From the NCBI RefSeq assembly GCF_017254845.1, contig NZ_JAFKCU010000008.1:124001-188000 (forward strand): 64,000 bases of DNA. The letters run 5' to 3'. Shown piece after piece: positions 1 through 64,000 of this stretch. Both the position numbers and the translations under genes were made by a program. The notes under the pieces are model-generated. The model was not told the origin of the DNA and made no database searches. It saw only the letters and a list, made by a program, of their open reading frames with translations. The DNA is from Algoriphagus pacificus (GTDB taxonomy: Bacteria > Bacteroidota > Bacteroidia > Cytophagales > Cyclobacteriaceae). The first letter of the stretch is position 1. Every line of letters begins with the position of its first letter.

Positions 1-676
1 CAGGGTTTCTCACATCATCTTCTGGAATACCAGCTTCCACTTTACCTACCAAGTCAGCTCCAACATCTGCTGCTTTGGTATAAATACCACCGCCAACTCT
101 GGCAAATAATGCGATTGATTCAGCACCTAATGAAAAGCCAGCCAAAACTTCCAGTGCTTTTTCCATTTCCACTCCATTCACTCCTGCACCCACGCTTTGT
201 ACATACAGGTGATAGAATAGGATAAATAGGGAGCCTAAGCCTAATACAGCAAGGCCTGCCACACCTAATCCCATAACGGAACCTCCGGTGAAAGAAACCT
301 TAAGTGCTTGCTTCAAGCTGGTTCTTGCAGCTTGGGTTGTTCGAACATTCGCTTTTGTTGCGATTCGCATGCCTATGTAGCCTGCAAATGCGGAGAAAAA
401 TGCTCCGATTAAAAAGGAGACAGCAATGACAGGGCTGGACGTTTCTACCATCATTCCTGACCATCCTAAGAGGATCATGGCAATCACAGCAAAGTATCCA
501 AGTACTTTCCATTCTGCTCTCAAAAATGCCATGGCACCATCGGCTATGTAGCCGGCGAGTTCCACCATGGTTTTATCTCCTGATTCTTGTTTTGTTACCC
601 AGGAAGATTTTATAGCCATCACGATGAGGCCTAAAACTCCCAAAGCCGGGACCATGTAAATAAGCGCTTGTTCCAT
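1..676 (-). CDS. hppA: Membrane-bound proton-translocating pyrophosphatase, N-terminal part (truncated by window edge)
   Basis: This is the first ~225 residues of a V-type H+-pyrophosphatase, which hydrolyses pyrophosphate to pump protons (or Na+) across the inner membrane. The frame starts at ATG on the minus strand (MEQALIYMVPALG) and runs off the left edge. It shows several hydrophobic segments and, near the edge, the family motifs FARVGGGIYTKAADVGADLVG and GIPEDDVRNP, which belong to the pyrophosphate-binding region. The rest, including the other acidic motifs and the residues that decide K+ dependence, lies outside the window, so ion specificity cannot be judged. It is transcribed divergently from the GAF-domain gene. 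The family call is secure from the motifs. Confidence 0.95.
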   Translation of the reverse strand, partial: MEQALIYMVPALGVLGLIVMAIKSSWVTKQESGDKTMVELAGYIADGAMAFLRAEWKVLGYFAVIAMILLGWSGMMVETSSPVIAVSFLIGAFFSAFAGYIGMRIATKANVRTTQAARTSLKQALKVSFTGGSVMGLGVAGLAVLGLGSLFILFYHLYVQSVGAGVNGVEMEKALEVLAGFSLGAESIALFARVGGGIYTKAADVGADLVGKVEAGIPEDDVRNP

Positions 677-847
677 ATAAATTTATTGCAAATTGATTGG
701 GTTTATGAATTTTCAACTGAGCAAATATAGAATTTCTCCTGAACCCTCCAACTCCAAAGAAATATCTGAGAAATTCTCTAAAAGACGTATTTTGTTAAGG
801 AATCAGCAACAAAAACGAGCCTGTGCTAAGTAAAAATGCTAGGATGG

Positions 848-870
848 AACTTATTTTCTAAAAATAAGTT
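848..870. promoter_or_regulatory. Perfect 10-bp inverted repeat ahead of the GAF-domain gene
   Basis: AACTTATTTT, a 3-base spacer, then AAAATAAGTT, ending 25 bp before the ATG of the next gene. It may be a regulator-binding site or a 5'-leader hairpin. There is no T-run behind it, so it does not look like a terminator. AT-rich repeats of this size can arise by chance. Confidence 0.35.
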
Positions 871-895
871 AATTCCTATACCTCAATGACTTGGT

Positions 896-3271
896 ATGAA
901 AAAAGAAAAAATGCTTGTCGAATTAAAAGTAAGTTCATTTTTGGACTTCAATCCTCTCTTTGAGCAGTGGGAAAAGCTCAGTGATAAGGATAATCCAGGT
1001 ACTTGTTTATACCATGATTTGAAATCCAGGATTAAAGATTTTCCAGGTCTGAACAACGCACCTTTGGATCGGGAAACAGTTTTGAATGATCAGAATAAAC
1101 TAGGCTTCGGCTTGATTTTAGGATCACTTTTTCCACTTTCCGGTCAGGAAGAGAATAAAATTTTTGCTCTTGCCAAACCTTTTGATTTCAATCCGATTTA
1201 CTGTACTCCTGCGTTTAAGAGACAATTTTTAACAGATCAAGGGGAAATCAATATTCCCATGAACCTGGACAAGGATAGAATCTTTCACCATAAGTTACTC
1301 ACGATTTACAGCTTGATTTTGGACCAACTTTACGGGATTAAAATCAATGAAATCTATCCATTGGTCTTCAAGCTTCCCAATGCAGAAGGGATTACCAAGC
1401 ATTTTCAGATTCAGACGAATTCACAGTTTGTAAAAGTTGTACCTAAAAAACCATTGCCAAATATTTCCGAGCAAGTGGTCTGCTCAAGTACAGTTCCAAA
1501 CCATTACGAGGTTGAAAAGTGGATGGAACTGCTTCCATTAGAAATGTTTGAATTTCATGGATTCATGATGATGGAAGCTACAGATCTCACACTGGCTCAG
1601 AGCGTTGCTATTTTGAATGAAGCAGTACTAAATCAGGATCAGGTCACGCCAGAATCCTTTATGGATATTGTTGAAGATTCTGTGAAAAGCATGCTTGGCG
1701 TTCCAAATCTAAAAGTTGGAATTGCCATGCTTCAGTCTGTCAACGGTAAAATGGTGATGAATGAAAGCCGTTTGGCCTATAGTTTTTTGATCAAACAGCT
1801 TTGCAGTGAAGGCTGCCAACAGAGTTATGAAGCAGTTTTGGATTTGCTTTCCAAAGTGGAGAAACCAATTCTTCTCAATGATATTGATATTGTCAAAGAA
1901 ACCAAGTCGCTTGGAATAAAATTAAATGAGATGGGGGTCAAAGAAATGATTCTTTATCCTTTGCGACACAATGGCGATCTGGTAGGTGTTTTGGAAGTTT
2001 GTTCATTGTATGAAGGACGTTTTGATCCGATTATGATGCTTTCTTTGGATTATCTGGCACCTTCACTTTCTCTGGCTTTGAATAGACAAGCAGAAATTCT
2101 CGACCAAAAAATAAAAGGTATAATCCGCAAAAACTTCACGGCAATCCACCCAGTTGTCGAGTGGAAATTTGATGAAATTGCTTTGGATTACGCCTTGGAA
2201 GAGGAAGAAGGGAAAAGTCCTGAGTTGAAGCCTATCATCTTCAAAGAGGTGTATCCTTTGTATGCAGCCGTAGATGTCAAAAATTCTTCGATTGAAAGAA
2301 ACAATGCATCCCATGATGATTTTCAGATTCAATTGGCTTCAGGTAAAAAAGTATTGAATTATGCCAGGGAAATTCATTTCATGCCTTTGCTCGATCGATT
2401 GGTTGATAAAATTGAGGAATTCGAAAAACGAATTAATCTCATTCTAGTCAGTGAGGAAGAACTGAAACTGACTGATTTCTTTCAGTTTGAATTGGAGCCA
2501 ACATTCAGACATTTAAGTGAGCAATTCCCAGCCTTAAAGGAAACTGTTCAAGAGTATTTTGACCAGTTGGACCCTGAGTTAGGAATTGTCAACAAAAACA
2601 GGAAAGCATTCGAACAAAGCCTGGCTTTGATCAATCAGACTGTTGGGAATTACCTGGATAAAGAGGAAGTCAAAATCCAGCAAATGTTCCCGCATTACTT
2701 TGAGAAATTCAAAACTGATGGGATCGAATACAATATTTATATCGGCCAATCTTTGGTCAATGACTTGAAGTTTGATCCGATTTATTTAAAAAATCTACGC
2801 TTATGGCAGCTTCAGACGCTGATTGAAATTGTTCATTTGGTTTCTGACAAAAAACTGCAGCTTGCCCATCCTTTGGAAGTGACGCAATTGATTTTGGCAC
2901 ATAATACGCCTATTTCGATCAGCTTTAGATTGGATGAGCGGAAGTTTGATGTGGAGGGCGCTTATAATATTCGATACGAAATCATCAAAAAGCGAATTGA
3001 CAAAGCCTTGGTAAAAGGCTCGATGGAGCGATTAAATCAGCCGGGAAAAATAGCCATTGTCTATTCCCAGCAAAAAGAGGCAAGAGAATACCTGGATTTT
3101 ATCCAGTTCCTTCAAAACAAAAACTTGCTTACCCAGGAGGTAGAAGATTTGGAACTTGAAGAAATGCAAGGAGTTTATGGCTTGAAAGCGATTCGAGTTA
3201 CGGTAAAAGAAAGAGCTCAAGAAAATCCTGAAATCTTCTCAAAACTGATAGCCGAAAGAAAAGAAAGGTAG
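896..3271 (+). CDS. GAF-domain-containing protein of unknown function
   Basis: A 791-residue soluble protein with no signal peptide or membrane segment. Residues ~240-405 resemble a GAF small-molecule-binding domain, with the typical pattern of a predicted strand, a long helix and the stretch MILYPLRHNGDLVGVLEV. The flanking ~240 N-terminal and ~380 C-terminal residues are mostly helical and I do not recognise them. No histidine kinase, cyclase or EAL/GGDEF output domain is visible, so the ligand and output are unknown. It resembles long GAF proteins found on Bacteroidota chromosomes. Its 3' end overlaps the convergent metallophosphoesterase gene by 33 bp, so the two transcripts are complementary at their ends. 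Confidence 0.8.
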   Translation: MKKEKMLVELKVSSFLDFNPLFEQWEKLSDKDNPGTCLYHDLKSRIKDFPGLNNAPLDRETVLNDQNKLGFGLILGSLFPLSGQEENKIFALAKPFDFNPIYCTPAFKRQFLTDQGEINIPMNLDKDRIFHHKLLTIYSLILDQLYGIKINEIYPLVFKLPNAEGITKHFQIQTNSQFVKVVPKKPLPNISEQVVCSSTVPNHYEVEKWMELLPLEMFEFHGFMMMEATDLTLAQSVAILNEAVLNQDQVTPESFMDIVEDSVKSMLGVPNLKVGIAMLQSVNGKMVMNESRLAYSFLIKQLCSEGCQQSYEAVLDLLSKVEKPILLNDIDIVKETKSLGIKLNEMGVKEMILYPLRHNGDLVGVLEVCSLYEGRFDPIMMLSLDYLAPSLSLALNRQAEILDQKIKGIIRKNFTAIHPVVEWKFDEIALDYALEEEEGKSPELKPIIFKEVYPLYAAVDVKNSSIERNNASHDDFQIQLASGKKVLNYAREIHFMPLLDRLVDKIEEFEKRINLILVSEEELKLTDFFQFELEPTFRHLSEQFPALKETVQEYFDQLDPELGIVNKNRKAFEQSLALINQTVGNYLDKEEVKIQQMFPHYFEKFKTDGIEYNIYIGQSLVNDLKFDPIYLKNLRLWQLQTLIEIVHLVSDKKLQLAHPLEVTQLILAHNTPISISFRLDERKFDVEGAYNIRYEIIKKRIDKALVKGSMERLNQPGKIAIVYSQQKEAREYLDFIQFLQNKNLLTQEVEDLELEEMQGVYGLKAIRVTVKERAQENPEIFSKLIAERKER

Positions 3272-6200
3272 AGTTTCTTCGTCGTTAAATCCTAGAGATA
3301 TTGTCGCTACAATTTGGTTAAGTGGGGCGAGCCAAAGCCCCAAACCAAATGTATTATGCCATTTGTTGGACTTTTCATTTTCTTGCCAAACTCTACCAAT
3401 ATCGTGGAATCCCAAAACACCGATAGTTGCGGGTAGAATATAAGTTTTGAGATTGAATACCTGAATTCGAACTTCTGTGTTATTGTAGGCGACCGCTTTG
3501 CCATTAAATCGATAGCGTCTGAAACCCCTCAGATTATCCATGCCTCCGAGGATTTGCCCTTGGAAGAACTCAAAATCCCCCCAGTTTTTACCTGCACCAA
3601 ATCGGGAAGCCCAAACCACTCGAGAAGGATATTTAAATGACCAGTACAAAGCCAATTCGGTATCAAAGCGAGTGAAATTTCCTGAAGCAGGATTCAATCC
3701 CCAACTTCTTTTCAAGTGATTTTGAAAATGAAATCCTCTGGTTGGAATATTTGGATTGTCTCGTTTATCAAAATCCAAGTTTGCCGAGATTCCTGTATAA
3801 AACTTGGCTTGATCCAAATCGATCTGATCTAAGCCAGATTCTGGACTGGTGATAAATTTATCTTCATTATCATCCGGATCAAATCGGAAAACCTGGTAGT
3901 GCGGACCAATTGTAAATTTGCCGATTTCGCCCACTTTTGATTGCAAGCCAGCTGATAATTCATACCAACTGAAGCGAGCCCGGTAATAGCGAATGTCAAA
4001 TTTTTCGGGATCATAGTCAGTTTCATTTCCCTGCCCGAAATAGTTAAAAACATAATCAGGAGCTTTGATATCAGCTTGCCAAACTAAGTCCCAGTTATTC
4101 AATACATCTACCGCATGTCCATGGTAATCCAAATTGAAAGCATTGGTTTTAAAAGCCCAATTACCTTTGATGCTTTGTCGGATGGCATATGGCTCCTTTT
4201 TAAATCCTTGTTTCTCCCACAAAATGCCTGCTCCAAAGAAAATCCCATCATCCTGGTTGAACTCAATGGAAGCCAAAGGCATCACTTTATCGTACTTAAA
4301 CTCCTTCCGATTATAGCTTAGAATGCTAGGATTATGTGCGATTTTTATGCGAGAAGACTCACCAAGATCAAGTGATTGCTTTTCGGTTTTGGATTGGTAA
4401 ATCAATTGGGACTTTCGACTTAGATCTGCATCATCCTCCAGGGTTTTATCTCCTTCACCAGGGATAACCCTGATTTTGATTTTTCCTGGACCTTCCCCTT
4501 TAAAAATGAATTTGTCATCTCCTTCTAAGCCATAAATTCGGATTTCATCAGTCTCTTCAGGATGGAATTTTCTATCAAAAATCTTTTGCTCCAGATCTCC
4601 GGATTTACTGATTTTTCGGACCTCCACTTTGATGCTTCCATCAGGTTCATGTTTGACCTCAAACTCCTCGTCTTTATTACTTCCGACTACATTTACATCC
4701 TTAGAAAGGAACTGGTAATATTCCAGAGATTTCTCTTTCAACCAAGTTTTGCGATAGCGGAGTTTATCCTTTATTTCAGCTGCGTCCTTTTCCCTTATCG
4801 ACTTTGGCCAGTCAATAAATGCTTCATCGATAACTTCATCTGATAATTTTGGCAGAAGTTTATCGATAGTGTTTTCCCAGTCTTTTTTCTCCAAGCCATT
4901 CAGAAAACTGCGGTCAAAGTATCTGCCATTGAACATGAAACCATTCACGTTTTTCAACTCGTAATCAAAGCCTTGAAATTTCGGGTTCAACCATTTTCTG
5001 CTGGCTATTTTCGGAAAGAATCCTTCATTGACGAAGAATGCTTGATCACGATCCCGTGGCATTGGTGTAAATTCCCAATCTCCTTTTTTCTTCTCACCAA
5101 CCCATCTCCATTGGTCGTCATGTCTGTCCCAATCAGCGATCCATAAGTCGAAAATTCTAGCTTTAAGCACTTCTTTTTGATCCACCTGATTGTCATTGTC
5201 CTTGCGAATTGATTTCAGCATTTTGTCTGTGCTAAAAAACTCAATGTCCTTTTTGGAATTTGACTTTCCGATTTCTCTTTCTTCAAATAAATAAAGTTCA
5301 TCAGCAAAATTTTCCCGATAGATTCCCAGCAAAGGATCATCGGGTAGATAAACAATTTTTGGATTGGTATGGATAACTCCAGCTGCTTCTGCGAGATTTG
5401 CCACAGCAATTGCGGCATAGGGATGGGAAGAGGAAATCTGGTCCTGAACTACCTGCTTTGCGATGGTCTGCCTTAGAGGTGCAGCAAGGGCATTTTCAGG
5501 ATATTTGTTGATTGATCGTAGGACAAATTCTTTTCCATCGGGGTTTTCAAGTCGCAAGGACCTAGTTTGCATTCCTCCTCCACGTTGGGAAATTCTGAGT
5601 CCTCCCTTTACGGTAGCTAAATCCAAAACAGGAAAAGTAGCTGGAATAGCCCAAGTGTCCCTATAATTTGACCCTAAAAAGAGCTGATGCCCCTTTCCAT
5701 GAAGGTACTGATCGCTGATCAATCGAGTAGTGGAGTCTGGAAAGTTGCGTTGGAACAATTTTAATTCAGCTTGGCTGATAGCATAAGGCTGAATAAGTTC
5801 GGATTGGTAGAGCGATTGATCTTCTGTTGGATCAAAAAAAGTTAGGTCTACTTTATGATTTTCATAGAAATCCAGACGGGCATAACCTTGCTTGGGATAA
5901 GTGAACTCAGCGGGATTGTTTTTCTTAATGTAGGTGTCTTTGGCACCAGCTCCACTGACAATGTAATGGGTGTTGTCTTCTTTGGTATAAAACAAGCCGT
6001 GCTCATGACCTGCAACTTGGATCACATGTGGATGTGTGTCAAAAACCCTATCCAAAGCTTTGATCATAGCTTCGTATTTAGGATGGGGAATATCCTGAAT
6101 ATCTCCAAACCAAGTTCGATAAAGTGGATAAATCGAACCAACAATAGGCAATGGTATGTAGAGGTTTTTGGATGCAGCTGTAAAAGGGAAAAGATGGTCT

Positions 6201-6880
6201 TTCCAGTTGTAAGCACCATTATGAGGACCATAAGCTCTTAGGGGATGGTGCATGGCGAAAATGATGGTCTTGTCTTGGTTTTCCTCCAGAATGTAAGCAA
6301 CTGATGCGAGGAGCTCTTCTTCTGTTTTGAATTCGCAATCTGACTCTATTCCCGGTTTACCTTTAGAATGAAGCCACCACTGACTATCAAAACCGATCAA
6401 TAATGTGTTTTCATCCAATGGGGTTACATAGGGGCCGGGACAGCCTGCACTTGGAACCCACATTACTTTTTCAGCAGGATAATTATCCTCGACAAATTCT
6501 TCAGCATTCAGAATTCGATTCCAGCCATCTGATTTCCCTTGTTGCCAATCATGATTCCCTGGAACCATCCAGATCTTTCCTGAAATCGAAGAGAATAAGT
6601 CTAGCTGGGCTTTTAAAATTGCTTCTGCCTCGCTACGGTCTTCTTCTGAGGTAGATGGCATCCCCAATGGATAGATATTGTCTCCTAAATAAATGACATG
6701 GGTGGGTATTTCTGGATTTGCCAAAGCCTTTTTTCGGACATCTTCAACCACGGGATGATGTCCATTTTCAAGCTCCCCAGCATCACCAATCAAATAAATC
6801 CTGAATTTGACCGCAGGTTCCTGAGCAAAAATTTTCGAAGAAAAACCCAGGAGAAAGCAAAGGAGAAGAAAGTGTCTCAT
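3239..6880 (-). CDS. Exported metallophosphoesterase fused to a BamA/TamA-like outer-membrane barrel
   Basis: A 1213-residue protein. Residues 1-20 are a signal peptide ending FAQ. Residues ~25-330 are a calcineurin-like phosphoesterase with the metal-binding motifs GDAGE (32-36), GDN (66-68), GNHD (108-111), an MHHP motif and GHEHG (~292-296). The middle ~380-770 is not recognised; it contains aspartate- and lysine-rich stretches. The C-terminal ~400 residues have the alternating pattern of a D15/BamA-type beta-barrel and end in an aromatic residue (GYQF), as outer-membrane proteins do. The inference is a phosphoesterase tethered to the outer membrane; the substrate is unknown. It overlaps the upstream propeller gene by 4 bp (ATGA), so they are probably co-translated. 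Proteins of this architecture occur widely in Bacteroidota. Confidence 0.88.
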   Translation of the reverse strand: MRHFLLLCFLLGFSSKIFAQEPAVKFRIYLIGDAGELENGHHPVVEDVRKKALANPEIPTHVIYLGDNIYPLGMPSTSEEDRSEAEAILKAQLDLFSSISGKIWMVPGNHDWQQGKSDGWNRILNAEEFVEDNYPAEKVMWVPSAGCPGPYVTPLDENTLLIGFDSQWWLHSKGKPGIESDCEFKTEEELLASVAYILEENQDKTIIFAMHHPLRAYGPHNGAYNWKDHLFPFTAASKNLYIPLPIVGSIYPLYRTWFGDIQDIPHPKYEAMIKALDRVFDTHPHVIQVAGHEHGLFYTKEDNTHYIVSGAGAKDTYIKKNNPAEFTYPKQGYARLDFYENHKVDLTFFDPTEDQSLYQSELIQPYAISQAELKLFQRNFPDSTTRLISDQYLHGKGHQLFLGSNYRDTWAIPATFPVLDLATVKGGLRISQRGGGMQTRSLRLENPDGKEFVLRSINKYPENALAAPLRQTIAKQVVQDQISSSHPYAAIAVANLAEAAGVIHTNPKIVYLPDDPLLGIYRENFADELYLFEEREIGKSNSKKDIEFFSTDKMLKSIRKDNDNQVDQKEVLKARIFDLWIADWDRHDDQWRWVGEKKKGDWEFTPMPRDRDQAFFVNEGFFPKIASRKWLNPKFQGFDYELKNVNGFMFNGRYFDRSFLNGLEKKDWENTIDKLLPKLSDEVIDEAFIDWPKSIREKDAAEIKDKLRYRKTWLKEKSLEYYQFLSKDVNVVGSNKDEEFEVKHEPDGSIKVEVRKISKSGDLEQKIFDRKFHPEETDEIRIYGLEGDDKFIFKGEGPGKIKIRVIPGEGDKTLEDDADLSRKSQLIYQSKTEKQSLDLGESSRIKIAHNPSILSYNRKEFKYDKVMPLASIEFNQDDGIFFGAGILWEKQGFKKEPYAIRQSIKGNWAFKTNAFNLDYHGHAVDVLNNWDLVWQADIKAPDYVFNYFGQGNETDYDPEKFDIRYYRARFSWYELSAGLQSKVGEIGKFTIGPHYQVFRFDPDDNEDKFITSPESGLDQIDLDQAKFYTGISANLDFDKRDNPNIPTRGFHFQNHLKRSWGLNPASGNFTRFDTELALYWSFKYPSRVVWASRFGAGKNWGDFEFFQGQILGGMDNLRGFRRYRFNGKAVAYNNTEVRIQVFNLKTYILPATIGVLGFHDIGRVWQENEKSNKWHNTFGLGLWLAPLNQIVATISLGFNDEETLPFFSFGYQF

Positions 6881-7731
6881 GGTCTATACTTGAAGATCAA
6901 CATGTTGGGTCTGCCATCTTGGGCCTCATTGGATATATACAAGTTGCCTTCCTCATCAAAAGTAATTCCCTCTGGCTGCTTGAATACGCTCGGATTTAAA
7001 TGATACAATTCGATAGGATTGAGTTCCAAATCCAAAGTCATCAACCATTTGTCACTGGATGAAAGCATGTAATAGGTGTTTTCAATAGGATGTAAGGCAA
7101 TTGCTGAGGGTTGGATCTTGATTTCATCTTTTTCTTCTGCATTCAATATGGTTTCCAAATCAGAGGATCTGAGAACTTTTACTCGCTCATTTTCGAACTT
7201 CTTGGAATCCAGATTAAACGCAAAAACTGAAGCTTGATCAGGACCTTTGTCCCAGCTACAGACTTTACAAAAAATCCATAAAACAGGTTCATTTTCAACC
7301 TTAATTATTGCTTCAAAATCACGCTTTTCTTTTAGGGGAAATTCATATATCTCTGTAGAGAAATATTCTGTCAATGGATTTTTAACATGGTAAAGATTCC
7401 CATTGCTTTGAAGCACCCATGCTTCTCCTTCTAGTTCCAGGATGTCTTCAATGTCTTTGTTCTTAGCAAACTTCTGTCTGTTGGTGATTTTTCCTCTTTT
7501 ATTTTCTACCTCAAAAATCACCGAGGATTCGTCCTCAATTGCCCATAGTTTTCCATCTTCAATCCATTCCAATCCTGAAACCTCCTCTAGGTTATCGGAA
7601 AGGATGATTTTTTCCATGCTTTCTATGGAATAGGACTCTGGAAATTTATTATAATCAGACCTGGCGCCAGAGGAGTAGCATTGGCTCAAAAGCAAAAAGC
7701 AAAAAATGTATATGTTAGAAAATTGAGTCAT
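6877..7731 (-). CDS. SdiA-regulated-like beta-propeller lipoprotein
   Basis: A 284-residue protein with a lipoprotein signal (lipobox LLSQC, Cys18). The mature part has repeated motifs such as EVSGLEWIEDGKLWAIED and QPEGITFDEEGNLYISNEAQ, typical of SdiA-regulated/SMP-30-type beta-propellers. The role in these families is poorly known; some bind metal or hydrolyse esters or lactones. It is the first gene of a two-gene operon with the metallophosphoesterase (4-bp overlap), which suggests a shared extracytoplasmic task in phosphate or phospho-ester handling. That functional link is inference. Confidence 0.75.
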   Translation of the reverse strand: MTQFSNIYIFCFLLLSQCYSSGARSDYNKFPESYSIESMEKIILSDNLEEVSGLEWIEDGKLWAIEDESSVIFEVENKRGKITNRQKFAKNKDIEDILELEGEAWVLQSNGNLYHVKNPLTEYFSTEIYEFPLKEKRDFEAIIKVENEPVLWIFCKVCSWDKGPDQASVFAFNLDSKKFENERVKVLRSSDLETILNAEEKDEIKIQPSAIALHPIENTYYMLSSSDKWLMTLDLELNPIELYHLNPSVFKQPEGITFDEEGNLYISNEAQDGRPNMLIFKYRP

Positions 7732-7788
7732 GCATTCACTGGAACGATTAATCTTTTAACTTAGATAATTCAAAATAAGCTATTACCA

Positions 7789-8967
7789 GTGGATAATCAA
7801 TTAGAGAAATTTGAATCTTGGATGCGAGAGATGTTTGCCAACCGCCAAATGAAGGAGGTTTGCTACCATAATCTTGACCATACGCTGTTGATTGTAACAA
7901 AAGTCCAGGAATTAGGAGCTTATTATGATTTGCCAAAGGAAGAGATGGAAAACCTCTTTTTTGCTGGTTGGCTGCACGATATCGGCTATTGGGATGGAGT
8001 CGCTGAAGGACATGAAGCCAAAGGAGCGGAACTTGCTCAAAAATGCCTTTTGGAAATCGGGCTGGAACAAGCTCGAATCGATCGAATCAAAGCTGCTATT
8101 TTGGCCACAAGAGTACCTCAGCATCCTAGTAATATTATTGAGTCCATTATTTGTGACGCTGATTTATACCATTTGAGCTCGGATCAGTTTTATGAGCAGA
8201 CTTTGCTTTTGAAAAAAGAAAAAGAGTTGATTCTAGGAGAGAAAATCTCCTTGCCGGAATGGCTGAAGGGAACTAGGAATTTTTTGAATTCCCATCATTA
8301 TCATACGGAGTTTGCATTGAAATTTTTCCAACCTGGAAAAGAAAAAAACATGAAAATATTGGAAGATAAAATCACTGAGGCCGAGCTGAAGGAGGCGAAA
8401 AAAGCTAAAAAAAAAGCGAAGGATAAAAAGTCAGACAGGGGAATAGAAACGATGTTTCGAATCACCTCCAAAAACCATCTGGAACTTTCCGCAATGGCTG
8501 ACAACAAAGCCAATATCATGATTTCGGTCAATTCAATTGTGATTTCTATCGTGGTGACAGTCTTGATCCGAAAACTGGAAGAATTCCCAAATTATACCAT
8601 CCCTGCAATCTTGCTCATAGCGACCTGCCTATCGGCGATGGTTTTTGCAGTTTTGGCCACCCGTCCCAAAGTCACACATGGAACCAATACCATAGAGGAT
8701 ATCGATAAGAAAGAAAGCAATTTGCTCTACTTCGGAAACTTTTATGATTTGAGTCTGAAAGATTATACTAGAGGCATGCACTCGATGATGGAAGACGGGG
8801 ATTACCTCTATGATTCTATGATCCGGGATATTTATTATTTGGGAAAAGTCCTTGCAGTCAAGTACAAGTTGCTTCGCAAAAGCTATAATATTTTTATGTT
8901 CGGCTTCGTGATTTCAATCTTATCCTTTCTGATTGCTACCTTATTTTTTGAACCATTGCAATATTAA
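7789..8967 (+). CDS. HD-domain protein with C-terminal Pycsar-effector-like (PycTM) membrane domain
   Basis: 392 residues from a GTG start. Residues ~20-190 form an HD-type phosphohydrolase: YHNLDHT, then AGWLHDIGYWDG with the His-Asp pair, EGHEAKGAELA, and CDADLYHL. A Lys/Ala-rich linker (~195-220) leads to a membrane module: the helix ELSAMADNKANIMISVNS followed by two transmembrane segments, and a last transmembrane segment near the C terminus. This module matches the PycTM (DUF5706) effector domain that disrupts the membrane in Pycsar cyclic-UMP/CMP defence. No uridylate or cytidylate cyclase gene is nearby, so it is an orphan here. HD-PycTM fusions of this kind occur widely in Bacteroidota and may be housekeeping; the nucleotide-sensing role is inference. 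Confidence 0.82.
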   Translation: MDNQLEKFESWMREMFANRQMKEVCYHNLDHTLLIVTKVQELGAYYDLPKEEMENLFFAGWLHDIGYWDGVAEGHEAKGAELAQKCLLEIGLEQARIDRIKAAILATRVPQHPSNIIESIICDADLYHLSSDQFYEQTLLLKKEKELILGEKISLPEWLKGTRNFLNSHHYHTEFALKFFQPGKEKNMKILEDKITEAELKEAKKAKKKAKDKKSDRGIETMFRITSKNHLELSAMADNKANIMISVNSIVISIVVTVLIRKLEEFPNYTIPAILLIATCLSAMVFAVLATRPKVTHGTNTIEDIDKKESNLLYFGNFYDLSLKDYTRGMHSMMEDGDYLYDSMIRDIYYLGKVLAVKYKLLRKSYNIFMFGFVISILSFLIATLFFEPLQY

Positions 8968-9264
8968 TTGGATCAGAGCTGGTAGTATGATTTGGATTGA
9001 AGTAATTCCAAGCAAATCCTGAATTTTTCTAATTCAATACTCAAGCTTCATTGCTGAATCCTCAGGATCATCCTTGATTTTTTTTTGCAAAGAAGGCTAC
9101 GTATTCATCCTCAGGAGCATAGACCAATAAGGATACTTTTTGGGTGAATTTAACAAGATTCTCCAGAGGGGAGATTGTGATTAAAAATTCAATTTTTTCA
9201 AAAATACAGTATCGTGATAGTTTCGTGAGGTTTAAAAATTAATTTCCCGTTCAAATTCTTTAAA

Positions 9265-9963
9265 ATGAAAAAAGTATTAGTAGTTGAAGATGATCCAAAT
9301 ATCAGTCAACTGATACAGATTCACCTCCATGATCTAGGCTATCAAATACAGGTTTGTAATCACGGGAGAGAGGGTTTTGAACTCGCAAACAGCAATCCTT
9401 TTGACCTCATTATATTGGACATCATGTTGCCTGAAATGGATGGTTTGACGATCTGCCAACGCCTCAGAGCTTTTGATAATTTCACCCCTATTTTGATGAT
9501 TACTGCAAAATCCGAAGAAATCGATAAAGTGATAGGTTTGGAATCAGGAGCAGATGATTACATCACAAAGCCATTTAAAATCCGGGAATTCATCGCGAGA
9601 GTCAAAGCAATCATGAGAAGACAGGATCAATTTAATCTGGTAGCATCTAGGGAAACCAATTTGATCAAATTTGACAGTTTGGAGATTGATGAAAAAAAGA
9701 GAAAAGTGGTTTTGAATGAAATGCGTATGGATCTGACGCCAAAAGAATTTGACCTGCTGGTGTTGATGGCAAAAAACCCAGGAAGAAGTTATAGCCGTGG
9801 CGAACTCCTGGAATTGATCTGGGGATACGATTTTTCCGGTTACGAGCATACGGTTAATGCCCACATCAATCGCCTGAGATCCAAAATCGAGGAGGATCCC
9901 AATAATCCGAATTTTATCCTGACTACCTGGGGAGTAGGCTACCGATTTAACGATGAACTTTAA
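9265..9963 (+). CDS. OmpR/PhoB-family response regulator
   Basis: 232 residues. The receiver domain (1-120) has the acidic pocket E8-D9-D10, the phosphoacceptor Asp52 in LDIMLPEMDG, and Lys102 in TKPFKIREF. The C-terminal winged helix (~130-230) has the OmpR pattern LTPKEFDLLVLMAKNPGRSYSR and the recognition region HTVNAHINRLRSKIE. It is followed after 9 bp by the histidine kinase gene, so they form a cognate pair. Targets are not visible from the sequence; there is no strong promoter match directly upstream. Confidence 0.96.
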   Translation: MKKVLVVEDDPNISQLIQIHLHDLGYQIQVCNHGREGFELANSNPFDLIILDIMLPEMDGLTICQRLRAFDNFTPILMITAKSEEIDKVIGLESGADDYITKPFKIREFIARVKAIMRRQDQFNLVASRETNLIKFDSLEIDEKKRKVVLNEMRMDLTPKEFDLLVLMAKNPGRSYSRGELLELIWGYDFSGYEHTVNAHINRLRSKIEEDPNNPNFILTTWGVGYRFNDEL

Positions 9964-9972
9964 GCAAGAACT

Positions 9973-11421
9973 ATGAAGAGTCTATTTTGGAGAATATCCG
10001 TTTCTTTTGCTTTGGTATTGCTGATTGTTGGCTGTTCCTATGTCTTTATCACAGCGAGTACTGCCCAGCGGTATTTTCAGGAAACCACCCAGCGATTGAA
10101 TGCTACCGTTGCAGATTATATGATTGAGGAAGTCAATCCCTTTCAAAATGGAGAGGTGAATGAGGAAGCTCTAGGAACGATCATGCATTCCATGATGGCT
10201 GTTAACCCGGGGATTGAGGTTTACCTCTTGGATCCAAAAGGCGAGATTTTGTCTTTTGTGGTTTTGGATAAACTGGTAAAGTTGAAATCAGTAGATCTGG
10301 AGCCTGTTCAGGAATTTTTGGCAACAGGAGGAGAAGAGTTTGTGATGGGTGATGATCCCAGAAACCCCGGAGAGAAATCAGTTTTTTCTGCTACTGCAGT
10401 TTATGAAGAAGGAGAGATTTTAGGTTATGTATATATCATTTTAGCAAGTGAAAAATACGAGACCATTGCTTCCGGACTTTTGGGTAGTTATTGGATGCAG
10501 TTGACTTTTGAATCGATCCTAATCACCATGATCGTGGCTTTGCTTATTGGAGTGGTTCTCTTTGGTTTGTTGACTCGTCATTTGCGAAAAATCGTGAAAA
10601 CAGTGGAGCAATTTAAAGATGGAAATCTAGAGGCTCGTGTTCCCAAGGCAAAGACAGAATCAGAATTAGCTGTATTGGGAGATACCTTCAATCATATGGC
10701 GGATACCATTTTGGATAATATAGAGGAACTCAAAAAAGTAGATAGCTTACGAAGAGAGCTGATAGCAAATGTTTCGCATGACCTAAGAAATCCACTCGCA
10801 ATCATCAATGGCTACATAGAGACCCTACAAATTAAAGGTGACTCAATCAGTTCTGAGGAGAAAGAGAAATACCTAAAAATCATCGGAGCTTCCACGGATA
10901 AACTATCGCAATTGGTTTCAGACCTTTTTGACCTGTCCAAACTCGAAAGTGGGCAAATGACTCTTAAAATGGAGCGGCTGAAAATCCAGGAATTGCTTTA
11001 TGATTCTTCCTTGAAATACGAGTTGATGGCTCAAACAAAGGACATTCAGATCAAAACCCAGATTTGTCAAAATCTTCCTTTGGTAAAAGCAGATCTATAT
11101 CTGATGGATCGTGTGATTCAAAACCTTTTAGATAATGCCGTCAAATACACTCCTGAAAATGGTGAAATCCTCATTGATGCCTGCGAAACGGAATCTGGTG
11201 TGAGCATCAAAATCAGAAACAGCGGTTCTGGGATTCCGCAAAAAGATCTAGCTGCCATTTTTGATCGCTACTATATGATTGATAAAGACAGAAATGGGGT
11301 AGAAGGGTCAGGTCTTGGTCTAGCTATAGTCAAGCGGATTCTTGAGGTACATGGATCGGAAATAAGTATAGAATCCGATTCTAGAACATACACCGAATTC
11401 GAATTCGAATTGCCGGTTTAG
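9973..11421 (+). CDS. Two-component sensor histidine kinase
   Basis: 482 residues. Transmembrane helices at ~8-28 and ~180-200 enclose an extracytoplasmic sensor domain of about 150 residues. They are followed by a HAMP linker (~197-250), a dimerisation/phosphoacceptor domain with His269 in the motif NVSHDLRNPLAIINGY, and an ATPase domain with the N box NLLDNAVKYTPENG and the glycine-rich GSGLGLAIVKRI. The G1 box reads NSGSGIP, with Asn where Asp is most usual, a substitution also seen in active kinases. It phosphorylates the regulator encoded 9 bp upstream. The signal is unknown; the sensor domain shows no recognisable PAS or Cache motif by eye. Confidence 0.95.
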   Translation: MKSLFWRISVSFALVLLIVGCSYVFITASTAQRYFQETTQRLNATVADYMIEEVNPFQNGEVNEEALGTIMHSMMAVNPGIEVYLLDPKGEILSFVVLDKLVKLKSVDLEPVQEFLATGGEEFVMGDDPRNPGEKSVFSATAVYEEGEILGYVYIILASEKYETIASGLLGSYWMQLTFESILITMIVALLIGVVLFGLLTRHLRKIVKTVEQFKDGNLEARVPKAKTESELAVLGDTFNHMADTILDNIEELKKVDSLRRELIANVSHDLRNPLAIINGYIETLQIKGDSISSEEKEKYLKIIGASTDKLSQLVSDLFDLSKLESGQMTLKMERLKIQELLYDSSLKYELMAQTKDIQIKTQICQNLPLVKADLYLMDRVIQNLLDNAVKYTPENGEILIDACETESGVSIKIRNSGSGIPQKDLAAIFDRYYMIDKDRNGVEGSGLGLAIVKRILEVHGSEISIESDSRTYTEFEFELPV

Positions 11422-11494
11422 TCATTTCAATTGAACTTGAATTAAATATTTTACAGATATTTATAGTTAAAGAAAATTTAGAAATACTAATCTT

Positions 11495-11968
11495 ATGAGA
11501 AGGGTCTTTTTACTTTTTTTATTAGCTCTCGGCTTTTCTTTAAATGGCTGCATTGATGATCCTAAAATCAATCCAGATGACCTGATTGGAAGATGGGAGA
11601 GTGTAAATCCTGATCCTAACGATCCTGATTTTGCAATTGTTTTATATTATGAAATGAAAGGTGATTTTACTTTAGAGGAAGGTTTTTTAAAAAGAAATCT
11701 AAAGAACAATGAGGAGCTTTATAGATTCATGGCGACTAGTGAATACTTTACAAAAAATGGGTTTTTGGAATTTAGGAACTATAAAACCTTTCGTGCCATC
11801 GAAAATCAAGGCACCGAGGAATATGTTCCAAAAAACCAACTTGTGAAATATGGTACTCCAATTTCTCGGAAGATGCCCTATAAATTATTAGAGAATAATA
11901 CTGTATTATCTGTCTATCAAGGATGTCCAGCAGATTTTTGTTACGATGTTCTTTATGACAAAAAGTAG
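11495..11968 (+). CDS. Hypothetical lipoprotein
   Basis: 157 residues with a clear lipoprotein signal (FSLNGC, Cys19) followed by an acidic stretch. I do not recognise the mature domain. The pattern DLIGRWESVNPD near the mature N terminus resembles lipocalin-like stress or quality-control lipoproteins of Bacteroidota, but the match is weak. It lies 73 bp behind the kinase gene and is closed by a strong terminator, so it may be the last gene of the two-component operon. Confidence 0.75.
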   Translation: MRRVFLLFLLALGFSLNGCIDDPKINPDDLIGRWESVNPDPNDPDFAIVLYYEMKGDFTLEEGFLKRNLKNNEELYRFMATSEYFTKNGFLEFRNYKTFRAIENQGTEEYVPKNQLVKYGTPISRKMPYKLLENNTVLSVYQGCPADFCYDVLYDKK

Positions 11969-12000
11969 AATCCTTTTTATTCAAAAGGGTTCTACTTTTT
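11960..12000. terminator. Bidirectional intrinsic terminator
   Basis: An imperfect stem of about 17 bp: AAAAAGTAGAATCCTTTT pairs with AAAAGGGTTCTACTTTTT across a short loop. T-runs on both strands serve the plus-strand lipoprotein gene and the convergent minus-strand operon that ends at 12019. Confidence 0.85.
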
Positions 12001-12018
12001 ATTTATTCGAGAGGAATA

Positions 12019-12480
12019 TTAGTTAAACTCTCCATTCCCAAAAGGGATTCCGGCAGCACCGCACCAAATAATTCCATGAGTGAATTTAGAGTCCGGTAAA
12101 TTTGGCAAGTTGAAAAAATGCTCTCCATTTTGATTGACTACGCTGACCAATTGAAATGAGCCGCTTTCGGAGAGTTTAAGTTTGTTAGTGGTTGATAAGT
12201 AAACGGTGACTGTACCAGTATGAAAATCGGATACAAAATCTTTTCCGAGCCGCAGAAAGTACTTTCCAGCATCATCAGAGACAATTTCTATCATACCTTT
12301 CGTGTTTGTGCCGCTTTGTGAATTCAATGTTCCGGTTTTGATGGCCATGACATTGGCAGTAACCTTTACCTCGGTTGTTGGATCCGGAATATTTGGGTTC
12401 ATGTCTTCACTTGAATTGGAACAAGCTGCCAAAACAAAAACTAGGAGGAATATGCTTGAGATTTTCATTAATATTTTCAT
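12019..12480 (-). CDS. DM13-like lipoprotein, paralogue of the protein at 14023-14472
   Basis: 153 residues with a lipoprotein signal (lipobox LAAC). The mature part follows the DM13 pattern: a GTVTVYLS strand motif, then a C-terminal IIWCGAAGIPFGNGEFN with a conserved Trp-Cys pair. DM13 domains are thought to be redox or electron-transfer modules built around a conserved Cys; that function is a family prediction. It is the last gene of a four-gene minus-strand operon and overlaps the Crp-type regulator by 4 bp. It differs from its paralogue through most of the chain, so the duplication is old. Confidence 0.78.
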   Translation of the reverse strand: MKILMKISSIFLLVFVLAACSNSSEDMNPNIPDPTTEVKVTANVMAIKTGTLNSQSGTNTKGMIEIVSDDAGKYFLRLGKDFVSDFHTGTVTVYLSTTNKLKLSESGSFQLVSVVNQNGEHFFNLPNLPDSKFTHGIIWCGAAGIPFGNGEFN

Positions 12481-13115
12481 GATAATTGGGGTTTAAAATT
12501 TAAAAGGTTTCTGAAAAGGAATCGGTTTCTACTGTAATTGAGCTGACCTTCTTTTTTCAGTTGTGAAAGGGTTTTGCTCACCATTTGTCGGCTGGTATCT
12601 GCCAGTAATGCCAACTCAGAATGGGTTAGATTAATTTTCAAAAGAGTCTCTGTTCCGAAATTCTTTCCTTTTTTCGAAGCCAAATCGAACAGCAAGGATT
12701 TAATGCGTTCCTCTGCTTCTTCAAAAAGCATTCTTTGTAAACGCGTAGCCAAATGCTCGTTTTGATTCAATAAATGGAGTTGGACTTGTTGGTTGACTTC
12801 AGGAATTTTGGTCTTTTCAGCATCAAGCTTTTGAATGATCGTATCATCCTCGATGGCAATAGCGGTACTCTGATTTTCATTTTGTCCATAGAAATCTCCT
12901 TCACCAAAAATCTCGCCTTCGCTGACTATCCTGAGGATGGTTTGAGATCCTTTATCAAGGGATTTTTGGAGTTTGACCGTTCCTTTCTTGAGCAAATAAT
13001 AGCCTTCACTTGTGATTCCCTGCTTATAAATAAGACAGCCTTTTTGAAATAATTTAAAGTCAGGAAATGAGGCTTCCTGATTCCATTCTGGTTGTATTTT
13101 TTGAGATGAGATCAT
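12477..13115 (-). CDS. Crp/Fnr-family transcriptional regulator
   Basis: 212 residues. The N-terminal ~120 residues form a cyclic-nucleotide-binding-like jelly roll (IYKQGITSEGYYLLKKGTVKL, then GEIFGEGDFYG). The C-terminal winged helix has the recognition segment THSELALLADTSRQMVSKTL. No Cys set for an FNR-type iron-sulfur cluster is present, so it is not an oxygen sensor of that kind. It overlaps the barrel gene upstream and the DM13-like gene downstream by 4 bp each, so it is firmly part of this operon and probably regulates it. The ligand is unknown. Confidence 0.93.
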   Translation of the reverse strand: MISSQKIQPEWNQEASFPDFKLFQKGCLIYKQGITSEGYYLLKKGTVKLQKSLDKGSQTILRIVSEGEIFGEGDFYGQNENQSTAIAIEDDTIIQKLDAEKTKIPEVNQQVQLHLLNQNEHLATRLQRMLFEEAEERIKSLLFDLASKKGKNFGTETLLKINLTHSELALLADTSRQMVSKTLSQLKKEGQLNYSRNRFLFRNLLNFKPQLS

Positions 13116-14017
13116 TGTTGGATGGGTTTGACCTGATAATAAATGCCGATTCCGAAGACTGGAGCTGAGTAGATGTTCTTGCGGGAGAAGATCCAGTCAT
13201 TGAAATTTCTATAGTTTAAGCTGAGATGAATGTTTTGGTACACAGGCATGCTTGCACCAAAACTATAACTGGTGTATTCTGTACCGTCTCCTCTCACAAA
13301 ATCCGAAACAACAGTAACGTCCTCTACTGACGCCAAAGCATTCAGTTTGGCATTAACCCAGACTTTGCCTGCGATTTGGTAGCCGATCTCTGCTCCAATA
13401 CCGAGTTGATCTGAAAAAGAAACTCCTTTGTATTCTGTGCGGTAATTATATGCTCCGAAAATGCTGCCGTAGAAAGGAGCATTTGGTAGCGCAAAAGAAC
13501 TGGCTAGTGTCGACCAAACGTTGAATTCACCATCTCCTGAAGGAAGGTTGATTTCTTCAAAATCATTGATTTTGCTAGAAGCAAAGTGGTTTGCTCTTCC
13601 AATGGGAATTTCCGGAGCAATGGAAATACTCAAAGGCAGATATTTCTTAAGAAGAGCATGTTTAAACTCCAGTTTCAGATCACCTAATCCACTAACTGTT
13701 TCTGTGGTCTCAAATCCATTCCAGGTTTGGAGTGGCCAATTGGCGATAATTGTAAACTTATCCGTGACTCCATATTCACCATAGAAAACCAAAGACTGCT
13801 GTGAAAACTGATTGGTTTCAAGCAAATCTCCACTGAGACTGTAGTAATCCTTTGATTTGAAAGACTGGTAAGCCAATTGATAAAATCCCTCTTTTTTGGC
13901 TTTGGTCCAGCCACTTTGTCCATTTACTTTTTGAATGGAGCATAAGCAAATCAGCCCGAGGAAAAATACCCCGAGTTGACTTGACTTACCCAACCAATTT
14001 CTTGAGATAGGATGCAT
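13112..14017 (-). CDS. Putative outer-membrane beta-barrel protein
   Basis: 301 residues with a signal peptide (hydrophobic segment ~15-33, then VNGQ). The mature protein is a run of alternating amphipathic strands (FGEYGVTDKFTIIANWPLQTW, GLGDLKLEFKHALL) typical of transporter-type outer-membrane barrels. It sits between a DM13-like lipoprotein gene (5 bp upstream) and the Crp-type regulator (4-bp overlap). The operon context suggests an envelope redox or small-molecule uptake function. The substrate cannot be told from the sequence. Confidence 0.78.
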   Translation of the reverse strand: MHPISRNWLGKSSQLGVFFLGLICLCSIQKVNGQSGWTKAKKEGFYQLAYQSFKSKDYYSLSGDLLETNQFSQQSLVFYGEYGVTDKFTIIANWPLQTWNGFETTETVSGLGDLKLEFKHALLKKYLPLSISIAPEIPIGRANHFASSKINDFEEINLPSGDGEFNVWSTLASSFALPNAPFYGSIFGAYNYRTEYKGVSFSDQLGIGAEIGYQIAGKVWVNAKLNALASVEDVTVVSDFVRGDGTEYTSYSFGASMPVYQNIHLSLNYRNFNDWIFSRKNIYSAPVFGIGIYYQVKPIQQ

Positions 14018-14022
14018 GGTGA

Positions 14023-14472
14023 TTAATTAAGCGGTGCATTGCCAAATGGAATTCCTACCGAGCCACACCATAGCAAGACATGGGTGTATTTGGCAGTGGA
14101 GGTTCCAGATGGAATTTGGAAATAATTGGTTCCGGCAGTTCTGACCACTCCCAATGCCAATAAATTAGGATTTCCATTTGCCGGATCAGCCATAAAGGTG
14201 GCTGAGGTAGAAAGGTAAACTGTCACAGTTCCGGTGGCTAAAGCCGTATTGAAACTTGAGCCAAATTCCAGGAATTCTTGGTTTTGGGCATCAATTCCAA
14301 GTGAGGCAGTTCCAGTAGATCCTGCTCCATTTTGATCTACAAAATTCCCCATTCGGAGTACATTGAAAGCTCCTGTGGGTTTAGTGGGATCTTGGATTAC
14401 AGGATCTTTGTCATCAGAACATGCGACAAGGCCTAAAAAGGCGAAGTAGAAAAGTATCATTACTTTTTTCAT
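14023..14472 (-). CDS. DM13-like lipoprotein, first gene of the operon
   Basis: 149 residues with lipobox LVAC. It has the same plan as the protein at 12019-12480: a GTVTVYLSTS strand, FQIPSGTSTAKYTHVLLWCGSV, and a C terminus ending IPFGNAPLN, the DM13 signature with an essential-looking Trp-Cys. It heads a compact operon: DM13-like, barrel, Crp-type regulator, DM13-like. Having two DM13 lipoproteins with one regulator and one barrel suggests a surface redox chain, which is inference. Confidence 0.78.
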   Translation of the reverse strand: MKKVMILFYFAFLGLVACSDDKDPVIQDPTKPTGAFNVLRMGNFVDQNGAGSTGTASLGIDAQNQEFLEFGSSFNTALATGTVTVYLSTSATFMADPANGNPNLLALGVVRTAGTNYFQIPSGTSTAKYTHVLLWCGSVGIPFGNAPLN

Positions 14473-14593
14473 GGTATTATTGGTTTTGTTTGATACAAAT
14501 CTGGGCCTAGGATATCACAAAAAAATCACGGAAGAATAAAGCTTTTGTCGCTGAATTGACTTTGTTTTGGGTTGGAAACGAGAATAAATACCT

Positions 14594-14887
14594 ATGGAAA
14601 AATCAGAAATCAACAGGTTTTTAAGTTTAGATGAACCAAAGGATACTTTTAGTGCAGAGTTAAAAGCACTTTTCTTTGATGGAAAAGGAGATTGGGATAA
14701 GTCACACGCTATGGTCGATGAATTGCCGGGAAAAAGTGCTGCAAGAGTCCATGCTTATCTACATAGGAAAGAAGGAGACCAGTGGAATGCAGACTATTGG
14801 TATAGAAGAGCAGGAGAGAGTAGACCTTCTTTGAGCTTAGATGAGGAGTGGGAAATGCTGCTAGAAAGATTTTGGGAAGAATTCTGA
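14594..14887 (+). CDS. Small conserved hypothetical protein
   Basis: 97 residues, soluble and acidic. The stretch ALFFDGKGDWDKSHAMVDEL followed by HAYLHRKEGDQWNADYWYRRAG matches a small family common in proteobacteria and Bacteroidota whose function I do not know. It ends about 80 bp before a perfect palindrome that may act as its terminator. Start: the ATG at 14594 gives the family's usual N terminus. Confidence 0.8.
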   Translation: MEKSEINRFLSLDEPKDTFSAELKALFFDGKGDWDKSHAMVDELPGKSAARVHAYLHRKEGDQWNADYWYRRAGESRPSLSLDEEWEMLLERFWEEF

Positions 14888-14967
14888 TTAAAAAGCAAAC
14901 TGAAAACTATTGATTTTTTAATAGAACAATCTTGATAAGAAGTTGCCTTTTTTTTAATTTGTACTAC

Positions 14968-14995
14968 AAAAAATACCCTATATAGGGTATTTTTT
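14968..14995. terminator. 28-nt perfect AT-flanked palindrome, probable terminator
   Basis: A self-complementary sequence centred on CCCTATATAGGG with A-runs before and T-runs after. It lies between two plus-strand genes. It can fold as a hairpin with a U-tail and so act as an intrinsic terminator for the gene ending at 14887; it could equally be an operator for the following gene. The core TACCC...GGGTA recurs in a second hairpin at 45032-45053. Confidence 0.6.
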
Positions 14996-15020
14996 GGCTT
15001 AGAATGCCATCGTATTTTTG
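14993..15020 (+). promoter_or_regulatory. Candidate Bacteroidota promoter for the 76-residue protein
   Basis: A TTTG-type -33 box near 14993-14996 and TATTTTTG (matches TAnnTTTG) at 15013-15020, about 16-17 bp apart, place the transcript start just upstream of the ATG at 15042. This supports that ATG over the in-frame TTG/ATG at 15018/15021, which would lie inside the promoter. Confidence 0.4.
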
Positions 15021-15041
15021 ATGCTACTTAAAATTTTTCCT

Positions 15042-15272
15042 ATGAAATTCTTTTACCTATCCTCTGAACCTAATGAATCTGGCAAGTTTGAAATCCATGA
15101 ACGAGAATGTGAAAATATTCCGGATTTACTCGATAGGGAATATTTAGGTCCCTATAATAATGGGAATGAGGCACTTCGAAAAGCTCTAGACCTCAACCCA
15201 GAAGCGATAACATGTGATAATTGTTGTGTGTCGAGTTTTCAAGCAATTTTTAAGAAAAACAAAATCGATTGA
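15042..15272 (+). CDS. Small hypothetical protein with C-terminal Cys pair
   Basis: 76 residues (MKFFYLSSEPNESG...). It is soluble, with no signal peptide. The C-terminal half carries CDNCC, which with the upstream His and Cys (HERECENIP) could bind a metal. The stretch GPYNNGNEALRKALDL resembles short conserved Bacteroidota proteins of unknown role. The start was chosen because the upstream in-frame candidates overlap a promoter-like box. It is the last gene before the tRNA and the integrated element. Confidence 0.65.
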   Translation: MKFFYLSSEPNESGKFEIHERECENIPDLLDREYLGPYNNGNEALRKALDLNPEAITCDNCCVSSFQAIFKKNKID

Positions 15273-15336
15273 AAATTCAGGAAATAAGATCTATTTACTT
15301 TTGCGTCTGATCCAAAATCTTAAATTTGCAGCCATT

Positions 15337-15411
15337 CGGGGTGTGGCGCAGTCCGGTTAGCGTACACGTCTGGGGGGCGTGGGGTCGTGGGTTCAAATCC
15401 CGCCACCCCGA
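15337..15411 (+). tRNA. tRNA-Pro(GGG)
   Basis: The acceptor stem CGGGGTG pairs with CACCCCG. The D-arm is GCGC...GCGT, the anticodon stem CACGT/GCGTG carries the loop CTGGGGG (anticodon GGG), and the T-arm is GTGGG TTCAAAT CCCGC. The 3' CCA is not encoded. The gene is followed by an intrinsic terminator and an integrase gene, so its 3' end is the likely attachment site of the element. Confidence 0.95.
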
Positions 15412-15439
15412 CAGGTTCGAAAACCAAAATTTATTAAAA

Positions 15440-15477
15440 TCCTGTAAATCAGATGGTTTACAGGCTTTTGTTTTTTT
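15440..15477 (+). terminator. Intrinsic terminator after tRNA-Pro
   Basis: A perfect 8-bp stem, CCTGTAAA / TTTACAGG, with an 8-base loop, followed by a T-rich tail (cttttgttttttt). Confidence 0.88.
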
Positions 15478-15552
15478 ATTGGTACCAAAAAAGGCTAATA
15501 AATACCAATATAAATGAGACCGATAAGGTGACCTTTTTTAATTTTTACATTT

Positions 15553-15659
15553 AGGTCCCAGATTGGGGGTTAATGTATTGATATATAAGTGGTTGGTAAA
15601 AATTCTTTTGATGTGTTTTGTATCGATTTGGGCCAGAAATAGGAAGGATTCTGGGACCT
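15553..15659. repeat. Widely spaced 10-bp perfect inverted repeat upstream of the integrase
   Basis: AGGTCCCAGA at 15553-15562 and TCTGGGACCT at 15650-15659, separated by 87 bp, all within the gap between the tRNA terminator and the integrase start. This is where arm-type integrase or excisionase sites of tyrosine-recombinase elements usually lie. The role is inferred from position. Confidence 0.5.
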
Positions 15660-15713
15660 TTTCTTCCATTTTGAATCTATTCACCCACTTTGAACCTAAA
15701 CAAGTCAAACAAA

Positions 15714-16964
15714 ATGAGAGCATCTAATTCATTCGGAGTTCATTTCATTATCAAAACATCGAAGCTTATCGATGGGAAAGCACCAATTTTTGCACGTATT
15801 GTAGTTGAGTCTCGTCGGGTAGAAATATCTATGAAACAAAGAGTTATTCCTGATCAGTGGAGCAAATCCAAAGGAATGGGAAGAGGGACTCGACAAGAAA
15901 TTCTCGATCTTAATACTTATTTGGAACAGGTAAGGGTGGCCATTATTTCAGACTATCAGGAATTACAGGTTCGAAAAAAAAGGATCACCGCTGAGCTATT
16001 GAAAAGTAGATATCTAGGTGAAGAGGAAAAGGAACATACTCTCAATAAATTGGTTGAGTATCACAATACGGAGTTTACCGAGCAGCTTAAAATGGGTACT
16101 CTGAAAAATTATTTTACAACTGCGAGGTACCTGTCAAAATTCCTCAAAAAAAAGTATCGGACCAATGATTTTGCTCTGGAGGATATAGATTTTGCTTTCC
16201 TACATTCTTTTGAAACTTATTTGAGAAGGAATAGGCCTTCAGGCCATCAAAGACCCATGAGCAATAATGGTGTTATGAAACACTTGGAACGGTTTCAGAA
16301 ACTGATGAGATTAGCAGTAAAGCTACAGTGGATAGTCCGTAATCCTTTTGAACAATATCAAATTCGATTTGAAAAAGTTGAAATGGATTTTTTAAGTCAA
16401 GAAGAGCTTGATAATATCCATCAATTGATATTTACATCAGAACGGTTGGAATTAGTTCGGGATCTCTTTGTTTTTGCATGCTATACTGGATTGTCTTATT
16501 CGGATCTGGCAGCCTTAACTCCTGATAGTATCTATAAAGGGGTTGATGGGGAACCTTGGATAACAGGAAGGCGAAAGAAAACGAAAGAACCGTATCATGT
16601 ACCATTGCTTTATCCCGCTTTAGAATTGATTGAGAAGTACAAAGAAAATAATGGAGCGAAATTAAAGGGAAGTCTATTTCCTATCCTTTCCAATCAGAAG
16701 TTAAATAGTTACTTAAAAGAAATAGCTGATTTATGTAGGATCAAGAAAAACCTGACCTTTCACATGGCCCGTCATACTTTTGCAACAACTGTGACTTTGT
16801 TGAATGGAGTGCCTATCGAGTCACTAAGTAAAATGCTTGGCCATAACAAGCTTTCTACAACTCAGATCTATGCAAGAGTAATTCAACTGAAGTTGTCTCA
16901 TGATATGGCTGCGTTACGCGATAAATTGGCTCCAAAACCCTCAAGTTCTTTGGAAGTGATTTGA
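15714..16964 (+). CDS. int: Tyrosine recombinase (element integrase)
   Basis: 416 residues from the ATG at 15714; an in-frame TTG 24 bp upstream is less likely. The N-terminal arm-binding region (~1-100) and SAM-like core-binding domain (~110-210) precede a catalytic domain with the expected set: Arg in the FACYTGLSYSDLAAL region, Lys in GRRKKTKEPYHVPL, HMARHTFATT (His and Arg), LGHNKLSTTQ (His) and the nucleophile Tyr in QIYARV. It is of the Bacteroidota type that integrates conjugative and mobilisable elements. It begins ~300 bp behind tRNA-Pro and points away from it, which makes the tRNA 3' end the likely target. A downstream att copy was not found in the window. Confidence 0.95.
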   Translation: MRASNSFGVHFIIKTSKLIDGKAPIFARIVVESRRVEISMKQRVIPDQWSKSKGMGRGTRQEILDLNTYLEQVRVAIISDYQELQVRKKRITAELLKSRYLGEEEKEHTLNKLVEYHNTEFTEQLKMGTLKNYFTTARYLSKFLKKKYRTNDFALEDIDFAFLHSFETYLRRNRPSGHQRPMSNNGVMKHLERFQKLMRLAVKLQWIVRNPFEQYQIRFEKVEMDFLSQEELDNIHQLIFTSERLELVRDLFVFACYTGLSYSDLAALTPDSIYKGVDGEPWITGRRKKTKEPYHVPLLYPALELIEKYKENNGAKLKGSLFPILSNQKLNSYLKEIADLCRIKKNLTFHMARHTFATTVTLLNGVPIESLSKMLGHNKLSTTQIYARVIQLKLSHDMAALRDKLAPKPSSSLEVI

Positions 16965-17037
16965 CCCACATTCGGTATCAGATGTGGGTTTTTAATCCTA
17001 AGTATTTCCAAATTTGGGATGTCCAAAACAATAATTT

Positions 17038-17328
17038 ATGGCGGTGGAAATAGTTACCAAAGATGACTTGGAAGAATTCAAAACCGAATTATTCGGTGAG
17101 CTTGCCAAGCTCTTTAAACCAGTTCAAGATTTAGAAGGAGGAAAGCGATGGCTGAAGACTTATGAAGTGAAAAAGTTATTGGATATTTCCTCGGGTACAT
17201 TACAAAGTCTTCGTATTAATGGAGAGATCCCATACACTAAAATGGGAGGTATCTTGTATTATGACCGACAAGAAATCAATCGTATTCTGGAGGAAAGAAA
17301 ACATAGAATAAGAAATGTGAAATTTTAA
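17038..17328 (+). CDS. Excisionase-like helix-turn-helix protein
   Basis: 96 residues. A charged N-terminal helix (EEFKTELFGELAKLF) precedes a MerR/Xis-type winged HTH: RWLKTYEVKKLLDISSGTL, then GEIPYTKMGGILYYDRQEI. Proteins of this plan sit beside integrases of Bacteroidota mobile elements and act as recombination directionality factors or regulators. It follows the integrase by 73 bp and shares the TAATG stop/start with the next gene, so the two are translationally coupled. Confidence 0.85.
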   Translation: MAVEIVTKDDLEEFKTELFGELAKLFKPVQDLEGGKRWLKTYEVKKLLDISSGTLQSLRINGEIPYTKMGGILYYDRQEINRILEERKHRIRNVKF

Positions 17329-17552
17329 TGAATGTCAATTCCTCAGAAAACCGAGGTTTTTCATGGGAGATTCCACCTTCTTTGGATCTTGTAAAGATCT
17401 ATTTTATCCAAAAAGGAGCCTCTGAATCTGAGGCTGAGAGATTCTATTCTGTCCATCAAAATAACAACTGGAAAACAGTTAAAGGAAGACCTATAAGGTA
17501 CTGGAAAGGATGGGCTAATGAATGGATTTGGAGGCTCAATACTGATAAATAA
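17328..17552 (+). CDS. Small mobile-element protein, paralogue of 32320-32535
   Basis: 74 residues with no recognised fold. It shares a clear pattern with the protein at 32320-32535: PPSL..VK.YF, EAE.FY, then a Trp-rich end (A.EW.W.L). Proteins of this kind occur beside integrases and mobilisation genes in Bacteroidota; their function is not known to me. It overlaps the HTH gene by one base. The two paralogues bracket the secreted-peptide cluster, as if the cargo lies between two copies of an element gene. Confidence 0.72.
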   Translation: MNVNSSENRGFSWEIPPSLDLVKIYFIQKGASESEAERFYSVHQNNNWKTVKGRPIRYWKGWANEWIWRLNTDK

Positions 17553-18372
17553 AATAACGAGTCACCTGATGGAACAGTTGATGCTAAAACAGAACTCTTT
17601 TGTGGAGGATTTGGAGCGTTTTATTTGCAGCGCAAGTTTCTTTAGAACATAGTTTAAAATGGTTTAGTAAAAGGTTCTTCTGTGGAATGAGTTTGAGAGA
17701 TTCTGAAATTTTAAAGTAAATATTTTTATAAGGTAGACCTATATTTAAACTTTTAAGACCTTAATGAATAGGTATGGCTGGATTCGAATCTAAGTTTATA
17801 AATTACTGAAATATACTGTATTACCTGTTTTATTTTTGTTTAGGTCACCGAATGAGGTAAAGTTATTTTTAAGTTGTGTAAATAATTAATTACCATCAAT
17901 TTAGCTTAATTATTTTTTATTTTTAGAAAAAAATAAAAATTTGGAAGCTTTATTCTCTAATCGAACCCTTTTAGTTGGGAGATAAGTTCAATTGACTGTT
18001 CCGTTTTCTTTTGCAAAATCTAGGTAAATAAAAATCTATTTAATCAGTTAAATGACCTCTTAAAGGAAAGTTTTGTAGGAATTCTATTTTAGTTCTCCGT
18101 ATAATTGGCTCATGATTTAATTTACTTCATTGAAAGCTTAAAAAGCTCTGGCTCTGAATAAGAAACTACAATTTTTAAGTGCTATTTTCAATACCATCAG
18201 TCCAAAATTGATTGGCATGATCACTTTACTTGCCCATAAAGAGCTAAAATTTTAACTTAATTTAGTTTCAGTTCAAATTAGTTAAGTTTTGAAAAACCAT
18301 ATAATGGATAAACTTTTCTGCATTTATAATTCAAAATTTGAGTTGTATCAATTTTTTGAAACCCGAGATAAA
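17553..18372. other. 820-bp AT-rich gene-free stretch
   Basis: No convincing ORF, RNA gene or repeat. The composition is markedly AT-rich, with a short AT hairpin near 17905-17940. It marks the boundary between the integration genes and the peptide cluster. Confidence 0.6.
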
Positions 18373-18594
18373 CTATTCAATAGTGTTTAAATTAATCCCG
18401 TTATCTTCCAATAACTTCAATACATTCATTTCATAAATTTCTCCTAATAATGCAAGCTGCGTGACACTTGGTTGGGATTTGTTGCTTTCAACATTCGAAA
18501 GTGTTTTTTGGGAAATCCCCAAAAGTTCAGCTACTTCTTGTTGACTTAGTCTTTTTTTTTCTCTCGCTCTTTTTAAGTGATGACCGATCTTCAT
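18373..18594 (-). CDS. XRE-family helix-turn-helix regulator of the peptide cluster
   Basis: 73 residues, almost only the HTH: HLKRAREKKRLSQQEVAELL then GISQKTLSNVESNKSQPSV, followed by a short tail. It is divergent from the VKOR-fusion gene, with the 136-bp gap holding two copies of ATTAGTAAA exactly 21 bp apart. The same tandem pattern is found ahead of the second precursor gene, so this protein is the natural candidate to bind both (inference). Whether it represses or activates cannot be told. Confidence 0.88.
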   Translation of the reverse strand: MKIGHHLKRAREKKRLSQQEVAELLGISQKTLSNVESNKSQPSVTQLALLGEIYEMNVLKLLEDNGINLNTIE

Positions 18595-18613
18595 TGGTTA
18601 AAAGGTTATTTGG

Positions 18614-18653
18614 ATTAGTAAAAAATTCCTAAAAATTAGTAAATGTGGTATAG
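18614..18653. promoter_or_regulatory. Tandem operator-like motif between the XRE and VKOR-fusion genes
   Basis: ATTAGTAAA at 18614-18622 and again at 18635-18643 (21 bp apart, two helical turns); the second copy continues as ATTAGTAAAtgtGGTATaG. The same arrangement is at 28503-28542. The position in a divergent promoter region fits an XRE operator. Confidence 0.6.
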
Positions 18654-18730
18654 TCTTTTTTAAACATGATTCTCAAATTTAAAAAACTATTAGAAAAAAC
18701 ATAATTTTAGTTTATTTTCATTTTCAGTTC

Positions 18731-20293
18731 ATGGATAACTGTTTTATCATTTGTAAGAGAATACTCAGTTCACTCTATGTGCCTTTTACTGAGCAATTTT
18801 TAAAGGAAAAAATCTTTACTCACCCTAAATACCCCAGTTTATTAGCTATTTCAGATACCCTGGAGGAATATAAAGTGGATTCATTGGCAGCCAAGATTGG
18901 CCCAGATCGGCTAGATGATTTACTTTTACCAGGAATTGTCCAAGTATCCCTAGAATCTGGTAATTATTTTAATGTGATTACAAGTATCTCCGGAAGTGTC
19001 ATAACCTTATTTGATGAAAAAGGACATCAAAAAAAAATCTCAAGGCTGGACTTTCTAAAGATATGGACTGGAGTTACTTTACTCGTTGAAGCTAAAGAAG
19101 ATGCTTCAGAGCCAGAAATAACTCAAAAGTTGCGTGATAAATGGATACTTAAAACATTAATAATAATTAGTTTTTTTTGTCTCTTTGTTTGGTTTGGGAT
19201 AGGCTTAATAGAGAAAAGTGGTTCAGTACTGGAAATAGGATATTTTTTACTAAAGTTCTTGGGGTTATCCATTTCAGCTATACTGCTTTGGTATCAACAA
19301 AACAAAACAAATCCAACTTTGCAGAAATTTTGTTCTGTTGGGGAAAAGTTTGATTGCAATTCCATTTTGGATTCACAAAAATTCCAATGGCTAAATGGCA
19401 GGTTAAATCTAAGTTTGTTGGGATTTGCTTATTTTTTTGCAGGCATTGGTTCTCTCTCTATTTCAGGATTTTTTTCAATTACAATTCTTTCCTGGATAAG
19501 TTTTTTGACCATTCCTGTGATCTTATATTCTATTTATTATCAGGCTATAGTGATAAAAAAATGGTGTAAGTTTTGTCTGATGGTTCAAATAGTATTAATT
19601 CTTGAAGTTCTGACAATTATTAATGGAAGATTTTGGATAGGTGGAATTGAACTATCATCATTGTTATTTTTTGTCTTTCTCTTTACAGTCATAATAATTG
19701 GCGGAATATTAATAATACCGACGATTGGTCTTCAAGATAAATTATATACAATCAATAGAGAACTGGCCCAATTCAAAAGTAATAAGGATTTGTTTGAGCT
19801 AATTCTTGGCAAATCTAGAAAAATACAAAATGAACCTAAAGGCTTGGGAATCCTTATGAAAGGTGAAAAGTCCAAATATCAGGTCATAAAAGTAAGTAAT
19901 CCAAATTGTGGCCCATGTGCGCAAGCACATCCTGTATTGGAAAATCTATTTGCAAAAGGGAATATAGATTTTCAGATTCTTTTTGTTTCTGGCAATATTG
20001 ACAAACAAAAAGAAAGAACTGTTCAGCATTTCCTTGCTATTAAAGATAAAGGTGATTCAAGACTGATGATGGACGCATTAAATGATTGGTATGTGTCCGA
20101 TAATCAAAATTACAGTACATTTTCAGAAAAATATCCAATTGATTTTGAACTTGAAAACCAGGAGGAAAAAATTAGGGCTATGGAAGATTGGTGTGAAAAG
20201 GAGCAAATTAATTATACACCGACATTATTTATAAACGGATATGAACTTCCTAAAGAATACAATTTAGAGGATTTGAAATATATACTTATTTAA
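18731..20293 (+). CDS. C39-like / vitamin K epoxide reductase / thioredoxin triple fusion
   Basis: 520 residues. Residues 1-~120 have the outline of a peptidase C39-type domain without the usual DCG..C catalytic motif, so it is probably a non-cleaving leader-binding form. Residues ~135-330 are a membrane VKOR domain with loop Cys201 and Cys209 and the active-site pair Cys279-Lys-Phe-Cys282. Residues ~355-520 are a DsbA/thioredoxin-like domain with CGPC at 393-396. VKOR-Trx proteins make disulfide bonds by passing electrons to quinone. In this cluster the natural substrates are the Cys-rich precursor peptides, with the C39-like domain recruiting the leader; that link is inference. It is followed 84 bp later by the first precursor gene. 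Confidence 0.88.
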   Translation: MDNCFIICKRILSSLYVPFTEQFLKEKIFTHPKYPSLLAISDTLEEYKVDSLAAKIGPDRLDDLLLPGIVQVSLESGNYFNVITSISGSVITLFDEKGHQKKISRLDFLKIWTGVTLLVEAKEDASEPEITQKLRDKWILKTLIIISFFCLFVWFGIGLIEKSGSVLEIGYFLLKFLGLSISAILLWYQQNKTNPTLQKFCSVGEKFDCNSILDSQKFQWLNGRLNLSLLGFAYFFAGIGSLSISGFFSITILSWISFLTIPVILYSIYYQAIVIKKWCKFCLMVQIVLILEVLTIINGRFWIGGIELSSLLFFVFLFTVIIIGGILIIPTIGLQDKLYTINRELAQFKSNKDLFELILGKSRKIQNEPKGLGILMKGEKSKYQVIKVSNPNCGPCAQAHPVLENLFAKGNIDFQILFVSGNIDKQKERTVQHFLAIKDKGDSRLMMDALNDWYVSDNQNYSTFSEKYPIDFELENQEEKIRAMEDWCEKEQINYTPTLFINGYELPKEYNLEDLKYILI

Positions 20294-20377
20294 AGAAAGT
20301 GAAGATAAAATAATGTTCATATTCTTCGGGTGAACTGAATGTCCGAGGATAATCTTAAATTTTTAAAAAATTATATT

Positions 20378-20641
20378 ATGAAAAAAAAATTAAAATTAGG
20401 TAAACTAGAGATTGCTTCGGATGAAGTAATTGAAAGAAGTCAATTGTCAACTATTTTTGGAGGTTCTGGTGGAAGCGGAGTTGATGGTTATTGTTATCTT
20501 TTGGGTAGTAATTTAGATGTGATTGATACCCTTGATTCTTTTGATTCAACTTTATCAGAATCCCAGATTCGTGCTGCTGTAGAATCTATGTGTCAAAATA
20601 TGTATCCAGTTTGTCAAAGTACGAAATGTGTCTTGTGGTAG
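20378..20641 (+). CDS. GG-leader Cys-rich precursor peptide A
   Basis: 87 residues from the ATG at 20378; the in-frame start 39 bp upstream lacks the leader pattern. The leader, residues 1-29, is KLKLGKLEIASDEVIERSQL... ending IFGG, the double-glycine type of Bacteroidota natural-product precursors. The 58-residue core starts SGGSG and carries Cys39, Cys72, Cys79 and Cys84, ending VLW. The leader aligns without gaps to precursor B (KLKLGKLE....EV..R..L..I[FY]GGSG), while the cores differ. Cleavage after GG by the C39 exporter at 22030 is the expected maturation. Four Cys allow two disulfides, matching the VKOR-Trx neighbour. No transmembrane segment is visible. Confidence 0.88.
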   Translation: MKKKLKLGKLEIASDEVIERSQLSTIFGGSGGSGVDGYCYLLGSNLDVIDTLDSFDSTLSESQIRAAVESMCQNMYPVCQSTKCVLW

Positions 20642-20812
20642 ATTGTAGAATTGATTAAGATTTCAGAGCTCCTGCTTACATCAAAAGGGTTGTAGGTAGG
20701 GCTCCATAAATTATTTATTCTGAGTTGAGATGAAATTAGAATTAGTGTTTTATGGTCAAAGTTTTTAAATTTTCAATCTTATTTTAAGTATTTTGATTTT
20801 AAACTAAAGAAT

Positions 20813-21886
20813 ATGAGTAAAATAAACTTTCAAGTGCTTATTTATTTCGTTGTTATGTTCTTTGGTTGCAATAAAGGAATAGATTTAGAAGATTCAGGAA
20901 TTCCAAATGAAATTAAAATTTCTAAGAATTTTTTATCAAGAGAATTATCTGATTTTCAATTTGAAACCATAGACACAATTGATCTTGAAATTCCAGGAAA
21001 TCCATCCTTAACTTATTTTCAGGATATAGCATTTGCTAATGATTTTTTCTTTGTTTTGGATATAAAACAAGGGTTGATAAAGTTTGATTACGATGGGAAT
21101 TACCTTAAGACAATTGGAGTAAAAGGACAAGGACCTGATGAATATTATTTGGCAACATCACTCTACCTAGATAATAAAAGCAAAATAATCTATATGACTG
21201 ATTGGGGAAATATGTCAGTGCTTTCTTATGACTTTGAGGGAAATTTTATTGGTACAATAAAATCTCTTGGACAGCCTATTCTTTTATTTAATCAAAATGA
21301 CTCTTTATATGTTATTCAAGAATATGCGTATAGCTCAGAGCAAAAAAATCGTATGGATTTGATTGTAAGTAGAATTGATCCTGGAAAATTTTCTCGCCTC
21401 CAGCAAAAAAATTTATTATATAGCTATGTTTCGGATATGCACACTATTTATCATTTTCCTTGGATATTTGGAGGTTTTAATGGTAAAAACTTATTTTATT
21501 TGCCAAGACCGAGATTTGAAGGATTAATTGAACATAAAGATACGATTTATAGAGAAGTAAATAAAAATCTGATTCCAGAATACTTATTAAATTTTACCGA
21601 TTTTGATAAGAACGATACATTAAGGATTTCTCATCTTGAAATGTTTGATAGCTATGCTTCGTTGCTTTTTTCTTATAAAAGAAAGGGGTATATGATAATG
21701 CTAGATTTGGAAAGGAATATTCCTTTTTATTATTTACAAAATCCTATTAATAATACTCAATCTGAACTAAATATTGATAATTTTCCGAAACACCTAGATG
21801 AATATGTCTTTTATTCAGTTGTGCGTAATATTGAGAGTGAGGAAGAAAAAAATCCAATGATTGTTTTTTATAGATTTAACATTTGA
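20813..21886 (+). CDS. 6-bladed beta-propeller lipoprotein
   Basis: 357 residues with a lipoprotein signal (VVMFFGC). The mature part has propeller blades such as GLIKFDYDGNYLKTIGVKGQGPDEY and NMSVLSYDFEGNFIGTI, characteristic of the 6-bladed propeller lipoproteins common in Bacteroidota. It lies between precursor A and the exporter on the same strand. A role in immunity, surface sensing or peptide binding is possible, but the sequence does not decide it. Confidence 0.82.
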   Translation: MSKINFQVLIYFVVMFFGCNKGIDLEDSGIPNEIKISKNFLSRELSDFQFETIDTIDLEIPGNPSLTYFQDIAFANDFFFVLDIKQGLIKFDYDGNYLKTIGVKGQGPDEYYLATSLYLDNKSKIIYMTDWGNMSVLSYDFEGNFIGTIKSLGQPILLFNQNDSLYVIQEYAYSSEQKNRMDLIVSRIDPGKFSRLQQKNLLYSYVSDMHTIYHFPWIFGGFNGKNLFYLPRPRFEGLIEHKDTIYREVNKNLIPEYLLNFTDFDKNDTLRISHLEMFDSYASLLFSYKRKGYMIMLDLERNIPFYYLQNPINNTQSELNIDNFPKHLDEYVFYSVVRNIESEEEKNPMIVFYRFNI

Positions 21887-22029
21887 TATTTCAAATTCGA
21901 GTGTTTTCCTTGGTAGGAATTGATTTTTACTTGAATATTGTGGATAGATGGTTATTATTTAGGTTCTATAAATTAATTTAAAGTTTTAATATTAGTAATT
22001 ATTTTAATTACAATGAAATATAATTTTTC

Positions 22030-24231
22030 TTGAAAGCATCATTCCCATATTATAAACAACCTGATGCCAAAGATTGTGGCCCTACCTGTATTCGGATAAT
22101 ATCCAAGCATTATGGAAAACTTATATCACTTCAGGAAATTCGTACACTATCTGAAACTACACGATCAGGTAGTAACTTACTTAAACTTAGTGATGCAGCA
22201 GAAGCTATTGGATTTAAAACAATAGGAGCGAAGCTAAATTTTGAAAAATTGGAGAAAGCTCAATTGCCACTAATTGTACACTGGGACAAAAATCACTTTG
22301 TTGTAGTATATCGAATAACTAAGACTAAGGTTTTTCTTTCTGATCCAGCATATGGATTAATCCAATTGACAAAAACGGAATTTATTTCCCGCTGGATTGG
22401 GAATAATGTAGCATCTGATAGTAAGGATGGAATAACATTGCTACTTGAGCCTACTCCCTTATTTTACAAAAAGAAGTGGGAAAGTACGGATAAGCATTCA
22501 CTTGCCTTTCTTTTTCAATACTTGATTAAATACAAAGGTCTTATCTCTCAATTGGCGATAGGGTTGTTTGTGGGAAGTTTATTACAGTTAGTTTTTCCAT
22601 TTCTTACTCAGAGCATTGTAGATATAGGGATTCAAAACCAAGACATCGGTTTTATTTATCTGATATTGATTGCCCAAGTGATGCTATTTATTGGACGCAC
22701 TAGTGTTGAAGTTTTTCGTAGTTGGATTTTACTCCATTTAAGCACTCGCGTAAATATTTCTTTAGTTTCGGATTTTTTTATAAAATTAATGAACCTTCCT
22801 ATTTCATTTTTTGATACCCGTATGACAGGAGATATAATGCAAAGGATAGGAGACCATAGAAGAATAGAAAATCTTTTAACAGGTACAGCATTAAATACTT
22901 TTTTTTCCTTTTTTAACCTATTTGTTTTCGGAGGGGTTTTGATGTATTACAGTCCAGTGATCTTCTTGATTTTTATGGGAGGAAGTATAATTTATATCCT
23001 TTGGATTATATATTTTCTCAAAAGAAGGAAGGAATTAGATTATATGCGCTTTGCCCAGCTAAGTCAAGAGCAAAGTACAGTAATCGAATTAATTAATGGC
23101 ATGCAAGAGATTAAACTCCATAATGCTGAAACCTTTAAACGTTGGAAATGGGAGTTTGTCCAAGCTAGGCTATTTAACGTTTCCATCAAAAACTTAGCAT
23201 TAGAGCAGACACAAGGAGTTGGTTCCTCAGTAATTAATGAGCTAAAAAATATTTTAGTGACATTTGCATCAGCACTTTTTGTAATAAATGGTGAACTTAC
23301 TCTTGGAATGATGCTTTCTCTTCAATATATAATCGGTCAGTTGAATGGTCCGATTATTGGATTAGTTTCATTTATTCGAACCTATCAGGATGCTAAGATT
23401 AGTCTTGATAGACTTAACGAAATTCATGATAAGGATGATGAGGAGAGTCGTGACAAGCAATTGGTCTATGACATTGTACCTGGTGAGGACTTAAACGTAA
23501 CCAATCTCAGCTTTAGATATTTAGGAGCTGATGAAAATGTGCTCAAAAAAATTAATCTGACAATTCCAAAACAGAAAATTACAGCTATTGTTGGAGCCAG
23601 TGGGTGTGGAAAAACCACGTTAATGAAACTTCTCTTAAAATTTTATGAGCCATCAAAGGGGGAAATCCATTACGGAAAAAATGACTTAAGGTTTATTTCC
23701 CCACGTTTTTGGCGGGAGCATTGCGGGGTTGTCATGCAAGAGGGCTATGTCTTTAATGATACAATAGCTGCAAATATCGCAGTAGGTGAAGAAGTTATAG
23801 ATTTTGAACGTTTGGTTTTAGCCTCAAAGACAGCAAATATTTATGACTTTATTCAATCGCTCCCATTAAGATTTAATACGAAAATTGGAAATGAGGGGGT
23901 AGGTGTTAGCAGCGGACAAAAACAGCGACTTTTTATAGCTCGTGCAATATATAAAAACCCTGAGATCCTCTTTTTTGATGAAGCAACCTCTGCACTTGAT
24001 GCAAAAAACGAAAGGATAGTAATGGAAAATTTAAACCAGTTTATGAGAGGTAAAACTGTCTTCATTATCGCGCATAGACTAAGTACAGTGAGAAATGCAG
24101 ATCAGATAATCGTTATGGATGAAGGAAGTGTTAAGGAGATTGGTAATCATGATGAATTGGTCTTAAAAAGTGGAGTCTATTTCAATTTAGTAAAAAATCA
24201 ACTGGATTTGGAAAATATTAGAGAGAATTAG
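22030..24231 (+). CDS. Peptidase C39-containing ABC transporter (bacteriocin-type exporter)
   Basis: 733 residues. The start is TTG; no in-frame ATG exists upstream and the usual family N terminus follows at once. The C39 protease domain (1-~135) has the catalytic triad Cys16 (KDCGPTC), His89 (KNHFVVV) and Asp105 (LSDPAYG). Residues ~160-450 hold about six transmembrane helices. The ATPase domain has Walker A GASGCGKTT, a Q-loop, the signature SSGQKQRL, Walker B ILFFDEATSALD and the H-loop IAHRLS. The family cuts leaders after Gly-Gly while exporting the core, so precursors A and B are its likely cargo. It is followed 2 bp later by the HlyD partner. Confidence 0.95.
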   Translation: MKASFPYYKQPDAKDCGPTCIRIISKHYGKLISLQEIRTLSETTRSGSNLLKLSDAAEAIGFKTIGAKLNFEKLEKAQLPLIVHWDKNHFVVVYRITKTKVFLSDPAYGLIQLTKTEFISRWIGNNVASDSKDGITLLLEPTPLFYKKKWESTDKHSLAFLFQYLIKYKGLISQLAIGLFVGSLLQLVFPFLTQSIVDIGIQNQDIGFIYLILIAQVMLFIGRTSVEVFRSWILLHLSTRVNISLVSDFFIKLMNLPISFFDTRMTGDIMQRIGDHRRIENLLTGTALNTFFSFFNLFVFGGVLMYYSPVIFLIFMGGSIIYILWIIYFLKRRKELDYMRFAQLSQEQSTVIELINGMQEIKLHNAETFKRWKWEFVQARLFNVSIKNLALEQTQGVGSSVINELKNILVTFASALFVINGELTLGMMLSLQYIIGQLNGPIIGLVSFIRTYQDAKISLDRLNEIHDKDDEESRDKQLVYDIVPGEDLNVTNLSFRYLGADENVLKKINLTIPKQKITAIVGASGCGKTTLMKLLLKFYEPSKGEIHYGKNDLRFISPRFWREHCGVVMQEGYVFNDTIAANIAVGEEVIDFERLVLASKTANIYDFIQSLPLRFNTKIGNEGVGVSSGQKQRLFIARAIYKNPEILFFDEATSALDAKNERIVMENLNQFMRGKTVFIIAHRLSTVRNADQIIVMDEGSVKEIGNHDELVLKSGVYFNLVKNQLDLENIREN

Positions 24232-24233
24232 TT

Positions 24234-25535
24234 ATGCCTCAAAGTTCCCAATTTACTGATAATTTACAGTCTAGATCGGAAGAGGTCCAAGAGATAATCA
24301 CAACTCCTCCTAACTGGTTAGTCCGATGGGGTATCACGTTAATTTTTTTTATAATAAGCGGATTGATTTTTTTGTCTTTTTTCATAAAATACCCTGATTT
24401 TATTACTTCAAGGGTCCTGGTTACGACTATGGAACCCACGGAAAAAATAATATCAAGAACTTCTGGACAAATTGATAAGATATGGGTTAGAAATGGCCAA
24501 AAAGTAAGTGAGGGGCAATCTTTAGCTAGTATTAAAAGTACTTCTAATGTTAATAGTATCTTATTATTGAAAAGGCTTCTGGAGGAAATTCCCTTTGGGA
24601 AAAATAATGGGTTTTACTTTCCTATAGATTCTCTTTCAGATGTAGTCTTGGGGGAAGTTGAGTTAGCATTTGTGGAGTTTGAGCGGAGTTATATGGAATT
24701 CAGGCTTCTTGAAAGGCTTCAGCCATCTTTAGTTCAATTGGAAGGGAATCGGCAATCCATCCAGGAAATTAAGGAAAGGCTTTCTAGCCAATTAGCCCAA
24801 AAGGAAATCTTGGAAAGAAAAGTAGCCCTTGTTGAAACTGATTATAAGCGCAATAAATTACTTTATGAAAGTGGGGTCATTTCAGCCAAGGATTTTGAGA
24901 GTAAAGAGTTTGAATATCTTCAAATCCAAGAACAAGTTAATTTGATGGCAATTTCTATTTCTCAGCTTCAGGAAGCATTGGCCAATGCAGGCCAAATTCT
25001 AAAAAGTACTCAGGTATCAAAAGAGCAAGATGAATCTAGGGCATTAATTAACCTTATTCAGACCTACCACGGTTTGAAAAGGGCGGTGAAGGATTGGGAG
25101 AAAAATTATATGCTTTTTTCCTCCATTAACGGCGAGGTTAGTTTTCAAGGGGTGTGGGGAGAGAATCAGCTTGTTATGGCAGGGGAGCCAATTTTTACAA
25201 TTCTACCCAACCAAAGGACAGAACTTCTTGGGAAAATGGTCGTTTCCTCGCAAAATTCTGGTAAAATTTCTATGGGACAAAAAGTATTGATTAAGCTTGA
25301 TAACTTCCCTTTTCAACAATTCGGAACCATTATGGGTGAGGTAGAGAGTATTTCTGTTTCTCCTGATGAAGAAGGTAATTATTTGGTTTATAGTTTGTTG
25401 CCCAAAGGAACTAAAACCTCATACGGTAAGGAAATTCCTTTAAATCAAGAACTTCTTGGTGTAGCTGAGATTATTACTGAAGACTTGAGTTTAGCTGAAA
25501 GACTTTTTTTCAAACTTAAATCGATAACTGAATAA
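24234..25535 (+). CDS. HlyD-family periplasmic adaptor
   Basis: 433 residues. One transmembrane helix (~31-52) is followed by a lipoyl-like half-motif (SRTSGQIDKIWVRNGQKVSEGQ), a long coiled coil (~130-270, with repeated Gln/Glu/Leu) and a beta-barrel C-terminal part (GKISMGQKVLIKLDNFP). This is the membrane-fusion partner of a type I secretion system. It follows the C39 exporter by 2 bp, so they form one exporter; the outer-membrane TolC-like channel is not encoded here. Confidence 0.93.
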   Translation: MPQSSQFTDNLQSRSEEVQEIITTPPNWLVRWGITLIFFIISGLIFLSFFIKYPDFITSRVLVTTMEPTEKIISRTSGQIDKIWVRNGQKVSEGQSLASIKSTSNVNSILLLKRLLEEIPFGKNNGFYFPIDSLSDVVLGEVELAFVEFERSYMEFRLLERLQPSLVQLEGNRQSIQEIKERLSSQLAQKEILERKVALVETDYKRNKLLYESGVISAKDFESKEFEYLQIQEQVNLMAISISQLQEALANAGQILKSTQVSKEQDESRALINLIQTYHGLKRAVKDWEKNYMLFSSINGEVSFQGVWGENQLVMAGEPIFTILPNQRTELLGKMVVSSQNSGKISMGQKVLIKLDNFPFQQFGTIMGEVESISVSPDEEGNYLVYSLLPKGTKTSYGKEIPLNQELLGVAEIITEDLSLAERLFFKLKSITE

Positions 25536-25690
25536 TAATTTATAATTGATGTTTTCATCACAAATTTTAATCACTATAAACTACTTTAATATTTTTAATA
25601 TAAATACAACAAAGTTTTTTCAATTTTCTTATATAAGAATTTTAGCTTACTCAGTTCCCGGAAAAATTATAAACAAAATTATTTAAATCT

Positions 25691-26785
25691 ATGAAACAAG
25701 CATTAGAAAAACTTCAAGAAGTCAACAAGCTTCTTTCAGATAATGCGAAGGAGGAAAAAGAATTGGGGTTACTACATGGAAAATTAGGATTGATTATTTA
25801 TTTTTTTCAATTTGGAAGAAAAACGAATAATCATTTATTTCTGGAAGTTGCAGAAGACCTAGTAGGAGAACTTTTTGAAAAACTGAATCAAGCGAAGCTA
25901 TCTGCAGATTTCGAAAATGGATTCGCTGGTATTGCTTATGGAATTAGTTATATGGTGAATTCGGATTTTGTGGAAGCTGATCTTGACAATACTTTATCTG
26001 ACATTGACGATAGAATTTTTAAATACATCGAAGAACAAAATAACAAACTTCCTGCGAATTTGCAGCGTGGAATAATCGGTTACTTGCTTTATAGTCTAAA
26101 CCGACTAGAATATTCTTTAAAATCAGGCCATAAAACGAATATTCTAATATTTCAAAAGCTTTCCGCTAAATTACTCAACCAACTTGGCCAATTGATTGAA
26201 GAAGAAAAAATTCAAGATAGGGAGCCACAATTGTTTAATATTTTTTGGGATTTACCTCTGGTATTAATTGTATTGGCTAAGGCAAAAAGTTTAAATGTGA
26301 ACACTTCTAAAATAGACCGTATTTTGGATTACCTGCTTCCAAGTTTGCTTTCACTTTTACCGAATCTACATAGTAATCGATTGTATCTTTTATTGGGAAT
26401 AGAATTATTCCTCAAGGAAAAGAATATTCCTGAGTTAAAAAAACATGCCATATTTTTAAAAGAATCTATTGATTTGGAATGTATATTCAACAATGAATGT
26501 AAAAATCTGAATATAAAAGTAATGGATGGTGTTAGTGGCTTGAAACTTATAGGCGAAAAGCTGGCAGAAATAACTGGTGACAATTATTTTATTCCAAGAT
26601 ATGAACTGATTTTCAATAAAATAAATAATGCTGTTTGCTGGGACGAAACTGAATTTTATAGCCCATTTAAAAAAAGCATTGGTTTAGTTTCCGGTTTGTC
26701 AGGAATTGGTTGGACTTTATTAGAGAATAAGTGTTCTAATTTAGACCGTGTAAAAGTTATAAATTCTGATATTGTTAAACCTTGA
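25691..26785 (+). CDS. LanC-like protein lacking obvious zinc ligands
   Basis: 364 residues. The LanC alpha-toroid repeats are visible: GLLHGKLGLIIYFF (~26-39), FENGFAGIAYGISYM (~74-88), and GLVSGLSGIGWTLL near the C terminus. True lanthionine cyclases bind zinc with two Cys and a His (CHG motif); that motif is absent here, and the Cys present (LECIFNNEC, AVCWDE, NKCSN) are not arranged the same way. No LanB or LanM dehydratase is nearby. It may therefore be a non-catalytic or repurposed LanC-like protein. It ends 4 bp before the glycosyltransferase start, so the two are co-transcribed. Confidence 0.75.
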   Translation: MKQALEKLQEVNKLLSDNAKEEKELGLLHGKLGLIIYFFQFGRKTNNHLFLEVAEDLVGELFEKLNQAKLSADFENGFAGIAYGISYMVNSDFVEADLDNTLSDIDDRIFKYIEEQNNKLPANLQRGIIGYLLYSLNRLEYSLKSGHKTNILIFQKLSAKLLNQLGQLIEEEKIQDREPQLFNIFWDLPLVLIVLAKAKSLNVNTSKIDRILDYLLPSLLSLLPNLHSNRLYLLLGIELFLKEKNIPELKKHAIFLKESIDLECIFNNECKNLNIKVMDGVSGLKLIGEKLAEITGDNYFIPRYELIFNKINNAVCWDETEFYSPFKKSIGLVSGLSGIGWTLLENKCSNLDRVKVINSDIVKP

Positions 26786-26789
26786 TTCC

Positions 26790-27563
26790 ATGAAAAATTT
26801 AAACTTAAGTGATTTTACATTCTTGATTCCTCTTAGAATTGACTCTATTAATCGTTTGGAGAATACATTGGTTAGTATAGATTATATACTATCAAATATT
26901 GATACTAATATAAAAGTATTAGAAGCTTCAACGAGGAATACAGAGTTGTTATATAGGTTGCTTCCTAAATGTGTAAATTATAACTTTGTTGAAGATCTTG
27001 ATAATGTCTTTCATCGGACTAAGTATATAAATCAATTAGTTAGCTCTGTCGATACTGAATATATTGTAGTATGGGATACTGATATTATAATTCCAATTGA
27101 TCAAATTCGGCAATCTGTAGAATTGTTGGAAAATAGACAAGCTGATTTTGTCACCCCCTTTAAAGATAAATTTTTGGATACTTCTGAAATTTTGCGAGAT
27201 ATTTTTATACAATCCCGTGATATTGAAATTCTAAAAATACATCAGGGTAAAATGAAAGCTTTATATGCTCCAAATCCAGTTGGTGGAGCATTTTTGGCAC
27301 GTAGGCAAGCCTATTTAGAAGCAGGAATGGAAAATGAAAAATTCTATGGCTGGGGAAGGGAAGATGGGGATCGTATAAATCGTTGGAAAATATTGGGGTA
27401 TAACCACCGACATATTAAAGGAGTTCTTTATCATCTTACTCATGAACGTGGATTAAATAGTTCATTTCATAGTCCCAACCAAGATCTAAAAAAAATGACT
27501 GAGCTTTACAAATCAATTAATATGTCAAAGGAGGAACTCAAGAAAGAAATTTTAAATTGGTAA
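26790..27563 (+). CDS. Glycosyltransferase with galactosyltransferase-like C terminus
   Basis: 257 residues from the ATG at 26790; an in-frame TTG 18 bp upstream overlaps LanC-like codons. It has a GT-A fold: an N-terminal nucleotide-binding region, the metal-binding Asp96-Thr-Asp98 (VVWDTDI), and GGAFLARRQAYLEAG followed by GWGREDGDR (Glu191, Asp192), the acceptor and base motif of the galactosyltransferase (GT7-C) type. No signal peptide is present, so it acts in the cytoplasm. Its place directly behind the LanC-like gene in a peptide cluster suggests it glycosylates the precursor core before export, as in glycocins. That is inference. Confidence 0.85.
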   Translation: MKNLNLSDFTFLIPLRIDSINRLENTLVSIDYILSNIDTNIKVLEASTRNTELLYRLLPKCVNYNFVEDLDNVFHRTKYINQLVSSVDTEYIVVWDTDIIIPIDQIRQSVELLENRQADFVTPFKDKFLDTSEILRDIFIQSRDIEILKIHQGKMKALYAPNPVGGAFLARRQAYLEAGMENEKFYGWGREDGDRINRWKILGYNHRHIKGVLYHLTHERGLNSSFHSPNQDLKKMTELYKSINMSKEELKKEILNW

Positions 27564-28502
27564 GAAAATTTATTAAATTCTGGATCCAGGTGTTTTTATT
27601 TAAAATTTCAATTAAGGTTTTAAGTAGAATTTAAAAAAAGCCCACTTTTTATTTTTTAACTGAATATTAACTTTTAAAAAATGGATTTTACCTTGTAAAC
27701 TTTATTTATCTTTTTTTGTTGAAATTTTAGGAGGAATTGGGCCAAACTCATTAAAAATCTTAATTAGGACTAATATGATTCTTCTCCTCATTGGGGTTTT
27801 AATTTGACTTTTACAGTTCACCTTGCTTTATTTTTAAGCTCTATAAAAATTAACATTTGAAAAATAAACCTAAGATTAAAAACTTGAATTTTACAGAAAT
27901 TTCCCACCCTTTGTTTACTACGCAAAGGACTACTTTGTTTTTCTACATTTGATTGCTGCAATAAAACATTTTTTTCTTCTTATAAAGGACAGGTTTCTGA
28001 GGGTTTCATTTTTCGAAAAATTGCTTGTGCTGGAATTTATACTTGAAAAGTAAATGGTTTTGAATACGGTGAACGGTTTAAATAGAAAAAAATATCTATT
28101 GTACTTTTTTAGATAGAGTAAAACACTGCTTTGGTAGGAGTTCCGATCTAGAAGTTGTAACGGCTCTTAATCAAATAAAAATCAGAAGAGTTCCTTTAGA
28201 AATGATTTAGATCCTCCCATAAAGAAGGATTTTGTGAGGTTTCTTAAAAATCAGATTTAAAGTAAATCGGACCCGGACATCTTTAATCTGGTTGATTGTG
28301 GATATTTCGTGAAGATATCATTTCTAAAATCTGGAATCTCTCCTAAAAGAGCCCTAATCATAATAAATGTAAGTCAGCTGAAGTTTAAGGAACTATAGCT
28401 ATTTCAAGCGAAGAGTTTGAAATTTATAAGTTAAGTGGTGTATGAAAGTATTTTAGGAGATTTATAAGTGACGTTTATTTTGGAATTCTCCTATGTAGAT
28501 TA
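27564..28502. other. ~0.94-kb AT-rich gene-free stretch inside the peptide cluster
   Basis: No gene, RNA or strong repeat is recognisable; stop codons are frequent in all frames. It separates the exporter/modification genes from precursor B. It could hold a long leader, a decayed precursor gene or a small RNA, none of which I can support. Confidence 0.5.
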
Positions 28503-28542
28503 TATAGTAAATATTTACTGAAGATTAGTAAAAGAGGTATTG
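28503..28542 (+). promoter_or_regulatory. Tandem operator-like motif ahead of precursor B
   Basis: TATAGTAAA at 28503-28511 and ATTAGTAAA at 28524-28532, again exactly 21 bp apart; the second continues as ATTAGTAAAagaGGTATtG. It matches the pair at 18614-18653 in sequence, order and spacing, which argues for a shared regulator (probably the XRE protein). Confidence 0.6.
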
Positions 28543-28654
28543 AGACTTTGTGATGATTTTAAGAAATTTATATGGTAGTGATGATTACGCATGTTTGTAA
28601 GTGCCTCATCAGAATAAATTATTTAATAGTGAAACTTTTAAAACAAATGAAAAC

Positions 28655-28957
28655 ATGGGAAAATTGAAATTAGGAAAATTAGAACTTTCTAAAGAAGAAG
28701 TCCTTGACAGAAATGAGTTGACAAATATATATGGTGGTTCTGGAAGCGGACCCTCATCTTATTGTGTCAGTATGTATGTAATTAGGAGTTGTAATACTGA
28801 ATATGGATGTGATGGATGGACTATAGGTTGGGCTACAAATAATTGCTCAGTTAGACCAAATGGTGGTGCATATAATGGGGCTGAATATTTTGATGCGGCG
28901 GAAGATGAAGGTTATAACATTTCAAGTTGCACGAATTTTTCATGGATGGCTTGGTGA
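28655..28957 (+). CDS. GG-leader Cys-rich precursor peptide B
   Basis: 100 residues from the ATG at 28655. The leader, residues 1-28 (MGKLKLGKLELSKEEV... ending IYGG), is colinear with that of precursor A. The 72-residue core starts SGSGPSS and is rich in Gly, Tyr, Trp and Asn. It contains five Cys (37, 46, 52, 64, 92) and ends SWMAW. An odd Cys number leaves one Cys free after two disulfides, as in the S-glycosylated glycocin sublancin; a glycosyltransferase is in the cluster. The gene overlaps the next one by 16 bp. It has its own operator-like motif about 110 bp upstream, so it is probably expressed separately from precursor A. Confidence 0.87.
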   Translation: MGKLKLGKLELSKEEVLDRNELTNIYGGSGSGPSSYCVSMYVIRSCNTEYGCDGWTIGWATNNCSVRPNGGAYNGAEYFDAAEDEGYNISSCTNFSWMAW

Positions 28958-30294
28958 GAAAAGCATTTAAAGGAGAGGGTAGGATTGATAAAAATGCTAC
29001 CCTTCCTTCTAAGAGAATATTATTTTCATTGATATTAATTTTTTTATGTGGCATTCATTGCCAGACAATTTTTGGGCAGTCCATTTCAGGATCTGTCATG
29101 GATTTTGAAAGCAAAGAGCCACTCGTCAATTCTTACATTTTTATCAAAAATTATCCAGAATTCAATTGGATTACAAATGATGAAGGTGCTTTTTCAATTA
29201 AATTCCCAGAATCAATAAAAAATGACACACTTGTAGTTTCTTTTTTAGGATATAAAAGCAAGGTAGTTCCTTTACTTTCATTAAATACCTCCGGTGTGAA
29301 AATAGAACTGGATAGATTGATGATCGCTTTGGACGAAATAGTGGTTAGGCCAGAGACATTTCAAATTGAAAATTTAATAAATGATATTTTAGAAAATTTG
29401 GAGAGAAATTATCCTAGTCAAAGTCATCAGCTATCAGGTTTTTATAGGAAGATTTCAACCGATTATAACGAGTTTACAGGTCTTGTTGAAGGTGCTGTGA
29501 CGATTCAGGATGTGGGGTATTCAAAAAGTATTTCAAAATCAAGAATCGAATTAAATTCTTTAAGGAAAGGAGATGACTTAGCAGAAGTAGATTCTGTATT
29601 TTTGGATTATCTTGATAAGTTAGAAGCGGGAATAGTAAAAGAAACAGGTGTTAAGCCAATTTCTAATGATCTTATAAGTTTATACAGACAAAATCCAGCC
29701 CGCGGAGCTTATCTTGAGGACGCCCTTTTTACCGAAAAAGGTTTGCGAATGGCTTTAATTGGAATTCCTGAAATTCCTGTTTACCATGAAATTGTAGGAT
29801 ATGAGGTAGTTGAAAAGGATACAGTTTTTCAAATAGTTTTTGGTAGCACAGATCCTCCAATTGGTACTTCTTTTATAAAAGTAAACAGTAGGGACTTTGC
29901 CGTTGTGGAACTTCAGCAAAAAGTTTTTTTAAACGCCGATCGAACGGATTACGATGAAATTTTTGTGAAATATGGGAAGGTCAAAGAAAAATATTATCCA
30001 GAGAAAATTGTTTATAAGAAAATGCGTTTAATTAATAGAAATGTAGGGGGGCATTCTATGGATATTCACACCTACTGGTTTGATGAGGTTAATACCGGCA
30101 AGTTTAAAAAAATTCGAAAAAAAGATGTAGAAAAAGCTGATGAGATTATAGGATCCAAAGTAAAAGAATACAATCAAGATATTTGGATCAACAGTGAATT
30201 TCTGAAAAAACACCCCCTTGATTCTGCAATAATCCGAAGTTTGGAGCGGTTTAGAAGCCTAGAAGAACAATTTAAGAGCAATGGAAAAAAATAA
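28942..30294 (+). CDS. Exported protein with carboxypeptidase-regulatory-like domain
   Basis: 450 residues from the ATG at 28942 (an in-frame TTG lies 15 bp upstream). A long basic N-region precedes a hydrophobic signal segment (ILFSLILIFLCGIHC) and a cleavage-like FGQ. The first mature domain is a CarboxypepD-reg-like beta-sandwich (ISGSVMDFESKEPLVNSYIFI ... GAFSIKFPES). The remaining ~330 residues are not recognised but look like the DUF5686-type proteins that carry this domain in Bacteroidota. The start lies inside precursor B, so translation is probably coupled. A role in immunity or surface display of the peptide is possible but unproven. Confidence 0.75.
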   Translation: MDGLVRKAFKGEGRIDKNATLPSKRILFSLILIFLCGIHCQTIFGQSISGSVMDFESKEPLVNSYIFIKNYPEFNWITNDEGAFSIKFPESIKNDTLVVSFLGYKSKVVPLLSLNTSGVKIELDRLMIALDEIVVRPETFQIENLINDILENLERNYPSQSHQLSGFYRKISTDYNEFTGLVEGAVTIQDVGYSKSISKSRIELNSLRKGDDLAEVDSVFLDYLDKLEAGIVKETGVKPISNDLISLYRQNPARGAYLEDALFTEKGLRMALIGIPEIPVYHEIVGYEVVEKDTVFQIVFGSTDPPIGTSFIKVNSRDFAVVELQQKVFLNADRTDYDEIFVKYGKVKEKYYPEKIVYKKMRLINRNVGGHSMDIHTYWFDEVNTGKFKKIRKKDVEKADEIIGSKVKEYNQDIWINSEFLKKHPLDSAIIRSLERFRSLEEQFKSNGKK

Positions 30295-31717
30295 TCAGTT
30301 ATTAAATAATGCTCTTATTTGGATTATTTGCCTTGGAATTTTGAGTATTAGTTTTTTTGGCTGCAAACCTAAACAAAAGGCTCAATATCAGGTTGTGCTA
30401 GTTTTAGAAGATTCTTTAGTTTACGATTTTTTGAGTAAAAAGAAAGCAACCTTTCATTTTCAGGAGGTGAACTCACTAGTAGATAGAATCGATTTTCCCC
30501 CAGATACATTTTTCTACCATTTTACGATAGAAGTTTTAAACGATTGGACAGAGGTGGTCTATAATGAAAAGGAACAACATGTTTACAGTTATATTTTTCA
30601 AAAGGGAGATACTGTTTTGATTAATATTAATGAAAGACGGCCTTGGATGGAAGTAATCAACAGAACTACAAAAGAATACGATGTCAATTGGGAAGTCATG
30701 AAAAATCGAAATTTGCTAAAGCGGAATCAGACTGGCTTGGAAGATTTTTATTTCCTTTGGAATTCATCTATTAACTCCTTTATTGATGTAAATATGAAAG
30801 GTGAGCTCTTAAAGGCTAAGGTGAAGGCTAATAATGAATTGAGTAGGGAGAAGGACTGGATAGATTCTTTGGTCAATGAAGGATTACTTTCAAAATCTTA
30901 CGCAAACCTATTTTCAGAGAGAAACAGATTTGAAAATTATAAAATTGGTTTTTTTGATATTCGAAATGGGTCATTTGATGCAGTTAATGCAATTCAACAC
31001 TTTTTAAGCGATAGTACATTCGAAAAGGGTCATATTTATGTAAATGAATATGCCGATTTCCTTTTGACACAGTTAATAAATCAGCATCAAGATAATACTG
31101 ATGAAATAATTGATGATGCCTCCAAAAGCTATTTTTCCCAACTATTGTTGTATAAAATACTAAAATGGCAGCTTAATAAGCTTTCTTTTGCAGAGATTGA
31201 TCGATTATTAGCGGAAAATGCGTCCAAATTGCCAGCAGAGTGGAATTCGGAATTGCGAAAGCCAATCGAGAAGTTACTTATCCAAGATACTGATATGGAA
31301 CTGAAGGGAATAGGTGAAAAAATGTTGGGTTTTGATGAAGTTCTTGATCAAAAAATCGGGATGTATGTGTATGTTGATCTTTGGGCAGCTTGGTGTATTC
31401 CATGCATTCGTTCTTTTCCAGAATCCCGCTCTCTTCAAGATGAATACCATAATAAAGGTTTGGAAGTAGTATATCTTTCTGTCGACAAAAACCATAAATT
31501 TTGGGAAGAGGTAATTCAGAAATACGATATAGCGTTTCCTGATCGCTCATATATCGTCATGAATATCGACGAATCAGCTTACCTAAAGGAAATAAATGTT
31601 GAATTGATCCCAAGGTATATTTTGTTCGATCCTCAAGGGAATTTGATTCATCCAAATGCACCAAGACCAGAATCTAAAGAAATAAGGGTTTTGCTAGATA
31701 GTCTTACTTCAGATTAA
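30281..31717 (+). CDS. TlpA-type thioredoxin lipoprotein
   Basis: 478 residues with a lipoprotein signal (lipobox SFFGC, Cys28). The N-terminal ~300 residues are a helical and strand region without a clear match. Residues ~355-478 are a TlpA/ResA-like thioredoxin domain with WAAWCIPC (CIPC at 372-375). It sits on the periplasmic side and can reduce or isomerise disulfides, which complements the oxidising VKOR fusion in the same cluster. It overlaps the upstream gene by 14 bp, so both are in one transcript with precursor B. Confidence 0.87.
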   Translation: MEKNNQLLNNALIWIICLGILSISFFGCKPKQKAQYQVVLVLEDSLVYDFLSKKKATFHFQEVNSLVDRIDFPPDTFFYHFTIEVLNDWTEVVYNEKEQHVYSYIFQKGDTVLININERRPWMEVINRTTKEYDVNWEVMKNRNLLKRNQTGLEDFYFLWNSSINSFIDVNMKGELLKAKVKANNELSREKDWIDSLVNEGLLSKSYANLFSERNRFENYKIGFFDIRNGSFDAVNAIQHFLSDSTFEKGHIYVNEYADFLLTQLINQHQDNTDEIIDDASKSYFSQLLLYKILKWQLNKLSFAEIDRLLAENASKLPAEWNSELRKPIEKLLIQDTDMELKGIGEKMLGFDEVLDQKIGMYVYVDLWAAWCIPCIRSFPESRSLQDEYHNKGLEVVYLSVDKNHKFWEEVIQKYDIAFPDRSYIVMNIDESAYLKEINVELIPRYILFDPQGNLIHPNAPRPESKEIRVLLDSLTSD

Positions 31718-32319
31718 TCTCGATTGTAGTCATTGCCAACAGGTGACTTCATTTAACAAAACTTCAAAGCTATCTGTTGACTAAAAAACTGAGCTACAGT
31801 TGAGAAAAACTAATAGCAATGTAATTTGGGTAGGAATAAAGAATATTTAGAATGGATATTGATTTAAATAGACAGCAAGATAACTAAGCTTTTGTTGCGT
31901 GTATATAACTTAATCTTTAGGGTTTGTAGGATGGAACTACTTTTAGGACGTATTTAGGAAGTTTAGATTCTTATGTATTATTGTTTATTTGAAACGATAT
32001 CATGTAAGAAAAAAAGATTACTTAGGTTTTATCACCGCCCGGCAATTTCCAATATGATTATCCTAGAACTCTTTAGTTAGTTCCTAGATTTTCATTCCCC
32101 TTTCCCGGCTCATTTAGCTTCTTTTCCATTTTGTTTTCAGTTTAGTTTGGAGATAATTTCCTCTGCCAACATTTCATAGTCTTTTGATTCATTTGATTCA
32201 AGGGCATAGTCGAAAATTCTTTGTCACTTCCAAATTTCCCTTTCCCACTTCTGTTTTCAATGTGACCATTCCGGTTCGCACTTCCACACTTTTGAGCTTC
32301 ATCAAAAACGATAAACGTC
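31718..32319. other. ~600-bp gene-free stretch between the peptide cluster and mobilisation genes
   Basis: No convincing gene. A short imperfect palindrome (CTAGAACT...AGTTCCTAG, near 32064-32090) is present. The stretch marks the end of the cargo. Confidence 0.5.
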
Positions 32320-32535
32320 ATGAAGATCGAAGCTCAGAATCTCAGTTTTTCCCGAAATGTCCCACCCTCCCTAGAGCAGGTAAAAGCCTACTTTGATTTT
32401 CTCCATGTGCCTGCTGCAGAGGCTGAGGTTTTCTATTTCTATTACCAGGGAATGGATTGGAGAAATGAAATGGGTTCTGCAATTCAGGATTGGGTGATGG
32501 CAGCAGATGAATGGGTCTGGAACCTGGAAAACTGA
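32320..32535 (+). CDS. Small mobile-element protein, paralogue of 17328-17552
   Basis: 71 residues. It shares with the protein at 17328 the motif PPSLEQVKAYF, the EAE.FY segment, Q...W, and the C-terminal pattern A.EW.W.L. It lies just upstream of the mobilisation genes on the same strand. The function is unknown; the position beside integration and mobilisation genes suggests a DNA-processing accessory role. Confidence 0.72.
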   Translation: MKIEAQNLSFSRNVPPSLEQVKAYFDFLHVPAAEAEVFYFYYQGMDWRNEMGSAIQDWVMAADEWVWNLEN

Positions 32536-32724
32536 GGTTTTTCAAATCGTAAATAATTCTAACCATCTACAACAAAACACGCTTTTGATGGCAGGTATTG
32601 CATTGCGTGTTTGCAATGAGCAAGATGTAGGATTGTCTGACGCCAATCCGATCTTGCCCACCGCTGCCGGAGTTGCGGTAGGGATAAAATTTCTCCGAAG
32701 TCGAATTTTATTATCCTCTGAACT
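32536..32724 (+). other. Candidate origin of transfer region
   Basis: The ~190-bp gap before the relaxosome gene holds two short inverted repeats: CATTGC-gtgttt-GCAATG (near 32599-32616) and ACCGC-tgccggagtt-GCGGT (near 32660-32680). It is more GC-rich than the surroundings. The oriT of Bacteroidota mobilisable elements commonly lies directly upstream of the mob genes. No nic consensus could be confirmed by eye. Confidence 0.35.
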
Positions 32725-33105
32725 GTGAAAAAAAGATCAGTCAACTATCCGATACGTAAGACCATTCGATTCACTCAATCCGAAGCTGAGAAACTTAAAA
32801 TTCTACTTCATAAAAGCGCTTATTGCCAGACCTTGAGTGAATTGGTTAGAGAAGTTCTTTTCAAAAGAAAATTGACAGTGAACACTAGAAACAAATCTGT
32901 GGAGAAGACTCTGCTTGAATTAGGTTTGCTCAGAAATGAACTCAATAAAATCGGAGTGAATATCAACCAGATTACGCATTATTTCCATTTACAGGCTGAT
33001 CCTAAAGAGCGTCAGTTTTTTGTCAGGGAATTGCTTCCTCATTTGGATCGTGCCAAGACAAAAATAGATTCGTTTCATCAGTTAATTGAAGGATTGAAAT
33101 TCTGA
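32725..33105 (+). CDS. Relaxosome accessory protein (MobA/MobC-like)
   Basis: 126 residues from a GTG start. An N-terminal ribbon-helix-helix-like segment (IRKTIRFTQSEAEKLKILLHKS) is followed by the conserved helix ELGLLRNELNKIGVNINQITHYFH, which marks the plasmid-mobilisation relaxosome family (the LxxxxNQIxx motif). It binds oriT DNA and helps the relaxase. It is 4 bp upstream of the relaxase gene. Confidence 0.9.
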   Translation: MKKRSVNYPIRKTIRFTQSEAEKLKILLHKSAYCQTLSELVREVLFKRKLTVNTRNKSVEKTLLELGLLRNELNKIGVNINQITHYFHLQADPKERQFFVRELLPHLDRAKTKIDSFHQLIEGLKF

Positions 33106-33109
33106 GCTT

Positions 33110-34327
33110 TTGGTTGCTAAAATCATCACCGGAAAGACTATTGGAGGAGTGATCCGGTACAATGAACAGAAGGTAAAACACGGACAGGCAAAACTACTCC
33201 AGATGGGAGGGTTTGCGGTTAAAAATCTTACTGTGAATGATAAGATTCAAATATTTAAACAGGTGCAGAAATTGAATAAAAGGACGAAAACAAACACCGT
33301 TCATATTTCGCTCAATTTCTCTCCAAAGGATAAAGTAAATGAGTTTACACTTCAAAGGATTGCGGAGGATTATCTGAAAGGTATAGGGTTTGAAAATCAA
33401 CCTTATTTACTCTACCAACACTTTGACGCAGCCCATCCACACATTCATCTGGTGACTACCAACATTACCTGGGAGGGGAAGCGGATCGAAACACATAATC
33501 TGGGGAAAATCAAATCAGAAAAAACCCGGAGAGAAATTGAAGGTCGATACCAGCTTGTAAAGGCTGAGGAGCAGCGAAAGCAGAAAGTCAACTTACTCCA
33601 ATCATTGGAGAAAGCTGCTTATGGCAAACGGGAAACAAAAGCTTCCATATCCAATATTGTTCAGGAGGTGATTCGGACCTATCAGTTTGCATCGCTCCCT
33701 GAGCTGAATGCTGTGTTGGAGCAGTTCAATGTATGTGCATACCGGGGTGAAAAGGAAAGTGACATGTTCAAAAAAAGTGGACTGGTCTATTCTATTCTGG
33801 ATGCTGCTGGGAATAGGGTTGGAGTACCTGTAAAGGCCAGTTCAATCTATTCCAGTCCTACCTTACCTAGACTCGAAAAAATGTTTTTTCGGAACAAAGA
33901 GGCAAGAAAGCAACATCGGGAAACGCTCCGGGGCCAAATTCAAGAGGTGTTGAAAAGTTGTAGTTCCTTGGATGAATTTACCAGCAGACTTAGACCAAAA
34001 GGAATCAAGCCAGTATTCAGGATCAATGAAGAGGGAAGATTGTATGGGGTGACTTACATTGATAATGTAAACCGATGTGTATTTAACGGGTCTGCTTTAG
34101 GAAAGGATCTTTCAGCCAATTCCCTTTCTGCTAGATTTTCATTGAATGCTGACTTGCCTTATGATTTGGAAAGAGAGCAGGAGGTGAAAATGGGTTGGCA
34201 TGGAAATGAGCCTGGGAAAAGAACTCAATTAGTGGAATCCTCTCCAAATTCTTATCAGACCGAAGACCCAACTCCTTATGAGCTAAAGCAGAAGAAAAAG
34301 AAAAAACGCAAAAAGCGAATTCAATAA
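33110..34327 (+). CDS. Relaxase/mobilisation nuclease (MobB-like, MOBP type)
   Basis: 405 residues from a TTG start giving the usual family N terminus MVAKIITGKTIGGVIRYNEQKV (candidate nucleophile Tyr17). The three-His metal motif is HFDAAHPHIHLV (His104, His109, His111, His113 region), followed by TTN. The C-terminal ~250 residues are less conserved and end in a Lys/Arg-rich tail. Relaxases nick oriT and lead single-stranded DNA into a recipient. No conjugative pilus genes are present, so the element would need a helper. Confidence 0.93.
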   Translation: MVAKIITGKTIGGVIRYNEQKVKHGQAKLLQMGGFAVKNLTVNDKIQIFKQVQKLNKRTKTNTVHISLNFSPKDKVNEFTLQRIAEDYLKGIGFENQPYLLYQHFDAAHPHIHLVTTNITWEGKRIETHNLGKIKSEKTRREIEGRYQLVKAEEQRKQKVNLLQSLEKAAYGKRETKASISNIVQEVIRTYQFASLPELNAVLEQFNVCAYRGEKESDMFKKSGLVYSILDAAGNRVGVPVKASSIYSSPTLPRLEKMFFRNKEARKQHRETLRGQIQEVLKSCSSLDEFTSRLRPKGIKPVFRINEEGRLYGVTYIDNVNRCVFNGSALGKDLSANSLSARFSLNADLPYDLEREQEVKMGWHGNEPGKRTQLVESSPNSYQTEDPTPYELKQKKKKKRKKRIQ

Positions 34328-34336
34328 ACTAAGTGG

Positions 34337-36316
34337 ATGCAAACAGGTGAAAATACAGAAGGGCTCAGAAAAATCCTTGATTTGACCAGAAAGGCAAGCA
34401 TTGGAATGCTTTGTCTGCACTACTATTATTACTGTTATCCTTCATTCATCGAATGGGGTTTGACCCATGCCATTTCCGAAAGGCTTCTGGTGACTATTCA
34501 GGGTACAGGCCTGTTTAATGAATTCTATATTTCCAAAGTATTTGCCCTGGTACTTTTGATGATTTCATTGATCGGAGCGAAAGGCAAAAAGGATGATAAA
34601 CTCAAAATGGCCCAGATCCTATGGCCGATTAACATTGGGTTTGTATGCTATGTGGTTAGCTTTTTTGTCTTTCACTTTCCGTTAAATGAGGATTTGGTGA
34701 GTATTCTTTACATATCAATCACCACCCTTGGATTCATTCTTATCTTGAGGGGAGGAGCTCTGCTGAGTCGCTTCCTGAAGAACCGATTGGATCAGGGTGT
34801 GTTTAATTATTTAAATGAGACATTTCCCCAGGAAGAGCGTTATCTGGAAAATGAATACTCAATCAACCTTCCAGCCCAATATAGACTGAAGGAAAAGATC
34901 CGTAAATCATGGATCAACATTATCAATCCTTTCCGTGCCTTATTGGTGGCAGGAACACCAGGTTCCGGAAAAAGTTACTTTATAATCCGTCACGTGATTA
35001 CCCAGCATATCAGAAAAGGTTTTTCCATGTTTGTCTATGATTTCAAATACGATGACCTGTCACGAATCGCATACAATACGCTTCAGAATAATTTTTCAGC
35101 TTATCCTGTAAAGCCCGAATTCTACACCATCAATTTTGATCGGCTTTCCCATACACATCGTTGTAATCCCTTGGAGCCAGATTCTATGTTGGACATAACA
35201 GATGCTTCTGAATCTGCCCGTACCATTATGCTGGGACTGAACAGGGAATGGATCAAAAAGCAGGGGGATTTCTTTGTGGAAAGCCCGATTAATTTTTTGA
35301 CGGCAATCATCTGGTTTCTGAAAAAACACAGGTATGGGAAATACTGCTCGCTTCCCCATGTGATTGAATTAATGCAGGCGGATTATGAGAAATTGTTTAC
35401 AGTGCTCCGAACAGAACCTGAAATTGAAGTGTTGGTCAATCCTTTTGTCTCTGCATTGGTCAAAAAGGCATTTGATCAATTGGAAGGACAGGTGGCAAGT
35501 GCCAAAATAACCATGGCTCGCCTTTCTTCTCCCCAATTGTATTATGTGCTTTCAGAAAGTGAATTCACGCTGGATCTGAACAATCCTGATGCACCTAAAA
35601 TTATCTGTATGGGGAATAATCCTCAAAAGCAACAGGTGTATGGAGCAGTCCTCTCTCTTTATATTTCAAGGATTGTGAAATTGGTCAACCAAAAGGGAAA
35701 ACTTAAATCCAGTCTGGTGTTTGATGAGTTTCCAACAATCTATTTTAATGGAATAGATAACCTTATCGCCACAGCGCGATCCAATAAAGTGGCTTGCTGC
35801 CTAGGAGTCCAGGACTATAGCCAACTCAGGAAAGATTATGGGAGGGAGCAGGCCGATGTGATTATGAATACGGTAGGGAATTTCATTAGTGGCCAGGTAT
35901 TGGGGGATACTGCTAAACAGCTTTCGGAGCGATTTGGAAAAATCATCCAAAATAGGGAGAGTATTTCAATTAACAATTCAGAGACCTCTATAAGTAAATC
36001 AACCCAACTGGATCAAGCTGTTCCTGCATCCACTATTTCAGCGCTATCCTCTGGAGAATTTGTGGGGATGGTTGCTGATACTCCGGACCAAAAAATAGCT
36101 TTGAAGGCTTTTCATTCAGAAATCATCAATGATCATAGTGCATTGAAGCGGGAGGAAGAAAGCTTTCAGCAGATCCCCAAGGTGCGGGAAATATCCCAAG
36201 AACAGGTTGAAGAAAACTATCGAAAAATCAAGCGTGAGGTAGAAGAGATAATCAGAATGGAAATGGAACGGGTGTTTGACACTCCTGAGTTAGGACATTT
36301 GATTATTAGGGGGTAA
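34337..36316 (+). CDS. Type IV coupling protein (TraG/VirD4-like, MobC of Bacteroidota)
   Basis: 659 residues. About four N-terminal transmembrane segments (to ~140) precede a AAA-like motor with Walker A GTPGSGKS (206-213) and Walker B SSLVFDEFP (~456-464); the C terminus contains the TraM-recognition-type region (AVPASTISALSSGEFVGMVAD). It links the relaxosome to a type IV secretion channel. It starts 9 bp after the relaxase gene, so the three mob genes form one operon. Confidence 0.93.
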   Translation: MQTGENTEGLRKILDLTRKASIGMLCLHYYYYCYPSFIEWGLTHAISERLLVTIQGTGLFNEFYISKVFALVLLMISLIGAKGKKDDKLKMAQILWPINIGFVCYVVSFFVFHFPLNEDLVSILYISITTLGFILILRGGALLSRFLKNRLDQGVFNYLNETFPQEERYLENEYSINLPAQYRLKEKIRKSWINIINPFRALLVAGTPGSGKSYFIIRHVITQHIRKGFSMFVYDFKYDDLSRIAYNTLQNNFSAYPVKPEFYTINFDRLSHTHRCNPLEPDSMLDITDASESARTIMLGLNREWIKKQGDFFVESPINFLTAIIWFLKKHRYGKYCSLPHVIELMQADYEKLFTVLRTEPEIEVLVNPFVSALVKKAFDQLEGQVASAKITMARLSSPQLYYVLSESEFTLDLNNPDAPKIICMGNNPQKQQVYGAVLSLYISRIVKLVNQKGKLKSSLVFDEFPTIYFNGIDNLIATARSNKVACCLGVQDYSQLRKDYGREQADVIMNTVGNFISGQVLGDTAKQLSERFGKIIQNRESISINNSETSISKSTQLDQAVPASTISALSSGEFVGMVADTPDQKIALKAFHSEIINDHSALKREEESFQQIPKVREISQEQVEENYRKIKREVEEIIRMEMERVFDTPELGHLIIRG

Positions 36317-36590
36317 GAAGTTAAAGGAAGTTTTTTATCGGTGTGCATTTCATGGCAACTTACAAAGTCATAAAAGTCCTCTGTTTGCAGCCTTTATCTG
36401 AATTAATGCATGGATGAATGGCAACTGATAGATTATCCTGGCTTTCCTAAATCTTGTGATAGTTGGTACCGGGATCTGTTCGTCCAAAGCCAACTAATTA
36501 AAACATTTGGTATATCTATTGATTCAATTTAGTTTGACTAATAATTATTTTTTACGATATTATGTGACCAGTTGATTTTTATCTACTTAT

Positions 36591-36863
36591 ATGCATTTAC
36601 CGATACTAACTTTTCTGGATATTATTAAACTCAATGACTTCGACTGGGATCGAGCTTATGAGGTATTGAATTACCATCTTGATAAAGGGGGTCTCCAAAA
36701 GGAAATCCAGCCAGGGGAGCAGGTAATCTATCACAATTCTTCCGGGATTGAAAAAAATCAATTGTTATATAATACACTATTTTCCACGCAGGCAGAAAAC
36801 AATAAGGCCAAGCAACCTCGCCGAAAACGAATAAGTCGGTCTACGATTAATGGGGATTTTTAG
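36591..36863 (+). CDS. Hypothetical protein with basic C terminus
   Basis: 90 residues, not recognised. The N-terminal half is predicted helical (FLDIIKLNDFDWDRAYEVLNYHLDKGG); the tail is basic (KQPRRKRISRS), which might bind nucleic acid. It stands alone 275 bp behind the coupling-protein gene. The coding call rests on length and an ordinary start only. Confidence 0.5.
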   Translation: MHLPILTFLDIIKLNDFDWDRAYEVLNYHLDKGGLQKEIQPGEQVIYHNSSGIEKNQLLYNTLFSTQAENNKAKQPRRKRISRSTINGDF

Positions 36864-36941
36864 GTATATCCTTAAAGGAATTTTAGTGTCAACATTTATG
36901 CAATGAATGAAATTTGAGTTGAATAGATTACCAGTATTGCC

Positions 36942-37280
36942 ATGAAGAAGACATTTCCAATTTTATGTTTAGCCATTCTATTTTTTTCTTGCTCGTCCAG
37001 TCCGGAAAATGCCGTGAAGAATTTTACTGAAAATATTTCCAAAGGCAGGGTGGAAGAAGCTAAAAAGTATGCAACCGAAACTACCGGGGATATGCTGGAT
37101 ATGGCAAGTGGAATGGGAATTATTCCTGTTGATCCGGATTATAAATTTGAGATGTTAAATGACTCCATTGTAGATAACAAAGCTTGGGTAACCATTTTGA
37201 ATACTAATGGTAGTTCAGAAGTGATTGAGACCGTAAAGATTGATGGGGAATGGCTCGTGCATATGAGGCCTAAGTTCTAG
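36942..37280 (+). CDS. DUF4878-like lipoprotein
   Basis: 112 residues with lipobox FFSC and a Ser-rich linker (SSSPENAV). The mature part follows the DUF4878 (NTF2-like) pattern: VKNFTENISKGRVEEAKKYAT early and VKIDGEWLVHM at the end. Such proteins are small envelope lipoproteins of unknown role. It is monocistronic by spacing. Confidence 0.82.
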   Translation: MKKTFPILCLAILFFSCSSSPENAVKNFTENISKGRVEEAKKYATETTGDMLDMASGMGIIPVDPDYKFEMLNDSIVDNKAWVTILNTNGSSEVIETVKIDGEWLVHMRPKF

Positions 37281-37433
37281 ATTCCTTTTGACAGTTATTG
37301 TGTTTTTGGAATAAGTTAGAAGCCTTATTGTATTGGCCTCATATGGGTTATTCAATAGTGAATAGTGGGTACTTTGGTGATTTTGGCAGCCGTTTGGTTA
37401 TTAATTAGTTAGTGGAAATTAATTCTTTTCCTT

Positions 37434-37649
37434 ATGAACAACTTTCCTAAAACCCCAGAAGAAATTGGAAGATTTATGAGAATGATGCCTTATGTTTTGG
37501 TGGCAATTCCTATTGTCTGGCTGATTTTTCTCTATCTATATTTTGCAACAACCTATTCAGAAGCTGTTTCTCCTGGATTTTTGGCAATTACACCAATAGT
37601 GTATGTTTTTCTTCTTAAAAAACATTTTGAATTCAAGAAGCTAAGGTGA
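37434..37649 (+). CDS. Small two-helix membrane protein
   Basis: 71 residues with two hydrophobic segments (YVLVAIPIVWLIFLYLYF and a second around GFLAITPIVYVFLL) and a basic end. No family recognised. It could be a small immunity or accessory membrane protein; nothing in the context decides this. Confidence 0.6.
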   Translation: MNNFPKTPEEIGRFMRMMPYVLVAIPIVWLIFLYLYFATTYSEAVSPGFLAITPIVYVFLLKKHFEFKKLR

Positions 37650-37766
37650 CTTGATCAAAAGGGCCATGTACCATTTTGGATGCTATTTTTGAATGAAATT
37701 GGTCGATTGTATTAAATTTTATGACTATTAGTTTGGTTTTTATTTCCTTAAATAAACTAGATGGAC

Positions 37767-38045
37767 TTAAGGACAGTCAGGCAGGTCTTCCAATAAATTG
37801 TGAAGAAATCCATTACCGGTGGCAAAAAGGGAATTTGGATTTTCTGAGGTAACGATGACTGGTATTTCCGCAAAGTTTTCCACAAGATAGAATTCAAAGT
37901 TACCAGACTGAATTCCTTCCACGGCTTCTTTCACAGTAATCTTCCATTTCTCTCCCCTTCCATTGACTCCACCGATATGGGTGATTTCCAAAGGATTATT
38001 TTTGGAAGAGGTTTTCTGGGTACAGAGAATTCGTAATCGGGTCAT
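37767..38045 (-). CDS. DUF3892-like protein
   Basis: 92 residues. The segment ITHIGGVNGRGEKWKITVKEA matches the DUF3892 pattern, a small beta-rich domain of unknown function found in many bacteria, often as a single-domain protein. The N-terminal ~18 residues (MTRLRILCTQKTSSKNN) are family-like as well. It is encoded opposite to its neighbours. Confidence 0.75.
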   Translation of the reverse strand: MTRLRILCTQKTSSKNNPLEITHIGGVNGRGEKWKITVKEAVEGIQSGNFEFYLVENFAEIPVIVTSENPNSLFATGNGFLHNLLEDLPDCP

Positions 38046-38245
38046 TCATTACTTGTTTTTACTCGGCAAAGATACTTTTCAATCTCTGAATCATACAAGG
38101 GCAAAAGGCGATTACAGATTGGAGAATCTAATAGCTGAGATTACTGCAGTTTCAACGAAGTTGTATTTTGGACTCTTATTAATTAACTACCTGAAGATGG
38201 TTTTATTTCAATGGGCTGAGTGGAAGGGGATATTATTACTGCATG

Positions 38246-38485
38246 TTATGCTCTGCCTAGTTTGGCACCTTTTTCCTTCAATATGTCCAAAAGGAATTTT
38301 GCATCATCTTCTTGGTGCTGTTGAATCATTAATCTGATTGCTCTACAAAGTGATCTGAGTTCTTTTCCTCTTTGCAGTCTTTCAAATGGGAAAGGATTCA
38401 GATTCCTGCTGATCAATAAATCCAATTTGGTTTCAATTCGCTGCTCCAATTCCTTTAAATCCTCTAAAATATAAACCCAATTCAT
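38246..38485 (-). CDS. Hypothetical helical protein
   Basis: 79 residues, predicted to be mainly helical with a coiled-coil-like N terminus (DLKELEQRIETKLDLLISRN). No family recognised. Its upstream region (38490-38531) has nested inverted repeats, which supports a real, regulated gene. A plus-strand reading frame that overlaps it (37963-38337) looks like a shadow. Confidence 0.6.
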   Translation of the reverse strand: MNWVYILEDLKELEQRIETKLDLLISRNLNPFPFERLQRGKELRSLCRAIRLMIQQHQEDDAKFLLDILKEKGAKLGRA

Positions 38486-38489
38486 TTTG

Positions 38490-38531
38490 TTTATGATATT
38501 AACAATTGTTTGTTGATTAAATTATCATAAA
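38490..38531 (-). promoter_or_regulatory. Nested inverted repeats upstream of the 79-residue protein
   Basis: TTTATGATA at 38490-38498 pairs with TATCATAAA at 38523-38531; inside lies the palindrome AACAATTGTT (38501-38510). This sits directly before the minus-strand start and looks like an operator. AT-rich sequence lowers the weight. Confidence 0.4.
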
Positions 38532-38643
38532 ATTTTACATTAAAAAATCAATAAAATTTTAGGTGACATCCTGGAGTCCTTTTCAATTTAATAATCTATT
38601 TTCAAAGGCATTTATTAAAACTTTAGAACTAAGTAATAGCAAT

Positions 38644-38844
38644 ATGAGTAATCAAAAACATGGGATTCCTGCCTTGGTATCTCTTTTTATCCCAGGTTTG
38701 GGCCAATTGATCAAAGGTGATTTTATCAAAGGAATTATGATTTGGATATTTGGTGGGCTTGCAGTAATTTTTCTATGGTGGACAGTGATCGTTCCCCTGA
38801 TTATTTATATATGGAACGTTTATGATGCCTATAATTCGAATTAA
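38644..38844 (+). CDS. TM2-domain small membrane protein
   Basis: 66 residues from the ATG at 38644; upstream in-frame sequence is not TM2-like. It shows the TM2 plan: IPALVSLFIPGLGQLIKGDFIKG, a first transmembrane segment, a short turn, and a second segment (VIVPLIIYIWNVYDAY). The function of TM2 proteins in bacteria is unknown. Confidence 0.82.
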   Translation: MSNQKHGIPALVSLFIPGLGQLIKGDFIKGIMIWIFGGLAVIFLWWTVIVPLIIYIWNVYDAYNSN

Positions 38845-38868
38845 GTGTCCTAACACCAAATTGCTTCC

Positions 38869-39324
38869 ATGAAATTAACGAAAGAAAAAGTTGGTGATCG
38901 GGATCTTCTAATCAAGGAACTGATTGCAAATAATTCAAAAATTGCATCAGTGGATGATATGAAGAAAGTTCTTTTTCCAAATGAACCTGAGCCATATTTG
39001 ATTTCTATGTTTCATCATCTCAATGGACATAGGCCGAATCTTCTTTATTAAGAGCCAGAACCAACTCCAGAGTTATTCTGGGTTAATCATTATTTGCCTG
39101 CTTTCTATTTCAAAGGTGGATTTAATTCAGTTTTTGAGGAGCAAGAAAAAGAGAGGCAGGAAGTAGCGGAAAAGAAGAGGCTGGAACTGGAAAAACTTAA
39201 ATTTGATGTCAAGAATACCAAAAGGATTTACTATACCTATTGGTGGAAGTTAGGATTTACACTGATTGGTTTTGTTTATGTGGTGATTCATCTTGTTACC
39301 TTGCTTTTAGAAGAGGGGGGATAG
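38869..39324 (+). pseudogene. Membrane-anchored hypothetical gene interrupted by one in-frame stop
   Basis: A single frame of about 151 codons is split by TAA at 39049-39051. The first part ends HRPNLLY and the frame continues without shift as EPEPTPELFWVNHYLPAFYFKGGF, then a Glu/Lys coiled coil and a C-terminal transmembrane helix. A related copy at 52398-52786 has lost 2 bp near the same place, so its halves are out of frame. Both copies therefore appear inactive as full-length proteins. The C-terminal half alone (from the Met at 39094) could still be made as a 76-residue membrane protein. Confidence 0.75.
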
Positions 39325-39386
39325 AATAGTATGGTAAATCCAAACTTTTTCAAACTTCTTGTATAGTTTTGAGCGGAATTTAATTT

Positions 39387-40115
39387 ATGCCCACTTTAGA
39401 CAAATCAAACTTGGAGATAGCACATGGATTTTATTTGAAGTCAAATAAAGAACAGATTTGGATTCAGGTAAAAATAGGATTTATTGCTTTACTGATTCTC
39501 GCGTTGGTTTTTCTGATTTGTTGGATAATTGGATTTTTTCTCCCTTTGATTATCGCCATTCCTATTACACTCTCCCTAATTGCTCCTTTTTTTGATGTGC
39601 CCTCGCTAAAAAAGAGCGGAGATTTGGTTTATTATTCTCATTTGTTTCTTTCTGAAAAGGTAAAAAATGGAAAAATAATCGTTCATGGGGGTACGTTGTT
39701 TGATTATGTTTTTGCGATAGATCGTAGCCTTAATGACAGGGAAAGAAGTACCTTGATTATAGGGCAGTACCTAGAAGGATTGGTCAAGCTGATCGATCAG
39801 CTGCAAAAAAATAATTCGGAGAACCTGACTATTCGTGGCACCAGTTATATCATCAATGAGAGGACTGCCCAAAAATTAGGGTTTAAGGTCATTCAGACTG
39901 ATTTTTTGCAACAATGTATTTTGATATACAATTATTTCAACCTAGTCTGTGCCAATTCACTTGCAAAAGGGAAACTCACTTTTCCAAAGCTAAATGAAAT
40001 ACAAACTTTTGAGGCAGGATTATATGACCTGCTGGAGAGAAGGGATTTTATCAATAGTTTACATTTAAAATTGACAAGGAAAAATAATGGAAAGCGACAT
40101 GATGCAGCCACATGA
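39387..40115 (+). CDS. Hypothetical membrane protein
   Basis: 242 residues. Two adjoining hydrophobic segments near the N terminus (IGFIALLILALVFLICWIIGFF and LPLIIAIPITLSLIAPFF) precede a soluble C-terminal ~170 residues with the notable HGGTLFDYVFAIDRSLNDRER. No family recognised. It overlaps the ROK-kinase gene by 29 bp, suggesting co-expression. Confidence 0.7.
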   Translation: MPTLDKSNLEIAHGFYLKSNKEQIWIQVKIGFIALLILALVFLICWIIGFFLPLIIAIPITLSLIAPFFDVPSLKKSGDLVYYSHLFLSEKVKNGKIIVHGGTLFDYVFAIDRSLNDRERSTLIIGQYLEGLVKLIDQLQKNNSENLTIRGTSYIINERTAQKLGFKVIQTDFLQQCILIYNYFNLVCANSLAKGKLTFPKLNEIQTFEAGLYDLLERRDFINSLHLKLTRKNNGKRHDAAT

Positions 40116-40920
40116 ACTAGGGATTGATTTGGGTGGGACGAAGGTGCTTTTGGTGGCAGGAAAGGTTCAATTTAAAGCTCCTACTGGAAATAGCTTTTCA
40201 CCTATCAGGCTTAAGGCTATACTAAAGGAGTTTATCCTCGAAAACCAACTTCATCCTACAACAATTGGGATCGCCGTACCAGGACTGATTCAGGAGAATA
40301 AGGTAATCGCCTGTGATGTGCTACCCGAGTTTAACGCATGGAACCCAAGCTTGGACTGGGATGATATGCCTTATACCTTTGGGTTGAGCAATGATGTGAA
40401 GGCTGCGCTTTATGGGGAATTCCCAAAGATAAATGATGAATTTTGTGGAGGTATCATCATGGTGGGTACGGCTATAGGTGCTGCATTTGTATCCAATGGG
40501 CATGAGATCCGTGGTAGTCAAGGCTGGGCTGGGGAATTGGGTTATTTTCCTATACCTACTGTCAATGGGGTAAAAAGGCTCGATGAATTATCTGGAGGTC
40601 AGTTCCTGGCTGATAAATTGGGTCTGAACCCAGGCGTAATGGCCAAAAGGGCACTGGATGGTGAGCAGATTGTCCTTCAGGAGATCCATAAAGCCGGACA
40701 ATATCTGGGGCTTGCTATATCGGGTATCATAAATTTATTGAACCCAACACAAATAGCGGTTGGTGGAGGAACTTTAGGCTTGCGAGGCTATTGGGATGCT
40801 ATGAGCAACATGGCGAAGGAAAATACCATTCCCTCTTTTTGGAAGGAAGGTATCCTAAGAAAGGTTCAAGCTGGGGAGCAAGTGGCTGCAATGGGAGCGG
40901 TAAGAAGGTTACGATCATAG
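40087..40920 (+). CDS. ROK-family sugar kinase-like protein
   Basis: 277 residues. It has the actin-like ATPase fold of ROK kinases: phosphate-1 loop LGIDLGGTKVLLV, GIAVPGLIQ, the DVKAALYGE region, MVGTAIGAAFV, and GSQGWAGELGYFP. The zinc motif CxCGxxGC typical of NagC and glucokinases is missing, and the protein is shorter than the usual ~300, so the substrate is uncertain. ATGs at 40087, 40099 and 40102 are all possible starts. A free-standing sugar kinase amid accessory genes is unusual. Confidence 0.85.
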   Translation: MESDMMQPHELGIDLGGTKVLLVAGKVQFKAPTGNSFSPIRLKAILKEFILENQLHPTTIGIAVPGLIQENKVIACDVLPEFNAWNPSLDWDDMPYTFGLSNDVKAALYGEFPKINDEFCGGIIMVGTAIGAAFVSNGHEIRGSQGWAGELGYFPIPTVNGVKRLDELSGGQFLADKLGLNPGVMAKRALDGEQIVLQEIHKAGQYLGLAISGIINLLNPTQIAVGGGTLGLRGYWDAMSNMAKENTIPSFWKEGILRKVQAGEQVAAMGAVRRLRS

Positions 40921-41065
40921 CGTAAGAAGGAAAACGACCTTTTTGGCAACTCCTTCACTTTAAAGAAGTAATCTTAAATATCTTTTGTTATAAAGTTGTC
41001 TATTATTATATACGATTGAATGTGGCCTGCATGATTGGATAGGAGCTTGTTTCTAATTTTGTATT

Positions 41066-41079
41066 AACCTAATTAGGTT
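41066..41079. promoter_or_regulatory. 14-bp perfect palindrome ahead of the 398-residue protein
   Basis: AACCTAATTAGGTT, 23 bp before the ATG at 41103. Its position and symmetry fit a dimeric repressor site; no candidate regulator is adjacent. Confidence 0.4.
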
Positions 41080-41102
41080 TGAGTCATTAAATTTTTCCAC
41101 CC

Positions 41103-42299
41103 ATGGATTACTCCTCTTTGATCAAAAAATGCAACAGGCTCAGTGATTTCTCTGAACCTATTTTGAACAATATCATGTATTATGCAGCTGAGAGAAACAA
41201 GCTGAGCCAGCGTTTTGACCAGATGGTCAAAAGGCATAAAAAGATTTTTGGAAGACTGGATCCTGCAAATCAGGCGTTGTTCAAAACCCAGTACATCATT
41301 CATGAACTATTCAAAAACAAGGGCATAATCCATAAATACCTCAACCATTCCCAGATCAAAGCTTTGCCAAAGGAGGAGTATGACTATCTTCAGAAGCAGG
41401 CAGAAAATCCTTGGAGATTTACCTTTTGGTCTGTGAGAAGTAATCCTTCTCCGGATTTTTTTGAGGCTGTGGATATTTTTACTGGAGAGGAGTTTTTGTT
41501 GTATTCACCAGGGGCCAGTCGCACATTGCTGGAGATGAACGTGGTGACATTTGGAGGATTGATCAGTACAAATGGTGATTGCTATCAGACATACGGCCCT
41601 TTGATGGGCTTTTCCAGTTTTCAGGCAGATGATATTTTCTTTTATGCAGGGGAGCTTGATCATTCGGTTGAAACGATAAAAGACCTGACCGGGTTGATCG
41701 AAAGGGACCTGTTTTACTTTCTGTTGCTTTCAGTGTACTCCGCAATCCCCATGGTGCAGCACCACGGTCATGAAATCCTTTATGTCCTTTCGACTATGGA
41801 CGCCAATAGGTTTGAGATGGATGCTTGGAAAACCGCCTTCCGTGTAGAGTATTCAGATGAGGTATTTAAGATGAGCCTGTTTGAACTTGAGGGATTTCCG
41901 CATTTTGCCTGTGTGTATTTTGATGAAAAGGAAGAAGAGATGACACTTAGTGCCATGACTGATTTTGGGTATGATCAGTTGGTCAAGGAATTGAAAAAGC
42001 TGAGAATTGAAGCCCCGGATGAACCGTATATCAGATTGCATATCTCCATGAAGACTGCTATAGAAGAGATTACGGGAAGAGAACCCATGTTGCTTCCATT
42101 TGAGGATTATTTCAATCAGAAGGGGGAGCAGGAAAAGAGTCCGGAACTGAATGCATTGAATGATTTCCTTGCAGAACTGATGCCGGCTATCAATTCCAAA
42201 GCAAAATTTGATCTTGATGAATTGATCAGTAGGACGGGAGCGGATCCTGAAGCTGCCAGGGAGATTTATGGGGATTTAATGAAGAGGCTGAAGAGGTAA
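41103..42299 (+). CDS. Hypothetical protein of 398 residues
   Basis: Soluble, no signal peptide. Not recognised. A helical N-terminal region (~1-130) contains AERNKLSQRFDQMVKRHKKIFGRLD; the middle carries PWRFTFWSVRSNPSPDFFEAVDIFTGEEFLLYSP, which looks like a beta-rich domain; the C terminus is helical (AKFDLDELISRTGADPEAAREIYGDLMKRLKR), like a small HTH. It is monocistronic, with a 14-bp palindrome upstream. Confidence 0.7.
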   Translation: MDYSSLIKKCNRLSDFSEPILNNIMYYAAERNKLSQRFDQMVKRHKKIFGRLDPANQALFKTQYIIHELFKNKGIIHKYLNHSQIKALPKEEYDYLQKQAENPWRFTFWSVRSNPSPDFFEAVDIFTGEEFLLYSPGASRTLLEMNVVTFGGLISTNGDCYQTYGPLMGFSSFQADDIFFYAGELDHSVETIKDLTGLIERDLFYFLLLSVYSAIPMVQHHGHEILYVLSTMDANRFEMDAWKTAFRVEYSDEVFKMSLFELEGFPHFACVYFDEKEEEMTLSAMTDFGYDQLVKELKKLRIEAPDEPYIRLHISMKTAIEEITGREPMLLPFEDYFNQKGEQEKSPELNALNDFLAELMPAINSKAKFDLDELISRTGADPEAAREIYGDLMKRLKR

Positions 42300-42626
42300 G
42301 GTAGACAGAGGGGGACATAAGTGGACTTTAAATTTCTTTTTCCAGTAAACAAGTGTCTTTAGCTGCAATCATGCTTATCTATTAATATGAAGGCTGCGTC
42401 CAAGGCGGATTGTTTAGATGATTAATCCATCAAGGGACTTTTTAAATCAGACAACTCTCGAGGAAATTTTTTGCTCCGTGAGATCATTTATCAGCTTTGG
42501 AAAAATACTTGAAATGTAAAAATAGTGTGTATTAAAAGTGAAATTTGCATAAAAATCGTAAATTTTTACTCTAAAATTGCACATGTATGCTTTTTTAACG
42601 TAAAATTGTATTTAAATCGTAATGCC
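42300..42626. other. 327-bp spacer before the RloAB-like pair
   Basis: AT-rich. Short repeated words (AAAATCGTAA twice, TAAAATTG twice) lie between 42540 and 42620, near the likely promoter of the ATPase gene. No gene seen. Confidence 0.4.
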
Positions 42627-43937
42627 ATGATCGTTCATTTTTCAGTTAAGAATTTCCGGTCTATCAAGGATCGTGTTGATATCAGTTTTGAGAAGACGGG
42701 GTTAAAAGGATTGCCATCAAACTATTTTGCAGCACCTGGCAAAACCCAGCTGCTCAAGACTGCAGTTCTTTATGGGCCAAATGCATCTGGGAAAAGTTCC
42801 GTACTCCAAGCATTCAAAGCCGTAGAATATTTAGTGGTTCAATCTGCAGGGTTTAGACCGGACCAATCCATTCCACCCTATGAGCCGCATTTATTGGATA
42901 AAGGTCTCAGAGAGGAGGCAGTAGAGCTTGACATCGTTTTTTATGGTCAGGACAGGGTGAAGTATGAATTTAAGCTAGCCTTTCTTGAAAAGAAGGTGAT
43001 AAAGGAAGAAATGTATTTTTATCCTCACGGAGTGCAGTCTGTCCTGTACCAACGTGGTTCAGGTAAAGAGATGAAGTTTGGGGAGAGCTACAAAGGCGCA
43101 AAAAAAGCTATTGAAAAACTTTTGCTCCCAAATCAGCTGTTTATTTCAAAAGCATCGGAAAACAATGTGGAATCCTTATTGATACCGTATCATTTTTTCG
43201 ATCAGGGCATGATGGTCTTCCCTTTTTTAAACGAGGATCATGAATCCAATCTGACAAGACTCTATGCTAGGCGCTTGGCAGAACAGCAGGATTCTGGATT
43301 TACCAGAAAGTTGAATGCCTTGATCTGTGCCTTGGACACAGGAATTTTATCAGTTTCTTCCAAGGAAGTGGATTCAAATAGTTTTAAATTTCCTGATAAT
43401 GTACCTGACGAAATCAAACGTAAAGTGCAAGAAGATTATAAATACGACATCAAGACTTCCCATCCCTTGTACGATGGAGGGAAACTGGTAGGACAGGAAC
43501 ATTTTGATGTGGAAGAGGAATCTACAGGGACCAAAAGCCTTTTAGTGATAGGTGGGATTATTTTGGATTCATTGGAAACAGGCAGAGTGTTGGTGGTGGA
43601 TGAGTTTGAGAAAAACCTGCATCCATCCATTACGAGTTACCTGATTAGTCTTTTCCACAACTCCCTGACCAATCCAAAGAATGCGCAATTGATCTTTGCA
43701 ACGCATGATATCACCCAACTTGCAAATGGGGCGTTTAGAAGAGATCAGATTTGGTTTACGGAGAAAAATGAATTTGGGGCTACTGAATTATATGCATGTT
43801 CTGATATCAAGGGAGTTAGGACTGAAAACCCCTTGGACAAATGGTATGCTTCTGGGAAATTAGGTGCAACTCCGATTATTAATGACGTGGATTTTTTGAT
43901 CAAAATGCAGGAAGATGTCCTTGAGGAGACCGAATAG
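42627..43937 (+). CDS. RloA/AbiL-type AAA ATPase
   Basis: 436 residues from the ATG at 42627, which gives the family N terminus MIVHFSVKNFRSIKD; the longer frame from 42525 has no family-like extension. Walker A is YGPNASGKSS (~residues 54-63); Walker B is VLVVDEFEKNLHP; the His switch is IFATHDITQL. This is the AAA15/COG1106 ATPase type paired with RloB nucleases, as in AbiL and retron- or PARIS-like defence. It overlaps the rloB-like gene by 23 bp. The system would sense phage and trigger the partner; the trigger is unknown. Confidence 0.9.
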   Translation: MIVHFSVKNFRSIKDRVDISFEKTGLKGLPSNYFAAPGKTQLLKTAVLYGPNASGKSSVLQAFKAVEYLVVQSAGFRPDQSIPPYEPHLLDKGLREEAVELDIVFYGQDRVKYEFKLAFLEKKVIKEEMYFYPHGVQSVLYQRGSGKEMKFGESYKGAKKAIEKLLLPNQLFISKASENNVESLLIPYHFFDQGMMVFPFLNEDHESNLTRLYARRLAEQQDSGFTRKLNALICALDTGILSVSSKEVDSNSFKFPDNVPDEIKRKVQEDYKYDIKTSHPLYDGGKLVGQEHFDVEEESTGTKSLLVIGGIILDSLETGRVLVVDEFEKNLHPSITSYLISLFHNSLTNPKNAQLIFATHDITQLANGAFRRDQIWFTEKNEFGATELYACSDIKGVRTENPLDKWYASGKLGATPIINDVDFLIKMQEDVLEETE

Positions 43938-44502
43938 ACGGATTTTGATTTTATGTGAGGGAGTGACCGAAAAACTCTATGCAACTTCACTCCGGGCAGA
44001 GTTAGGGAGAAATCTTCAGAGAAGTATTGCCGTGGAGGTAGCACAGGGAGATCAGCAGAATCCGTTGGATCTGGTGCGGGAGGCTATCGGAAAGAAGAAA
44101 AAAGCCAGAAAGGAAAAGAATCCATATGATGACATCTGGATATTCTTTGATCATGACAACTGGCCACAGTTGAGAGATGCTTTTCTGCTAATCGAGAAAG
44201 AAGAATTTAAGTTTTCTTTTACCGCCCTTTGTATGGAGCATTGGTTTATCCTTCATTTTGAAGAATGCGGAAGGGCATTTCAGCGGGGAGAAGATGCACT
44301 TAGTCATCTTCGAAGGTTGTGGCCTCAATACCATAAAACCAAACTGAATCACTTTGGTGAGCTGAAAGGGAGTCTGCAAGTAGCCACAGAACGTGCTATT
44401 AGAATGAATAAAAGGCAAGAGGAAAATGCAATCACGGAGAAGAATCCCTATTGTACGATACCGGATCTGATTTCTTTTTTTCAATCATTGGAGGACGGGT
44501 AG
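43915..44502 (+). CDS. RloB-family (Toprim-like) putative nuclease
   Basis: 195 residues. It starts RRPNRRILILCEGVTEKLYATSLRAEL, in which the Glu of CEGVTE is the Toprim-like acidic residue. The second acidic cluster is DDIWIFFDHDNW (Asp-x-Asp), and ALCMEHWFILHFEE is the RloB signature. Together these form the catalytic metal site expected of the RloB/AbiLii nuclease. It overlaps the ATPase gene by 23 bp, so the pair is translationally coupled. Function as a defence effector is inferred from the family. Confidence 0.9.
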   Translation: MSLRRPNRRILILCEGVTEKLYATSLRAELGRNLQRSIAVEVAQGDQQNPLDLVREAIGKKKKARKEKNPYDDIWIFFDHDNWPQLRDAFLLIEKEEFKFSFTALCMEHWFILHFEECGRAFQRGEDALSHLRRLWPQYHKTKLNHFGELKGSLQVATERAIRMNKRQEENAITEKNPYCTIPDLISFFQSLEDG

Positions 44503-45167
44503 ATGGTTAATATTACTGCCTATCTTACTAATATTCAATCCTGAAGGCGAAGCGACGCAGGGTGAAAGTGATTCTAAATCAGTCAACTTATTCCATGAAC
44601 CTGATCCCCTAAGATGCATATGTATGCACCTTCTTTTTACTAAGTGGGAAGAGATCAGGCTAAATGGTCAAATTCAAATTGGTATGAATAGTAGAATGGA
44701 ATTTAAAAACCCACCCAATGCCGAGAATATTATAACTACACCCAGATGGGGATTTTGGTAAAATCTTCATTTACAGTAATTAAACGGGTATCTTAAAAGT
44801 AAAATTTAGACATTTGAGGTAAGTAGTTTAGCTGTGATTCCCCTATGAGGCGGCCTATTGAATACTGCACTGTTAATTGAAAAGTAGAAATACTGTTACA
44901 AAAATCTACACTAAATATCAGAATCTCATGAAGTTCAAATGGGGTATAGAAATAATGAGCCAGTGATGTGAACCACAGCAATTCGGGTTAGAATCCTAAA
45001 AATCACTTACTTTTCTTCCTGTTTTCCCCACAAATACCCAGTGCTGGGTATTTATAGGATCAGAATTATTCTTTTCTTACTATTCTGATAAAATTATTGG
45101 GAGGTACCTTAATTTCAATTAAGAGTGAAATTAGAGTTGTCAAACAAAAGCTAATTCAATCATTTCA
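44503..45167. other. 665-bp intergenic stretch with short repeats
   Basis: No gene. It contains the palindrome TGCATATGTATGCA (44615-44628) and the phrase ACTACACCCAGATGGGGA (near 44737), close to ACTACACCCAGCTGGGGA at ~52032-52049, which suggests a dispersed intergenic repeat. A hairpin at 45032-45053 is listed separately. Confidence 0.5.
45032..45053. terminator. Perfect 9-bp hairpin (AAATACCCA / TGGGTATTT)
   Basis: A 4-base loop with AT-rich ends. It may be a terminator or a leader hairpin of the TerB operon, which begins 115 bp later. The stem resembles the palindrome at 14968-14995. Confidence 0.5.
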
Positions 45168-47501
45168 ATGAAATCTCTTTTAAAATCATTCTTTTTTTCA
45201 TTAATACTCTTTTTTAGTAAGGGGTCTTTTGGTGCTGAAATTTTCAGAGTCACCAGTGATGTATTTGTCAGAACAGGAATAGGAACTACCCATGAGCCCC
45301 TTGGAGTGGCAAAGCAAGGCGAGCAGATCTTAGTTCTGGATAAATCTAATAAGAACTGGTATAAAGTTGAATTTGAAGGAAAAGTCGGATACATCTCAAG
45401 AAAATTTGTCAGTTATGTAGAGCCTGTAGTACCTGATGATGTAATAGAAGGGCCTGTGATGGAACAGAAAGAGTCTTATCCCTTTGCAGGAGTATTGATT
45501 TTATTTTTTGCTTTATTTCTTATTGTAGAAATCAACAGAAGGATGAGAAAAAAGCGAATCCAAAAAAGCATGAAAAATTTTCAAAACTCTCATCCAGAAT
45601 TCAATAGTGATAAAGAAAGTAACGTTTATTTAAGAGAAAATACCCTTTTAAGAACTCTTTCTCCCACTTTGAGAGAGTTGATGAATAAACAAATGATAAA
45701 TGATATAGATTCTGGGGATGATTCTATCATTGACGTTACTAATGAAAGGCCTTCTCTGATACCAGAAAATGAGAGGAGAAGTTTCATGCAGGTTCCTATT
45801 TGGAACCATAAGTACATTTATTCAAAATCTGATTTAAATTCTGCAACTTCTGAGCAAAAGATATTCTATCATCATTTTAAACAGAAATTTTTAAATGGTA
45901 CTTCTTTGGATCTCCTTGGAAATACTAACTATGCCTTCGTATTACTTTTTGATTTATTGGATGATTACAGAAATCATCAAAACTTCAATTTGTTGGAGTC
46001 TCAAATCAATAATCTAGGAAACCATTATTACAAGACCAGATCCTACGGTATTCGTTTTCTAAAGGATATAAAAAAGGAATTAGGAATCATTCCTGGAGAT
46101 ATTGGAAGTGAGGCAATCCAGAAATTGGAATCGAAATCTGGGGATGTGGTATTTTATGATTCTGAGCCTGATTATTACTATTGGAAAGTTGGGAGTAAGT
46201 ACAAAGAAAGGCTTGGACTAAAGGATGAGGAGGTTATTTTACTAAATAAGCTTTGGGAGTCTACCACTAACTTCTGTGGCATTGAATTTTGTTATTTTCA
46301 GGTGATACGCCTTTATCTGGATTCCTTAGCAGCATTCAGCGAACAATGTGAACAATCTGGATCCAGTCTGGAGGAAGAATTTTTAGTAGCCTCTGACCTG
46401 ATTGCTAGAAAAATCTTCAAGTATCGAAAAGGAAGTGCTAATTATAAGATGAGTATTAAAAGTACATCTGACGAATTTTATTCCACGCTTTTTAAACTAT
46501 GTGAAAATGCTGTTAGGGAGCATTATGGTCACAAAAGAAAGTTAAGCACAGAAATCCGATATTCAGATCCGTCGATTAGCGAGCAGTTTGAGGCTAAGAT
46601 ATCTGCTCCGTTTTCGAATGTGGTTAAAGAGCTTATTGTGAAGATTCCTGAACCGGATGATGTAACACAAAAAGAGCTCAATGCGCTCAACACCAACAGG
46701 TGGAAGGATGAATTTCAAGAACTTTGTGAGAGTTTCACAGGCGATGAAAAAAAGTTTATTAATGAAATCATCGCTTTGGGTGACCTAAATGACAAGAATC
46801 CTTCTATTGAAAATATTTTCTATGAGGCATCAAAATTTATTGCCAATAAACACAAAGAATCCTCATTGATTCTTTACATGCATTATCTGCACCACGATTT
46901 AAAGTCTGCCAAATTTGACAATAAACAACTTACCAAGACAATCCAGCGGAATCTGTTTAAGTCACAAGAGCAAATTGACCAGTTCCAAGCTATTGTAAAT
47001 GACTTTTTGAAGGATCATAACCTCGGAAATGCTGTCAGTGCAGTTTCAAAGCTTTATGAGGTTAAAAGAAAAAGAATAAAGCTGGATCGGGATTCTATTG
47101 AAGAAGTAAGGCAGCAACATGCAGGAACAGTTGAGCTCCTAAATGAATATCTTCAAGATGAGGAAGTAGAACTAGGTTTTAAACCCGAAGAAGAAGTTGC
47201 TGATCAAGATATTGAAATTCATTTAGACACCAACCAAAAAGATAAAAGTGTGAGTTTCTTAGAAGAAATTGAATTCAAACCAATCCATTATTCTACCCTG
47301 GAATTATTCGCTAAAAATAGCTTTACAATTTCCATTAGCGATTTGGAACAATTCGCAAAATCAAACGGGGTCTTTCGAAACCAACTTGTCGATAGCATAA
47401 ATGAGGCTTGCTATGAAGTGCTAGATGATGTTTTGATTGAGGAGGAGGAAGATTTTTATACCATCGAAGAGATGTATTTTCAGACTATTACGAACAATTA
47501 A
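45168..47501 (+). CDS. TerB-N/TerB-C protein with SH3 and membrane anchor
   Basis: 777 residues. A signal-like N terminus (~1-22) is followed by a bacterial SH3 domain (~24-85: DVFVRTGIGTTHEPLGVAKQGE ... WYKVEFEGKVGYISRKFV) and a transmembrane helix (~105-122). The large remaining part is read as a TerB-N domain (KYIYSKSDLNSATSEQKIFYHHF) and, at the end, TerB-C (NSFTISISDLEQFAKSNGVF ... INEACYEVLDDVLIEEEEDFYTI). TerB modules occur in tellurite-resistance-type stress systems and, with helicases and ATPases, in DNA-processing operons. It starts a tight operon with a BrxD-like ATPase (2-bp gap) and a helicase. The SH3 domain outside and TerB inside suggest a surveillance role at the membrane (inference). 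Confidence 0.85.
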   Translation: MKSLLKSFFFSLILFFSKGSFGAEIFRVTSDVFVRTGIGTTHEPLGVAKQGEQILVLDKSNKNWYKVEFEGKVGYISRKFVSYVEPVVPDDVIEGPVMEQKESYPFAGVLILFFALFLIVEINRRMRKKRIQKSMKNFQNSHPEFNSDKESNVYLRENTLLRTLSPTLRELMNKQMINDIDSGDDSIIDVTNERPSLIPENERRSFMQVPIWNHKYIYSKSDLNSATSEQKIFYHHFKQKFLNGTSLDLLGNTNYAFVLLFDLLDDYRNHQNFNLLESQINNLGNHYYKTRSYGIRFLKDIKKELGIIPGDIGSEAIQKLESKSGDVVFYDSEPDYYYWKVGSKYKERLGLKDEEVILLNKLWESTTNFCGIEFCYFQVIRLYLDSLAAFSEQCEQSGSSLEEEFLVASDLIARKIFKYRKGSANYKMSIKSTSDEFYSTLFKLCENAVREHYGHKRKLSTEIRYSDPSISEQFEAKISAPFSNVVKELIVKIPEPDDVTQKELNALNTNRWKDEFQELCESFTGDEKKFINEIIALGDLNDKNPSIENIFYEASKFIANKHKESSLILYMHYLHHDLKSAKFDNKQLTKTIQRNLFKSQEQIDQFQAIVNDFLKDHNLGNAVSAVSKLYEVKRKRIKLDRDSIEEVRQQHAGTVELLNEYLQDEEVELGFKPEEEVADQDIEIHLDTNQKDKSVSFLEEIEFKPIHYSTLELFAKNSFTISISDLEQFAKSNGVFRNQLVDSINEACYEVLDDVLIEEEEDFYTIEEMYFQTITNN

Positions 47502-47503
47502 CT

Positions 47504-48811
47504 ATGAATATTAAACCAAAAGAAGCCACCTCAATTGTCAATTCACTCATCGGTGGAGTCGTGCCCAAAATTGGAGTTCAGCATATCACCGTGGGTAGAT
47601 CTTCAGAGATCAATGCGATGGTCACTGCATTGGAAGAAGTGAAGAATGGCCATAGCATGGTCAAATTCTGGATTGGAGACTTTGGGTCAGGAAAATCTTT
47701 TATGCTGCACCTTTTGAATACAGTTGCATTAAAACAAAAATTTGTTGTGGCCAATGCTGACTTTACACCCGACAATAGGTTGTACTCAAATGACGGTAAA
47801 GGAGTGGCGCTTTATTCTGCAATCATGGATAATATTGCTATTCAGACCAAGCCTGAAGGAGGGGCATTACCTACACTTCTTGAAAAATGGATAGAGCAGA
47901 TCATAGCCAAGACCGCTGAAGAGAATGCGCTTCTTCTGACAGAGATTAGAAATGAAAAGTATTTGGGTCTTATACAGAATAACATTATGAAAACCATCAA
48001 CGAGATAACCGAGGTTGGTGGGTTTGATTTTGGAACTGTAGTGATGAAGTACTATGAGGGTTATATAAAAGATGAAGAGAGCCTTAGGAGAAATGCCCTC
48101 AAGTGGTTAAAAGGAGAATATAAGACCAAAACAGAAGCTCGTCAGGATCTGGGAGTTCGTGAAGTGATAAATGATCTGAACTATTATGATATGCTAAAGA
48201 ACTTTTGCAAGCTCTTTGTCAGCATGGGGTATAGCGGTTTTATGATCAATTTGGATGAAGCCATTAATCTCTATAAAATTTCGACCTCGACGATGAGAGA
48301 GAAAAATTACGAGAAGATTCTTACGATCTACAATGACTGTTTTCAGGGAAAGGTGGGTAACCTGTTTATCAATTTTGCCGGAACAAAAGAAGTCCTTGAA
48401 AACCCAAGAAGAGGTTTCTTTAGCTATGATGCGCTCAAAACTAGACTTTCAACCAACAAATTTGAAACAGCGGAAATTAGGGATTTTGCGCAGCCAGTAA
48501 TTAAGCTACTTCCATTGGACCACAACGAAATATTTGTATTACTCAAGAAGTTGAAAGAGATATTTGATTTCAATTATAAAACCCAAATTGAGATATCAGA
48601 TGATGAAATCCAGCAATTTATGGAAGAACTGTTCAATAAGCCTGGAGCATCCGAGTTCCTTACACCTCGTGAGGTCATTAGGGATTTCTTAAATATCCTC
48701 AATATCATCAGACAAAACCCTGATGTAGATAAAAGCATTCTTTTCGGTGAAATGGAAGTGTCCGATGAAAGGCCTGATGAATCGGCACTTGATGGGATTG
48801 AGGAACTGTAA
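47504..48811 (+). CDS. BREX BrxD-like P-loop ATPase (DUF2791 type)
   Basis: 435 residues. Early in the chain is ITVGRSSEINAMVTALEEVKNGH, then Walker A IGDFGSGKS (57-65) and ADFTPDNRLY; Walker B is GFMINLDEA (~244-252). A sensor-like NFAGTKEVLE and the C-terminal winged-helix-like LTPREVIRDFLNILNII follow. It matches the ATPase found in type 2 BREX and related operons. It overlaps the helicase start by one base (TAATG). No PglX methylase or PglZ phosphatase is present, so this is not a BREX system. Confidence 0.88.
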   Translation: MNIKPKEATSIVNSLIGGVVPKIGVQHITVGRSSEINAMVTALEEVKNGHSMVKFWIGDFGSGKSFMLHLLNTVALKQKFVVANADFTPDNRLYSNDGKGVALYSAIMDNIAIQTKPEGGALPTLLEKWIEQIIAKTAEENALLLTEIRNEKYLGLIQNNIMKTINEITEVGGFDFGTVVMKYYEGYIKDEESLRRNALKWLKGEYKTKTEARQDLGVREVINDLNYYDMLKNFCKLFVSMGYSGFMINLDEAINLYKISTSTMREKNYEKILTIYNDCFQGKVGNLFINFAGTKEVLENPRRGFFSYDALKTRLSTNKFETAEIRDFAQPVIKLLPLDHNEIFVLLKKLKEIFDFNYKTQIEISDDEIQQFMEELFNKPGASEFLTPREVIRDFLNILNIIRQNPDVDKSILFGEMEVSDERPDESALDGIEEL

Positions 48812-50961
48812 TGAGTTATCATATGCTATCAGAGCCTATCCGAAGGTTTATCAGGGATAAAGGATGGGAAAGTCTAAGGCCAATCCAGAATGTTGCGATC
48901 ACGAAGATCATGGGAACTGAGGAAAATTACATCCTCATCTCAAGAACAGCTTCAGGAAAAACGGAGGCGGCATTTCTACCGATTTTATCCAAGGTCAACT
49001 TTATGGACAAGGGAATTCAGGTATTGTATGTATCACCACTTATAGCCCTGATCAATGATCAGTTTGCCAGAGTGGAAGACCTCTGCAAATACCTGGATGT
49101 AAAAGTCACCAAATGGCACGGAGAAGCTAACAGAACAATCAAAGAAAAACTGGTTAAAGACCCTAGTGGTATTATCCTGATTACACCGGAATCTTTGGAA
49201 GCCATGTATGTTAATCGTCCTTATCAGGTGAGGACACTTTTTTCTGATCTTAGATATGTAGTAATTGATGAGATCCACTCTTTTATAGGAACGGATAGAG
49301 GCATACAGCTTCAGTCAATTTTATCAAGGCTCCAGCAAGTAAACAATTCTAGATTTTCGATAGTAGGCCTATCGGCCACAGTGAGTGAAGCGAATAAATT
49401 TCTGGAAGTAAAATCCTTCACGGGAGATGTGGATCATACTAAAATTCTCATTGATAGAACCCCAAAAGAGATAAATGCTGTTTTCCGTTTTTTTAAGTCA
49501 GAGGGGGAAGAGCTGCCCCTAGAATTGTTGAAGGATTTATACCGCGAGACCAAAGATTCAAAAGTCTTGGTTTTTCCTAATAGCCGAGGCAGGGCCGAGG
49601 AGGTGGCCGTCAAACTGAAAAAGATCTCAGTTAAGGTAAATGGGCACCCTAATTACTTCTCTCATCATTCTTCTGTGGATAGACAGGTTAGGGAGTATGT
49701 GGAATACTTTGCAAAAAACAATAAGCATCAGAGCTTTTGTATTTCATGTACTTCTACGCTGGAATTAGGAATTGACATCGGTTCTGTGGATGAGGTGGTG
49801 CAGATCGATTCCACCCATAGCATTGCATCTTTGATCCAGCGGGTAGGAAGAAGCGGCAGAAAAGATGAACAGCAAAGCAATTTGTTCCTCTATGCTACTG
49901 ATCGTTGGAATTTACTTCAATCAATAGCTTGCTGGTTATTGTACAAAGAGGGGTTTATAGAACCTCCCCAAATCACCGAGAAACCATTTGATATTTTACT
50001 GCATCAAGCACTTTCTATTGCTAAGGGGTATTCAGGACTGCCTATCTCAGAGTTAATTGACCAACTCTTTAATAATTCCGCCTTTAGCGCTATTGATCAA
50101 AATGAGATCGAGGAAATCATTGATCATTTGATCGAAATTGATTTACTGGAAAAACTTAGGCAAGAGGTTATTATTGGAGTAGAAGGTGAAAAGGTTGTAA
50201 ACAGTAGGGATTTTTACAGCATGTTTCAATCTGAGGATAATTTCAAGGTGGTCAATGCAGGTAACAATATCGGTGAGGTGCCCTATTCTCCACAGTTGGT
50301 GGAAAATGAAAACATTTTGCTTGCAGCCAGTATCTGGAAAATCAAATTTGTGGATGAGCAGGCAAAGCGCGTAGAAGTTGTCCCTGCACATGATGGTAAA
50401 AAGCCAATCTTTTTTGGTGGGGCTGGTACCATACATCCGAAAGTTCGGGAGAAAATGTTTGAATTACTTTATTCTACCGAATCCTATGACTTTCTGGATG
50501 AGCCTAGTGCTATTGAATTAAATATACTCAGGAAAGACTTCTCTGTCTTTGATATAACAGATCAAAGATCCCAGAGACCATTGAAAGTATCAGAACAAAA
50601 GCTTGAGTTATTCACCTTTACAGGAAGTCGTATTAATAGAACCATTCAGTTTTTATTTGATATGGCGGGAATTCCCACCATTTTGGACGAACAGAAAAGT
50701 GTACTGGAAATTAAAATTACCGAGGAAGAATTTAACGCATGCTGGGGTAGCTGGAATGATTCACAAGTTGTACTGGATCTAAAGATTCAACAAAAAGTGG
50801 AATCCAGCCCTAGTATTATGAGCTTTTCCAAGTGGGCAATATACTTACCGCTTTCTTTTCAAATAAAGATACTTAAACAGAAGTACTTTGATTTCGAATC
50901 AGCAGAGAAGTTGCTAGATCAAATGAAACCAGTTTGGAATGGAAGATATACTAAAAGTTAA
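48811..50961 (+). CDS. Lhr/BrxHI-like DEAD/DEAH helicase
   Basis: 716 residues. Motif I is SRTASGKTEA (44-53), motif II DEIH (150-153), motif III GLSATVSEA, and motif VI QRVGRSGRKDE in the second RecA domain. The C-terminal ~300 residues follow the Lhr-like plan and include GGAGTIHPKVREKMFELL. The domain set matches BrxHI, the superfamily-2 helicase that accompanies BrxD. It is the last gene of the TerB operon, co-translated with the ATPase gene. It likely unwinds or remodels invading nucleic acid. Confidence 0.9.
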   Translation: MSYHMLSEPIRRFIRDKGWESLRPIQNVAITKIMGTEENYILISRTASGKTEAAFLPILSKVNFMDKGIQVLYVSPLIALINDQFARVEDLCKYLDVKVTKWHGEANRTIKEKLVKDPSGIILITPESLEAMYVNRPYQVRTLFSDLRYVVIDEIHSFIGTDRGIQLQSILSRLQQVNNSRFSIVGLSATVSEANKFLEVKSFTGDVDHTKILIDRTPKEINAVFRFFKSEGEELPLELLKDLYRETKDSKVLVFPNSRGRAEEVAVKLKKISVKVNGHPNYFSHHSSVDRQVREYVEYFAKNNKHQSFCISCTSTLELGIDIGSVDEVVQIDSTHSIASLIQRVGRSGRKDEQQSNLFLYATDRWNLLQSIACWLLYKEGFIEPPQITEKPFDILLHQALSIAKGYSGLPISELIDQLFNNSAFSAIDQNEIEEIIDHLIEIDLLEKLRQEVIIGVEGEKVVNSRDFYSMFQSEDNFKVVNAGNNIGEVPYSPQLVENENILLAASIWKIKFVDEQAKRVEVVPAHDGKKPIFFGGAGTIHPKVREKMFELLYSTESYDFLDEPSAIELNILRKDFSVFDITDQRSQRPLKVSEQKLELFTFTGSRINRTIQFLFDMAGIPTILDEQKSVLEIKITEEEFNACWGSWNDSQVVLDLKIQQKVESSPSIMSFSKWAIYLPLSFQIKILKQKYFDFESAEKLLDQMKPVWNGRYTKS

Positions 50962-51149
50962 ATCTTTTTGGGGTAATATTAGTATCCCTTTTACTGAATT
51001 GATGATCAGCAAAATGTTAAAATGGTAGATTGTTATTTGAAAGAAAAATCCTGTTTACGCAAGGATACTGAGGTATGGTCAGCATCCTATGCGCTTAACT
51101 AAAAAAGTTCCGGAAACACATTTTATATTTTATTAAGGTGCTAAAATTT

Positions 51150-51266
51150 ATGAAAATCTCTGATTTTATAGCAGATAGCATTGATAGACTTCCTAAGCGG
51201 TATGTATTTACCTATGCTGATTTTATGTGTGAGGTGAAAAGAAAAATTAATGAGTTTATTCCTTGA
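51150..51266 (+). pseudogene. Truncated DUF6088 (AbiEi-antitoxin-like) N-terminal fragment
   Basis: 38 codons (MKISDFIADSIDRLP ... INEFIP) resemble the N-terminal helix-turn-helix segment of DUF6088 proteins (pattern DFIAD.IDRLP..YVFTY.DF). The coding stops at a TGA where the intergenic repeats begin, so the gene was probably cut by that insertion or deletion. The family match is by memory of pattern and is moderate. Confidence 0.5.
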
Positions 51267-51282
51267 TTCACTACCTCACCCT

Positions 51283-52382
51283 AGCTGCTGATACGCTATG
51301 CTCCCGAATCGCATTGTTCTCGTGATTGAAATATCGGGACCAGCTCTCCCCTTGAAGGGAGGGAATTTGATCCGTAATGGAAGAATGATTTTTCTCCTTT
51401 TTAAAATCGTCCCAGGAAGTTCCGATTTTGTGACCTCATAATTTTAATTCTTATTAGAATCGTCCTAGGTAGCTACACAATCTGGATCTGTTTATATCAT
51501 TTGCAGCAGTGTCGGTCGCCTTCTCCTAAAGTGCCTGTCCCGATGAGAGGCGCGATATCGGGAAGAAGGCAGGGGATGAGGTCCAAAAATACCCAGTACA
51601 TGGTAAGTTTTCATATCATTTTTTCTCTTTCTTACAAAAGCCTTTTAGTTATTGAAATCGAAGATCCCGAGAGCTTTGCCAAGAATTGAAAATTCTATGG
51701 CATGCAATTCGGGAACGACCAACCAATTCACTTCTTTTCCTTGATTTCTCAATTGTAGCAGGATCAAGTTCCTCCTGTTTCAGGAGGAGGCTAGGAGGAG
51801 ATAGAATAGCCAACTTTTAATACCCATCCGGGCTTAAATCCGGAAACCATCCAACGCTTTTGATCCTGATATCTTGATGATAGCACAAAACGATCACCTT
51901 CTCCTAAATAACCTTTCCCGATAGAGCAGCGTGTCGGGAAGAAGGTGGGGGATGAGGTCATCAAGCCAATTACAAATTGGTAAGGATATAAGGTTTGAAT
52001 TACAAATTCAACTCAGTCACCATGAACAATATGACTACACCCAGCTGGGGAATGTCTTTGTGGAAATGACTTTTCTTTTTTTGTTGGACAAGATAAATAG
52101 TTAAATGGAATATGAAAATGAGTAGATCAATGATCCTATTGAAGATATTTTGGTGAAGTTTCAAACTTCCGTCAGTGGAATAAGGACGATTTGATTACCC
52201 CCATTATGGGATAATTAAAGCCTAATTGGATCTTTTCATTTTCCTTAATCTCTAAATCTTAAATATTTTTTACTATTCACCGTCTATAAGATCGATCGCC
52301 CTCTCTTTCAGGAGAGAGCCTGTCCCGATAAGGAATGCGATATCGGGAGAAGGGATCAGGTCATCAAGCCAATTACAAATTG
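51283..52382. repeat. Cluster of degenerate intergenic palindromic repeats
   Basis: At least four copies of an element with the plan CG.TC.CCTTCTCCTAAA ... CCCGAT...ATCGGGA-AGAAGG...GATGAGGTC: around 51283-51370 (opposite orientation), 51511-51583, 51891-51979 and 52293-52382. The last two also share 25 bp, AGGTCATCAAGCC...AAATTG, at their right ends. Another fragment lies near 51765-51800. Each copy can fold as a hairpin around CCCGAT/ATCGGG. No ORF in this patch is convincing. Confidence 0.75.
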
Positions 52383-52397
52383 ATTCGGATAGCTGGG

Positions 52398-52786
52398 GAA
52401 AGTTCTTTTTACAGATAAACCTGAGCCATATTTGATTTCTATGTTTCATCATCTCAATGGACATAGGCCGAATTTTTTTTTTAAGAGCCCAACCAACTCC
52501 AGAGTTATTCTGGGTTAATCATTATTTGCCTGCTTTTTATTTCAAGGGTGGATTTAATTCAGTTTTTGAGGAGCAAGAAAAAGAGAGGCAAGAAGCAGCG
52601 GAAAAGAAGAGGCTGGAACTGGAAAAACTTAAATTTGATGTCAAGAATACCAAAAGGATTTACAAGACGTATTGGTGGGCGATTGGGTTTGCACTGGTTG
52701 GTTTTGTCTATTTGGTGATTCGTCTTGGTACCTGGCTTTTGGAGGCGCAGACTTTTGATTTCAAAGCTTCAAAGATCCATAAATGA
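52398..52786 (+). pseudogene. Degraded second copy of the gene at 38869-39324
   Basis: It matches ~38961-39305 at high similarity, including FHHLNGHRPN, then PTPELFWVNHYLPAFYFKGGFNSVFEEQEKERQEAAEKKR and a C-terminal transmembrane helix. The 5' part is missing, and a 2-bp loss around a run of ten T (~52473-52482) puts the two halves in different frames. The C-terminal half can be read from 52457 as 109 residues, but it is unlikely to be native. Confidence 0.8.
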
Positions 52787-52918
52787 TTGTGAAAGAGTTG
52801 GCAATCTGGTTTGCAAGAAAAAAAATTAAAATGAATTATAAATGTCCAGTTTTTTGTTGCAAATCCACTATTTGAACTTCAAGGTAGTGCGCTTAAAGTA
52901 GGTGCGTTAGAAGAAAGT

Positions 52919-53107
52919 ATGCAAGATTTCATGAAAAGAAGTCAAATCAAGTATTTATTGCAAAAGTTGGTTGAGGATCAAGTTGTTGTTGATGGAGTTT
53001 TACGAGGTACGAAATATTCTCTTTCCGAAAGGTTTAAAGATCTACGTGGAGACAAACTTGTTACAGAGGTCTTAGCTTACTTAAGAAGCAAGTATGATTC
53101 TCTATAA
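52919..53107 (+). CDS. Short hypothetical protein, possibly the end of a lost larger gene
   Basis: 62 residues (MQDFMKRSQIKYLLQ... LRSKYDSL). The segment SQIKYLLQKLVEDQVVVDGVLRGTKYSL looks like a winged-helix C terminus. The same frame remains open upstream to ~52834 without a start codon, reading NPLFELQGSALKVGALEES, so it may be a 5'-truncated gene. The function is unknown. Confidence 0.4.
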   Translation: MQDFMKRSQIKYLLQKLVEDQVVVDGVLRGTKYSLSERFKDLRGDKLVTEVLAYLRSKYDSL

Positions 53108-53507
53108 CCAGGTAAGAACTCTCTGTATCTAATCAGATATTTATGAATTGCTTGGAGAAGTTGTGAATGAATTGAGAATTTAGATTCCTTAATCGAGTAA
53201 GAAAAATGCTTTACATCGTTTAATTTAGAGCTTTAAAGTAGAATTACGATCTTCACTTGACAATTGATCATACTTTTAATGAAGTATGGTTTGAGAATAG
53301 GTAATTCTCCATATTGAAAAAGAAGTTTTCCATAATTCGCTTTTAACATTTTAAAATGTTAACAACAAAATGGTCGGACAAGATAGAGAAGTACAAAAGA
53401 ATTCTCCATAACAGAATGAAATTTCTCTATAACCACTAGTGAGATCTCATTAAGGAATAGGAGAGGATGTTTTAGAACGTTTAACTAAGTTATTGGATAT
53501 TTTGGCT
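53108..53507. other. 400-bp gene-free stretch downstream of the Argonaute operon
   Basis: AT-rich. The only small feature is a TTTTAACATTTTAAAATGTTAAC-like palindromic run near 53341-53361, which could fold. No gene seen. Confidence 0.45.
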
Positions 53508-53810
53508 TTAATGGTTATAGTTAGACTTTCTTATAATTTCAGGGACGGTAGTGGCAAGTGATCTTAATATTAGTGGTGCTGAAAGTCCTACATGAAAGTA
53601 GACAATTTTATTAAGCTTTTGAGTGTCATCGAAATAAACATAGCCTAAAATTCCACTTAGAATAAGATTAAATAGTATAACTAAATAATAAGCAACTGAC
53701 TTGAAATCTGGCCGTCTATCAGCGGGGGCTGAAAGTCCATCAATAATATTTAAAAGTTGGAGTGTTGCGCCACCAAGCAAGCACAACCAAACTGATTGTG
53801 GAATTACCAT
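53508..53810 (-). CDS. Small membrane protein, last gene of the Argonaute operon
   Basis: 100 residues with two to three hydrophobic segments (VWLCLLGGATLQLLNII, AYYLVILFNLILSGILGYVYF and a weaker one). No family recognised. It starts 3 bp after the preceding gene, so it belongs to the operon. Small membrane proteins accompany several Argonaute and abortive-infection systems as effectors; that role here is inference. Confidence 0.65.
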   Translation of the reverse strand: MVIPQSVWLCLLGGATLQLLNIIDGLSAPADRRPDFKSVAYYLVILFNLILSGILGYVYFDDTQKLNKIVYFHVGLSAPLILRSLATTVPEIIRKSNYNH

Positions 53811-53813
53811 AGA

Positions 53814-54086
53814 TTAATCAATTCTATTTTTAAAAGCACCTATAACTTTATCAACAAGTGGAGCTTTATCTCGAAAAATATCTCGCGAGGTATACAAGGG
53901 TTCACCTTGTTTTACCCTATAAGAAGAACGAACAAAGTCGCCTGAGTCAGTTATGATTTCAGCAACGGTAGCAGAGTCTATTTGAGTAAAGTTTGCGATT
54001 TCCTCAAGTGTCTTCCAATAATCTCCCTCAAGAGATGCAAAGAACTGCAATATTGTGTTCTTTTGAATTTCGAGTCTTTTATTCAT
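53814..54086 (-). CDS. Winged-helix-like hypothetical protein in the Argonaute operon
   Basis: 90 residues. The N-terminal half, KNTILQFFASLEGDYWKTLEEIANFTQIDSATVAEI, has the outline of a winged helix: two helices and a recognition helix, then a strand pair (YRVKQGEPLYTSRDIF). No exact family known to me. It lies 13 bp behind the metallopeptidase-like gene and 3 bp before the membrane-protein gene. Confidence 0.62.
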   Translation of the reverse strand: MNKRLEIQKNTILQFFASLEGDYWKTLEEIANFTQIDSATVAEIITDSGDFVRSSYRVKQGEPLYTSRDIFRDKAPLVDKVIGAFKNRID

Positions 54087-54099
54087 ATAACCTTACTTT

Positions 54100-55233
54100 T
54101 TACAAATTTTCCTTGAATGTACTGACAATAGTTCGTTCCCAATCTTGAAATTTTTGAGGATCTTTCCAAAATTGTTTCCATGAATCGTTTAATATACGGT
54201 TGACTTTGCCAGTAGTTGTTGGGGTAGTGATTTCACAGTCTATTTCTTTAATTCCAACTAAGCAAAATTCTGCTGCACTTTTTAATATTGCTTCGGGATA
54301 TGCAATAAAATAATCTGCTGTTCTGATTTGTCCTATTATTTGCACAAACTCATTCCACTTTTTCCGTATCTCTCTAGCATCATCTTCAAAACCTATTTGT
54401 TCCAATGCAATTAAGCAACAACGCATCCTTGCATCACCAGCGGGGTGAGTGCTAATTTCATGAGTAGGGGTTTTACAAACTTCCCATGACATTTTGGAGC
54501 ACATGTGAAGGTTTGACCAAAGGTATGCTGGTCCAAGTGTGTAGGTAGCGAACAAGTCGCAAAATATCTCTATCGACCATTTTTGTAGCCAGGAATCTTT
54601 ATAAATATAAATTGGATCACTTATATCCTTACTTATTTTATTCATCTCCCTTCTACTAATTTCTTTCTCATAATGTTGTTTTACACCCAAATTGAAGTAT
54701 CCCAAGTTATTCTGAAACTTAGTCACTTTTGGGTTATCTAATTCGATTAGTGGGTGACCAAGTTCATGGTATAGATCAGGAATATGCAATAAAAATTCTG
54801 ATTCAAGCAATGGAATGCATATAAGACCATATTCAGGATAAATATGATAATATTTTTGGGATAAACATGATGCGACTGGAGAAGGAAGTGGAAAATTAAT
54901 CTCACTACAGATTTCTTTTACAAGCTTATTAACATAATCGTCATCTACTGACTTTCTGCTCATAGCTGCTATTACAATATTTTCAATTTTGGAGAGCATC
55001 CCCGCAAGCATCTTGAAACGTGAAAACTTTGTTTTAAGGTTTTTGGGATCACTATAAGTTGTATCTCCATAAAGCCTGTCAAGAGCATCGATAATCTCGC
55101 CTATTTCATTGTTGGCGAAATTAGCCAAGGATGAAAAGTGTGAGCCTAGCGTCCTTGAACCTGGTATTTTGGACATAAGCGACCGTCCTCTACCTATTGC
55201 TTCCCTAATCGCTCCATCAATGTAATTAACCAT
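54100..55233 (-). CDS. Zinc-metallopeptidase-like protein (HELGH) in the Argonaute operon
   Basis: 377 residues. The zinc motif His156-Glu-Leu-Gly-His160 sits in DLYHELGHPL; a third ligand is expected from Glu222 or Asp226 in WSIEIFCDLFATYTLGPAYLW, giving a gluzincin-like set. No signal peptide or membrane helix, so it acts in the cytoplasm. The N-terminal ~110 residues are helical. It shares TAATG with the upstream gene (stop/start overlap), so the two are co-translated. A protease linked to a long Argonaute is not a combination I know. The substrate might be an operon partner or a host protein (inference). Confidence 0.78.
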   Translation of the reverse strand: MVNYIDGAIREAIGRGRSLMSKIPGSRTLGSHFSSLANFANNEIGEIIDALDRLYGDTTYSDPKNLKTKFSRFKMLAGMLSKIENIVIAAMSRKSVDDDYVNKLVKEICSEINFPLPSPVASCLSQKYYHIYPEYGLICIPLLESEFLLHIPDLYHELGHPLIELDNPKVTKFQNNLGYFNLGVKQHYEKEISRREMNKISKDISDPIYIYKDSWLQKWSIEIFCDLFATYTLGPAYLWSNLHMCSKMSWEVCKTPTHEISTHPAGDARMRCCLIALEQIGFEDDAREIRKKWNEFVQIIGQIRTADYFIAYPEAILKSAAEFCLVGIKEIDCEITTPTTTGKVNRILNDSWKQFWKDPQKFQDWERTIVSTFKENL

Positions 55234-55598
55234 TATTCACCCATGATTTTTAATAATGCATCGCTGTTCTCAGTATCTAAGATGTCGGCTAGAAACTCAA
55301 TTTTTGGTAAATACTGCTCAATATTGTTTTCCTTTACTTCTTCAATAACAGAATCCAGATAATTTTCAAAATCTTTGGAAGCAAAACGAAGTTCTCGTTC
55401 TACTATATTCGATAATAATTGAAATTGAGGTTGAATGTTATTTTCATCTTTTATTTGTGATATAAAATCAATCAGATGTTCTTTTTGTCCCTTTTCAATC
55501 TCTTGATTAATCTTCGCTTTTACTACATAATTATTTAGCAAGTCAAGATACTTTCCAGTTATTCGAAATGTGTTTGTGTTTAAGCCAATGCTGCTCAT
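55233..55598 (-). CDS. Small helical protein between Argonaute and metallopeptidase genes
   Basis: 121 residues, predicted all-helical, acidic C terminus (ENSDALLKIMGE). No family recognised. It starts 11 bp after the Argonaute stop and overlaps the metallopeptidase start by one base. The position suggests an adaptor, inhibitor or activating partner of the peptidase, which the sequence alone does not show. Confidence 0.65.
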   Translation of the reverse strand: MSSIGLNTNTFRITGKYLDLLNNYVVKAKINQEIEKGQKEHLIDFISQIKDENNIQPQFQLLSNIVERELRFASKDFENYLDSVIEEVKENNIEQYLPKIEFLADILDTENSDALLKIMGE

Positions 55599-55609
55599 AT
55601 TTATTTTTT

Positions 55610-58039
55610 TTAAAAATGAACTGATTTAAGAATATCTAACGATTCCAAGTCGAAATCGCTACCAATTGTGTTGATTCTCCGATCTGTAATTTTAATTGTC
55701 ACTGGAAGACGTGAACAATCATCTGGTTTTGTATATGCTAAACATGATAGTTGATATAAATCTTCTAAAAGCTTTTCAAAGTCCATTGCACCAGAATTGT
55801 ATTTAACATATAATGGAATTGAAGTTCCTTGGTGACGGAATTCTCGCCCAGTTGTACACAAAAATGCTTCATATTTATTGATCATAACATAAGAACCTAT
55901 TTCTGGATTTAATACTTTCCCATTATCTTTCCGTTGTGTTTTGATATCAAATTTTTCAATGACATCGAATAGACGAAATGGCACAATAGAATGTTTAGGG
56001 ATTTCTAAAATGCTAACAGAACAAGTATTAGGCAATACTCCCTTATCCTTTAATGTATTTATTGCTTGTATAATGCCATCTTTCTCACGTTGAAAAAGCC
56101 TGCCATCACGATGTATTACTATACGTTCAATTGAATAGTCTAAATGTTTTTTTAATAATGTGAGATTGGGTACAAGCATCCTAATCATTTGACTGGTAGT
56201 CAGTCGTTCCCTATTACTTGACTTGTCAAATCGAGTAAGTATATTTTTTGAAAACTTGTCAACAAACGTAAAGCCTGCAATCTGCTTTTTAACGTCAATT
56301 CCTATGGTTAAATCTGCGTTTAAAGGTGAATGAAGAACATATGGCCAACGTTCATTATTTAATAACACTTGATTCACCGCTACACCAAACACATACCCTT
56401 TATATTTTCCGGCTAATTCACGCTTCACTTCATAAGTATTCTTTCCGTTATACTTCTTGTACAAAAAACATTCTTCCAAAGTCTCACTGTGCATAATGCT
56501 TGCTGTGAGATCGTGTTCGCTGAGGCATTCAGATACTACTAAAGCTGCCAATTGATCGTGTTGACGTTTAATCCGCTCCATATTGGATGGAAGCATAACT
56601 AAAGCATAGCCGCCTTTCCTTTCCTTAACGACCTCTTTGATTTGCCTTAGTATTTCAAAACCTATGTCAACTGAGTCTTTCCTGTTTCTGTTATCGTAGA
56701 GAATAATATCTGGATTCCACCCAATTTCACTAGGATGCATTGAATTAACCTGACTTATTAAGTCGGACAAGAAATAATCCTTATTTCCATACATGTTGAA
56801 TATGGTTTCAGGAACAACGAAATATTGTTTTTGAAATGTGGCTACTGTGTAAAATCCTTTATCCCTTAAGAGTTCTTTTCTTGCTCTACCAATTCCCTTC
56901 ATTGAGACAACATGTGCATCCTTCATATTGCGATTAGTAGTCAACACGGTATCACCACCCAAAAGCTGGTCAGGAAACTTAAATTTTTTCTTAACTACGG
57001 TAACAGGCTCAGGGCTAATTTTTAATCTTATCGAGCCAAACCGGATATTTTTAAAGAACCTATGAAATGCCGAGCGTATGAGCATTCTACGATAGAAAGG
57101 ATCAAGAATCGACTGCCTATGCAGTTTACCAACTTTGGGATTTTCAGTATCGAACACTTGATAACAAAGCCCGGCAATAACTCGTCTTTCTTGGTTATCA
57201 TTAGTTTTGTAAATTAACACTGAAGCATTGTCAGGCAATTTTGCGACTTCCGGAGGCATTGATCGCCCAAACTTTGAACGAATGTCTTCCAACAGTGTAA
57301 CCATAGTACCGTCTTCTTGTCTGAGAAATTTGAATTGAGTTGCATTAAGATCACTGAACTGTTCTGCCCTGAACTCATATTTCTGACTTCCATATTGATG
57401 TATGAAATGTGGTCTCGATCCCCCTAAACGTTCAAAATCACGCCTTGTTAGGTGAACATTTAAAGGTGTTTCGGATAGATATTTTTTGGTTACATCAATT
57501 GAAAAACCAAACCCACCTTCCGGAAGCTCAACTGTTCTAACAAAAAATCCATTGTATATGGCAACACCATTAATAATCCGTTGTGGCTCCTGACTGAAGA
57601 AAGCATCTCCAGAAGTCGGTTGCCAAAGAGTTGATAGGTTATTTAGTTCTGTTTGAATATCAAATTGCAAAAACCTTAGAACTATTTCCCGAACTGATTC
57701 GTAATTCGCAAAATCAATGGGAAACGATTCATTGATTTGCGTAAAATAGACAATGTCGTCCCTTTTTACCAAAAACTCGGATGGTACATTAGCTATTACC
57801 TCTGATTCATCCCTTACAACTAAAAAGGGTTTATTGTCTCTGTGTATAACCGTTACAGGATGTTTTAATTCATAGGACAGTCTTTTTATGATATATTGAA
57901 TGTTGTTATCATAATCGTCTTCTGATTCATGTAACCCAGTAATCTCAAATAAAACATAATTTGCCGATAGTTCATTTAAGTTTTCTATGCGGAAAATATC
58001 TGTTTCATATTCTCTAATGTTTGATTCATATCTTTTCAT
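55610..58039 (-). CDS. Long prokaryotic Argonaute with intact PIWI catalytic residues
   Basis: 809 residues, the usual size of a long pAgo (N-L1-PAZ-L2-MID-PIWI). The MID region (~440-560) includes VMLPSNMERIKRQHDQLAALVVSE. The PIWI domain starts LTIGIDVKKQIAGFTFVD (Asp582), has a candidate glutamate finger Glu611, IVIHRDGRLFQRE (Asp645) and LPVTIKITDRRIN (Asp786), a plausible DEDD tetrad, so a guided nuclease is expected. It overlaps the Cas4-like nuclease gene by 14 bp. Known long pAgos use DNA or RNA guides to cut invading DNA. The guide and target of this one cannot be read from the sequence. The adjacent helicase, nuclease and peptidase suggest it is part of a larger defence unit (inference). 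Confidence 0.92.
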   Translation of the reverse strand: MKRYESNIREYETDIFRIENLNELSANYVLFEITGLHESEDDYDNNIQYIIKRLSYELKHPVTVIHRDNKPFLVVRDESEVIANVPSEFLVKRDDIVYFTQINESFPIDFANYESVREIVLRFLQFDIQTELNNLSTLWQPTSGDAFFSQEPQRIINGVAIYNGFFVRTVELPEGGFGFSIDVTKKYLSETPLNVHLTRRDFERLGGSRPHFIHQYGSQKYEFRAEQFSDLNATQFKFLRQEDGTMVTLLEDIRSKFGRSMPPEVAKLPDNASVLIYKTNDNQERRVIAGLCYQVFDTENPKVGKLHRQSILDPFYRRMLIRSAFHRFFKNIRFGSIRLKISPEPVTVVKKKFKFPDQLLGGDTVLTTNRNMKDAHVVSMKGIGRARKELLRDKGFYTVATFQKQYFVVPETIFNMYGNKDYFLSDLISQVNSMHPSEIGWNPDIILYDNRNRKDSVDIGFEILRQIKEVVKERKGGYALVMLPSNMERIKRQHDQLAALVVSECLSEHDLTASIMHSETLEECFLYKKYNGKNTYEVKRELAGKYKGYVFGVAVNQVLLNNERWPYVLHSPLNADLTIGIDVKKQIAGFTFVDKFSKNILTRFDKSSNRERLTTSQMIRMLVPNLTLLKKHLDYSIERIVIHRDGRLFQREKDGIIQAINTLKDKGVLPNTCSVSILEIPKHSIVPFRLFDVIEKFDIKTQRKDNGKVLNPEIGSYVMINKYEAFLCTTGREFRHQGTSIPLYVKYNSGAMDFEKLLEDLYQLSCLAYTKPDDCSRLPVTIKITDRRINTIGSDFDLESLDILKSVHF

Positions 58040-58982
58040 AATCTTTCGACTTACAGATTTTTTTGAATGAGCAATTATGACAGTTTTCTATATAGTAGGT
58101 TGTTTCAAAGTTTTCAGGATTAGCATCACCATATTTTTTGTGACAGCCTTTCATATACATCTGAATGACACCTTTTGACATCTTATCATTGAGTCCTTCT
58201 AACTTTTCTTTTGTCACCTCATAGTCTCGCCGGATGCGATCTGGGTGTAAGAGCTGGTACTCTGTTAATTTATAATCGTATATCTGATAACGTCCTAGGT
58301 TAGCTGGAAAATCAATATGTGGTTTCGTTTTTGATACCTTGTATAGAGCAATCGCATAAGAAAGTAGTTGTTCATCGTATGTATGTATACCAAAAGTGTG
58401 AACTTTCCAGTCGATTATATGTGGGGGGGCATTATCAAAAAAAACGATAAGATCGGGTTTAGAGGATACAGGCATTCCACTAAACAAATAATGTAATGAG
58501 CGTTGACTAGCGAGGAACTTGGCAGATTGGAGATATGCTATGAATTCTCTATCTGCTAACAGATTGTTTAATGCAAAATGAATATCATTGCGGGCATTGT
58601 TCAAAGCTAGTTCACTACACTCAATGCCAAACTCATAATTAACTAAGGCAGCAAAATCCTTATCCTGTGAATATCTCCTGTCTGGCTCACGGTATTTTTG
58701 AAACGCAGCATATTCTAGTTGGCTATCAAATAACTGATCTGCTTCCTTCAGTAAATAAGCTTTGTCAATCGGAAATTTTTTATTTATCGCGTTTACTAAT
58801 AAGCGGCTAACGACATCATCGACAATTTTTCCGCGCCAGGCCTCTATAGTATCAAGCTTAGACAGGATTGTTACCTCCTTTCGAAAAGCATCGTTTTTAA
58901 CACGTCCGTCCGCAACGATATTCTTAAAATACCATTGCAACTCGCACTTTTGAAAAAGCTTATATCCTGTAGGCGTAAACAT
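58026..58982 (-). CDS. Cas4-like PD-(D/E)XK nuclease with iron-sulfur Cys set
   Basis: 318 residues. The nuclease core has Asp177 (KPDLIVFF), Asp191-Trp-Lys193 (IIDWKVH) and the Gln205-x3-Tyr209 motif (EQLLSYA) of the RecB/Cas4 group. One N-terminal Cys (Cys13) and three C-terminal Cys (Cys301-x2-Cys304-x5-Cys310) match the 4Fe-4S arrangement of Cas4 and AddB. It would degrade or trim single-stranded DNA, perhaps to make guides for the Argonaute or to finish target destruction. There are no cas1, cas2 or CRISPR repeats nearby. It follows the XRE gene by 5 bp and overlaps the Argonaute by 14 bp. Confidence 0.9.
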   Translation of the reverse strand: MFTPTGYKLFQKCELQWYFKNIVADGRVKNDAFRKEVTILSKLDTIEAWRGKIVDDVVSRLLVNAINKKFPIDKAYLLKEADQLFDSQLEYAAFQKYREPDRRYSQDKDFAALVNYEFGIECSELALNNARNDIHFALNNLLADREFIAYLQSAKFLASQRSLHYLFSGMPVSSKPDLIVFFDNAPPHIIDWKVHTFGIHTYDEQLLSYAIALYKVSKTKPHIDFPANLGRYQIYDYKLTEYQLLHPDRIRRDYEVTKEKLEGLNDKMSKGVIQMYMKGCHKKYGDANPENFETTYYIENCHNCSFKKICKSKDYEKI

Positions 58983-58987
58983 TTTTA

Positions 58988-59323
58988 TTATTTTTTTCGA
59001 GACCTTATAAACTTCAAATAATTTAATAATTCCACTTCTTCATCTTCTGTTATTTCACCAATGCGATACGCTGCAGCACCGGATTTGGCCAATCTCTCCT
59101 CTTTTTGTGGCACCGGATAGCCCACCTTTTCCATAAGAACTTCATAACTGACGCCATAAAAGGAAGCCAATTTATGAAGTGTTAAGGGGGAAGGTTGTTT
59201 GATTTTTCCTGATTCCAACTGACTGAGATAGGCGTTAGACACATAGGTTGCTTTCTCCACCTCCCTTAAGGTTAACTGCTTTGATTCTCTTAAAGCTTTA
59301 AAGTATTCGCCGTAATTCTCCAT
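58988..59323 (-). CDS. XRE-family regulator of the Argonaute operon
   Basis: 111 residues from the ATG at 59323. A longer frame to 59365 would run into the operator repeats and lacks family residues. The HTH is YFKALRESKQLTLREVEKAT, VSNAYLSQLESGKIKQPSPLTLHKLASFYGVSYE, followed by a charged tail (ITEDEEVELLNYLKFIRSRKK). It is first in the operon, 5 bp before the nuclease gene. The promoter region upstream has two TGCTTGCGAAA repeats that fit autoregulation. Confidence 0.9.
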   Translation of the reverse strand: MENYGEYFKALRESKQLTLREVEKATYVSNAYLSQLESGKIKQPSPLTLHKLASFYGVSYEVLMEKVGYPVPQKEERLAKSGAAAYRIGEITEDEEVELLNYLKFIRSRKK

Positions 59324-59353
59324 TTCACGAAATAATTTTTTCTGTTTGCTAAG

Positions 59354-59396
59354 TTTCGCAAGCAAAAATATGAAACACTGATAAATTTCGCAAGCA
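59354..59396 (-). promoter_or_regulatory. Promoter with direct operator repeats of the Argonaute operon
   Basis: Read on the minus strand: TGCTTGCGAAA at 59396-59386 and again at 59364-59354, 32 bp apart. Between and over them lie a TTG-type -33 element inside the first repeat and TATTTTTG (TAnnTTTG) at 59370-59363, joined to the second repeat. A regulator bound to both would cover the -33 and -7 boxes, the layout of a repressed promoter. Confidence 0.6.
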
Positions 59397-59427
59397 TTTT
59401 AAAAAAAAATGTTTTTTATGAAAACAA

Positions 59428-61527
59428 TCAATTATGAAAAGTTTTAAGATAAATGTTAAGTGCTTGTAACTGTCCCATCGATAGCTTTCCGGCTGACACT
59501 GGTCGTAGCCGCGCAATTGAAGGGGACTTAATTTGTCTTACAAGTGGTAGAATTTCGTTTAAAATGTCTTGTGGGACTATGTCAACCAAGTTCACCTCCC
59601 CAGTCGGTATATAAGAGGCAAGATGGGCTTCAATTGCAGGAATACCTAACGATCTTCTTGATGCAATCTCAGCAATAGAGTCGCCTGATAAAAACAATTT
59701 CAAACTTTGTGCTTCTGTTGAAATGGAAGTAGACCTAAGTTGAGTAGTAGGTATAACCTTATTTAGGGCAGTCTTTTTAGGAGCAGTAATTTCATGGGGT
59801 AAATAGTTAACCCCTTCTGCAACACCTTTTGCAACTTTACATGCCAGGGCAATGCCTGAAATCTTTTCCTGAAACAGCTTCACATAATTTTTCATGCGAT
59901 TAATATCAGCTCTAAACTTAAAATCATCCTTTTCTTTCTTTATAAAATCTTTCAACAGGCCTATACACTTTAAATTAATTTCACTGGAAAAATACGTTTC
60001 TGCCTGTACAAGCCTATCAGAAAGTAGTTTCCAATTTTCATCATAAATATACTGATTGGCCTTATCTAAAAAAGTAGATGCGTATCCCTGCAACTTTTCT
60101 GAAACATCATGCACGTTTTTTATTATTGTGTCAGAAGCATTAATAGGAATAGTTGCATAGTTTAATTGATCCCACTGGAAGCTTTTAAACAAAAAGTCTT
60201 TCATATAGGCCTTCTTATCTTCCCTGAGTTTCATTTTAATTTTATGAATATCCGAGCCACCCAAAAACATCGTTTCAGTTATAGGAGGCGCAATAATTAC
60301 TGAGGATGAAATTGTAGATTTTAGAAAGACGCCCTTTAGCATTCTGATTCTGCTTAGCGCAACATATACTTGCCCGGGTGCAAATGCCTCAGCTATATCA
60401 ATAACCGCTTTTTCAAATGTCAGTCCTTGACTCTTGTGAACTGTTATAGCCCATGCCAGTTTTAAAGGGAATTGTTTGAAGGTGCCGATTACTACCTCTT
60501 TTAGAGAATCGTTTTCTGCGTCAGTTGCATAGCTAACATTAGACCATATTTCACGGTTAAAAGTAATGATGGTTCCATCATCAAATTTCACCTCTATTGC
60601 CTGATTATCAATAACGGAAACCAAGCCTACTTTACCATTAAAAAATTGACTATTCCCTGTATTGTCGTTTTTAATAACCATGACACGACAACCAATTTTT
60701 AGCTGAAGAATATTATCTACAGGAGCATTATCAGCAAAAAAATCTCCTGTAATTTCAGCAGGAAAAGTATATACAAGTCCAGGTAAACTTTTAAGTCGCT
60801 GGTCATTTACCTCTGAAACATAACGGTTATGGGTTGTAAGGATAACAGCTTCTTTTTGAAACCAATCTGGACTGTATAAGCTGTTAAGCATTTCCAATTC
60901 GTTATCCAATAGACGCCCCCTTCTGATAGCGTTAAGTAAATTAATGAAAACAGGATCGGATTGGCGATAAATTTCAGTTAGTTCTAGCATGAGCATATTA
61001 AGCCCAGGAAAAGTTTTTGCATTTATGAAATACAAGTTTTGGTATAGTCCTTGGAGTGTTTCTGCATCCTTTCGAGTTTCTATTGGAGGTAACTGAAACA
61101 AATCTCCAATCAATACAATCTGGAGCCCACCCAATGGACGAAGATCTTGCCGTACCTCCTTAAGCAAATAATCCATCGCATCAAGAACATCAGCCCGTAA
61201 CATTGATGCCTCATCAATTACCAGCAATTCTAATTCCCGCAAAAGGGATTTGGACTGTCCAGAAAGATGAATATTTTTAACTGTCCCATTGTCCAAAGGA
61301 CGGGCTGGTAACCCGAACAGAGAATGAATTGTAATTCCACCTGCGTTTACAGCAGCGACTCCTGTTGGCGCTGCTATGGCCAGTTTTTTATGTGTTTGGC
61401 TTCTTAAGATTTTAAGAAAAGTTGTTTTGCCTGTACCGGCACCTCCTGTCAAAAATACGTTCTGGTAGGTGTGATTGATAAAATCCAGTGCAATGCTGGC
61501 AATACTATGCTGATTATCTTGATTCAT
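59428..61527 (-). CDS. Pif1-type helicase with C-terminal HTH/HRDC-like region
   Basis: 699 residues. Walker A is LTGGAGTGKTT (26-36), Walker B is LLVIDEASML (101-110), and the Pif1 motifs VHKSQGLTFEKAVIDI and GQVYVALSRIRMLKGVFL are present. The C-terminal ~130 residues contain SIAEIASRRSLGIPAIEAHLASYIPTGEV, a helix-turn-helix of the kind attached to RecQ/Pif1 helicases. A 5'-to-3' DNA helicase that could unwind target DNA for the Argonaute or nuclease. It is separated from the XRE gene by ~100 bp holding the operon promoter, so it is probably a separate transcript. A TATATTTG box (TAnnTTTG) lies a few bases before the ATG, hinting at a nearly leaderless mRNA. Confidence 0.9.
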   Translation of the reverse strand: MNQDNQHSIASIALDFINHTYQNVFLTGGAGTGKTTFLKILRSQTHKKLAIAAPTGVAAVNAGGITIHSLFGLPARPLDNGTVKNIHLSGQSKSLLRELELLVIDEASMLRADVLDAMDYLLKEVRQDLRPLGGLQIVLIGDLFQLPPIETRKDAETLQGLYQNLYFINAKTFPGLNMLMLELTEIYRQSDPVFINLLNAIRRGRLLDNELEMLNSLYSPDWFQKEAVILTTHNRYVSEVNDQRLKSLPGLVYTFPAEITGDFFADNAPVDNILQLKIGCRVMVIKNDNTGNSQFFNGKVGLVSVIDNQAIEVKFDDGTIITFNREIWSNVSYATDAENDSLKEVVIGTFKQFPLKLAWAITVHKSQGLTFEKAVIDIAEAFAPGQVYVALSRIRMLKGVFLKSTISSSVIIAPPITETMFLGGSDIHKIKMKLREDKKAYMKDFLFKSFQWDQLNYATIPINASDTIIKNVHDVSEKLQGYASTFLDKANQYIYDENWKLLSDRLVQAETYFSSEINLKCIGLLKDFIKKEKDDFKFRADINRMKNYVKLFQEKISGIALACKVAKGVAEGVNYLPHEITAPKKTALNKVIPTTQLRSTSISTEAQSLKLFLSGDSIAEIASRRSLGIPAIEAHLASYIPTGEVNLVDIVPQDILNEILPLVRQIKSPSIARLRPVSAGKLSMGQLQALNIYLKTFHN

Positions 61528-61726
61528 TAATGCAAATATAAATTTTTGCCATGTTTTTTTGCTTTTTGGAGAAACCCCGACTAGCAGTGATACAAAATGT
61601 AATTCCAGCCTACGGAAAGATGCTAGGCATCAATACTCTGAAAATTGCCCTCATTATTAGATTCCTGGTGTAGGAGATCGTAATGAAAGAGTTATTTTGC
61701 AATTGGATGGTCTTAAAACAAAAATT

Positions 61727-63034
61727 ATGGATAGGAAATCGCTGGTAATTGGAATAGGAGATTATAATCACTTTTCGTCCTTGGACAATTGTGTCAATGA
61801 TGCAACCGATATTCATTCATTTCTTGTTGAAAACGGGTTTGACAGTACTCTGATTATAAATGCCAAACAAAAGAACCTTGTAGCAAGTATTGCCAAATTC
61901 AAAGACTCCATCGCGGAAAACACAATTTCTGTGATTTTTTTCGCCGGGCACGGTTTGCAGGATGATAAGCATAATTTCTTAGTAGCAGCGGATTCAGAAG
62001 TGAAAAGTACAATTGATATAAAATATAATTGCGTTTACGCTGACGATTTATTTATAACTGAATCGAAAGCGAATCTTCATTTGATAATACTAGACGCATG
62101 CAGGAATAACCCATTTAAGGATGGAAATAGAGGCATTACAGTGGGACTATCAAAAATGCATGCGCCAGCGGGAACACTGATAGCTTTTTCAACTAGTCCC
62201 AATAGCGCGTCACTGGAGCGTGCTGGGGAACGAAACGGGATTTACACGAAACACCTTTTGAATAACATTCAGACTCCAAATTTGCCAGTTGAACTGGTGT
62301 TTAAGAATACTAGAAACGATGTCATTCTAGATACAAAGCAACGGCAGGTCCCTTGGGAAGAATCCTCCTTATACGGCGATCATTTTTCTTTTATAAATGC
62401 TAAACAGGATGTCATTGAAAGTTTCGTTGCCGAGGTAATTGAATCGGATCGGAAAATAGGCTTAGTGGAACTGATGCCGTTTTTGAATGTATCAAATTTT
62501 ACTAACCTATCTATTAACCAATTATTGATGATTCTGGCACTAGTCAGAATTAGTTTTGGGATGGAAGAAGAGAAAGAGCATTCAATGACAGTTGACCATG
62601 ACTACCTAGATAATTTATTATTTACAACTTATTTTCCGCTATTTGATGAAAGATTATTCAAAGAAGATAAGGCTACTGAGCCATTTTCTTTAGACCTCTT
62701 CAATCAGATAACTATAAAGAGAGGAAGGAATTTTGGCTATAATTCCTTAGAAGGTCCGGATGAATCTTTCTCGCAATTTATGATGAACATTGTTAAGTGG
62801 TACGGTGACGATGCATTGCTCTTGCTATACCTATCCGTTAAAGATGATCAACATGTTTTAAAACCTACTATTATCACTTCAAAGAATGGTAATCTCATAA
62901 TACACAATTATGCACAAGTAATAGGGGATAAAGTCAAAGAGATTTTTGAACCTTATCTTAAAATGAGAGAACCTTTTGAAAAGAAGACACCAGACCTTTT
63001 TAGCGACATGACCATTGAACAAATCGATGATTAG
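61727..63034 (+). CDS. Caspase-fold (peptidase C14) protease with unknown C-terminal domain
   Basis: 435 residues from the ATG at 61727, which gives the family start MDRKSLVIGIGDY; a TTG 30 bp upstream is less likely. The dyad is His75 (IFFAGHGLQDD) and Cys125 (LIILDACRNNPF). Substrate-binding elements (FSTSPNSASLERAGERNGIYTKHLL) are present. The C-terminal ~220 residues are not recognised and may sense or recruit. Caspase-like proteases are effectors in many bacterial defence systems, where they cleave proteins to stop growth. It is divergent from the Pif1 helicase, so the two share a ~200-bp control region. Confidence 0.9.
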   Translation: MDRKSLVIGIGDYNHFSSLDNCVNDATDIHSFLVENGFDSTLIINAKQKNLVASIAKFKDSIAENTISVIFFAGHGLQDDKHNFLVAADSEVKSTIDIKYNCVYADDLFITESKANLHLIILDACRNNPFKDGNRGITVGLSKMHAPAGTLIAFSTSPNSASLERAGERNGIYTKHLLNNIQTPNLPVELVFKNTRNDVILDTKQRQVPWEESSLYGDHFSFINAKQDVIESFVAEVIESDRKIGLVELMPFLNVSNFTNLSINQLLMILALVRISFGMEEEKEHSMTVDHDYLDNLLFTTYFPLFDERLFKEDKATEPFSLDLFNQITIKRGRNFGYNSLEGPDESFSQFMMNIVKWYGDDALLLLYLSVKDDQHVLKPTIITSKNGNLIIHNYAQVIGDKVKEIFEPYLKMREPFEKKTPDLFSDMTIEQIDD

Positions 63035-63368
63035 GATTTATAAACTTATTTGGAGAAAGACATTTGGTGACTTCAATTTGACTCTAAAATAGCCTTTACG
63101 GTAAATTTAACCTATGAATACCTTGCAATAATGAAGCTTTGGAATGAGTTTCTTGAATTGAATGGGAAAATTATGATTATAGCTTTTTTAGGATTTGTTA
63201 AGACTTAGAACGTTTAAAAATTATAGGCACTTAGCGAAAAAGACCGTATTCCAGCCATTATTAGATTAGATCAATAACATTGTTTCTATCACAATTTCTA
63301 GCCCCAATTTTTCTCTTTCACAGATAAAATATCGCTGCACTATACTATTTATCAATCGGCATTGCCTA
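63035..63368. other. 334-bp gene-free stretch
   Basis: AT-rich. No gene, terminator or repeat found by eye. Confidence 0.4.
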
Positions 63369-63653
63369 TTATTTCTTACGCTTATCTTTGGGTGGCAATG
63401 GTGGTATATATTCTGGTGTTATATCAAAACTAACTCCCATTACTTCGCTTGGATGTACTCCTAAGCTATCAGCAATTAAGGCTATCATGCTAATTGATGT
63501 ATTAATTTCAGCTCTTTCGACTCTTCCAATTTGGCTGAGAGACAATCCACTTCGTTCAATTAAATCTTCTTGGCTGATATTTTTTCTCTTTCTGATTTCA
63601 ACTACTTTTTTACCTACTCTTTCAATGAAATCCTGATCTCTGTAATGCTTCAT
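63369..63653 (-). CDS. XRE-family helix-turn-helix protein
   Basis: 94 residues. A typical HTH (VVEIRKRKNISQEDLIERSGLSLSQIGRVERAEINTSISMI) is followed by a proline-rich tail (EYIPPLPPKDKRKK). It is 335 bp from the caspase gene and points toward it. It may regulate itself through the small palindrome upstream; a link to the caspase gene is possible but not shown. Confidence 0.87.
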   Translation of the reverse strand: MKHYRDQDFIERVGKKVVEIRKRKNISQEDLIERSGLSLSQIGRVERAEINTSISMIALIADSLGVHPSEVMGVSFDITPEYIPPLPPKDKRKK

Positions 63654-63689
63654 GATATGAAGCTGGCTAAATGCCTAATATTTTATTAG

Positions 63690-63701
63690 CGCATATTTGC
63701 G
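63690..63701. promoter_or_regulatory. Short palindrome upstream of the XRE gene
   Basis: CGCATATTTGCG (CGCA and TGCG arms with a 4-base centre), 37 bp before the start codon. It fits an autoregulatory site for a dimeric XRE protein. Confidence 0.4.
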
Positions 63702-63799
63702 TTATTTAAATGATTTCCTTATAATTGAATAGATTTAATCTAGTGCATTATAACTTTACATCACTTTAGTGATTGTAAGGCATTGCGCTTAAAGTCTCG

Positions 63800-63907
63800 T
63801 CGCTGAAACCTAGGAAATTTCAAGGACGCGGGGCAATAAGTGAAATGCTCACGCTATTGGCGTGGGCTCACTTATTCGTGTTCGTGGTTCTCCTAGGTAC
63901 CAAGCGA
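63800..63907. repeat. 108-bp imperfect palindrome, possible structured RNA or recombination site
   Basis: The two arms share, in order, TCGCT, ACCTAGGA, AATAAGTGA and CACGC, paired with GCGTG, TCACTTATT, TCCTAGGT and AGCGA around a short loop (~63856-63860). It is more GC-rich than the flanks and has no ORF. It could be the end of a mobile element, a recombination site or a structured RNA. The remaining sequence to the window edge has no recognised gene. Confidence 0.55.
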
Positions 63908-64000
63908 TGGATAAGTTGAGTCCCACGTCTCTTTTTTTGGCTTGGTCTCAGCTTGGACATTATTATAACCCAAGTATCATGGAACAGACCTTGATTTTTT

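Follow-up and report, generated by a model that had tools for sequence, protein, structure and literature searches.

A PliAgo-group Argonaute operon of Algoriphagus pacificus with a co-inherited metallopeptidase gene pair

Two groups of Argonautes that are guided by DNA and cut RNA (‘D-R’ pAgos), the PliAgo and PnyAgo groups, were described by Lisitskaya et al. (2022; PMC9360449), in whose account the pAgo gene is preceded by that of a Cas4-like PD-(D/E)XK nuclease and accompanied by an HTH regulator in the PliAgo group or a sigma-70 factor in the PnyAgo group. RslAgo and PliAgo are reported there to perform DNA-guided cutting of RNA only and, along with two other pAgos, to show activity after purification from E. 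coli on their own. The main text of the paper contains no mention of a protease or peptidase, and names neither the helical gene nor the peptidase gene discussed below. Proteolysis figures in descriptions of other immune loci: in CapH+CapP a repressor is cut by an ssDNA-activated peptidase, the pair controlling diverse immune operons (PMC13373217); in Hachiman and AVAST a trypsin-like protease is paired with a pro-nuclease, which it activates (PMC12799240).

The operon and its Argonaute

The window, as we call the whole stretch of DNA analysed, comprises 64,000 nt of Algoriphagus pacificus (GCF_017254845.1; NZ_JAFKCU010000008.1, 124,001-188,000, forward strand). Seven tightly spaced genes lie within positions 53508-59396, all on the minus strand and running from an XRE regulator through a Cas4-like nuclease, pAgo, a helical protein and a HELGH peptidase to proteins of 90 and 100 aa; from the XRE gene onward, the successive intergenic distances are 5, -14 (an overlap), 11, -1 (TAATG), 13 and 3 bp. 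An earlier note on this DNA had described seven minus-strand genes with gaps of 13 bp or less, or overlaps, a 14-bp overlap of the pAgo and nuclease genes, and a TAATG common to the helical and peptidase genes; the gene coordinates bear out each of these points, and support its view of a single compact operon with pAgo and Cas4-like nuclease. The features are as follows:

59428-61527, minus strand: PIF1-like helicase with C-terminal HTH_40 (PIF1 3.9e-30, HTH_40 6.5e-11)
59346-59395, minus strand: putative double operator, GCTTGCGAAATTTATCAG (59395-59378) and GCTTGCGAAACTTAGCAA (59363-59346), spacing 32 bp
59363-59370, minus strand: TAnnTTTG-type box, TATTTTTG, bordering the second operator copy
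58988-59323, minus strand: XRE-family regulator of 111 aa (start at the conserved ATG; HTH_3 2.1e-12)
58026-58982, minus strand: Cas4-like PD-(D/E)XK nuclease, 318 aa (PADLOC Aga_Cas4-like_Nuc 3.8e-123; PDDEXK_1 3.6e-9)
55610-58039, minus strand: PliAgo-type (D-R) long pAgo, 809 aa (PADLOC pAgo_II, E=0)
55233-55598, minus strand: small all-helical protein, 121 aa, peptidase partner gene (AlphaFold2 pLDDT 93.5, five helices)
54100-55233, minus strand: HExxH (HELGH) metallopeptidase, 377 aa (motifs, AlphaFold2 model, weak fold matches)
53814-54086, minus strand: accessory 90-aa protein, first of a pair (5/31 loci; Vibrio plasmid homologue, 33% over 79)
53508-53810, minus strand: accessory 100-aa hydrophobic protein, second of the pair (5/31 loci; Vibrio plasmid homologue, 36% over 84)

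The pAgo aligns over its whole length with the PliAgo chains 7r8k, 7r8f and 7r8h (E about 1e-114). The DEDD tetrad of the PIWI domain is kept, D582, E611, D645 and D786 corresponding to D563, E592, D626 and D762 of PliAgo, as is the group-specific lysine adjoining the first aspartate (K584, equivalent to K565); from the RHSY motif of the MID pocket one residue could be placed, H517, which aligns with PliAgo H498. The layout is likewise that of the PliAgo group, with a Cas4-like nuclease ahead of the pAgo and an HTH regulator, and RslAgo itself sits in one of the loci of our census (L034), in an operon of the same kind. The earlier note knew of no described system that adds a zinc peptidase and a membrane protein to a long pAgo; the combination of pAgo, Cas4-like nuclease and HTH regulator has been described as a D-R operon (PMC9360449), and the novelty is therefore the peptidase pair. 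Both relevant PADLOC models, pAgo_II and Aga_Cas4-like_Nuc (labelled Class II), match the window strongly, whereas the peptidase is matched at E<=1 by no model in Pfam, PADLOC or NCBIfam.

A peptidase and helical partner inherited with pAgo

The peptidase carries the residues H156-E157..H160, E222..C225-D226, H263-P264 and R269, behind an N-terminal helical bundle (residues 1-93); its AlphaFold2 model (pLDDT 91.3, pTM 0.89) gives weak fold matches to zinc peptidases, by analogy with which we take E222 to be the third zinc ligand. The ExxCD and HP..R stretches are presumably M48-like: together with HExxH and a weak fold match they recall M48 (ZMPSTE24), from which the window protein differs in having no significant sequence match, in its N-terminal bundle and in the absence of any visible membrane part. 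Among 13 aligned relatives, the window protein included, one matches Pfam M48 (E 0.011), and against PADLOC three match BrxB and one Cas5a, all weakly (best 6.5e-4); PHROGs yields nothing better than E 0.19 and 0.33 for the window peptidase. Neither a CapP-like (ImmA/IrrE-like) nor an M78 family is matched by it in Pfam or PADLOC at E<=1, and none of the 13 members matches the CapP family by name in those two libraries.

Our census comprises 31 loci, namely the window and 30 found with the peptidase alone as query in Bacteroidota whole genomes, in plasmid records and in genome contigs, the last of these scanned once; they come from Bacteroidota, Rhizobium, a cyanobacterium and haloarchaea. Repeated rows were dropped or merged (G772, the Runella plasmid again; G726, Emticicia again at the same coordinates; G440 and G579, L007 again at the same place), whilst L004 and L006, with identical peptidases, and the nearly identical Natrinema and Halosimplex copies were retained separately. 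The Halorussus copy, in which both peptidase and pAgo are broken in several frames, was counted as a locus but excluded from motif counts and trees.

A pAgo lies within 3 kb of the peptidase in 28 of the 31 loci, and the order Cas4-like nuclease, pAgo, helical gene, peptidase is kept in 22, which is more than chance. Nuclease and peptidase occur together in these 22 loci, and all 22 loci with nuclease and pAgo have the helical gene and peptidase, having themselves been found through the peptidase. With the window pAgo as query instead, seven of seven genomes of the Bacteroidota sample (its own included) have an adjoining peptidase; among plasmid records, pAgo or fragments of it are present in 11/11 with the peptidase, and the peptidase in 9/10 found by the pAgo. 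The catalytic motifs, HExxH and ExxCD included, are invariant in all 30 unbroken copies, and in all 25 bacterial loci the helical gene is directly upstream of the peptidase. Tree distances of pAgo and peptidase correlate at r 0.976 over 23 loci, and at 0.922 over the 18 bacterial loci left without G186 and near-copies (neither reached in 2000 shuffles); for nuclease and peptidase the values are 0.959 and 0.917. As pAgo proximity, motif invariance and tree agreement (r 0.92-0.98) all point the same way, the pair belongs to the pAgo system, and we are very confident in identifying a D-R pAgo operon that includes a co-inherited metallopeptidase pair.

On co-occurrence with pAgo, which the earlier note had raised for all four downstream genes, the outcome is divided: the helical and peptidase genes, confirmed as operon members, occur mostly with a pAgo, whereas the last two genes, although accompanied by pAgo in five of the six loci found, are carried by just 5/31 peptidase loci and by one of 187 genomes of the order, that of the window itself. 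A distant homologous pair sits on a Vibrio plasmid with no pAgo. We consider these two genes to be accessory rather than parts of the system; the 100-aa product, to judge from its hydrophobic sequence, is probably a membrane protein. Of the protein- or membrane-directed response envisaged in the note, the protein-directed step is thus plausible, since the helical gene and peptidase truly belong to the operon; a membrane response is no general feature, given the rarity of the last two genes and the pAgo-less Vibrio pair. The PIF1-like helicase gene, on the operon’s strand and missing from the note, adjoins the operon in 8/31 loci (upstream in seven, downstream in one) and is possibly part of the system.

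Regulators and a double operator

The XRE gene was called mechanically at 58988-59365 from a TTG, but the ATG at 59323 is the start that aligns with relatives. Its product matches PADLOC capH at 3.9e-10, a model which, like other XRE models, matches XRE proteins generally. In front of it lies the putative double operator, a feature absent from the earlier note. Searching whole loci on both strands for GCTTG-N8-AGCAA with up to two mismatches per copy, we find pairs spaced by exactly 32 bp in nine of the 11 XRE-type loci (the exceptions being Rhizobium and G186) and in none of the 20 other peptidase loci; in dinucleotide shuffles, a pair appears in 0.002 of 11 regions. A TAnnTTTG box, which we take to be the Bacteroidetes -7 promoter box, stands at the same position in all nine loci with the pair. 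The operator-like pair appears to span the promoter and precedes the regulator gene, as would fit an XRE-type repressor acting at the operon promoter; we argue that it speaks for repression, not for proteolysis.

A regulator is present in 24 of the 25 bacterial loci, being XRE in 11 and, in 13, a sigma factor with a ~190-aa protein that weakly resembles XRE proteins (hhalign probability 32.6). Neither type is found beside the cyanobacterial copy or the six haloarchaeal copies, all of which retain pAgo. Three of the 31 loci have no nearby pAgo yet retain sigma factor, ~190-aa gene, helical gene and peptidase; other putative effectors are seen in such loci, namely a caspase-like gene that Pfam identifies in G730 and, in G391, a gene that on visual inspection resembles GIY-YIG.

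What the peptidase may do

Set beside the observed gene content, motif conservation, co-inheritance and operator pair, the reading that we favour, by analogy, is a D-R (PliAgo-group) defence operon that contains its own proteolytic switch, CapH-CapP-like in its logic, in preference to an effector protease fired by pAgo; the proposed mechanism as a whole is tentative, and falls somewhat short of probable. The XRE protein would repress the operon via the two operator copies over the promoter; after induction, the Cas4-like nuclease would make or destroy DNA of the invader, and may also be the source of the DNA guides with which the pAgo would cut invader RNA. The helical protein would hold and regulate the metallopeptidase until infection or DNA damage, the presumed triggers, led to its release, whereupon it may cut a negative element and so turn the system on—this element being the XRE repressor here, the sigma-linked regulator in the sister group, and a linked effector where there is no regulator. 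We prefer a switch to an effector because regulators are so regular in bacterial loci and because pAgo-less loci keep the sigma factor, ~190-aa gene, helical gene and peptidase with other putative effectors; CapH+CapP (PMC13373217), with the capH match of the XRE protein, provides a precedent. With it and with PprI/IrrE-DdrO the window has in common an XRE-type repressor and a metallopeptidase in a defence operon, and would share inducible control of immune genes (PMC13373217, PMC10904395). Unlike theirs, the window peptidase finds no such family among the Pfam and PADLOC models, comes with a helical partner gene of its own, and is encoded fifth, not adjacent to the XRE gene at first position; the first and last of these differences weigh against a switch, as do the regulator-less copies that retain pAgo and the weak likeness of the ~190-aa protein to XRE.

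Alternatively, the peptidase may be the output: a loaded pAgo bound to its target would free it from the helical protein, and cuts in cell proteins would arrest the infected cell, on the pattern of Craspase, whose protease is driven by a complex guided by nucleic acid. This we find doubtful. The association of pAgo and peptidase, extending to the seven loci without either regulator, would agree with it, as would their co-inheritance and the haloarchaeal loci, which have in common only a small gene, the peptidase and a convergent pAgo; but the pair persists in three loci without nearby pAgo (the whole G391 genome having no match to PDLC02383), and with its cutting tetrad intact the pAgo should need no partner to destroy its target. 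Unlikely, in our estimate, is that peptidase cleavage matures the nuclease or pAgo, as trypsin-like proteases activate pro-nucleases in Hachiman/AVAST, where protease and nuclease are likewise co-inherited in immune loci (PMC12799240), though the partners here are an HExxH peptidase, a Cas4-like nuclease and a pAgo. Nuclease and peptidase do keep company, with agreeing trees, but this nuclease is missing from nine of the 31 peptidase loci (six haloarchaeal, G391, G730 and G717), and the activity of RslAgo, PliAgo and two further pAgos on their own (PMC9360449) indicates that the pAgo needs no maturation. More unlikely still is a toxin-antitoxin-like pair that stabilises a mobile carrier and rides with the operon; the small gene does come first and overlap the enzyme gene, several copies are plasmid-borne and 3/31 lack a pAgo, but independence predicts that the pair be found mostly elsewhere, not beside pAgo in 28/31 loci and after nuclease and pAgo in 22. 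That the downstream genes are chance neighbours of pAgo is highly improbable. For the helical and peptidase genes, the census that started from the peptidase refutes it, and the tree agreement speaks against it as well, though it may apply to the last two genes.

That zinc-peptidase and helical genes travel with such pAgos in bacteria and haloarchaea suggests that protein cutting switches the system on or is its output. We know of no proteolytic arm of a pAgo system so far. It is conceivable, if rather less than probable, that D-R systems of bacteria and related haloarchaeal pAgo loci embody an Argonaute-coupled protease, in which a small helical adaptor would connect the sensing of invader nucleic acid by pAgo and nuclease with a dedicated metallopeptidase, and the cleavages made by that enzyme would settle whether the cell mounts a defence or is arrested; a pAgo system would then have a proteolytic arm, a counterpart of the guided proteases of CRISPR. 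The describing authors speculate on defence or gene regulation as the role of DNA-guided, RNA-cutting pAgos (PMC9360449); studies that clone the pAgo only would miss two genes that, by our census, are inherited with it. The peptidase offers a testable handle, with one catalytic residue to mutate and, as candidate substrates, the XRE protein, the sigma-linked protein, the nuclease, the pAgo and the helical protein; a reporter for whatever signal induces the operon could readily be built on the operator pair. Should the peptidase answer to pAgo, it would be the first known proteolytic arm in a pAgo system; should it cut the repressor, control of the CapH-CapP type would be extended to Argonautes, through a peptidase of another family.

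The operon and its genomic surroundings

The packed run of seven minus-strand genes, with the gaps described in the earlier note, is borne out by gene calls; matches to Pfam and PADLOC identify the XRE regulator, the Cas4-like nuclease and the pAgo, with the HELGH protein (hereafter the peptidase) an orphan that finds no match at a useful E-value in four profile libraries. The XRE gene itself stands but not the TTG start once assigned to it: because this TTG sits at the operator and aligned relatives start at ATG, the ATG at 59323 is the most likely start. Directly upstream of the operon lies a further gene:

59428-61527, minus strand, PIF1-like helicase gene (PIF1, 3.9e-30)

Divergent from this helicase gene is one encoding a caspase domain (61697-63034; Peptidase_C14, 1.3e-29); a C14-like gene likewise lies near the system in the relative genome G730, convergent with the peptidase. 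Just before the operon, on the opposite strand, is a Shango-type defence locus (45168-50961; by PADLOC, SngA 2.1e-41, SngB 3.3e-165 and SngC 3.5e-207), and an AbiL-like pair occupies 42525-44502 (AbiLi 9.7e-84, AbiLii 6.9e-18); the region around the operon is thus a defence island. The stretch that separates the Shango locus from the operon contains imperfect repeats, both direct and inverted, of 16-41 nt (51324-52448). A tRNA-Pro gene is followed by two genes that by eye look like an integrase (15690-16964) and a relaxase (33110-34327), the whole spanning 15337-34327; insertion of a mobile element at the tRNA-Pro may thus have produced the island, whose ends were not found.

Co-occurrence of the peptidase and pAgo

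Among solved relatives, the window pAgo matches the PliAgo chains best (E about 1e-114, with an alignment spanning almost the full length), and two further pAgo sequences come next (E about 1e-59); residue alignment shows the DEDD tetrad and group-specific lysine to be retained. PMC9360449 defines DNA-guided, RNA-cutting pAgos as D-R pAgos and divides them by regulator: an HTH protein marks the first group and a sigma-70 factor the second, a Cas4-like nuclease preceding the pAgo in both. RslAgo of that study, WP_013921749.1, is CDS 5219-7624 of a Runella plasmid locus (L034), in which the helical gene and peptidase come after it; a biochemically characterised pAgo therefore has this gene pair.

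For a census, the peptidase alone served as the query, and its neighbours were inspected afterwards. One scan of genome contigs gave six loci; 395 Bacteroidota genomes gave eight with a match (own genome included), 194 genomes of the order gave six (one of them outside the earlier sample, which turned out to be identical with L007), and two families (117 and 121 genomes) gave five and seven matches, amounting to six distinct new loci. Among 72,556 plasmid records, the window peptidase matched six and a haloarchaeal peptidase six, five of them new. This makes 31 distinct loci, window counted; the profiles were built from sequences of the first 25 loci, leaving the six later family loci out of sample.

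In this profile census, pAgo lies within 3 kb of the peptidase at 28/31 loci (4/6 out of sample). The helical gene is present at all 25 bacterial loci and the Cas4-like nuclease at 22/31, all bacterial, with the PIF1-like helicase gene at eight of the 31 and the 90-aa and 100-aa genes at five. An XRE regulator accompanies 11 loci (XRE type) and a sigma factor plus a ~190-aa protein 13 (sigma type); neither was found at the remaining seven, from one cyanobacterium and six haloarchaea. The six haloarchaeal peptidases were recovered with bacteria-only profiles (E 1e-10 to 2e-16); ~2.9 kb including a transposase separates peptidase from pAgo in Natrinema, and both are broken in Halorussus.

Other neighbours recur. 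On three haloarchaeal plasmids (L039, L053, L054) the small gene and the peptidase are preceded by a UvrD-type helicase gene and a large PD-(D/E)XK nuclease gene. In 5/13 sigma-type loci (L016, L017, L037, L038, L082; in L016, PtuA 1.3e-121 and PtuB 1.3e-33 by PADLOC) the peptidase has a convergent neighbour, a Septu-like PtuA gene. Multiubiquitin, ThiF-like and DUF6527 genes, which we take to be a Bub-like operon, adjoin the pAgo operon on the Runella (L034, 9450-11629) and Spirosoma (L037, 204-2617) plasmids. A two-gene unit homologous to the 90-aa and 100-aa genes occurs on a Vibrio europaeus plasmid (L068, 5625-6216), with no pAgo match within the 12 kb examined.

Searching in reverse, the window pAgo matched 7/390 Bacteroidota genomes (own included), all seven being peptidase genomes. 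The PADLOC model PDLC02382 matched 9/385: the same seven and two weak ones (E 5e-5, 5e-4) with no peptidase match genome-wide. The peptidase accompanies nine of ten plasmid pAgo records; the exception, Hydrogenophilus, matched weakly and scores best in PADLOC with a different pAgo model.

Tree distances correlate between pAgo and peptidase (r 0.976, 23 loci), nuclease (0.984) and helical gene (0.886; 18 loci each). Without haloarchaea, G186 and near-copies (18 loci) the values are 0.922, 0.967 and 0.958, and within groups pAgo-peptidase r is 0.81 (sigma, 10 loci) and 0.98 (XRE, seven loci); label shuffles reached the pAgo-peptidase r in 0/2000 (all loci), 0/2000 (sigma) and 2/2000 (XRE). These data show that pAgo, peptidase and neighbour genes travel together; since neighbours in a mobile operon are expected to be co-inherited, the trees speak to joint travel, not to mode of action.

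Regulators and loci without pAgo

In 9/11 XRE-type loci the XRE gene is preceded by a pair of GCTTG-N8-AGCAA copies with a spacing of exactly 32 bp; four of the nine (L002, L003, L004, L006) are close kin, so that the independent number is below nine. The pair is missing from the Rhizobium and G186 loci and, on both strands, from all 20 other peptidase loci. Dinucleotide shuffles predict it in 0.002 of 11 regions, and the only copy spacings within 20-70 bp are 32 (ten times) and 64 (once, in a triple array). TAnnTTTG, presumably the Bacteroidetes -7 box, abuts the last copy in all nine loci having the pair. This arrangement predicts that XRE would act as a repressor of its own operon.

Three loci, in genomes G391, G730 and G717, are of sigma type and keep the sigma factor, ~190-aa gene, helical gene and peptidase, with pAgo absent from the 17-18 kb examined around the latter. 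At G391 (L020, 8324-8734) the nuclease and pAgo slot is occupied by a 136-aa gene with GIY...YVG, by eye perhaps a GIY-YIG nuclease, for which no useful Pfam match was found; the model PDLC02383 has no match in this genome. G730 and G717 (L083, L084; 6.3-12.9 kb) have a convergent large gene and another large gene, the former caspase-like in G730 (Pfam, 1.2e-7) and lacking a Pfam match in G717. In the peptidase tree all three loci fall inside the sigma group, where branching is poorly supported, with two changes needed; from this nesting, loss or exchange of pAgo is the simpler reading.

A candidate role for the peptidase

At these pAgo-less bacterial loci the regulator is what remains with the peptidase; haloarchaea and the cyanobacterium present the reverse case, pAgo staying where no such regulator was found. 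Because a regulator or the effector is thus retained beside it, the peptidase may be best explained, if tentatively, as a switch that would link the one to the other. An effector protease fired by pAgo seems rather unlikely, activation of a pro-enzyme by the peptidase improbable, and a toxin-antitoxin-like pair more improbable still. For the switch there is precedent: in CapH and CapP, which control many immune operons, an ssDNA-activated peptidase cuts a repressor (PMC13373217), and PprI-DdrO is a second named example (PMC10904395).

Long pAgos have been linked to Cas4-like nucleases in earlier surveys (PMC2743648, PMC6299218, PMC10653904). The words 'protease' and 'peptidase' do not occur in the main texts of PMC9360449, PMC6299218 and PMC2743648, and among the matches listed in a literature search (mostly open-access papers) no title or abstract start names a metallopeptidase in a pAgo operon. 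We therefore regard the peptidase as a conserved and, apparently, hitherto undescribed part of a system that is itself of a familiar type.
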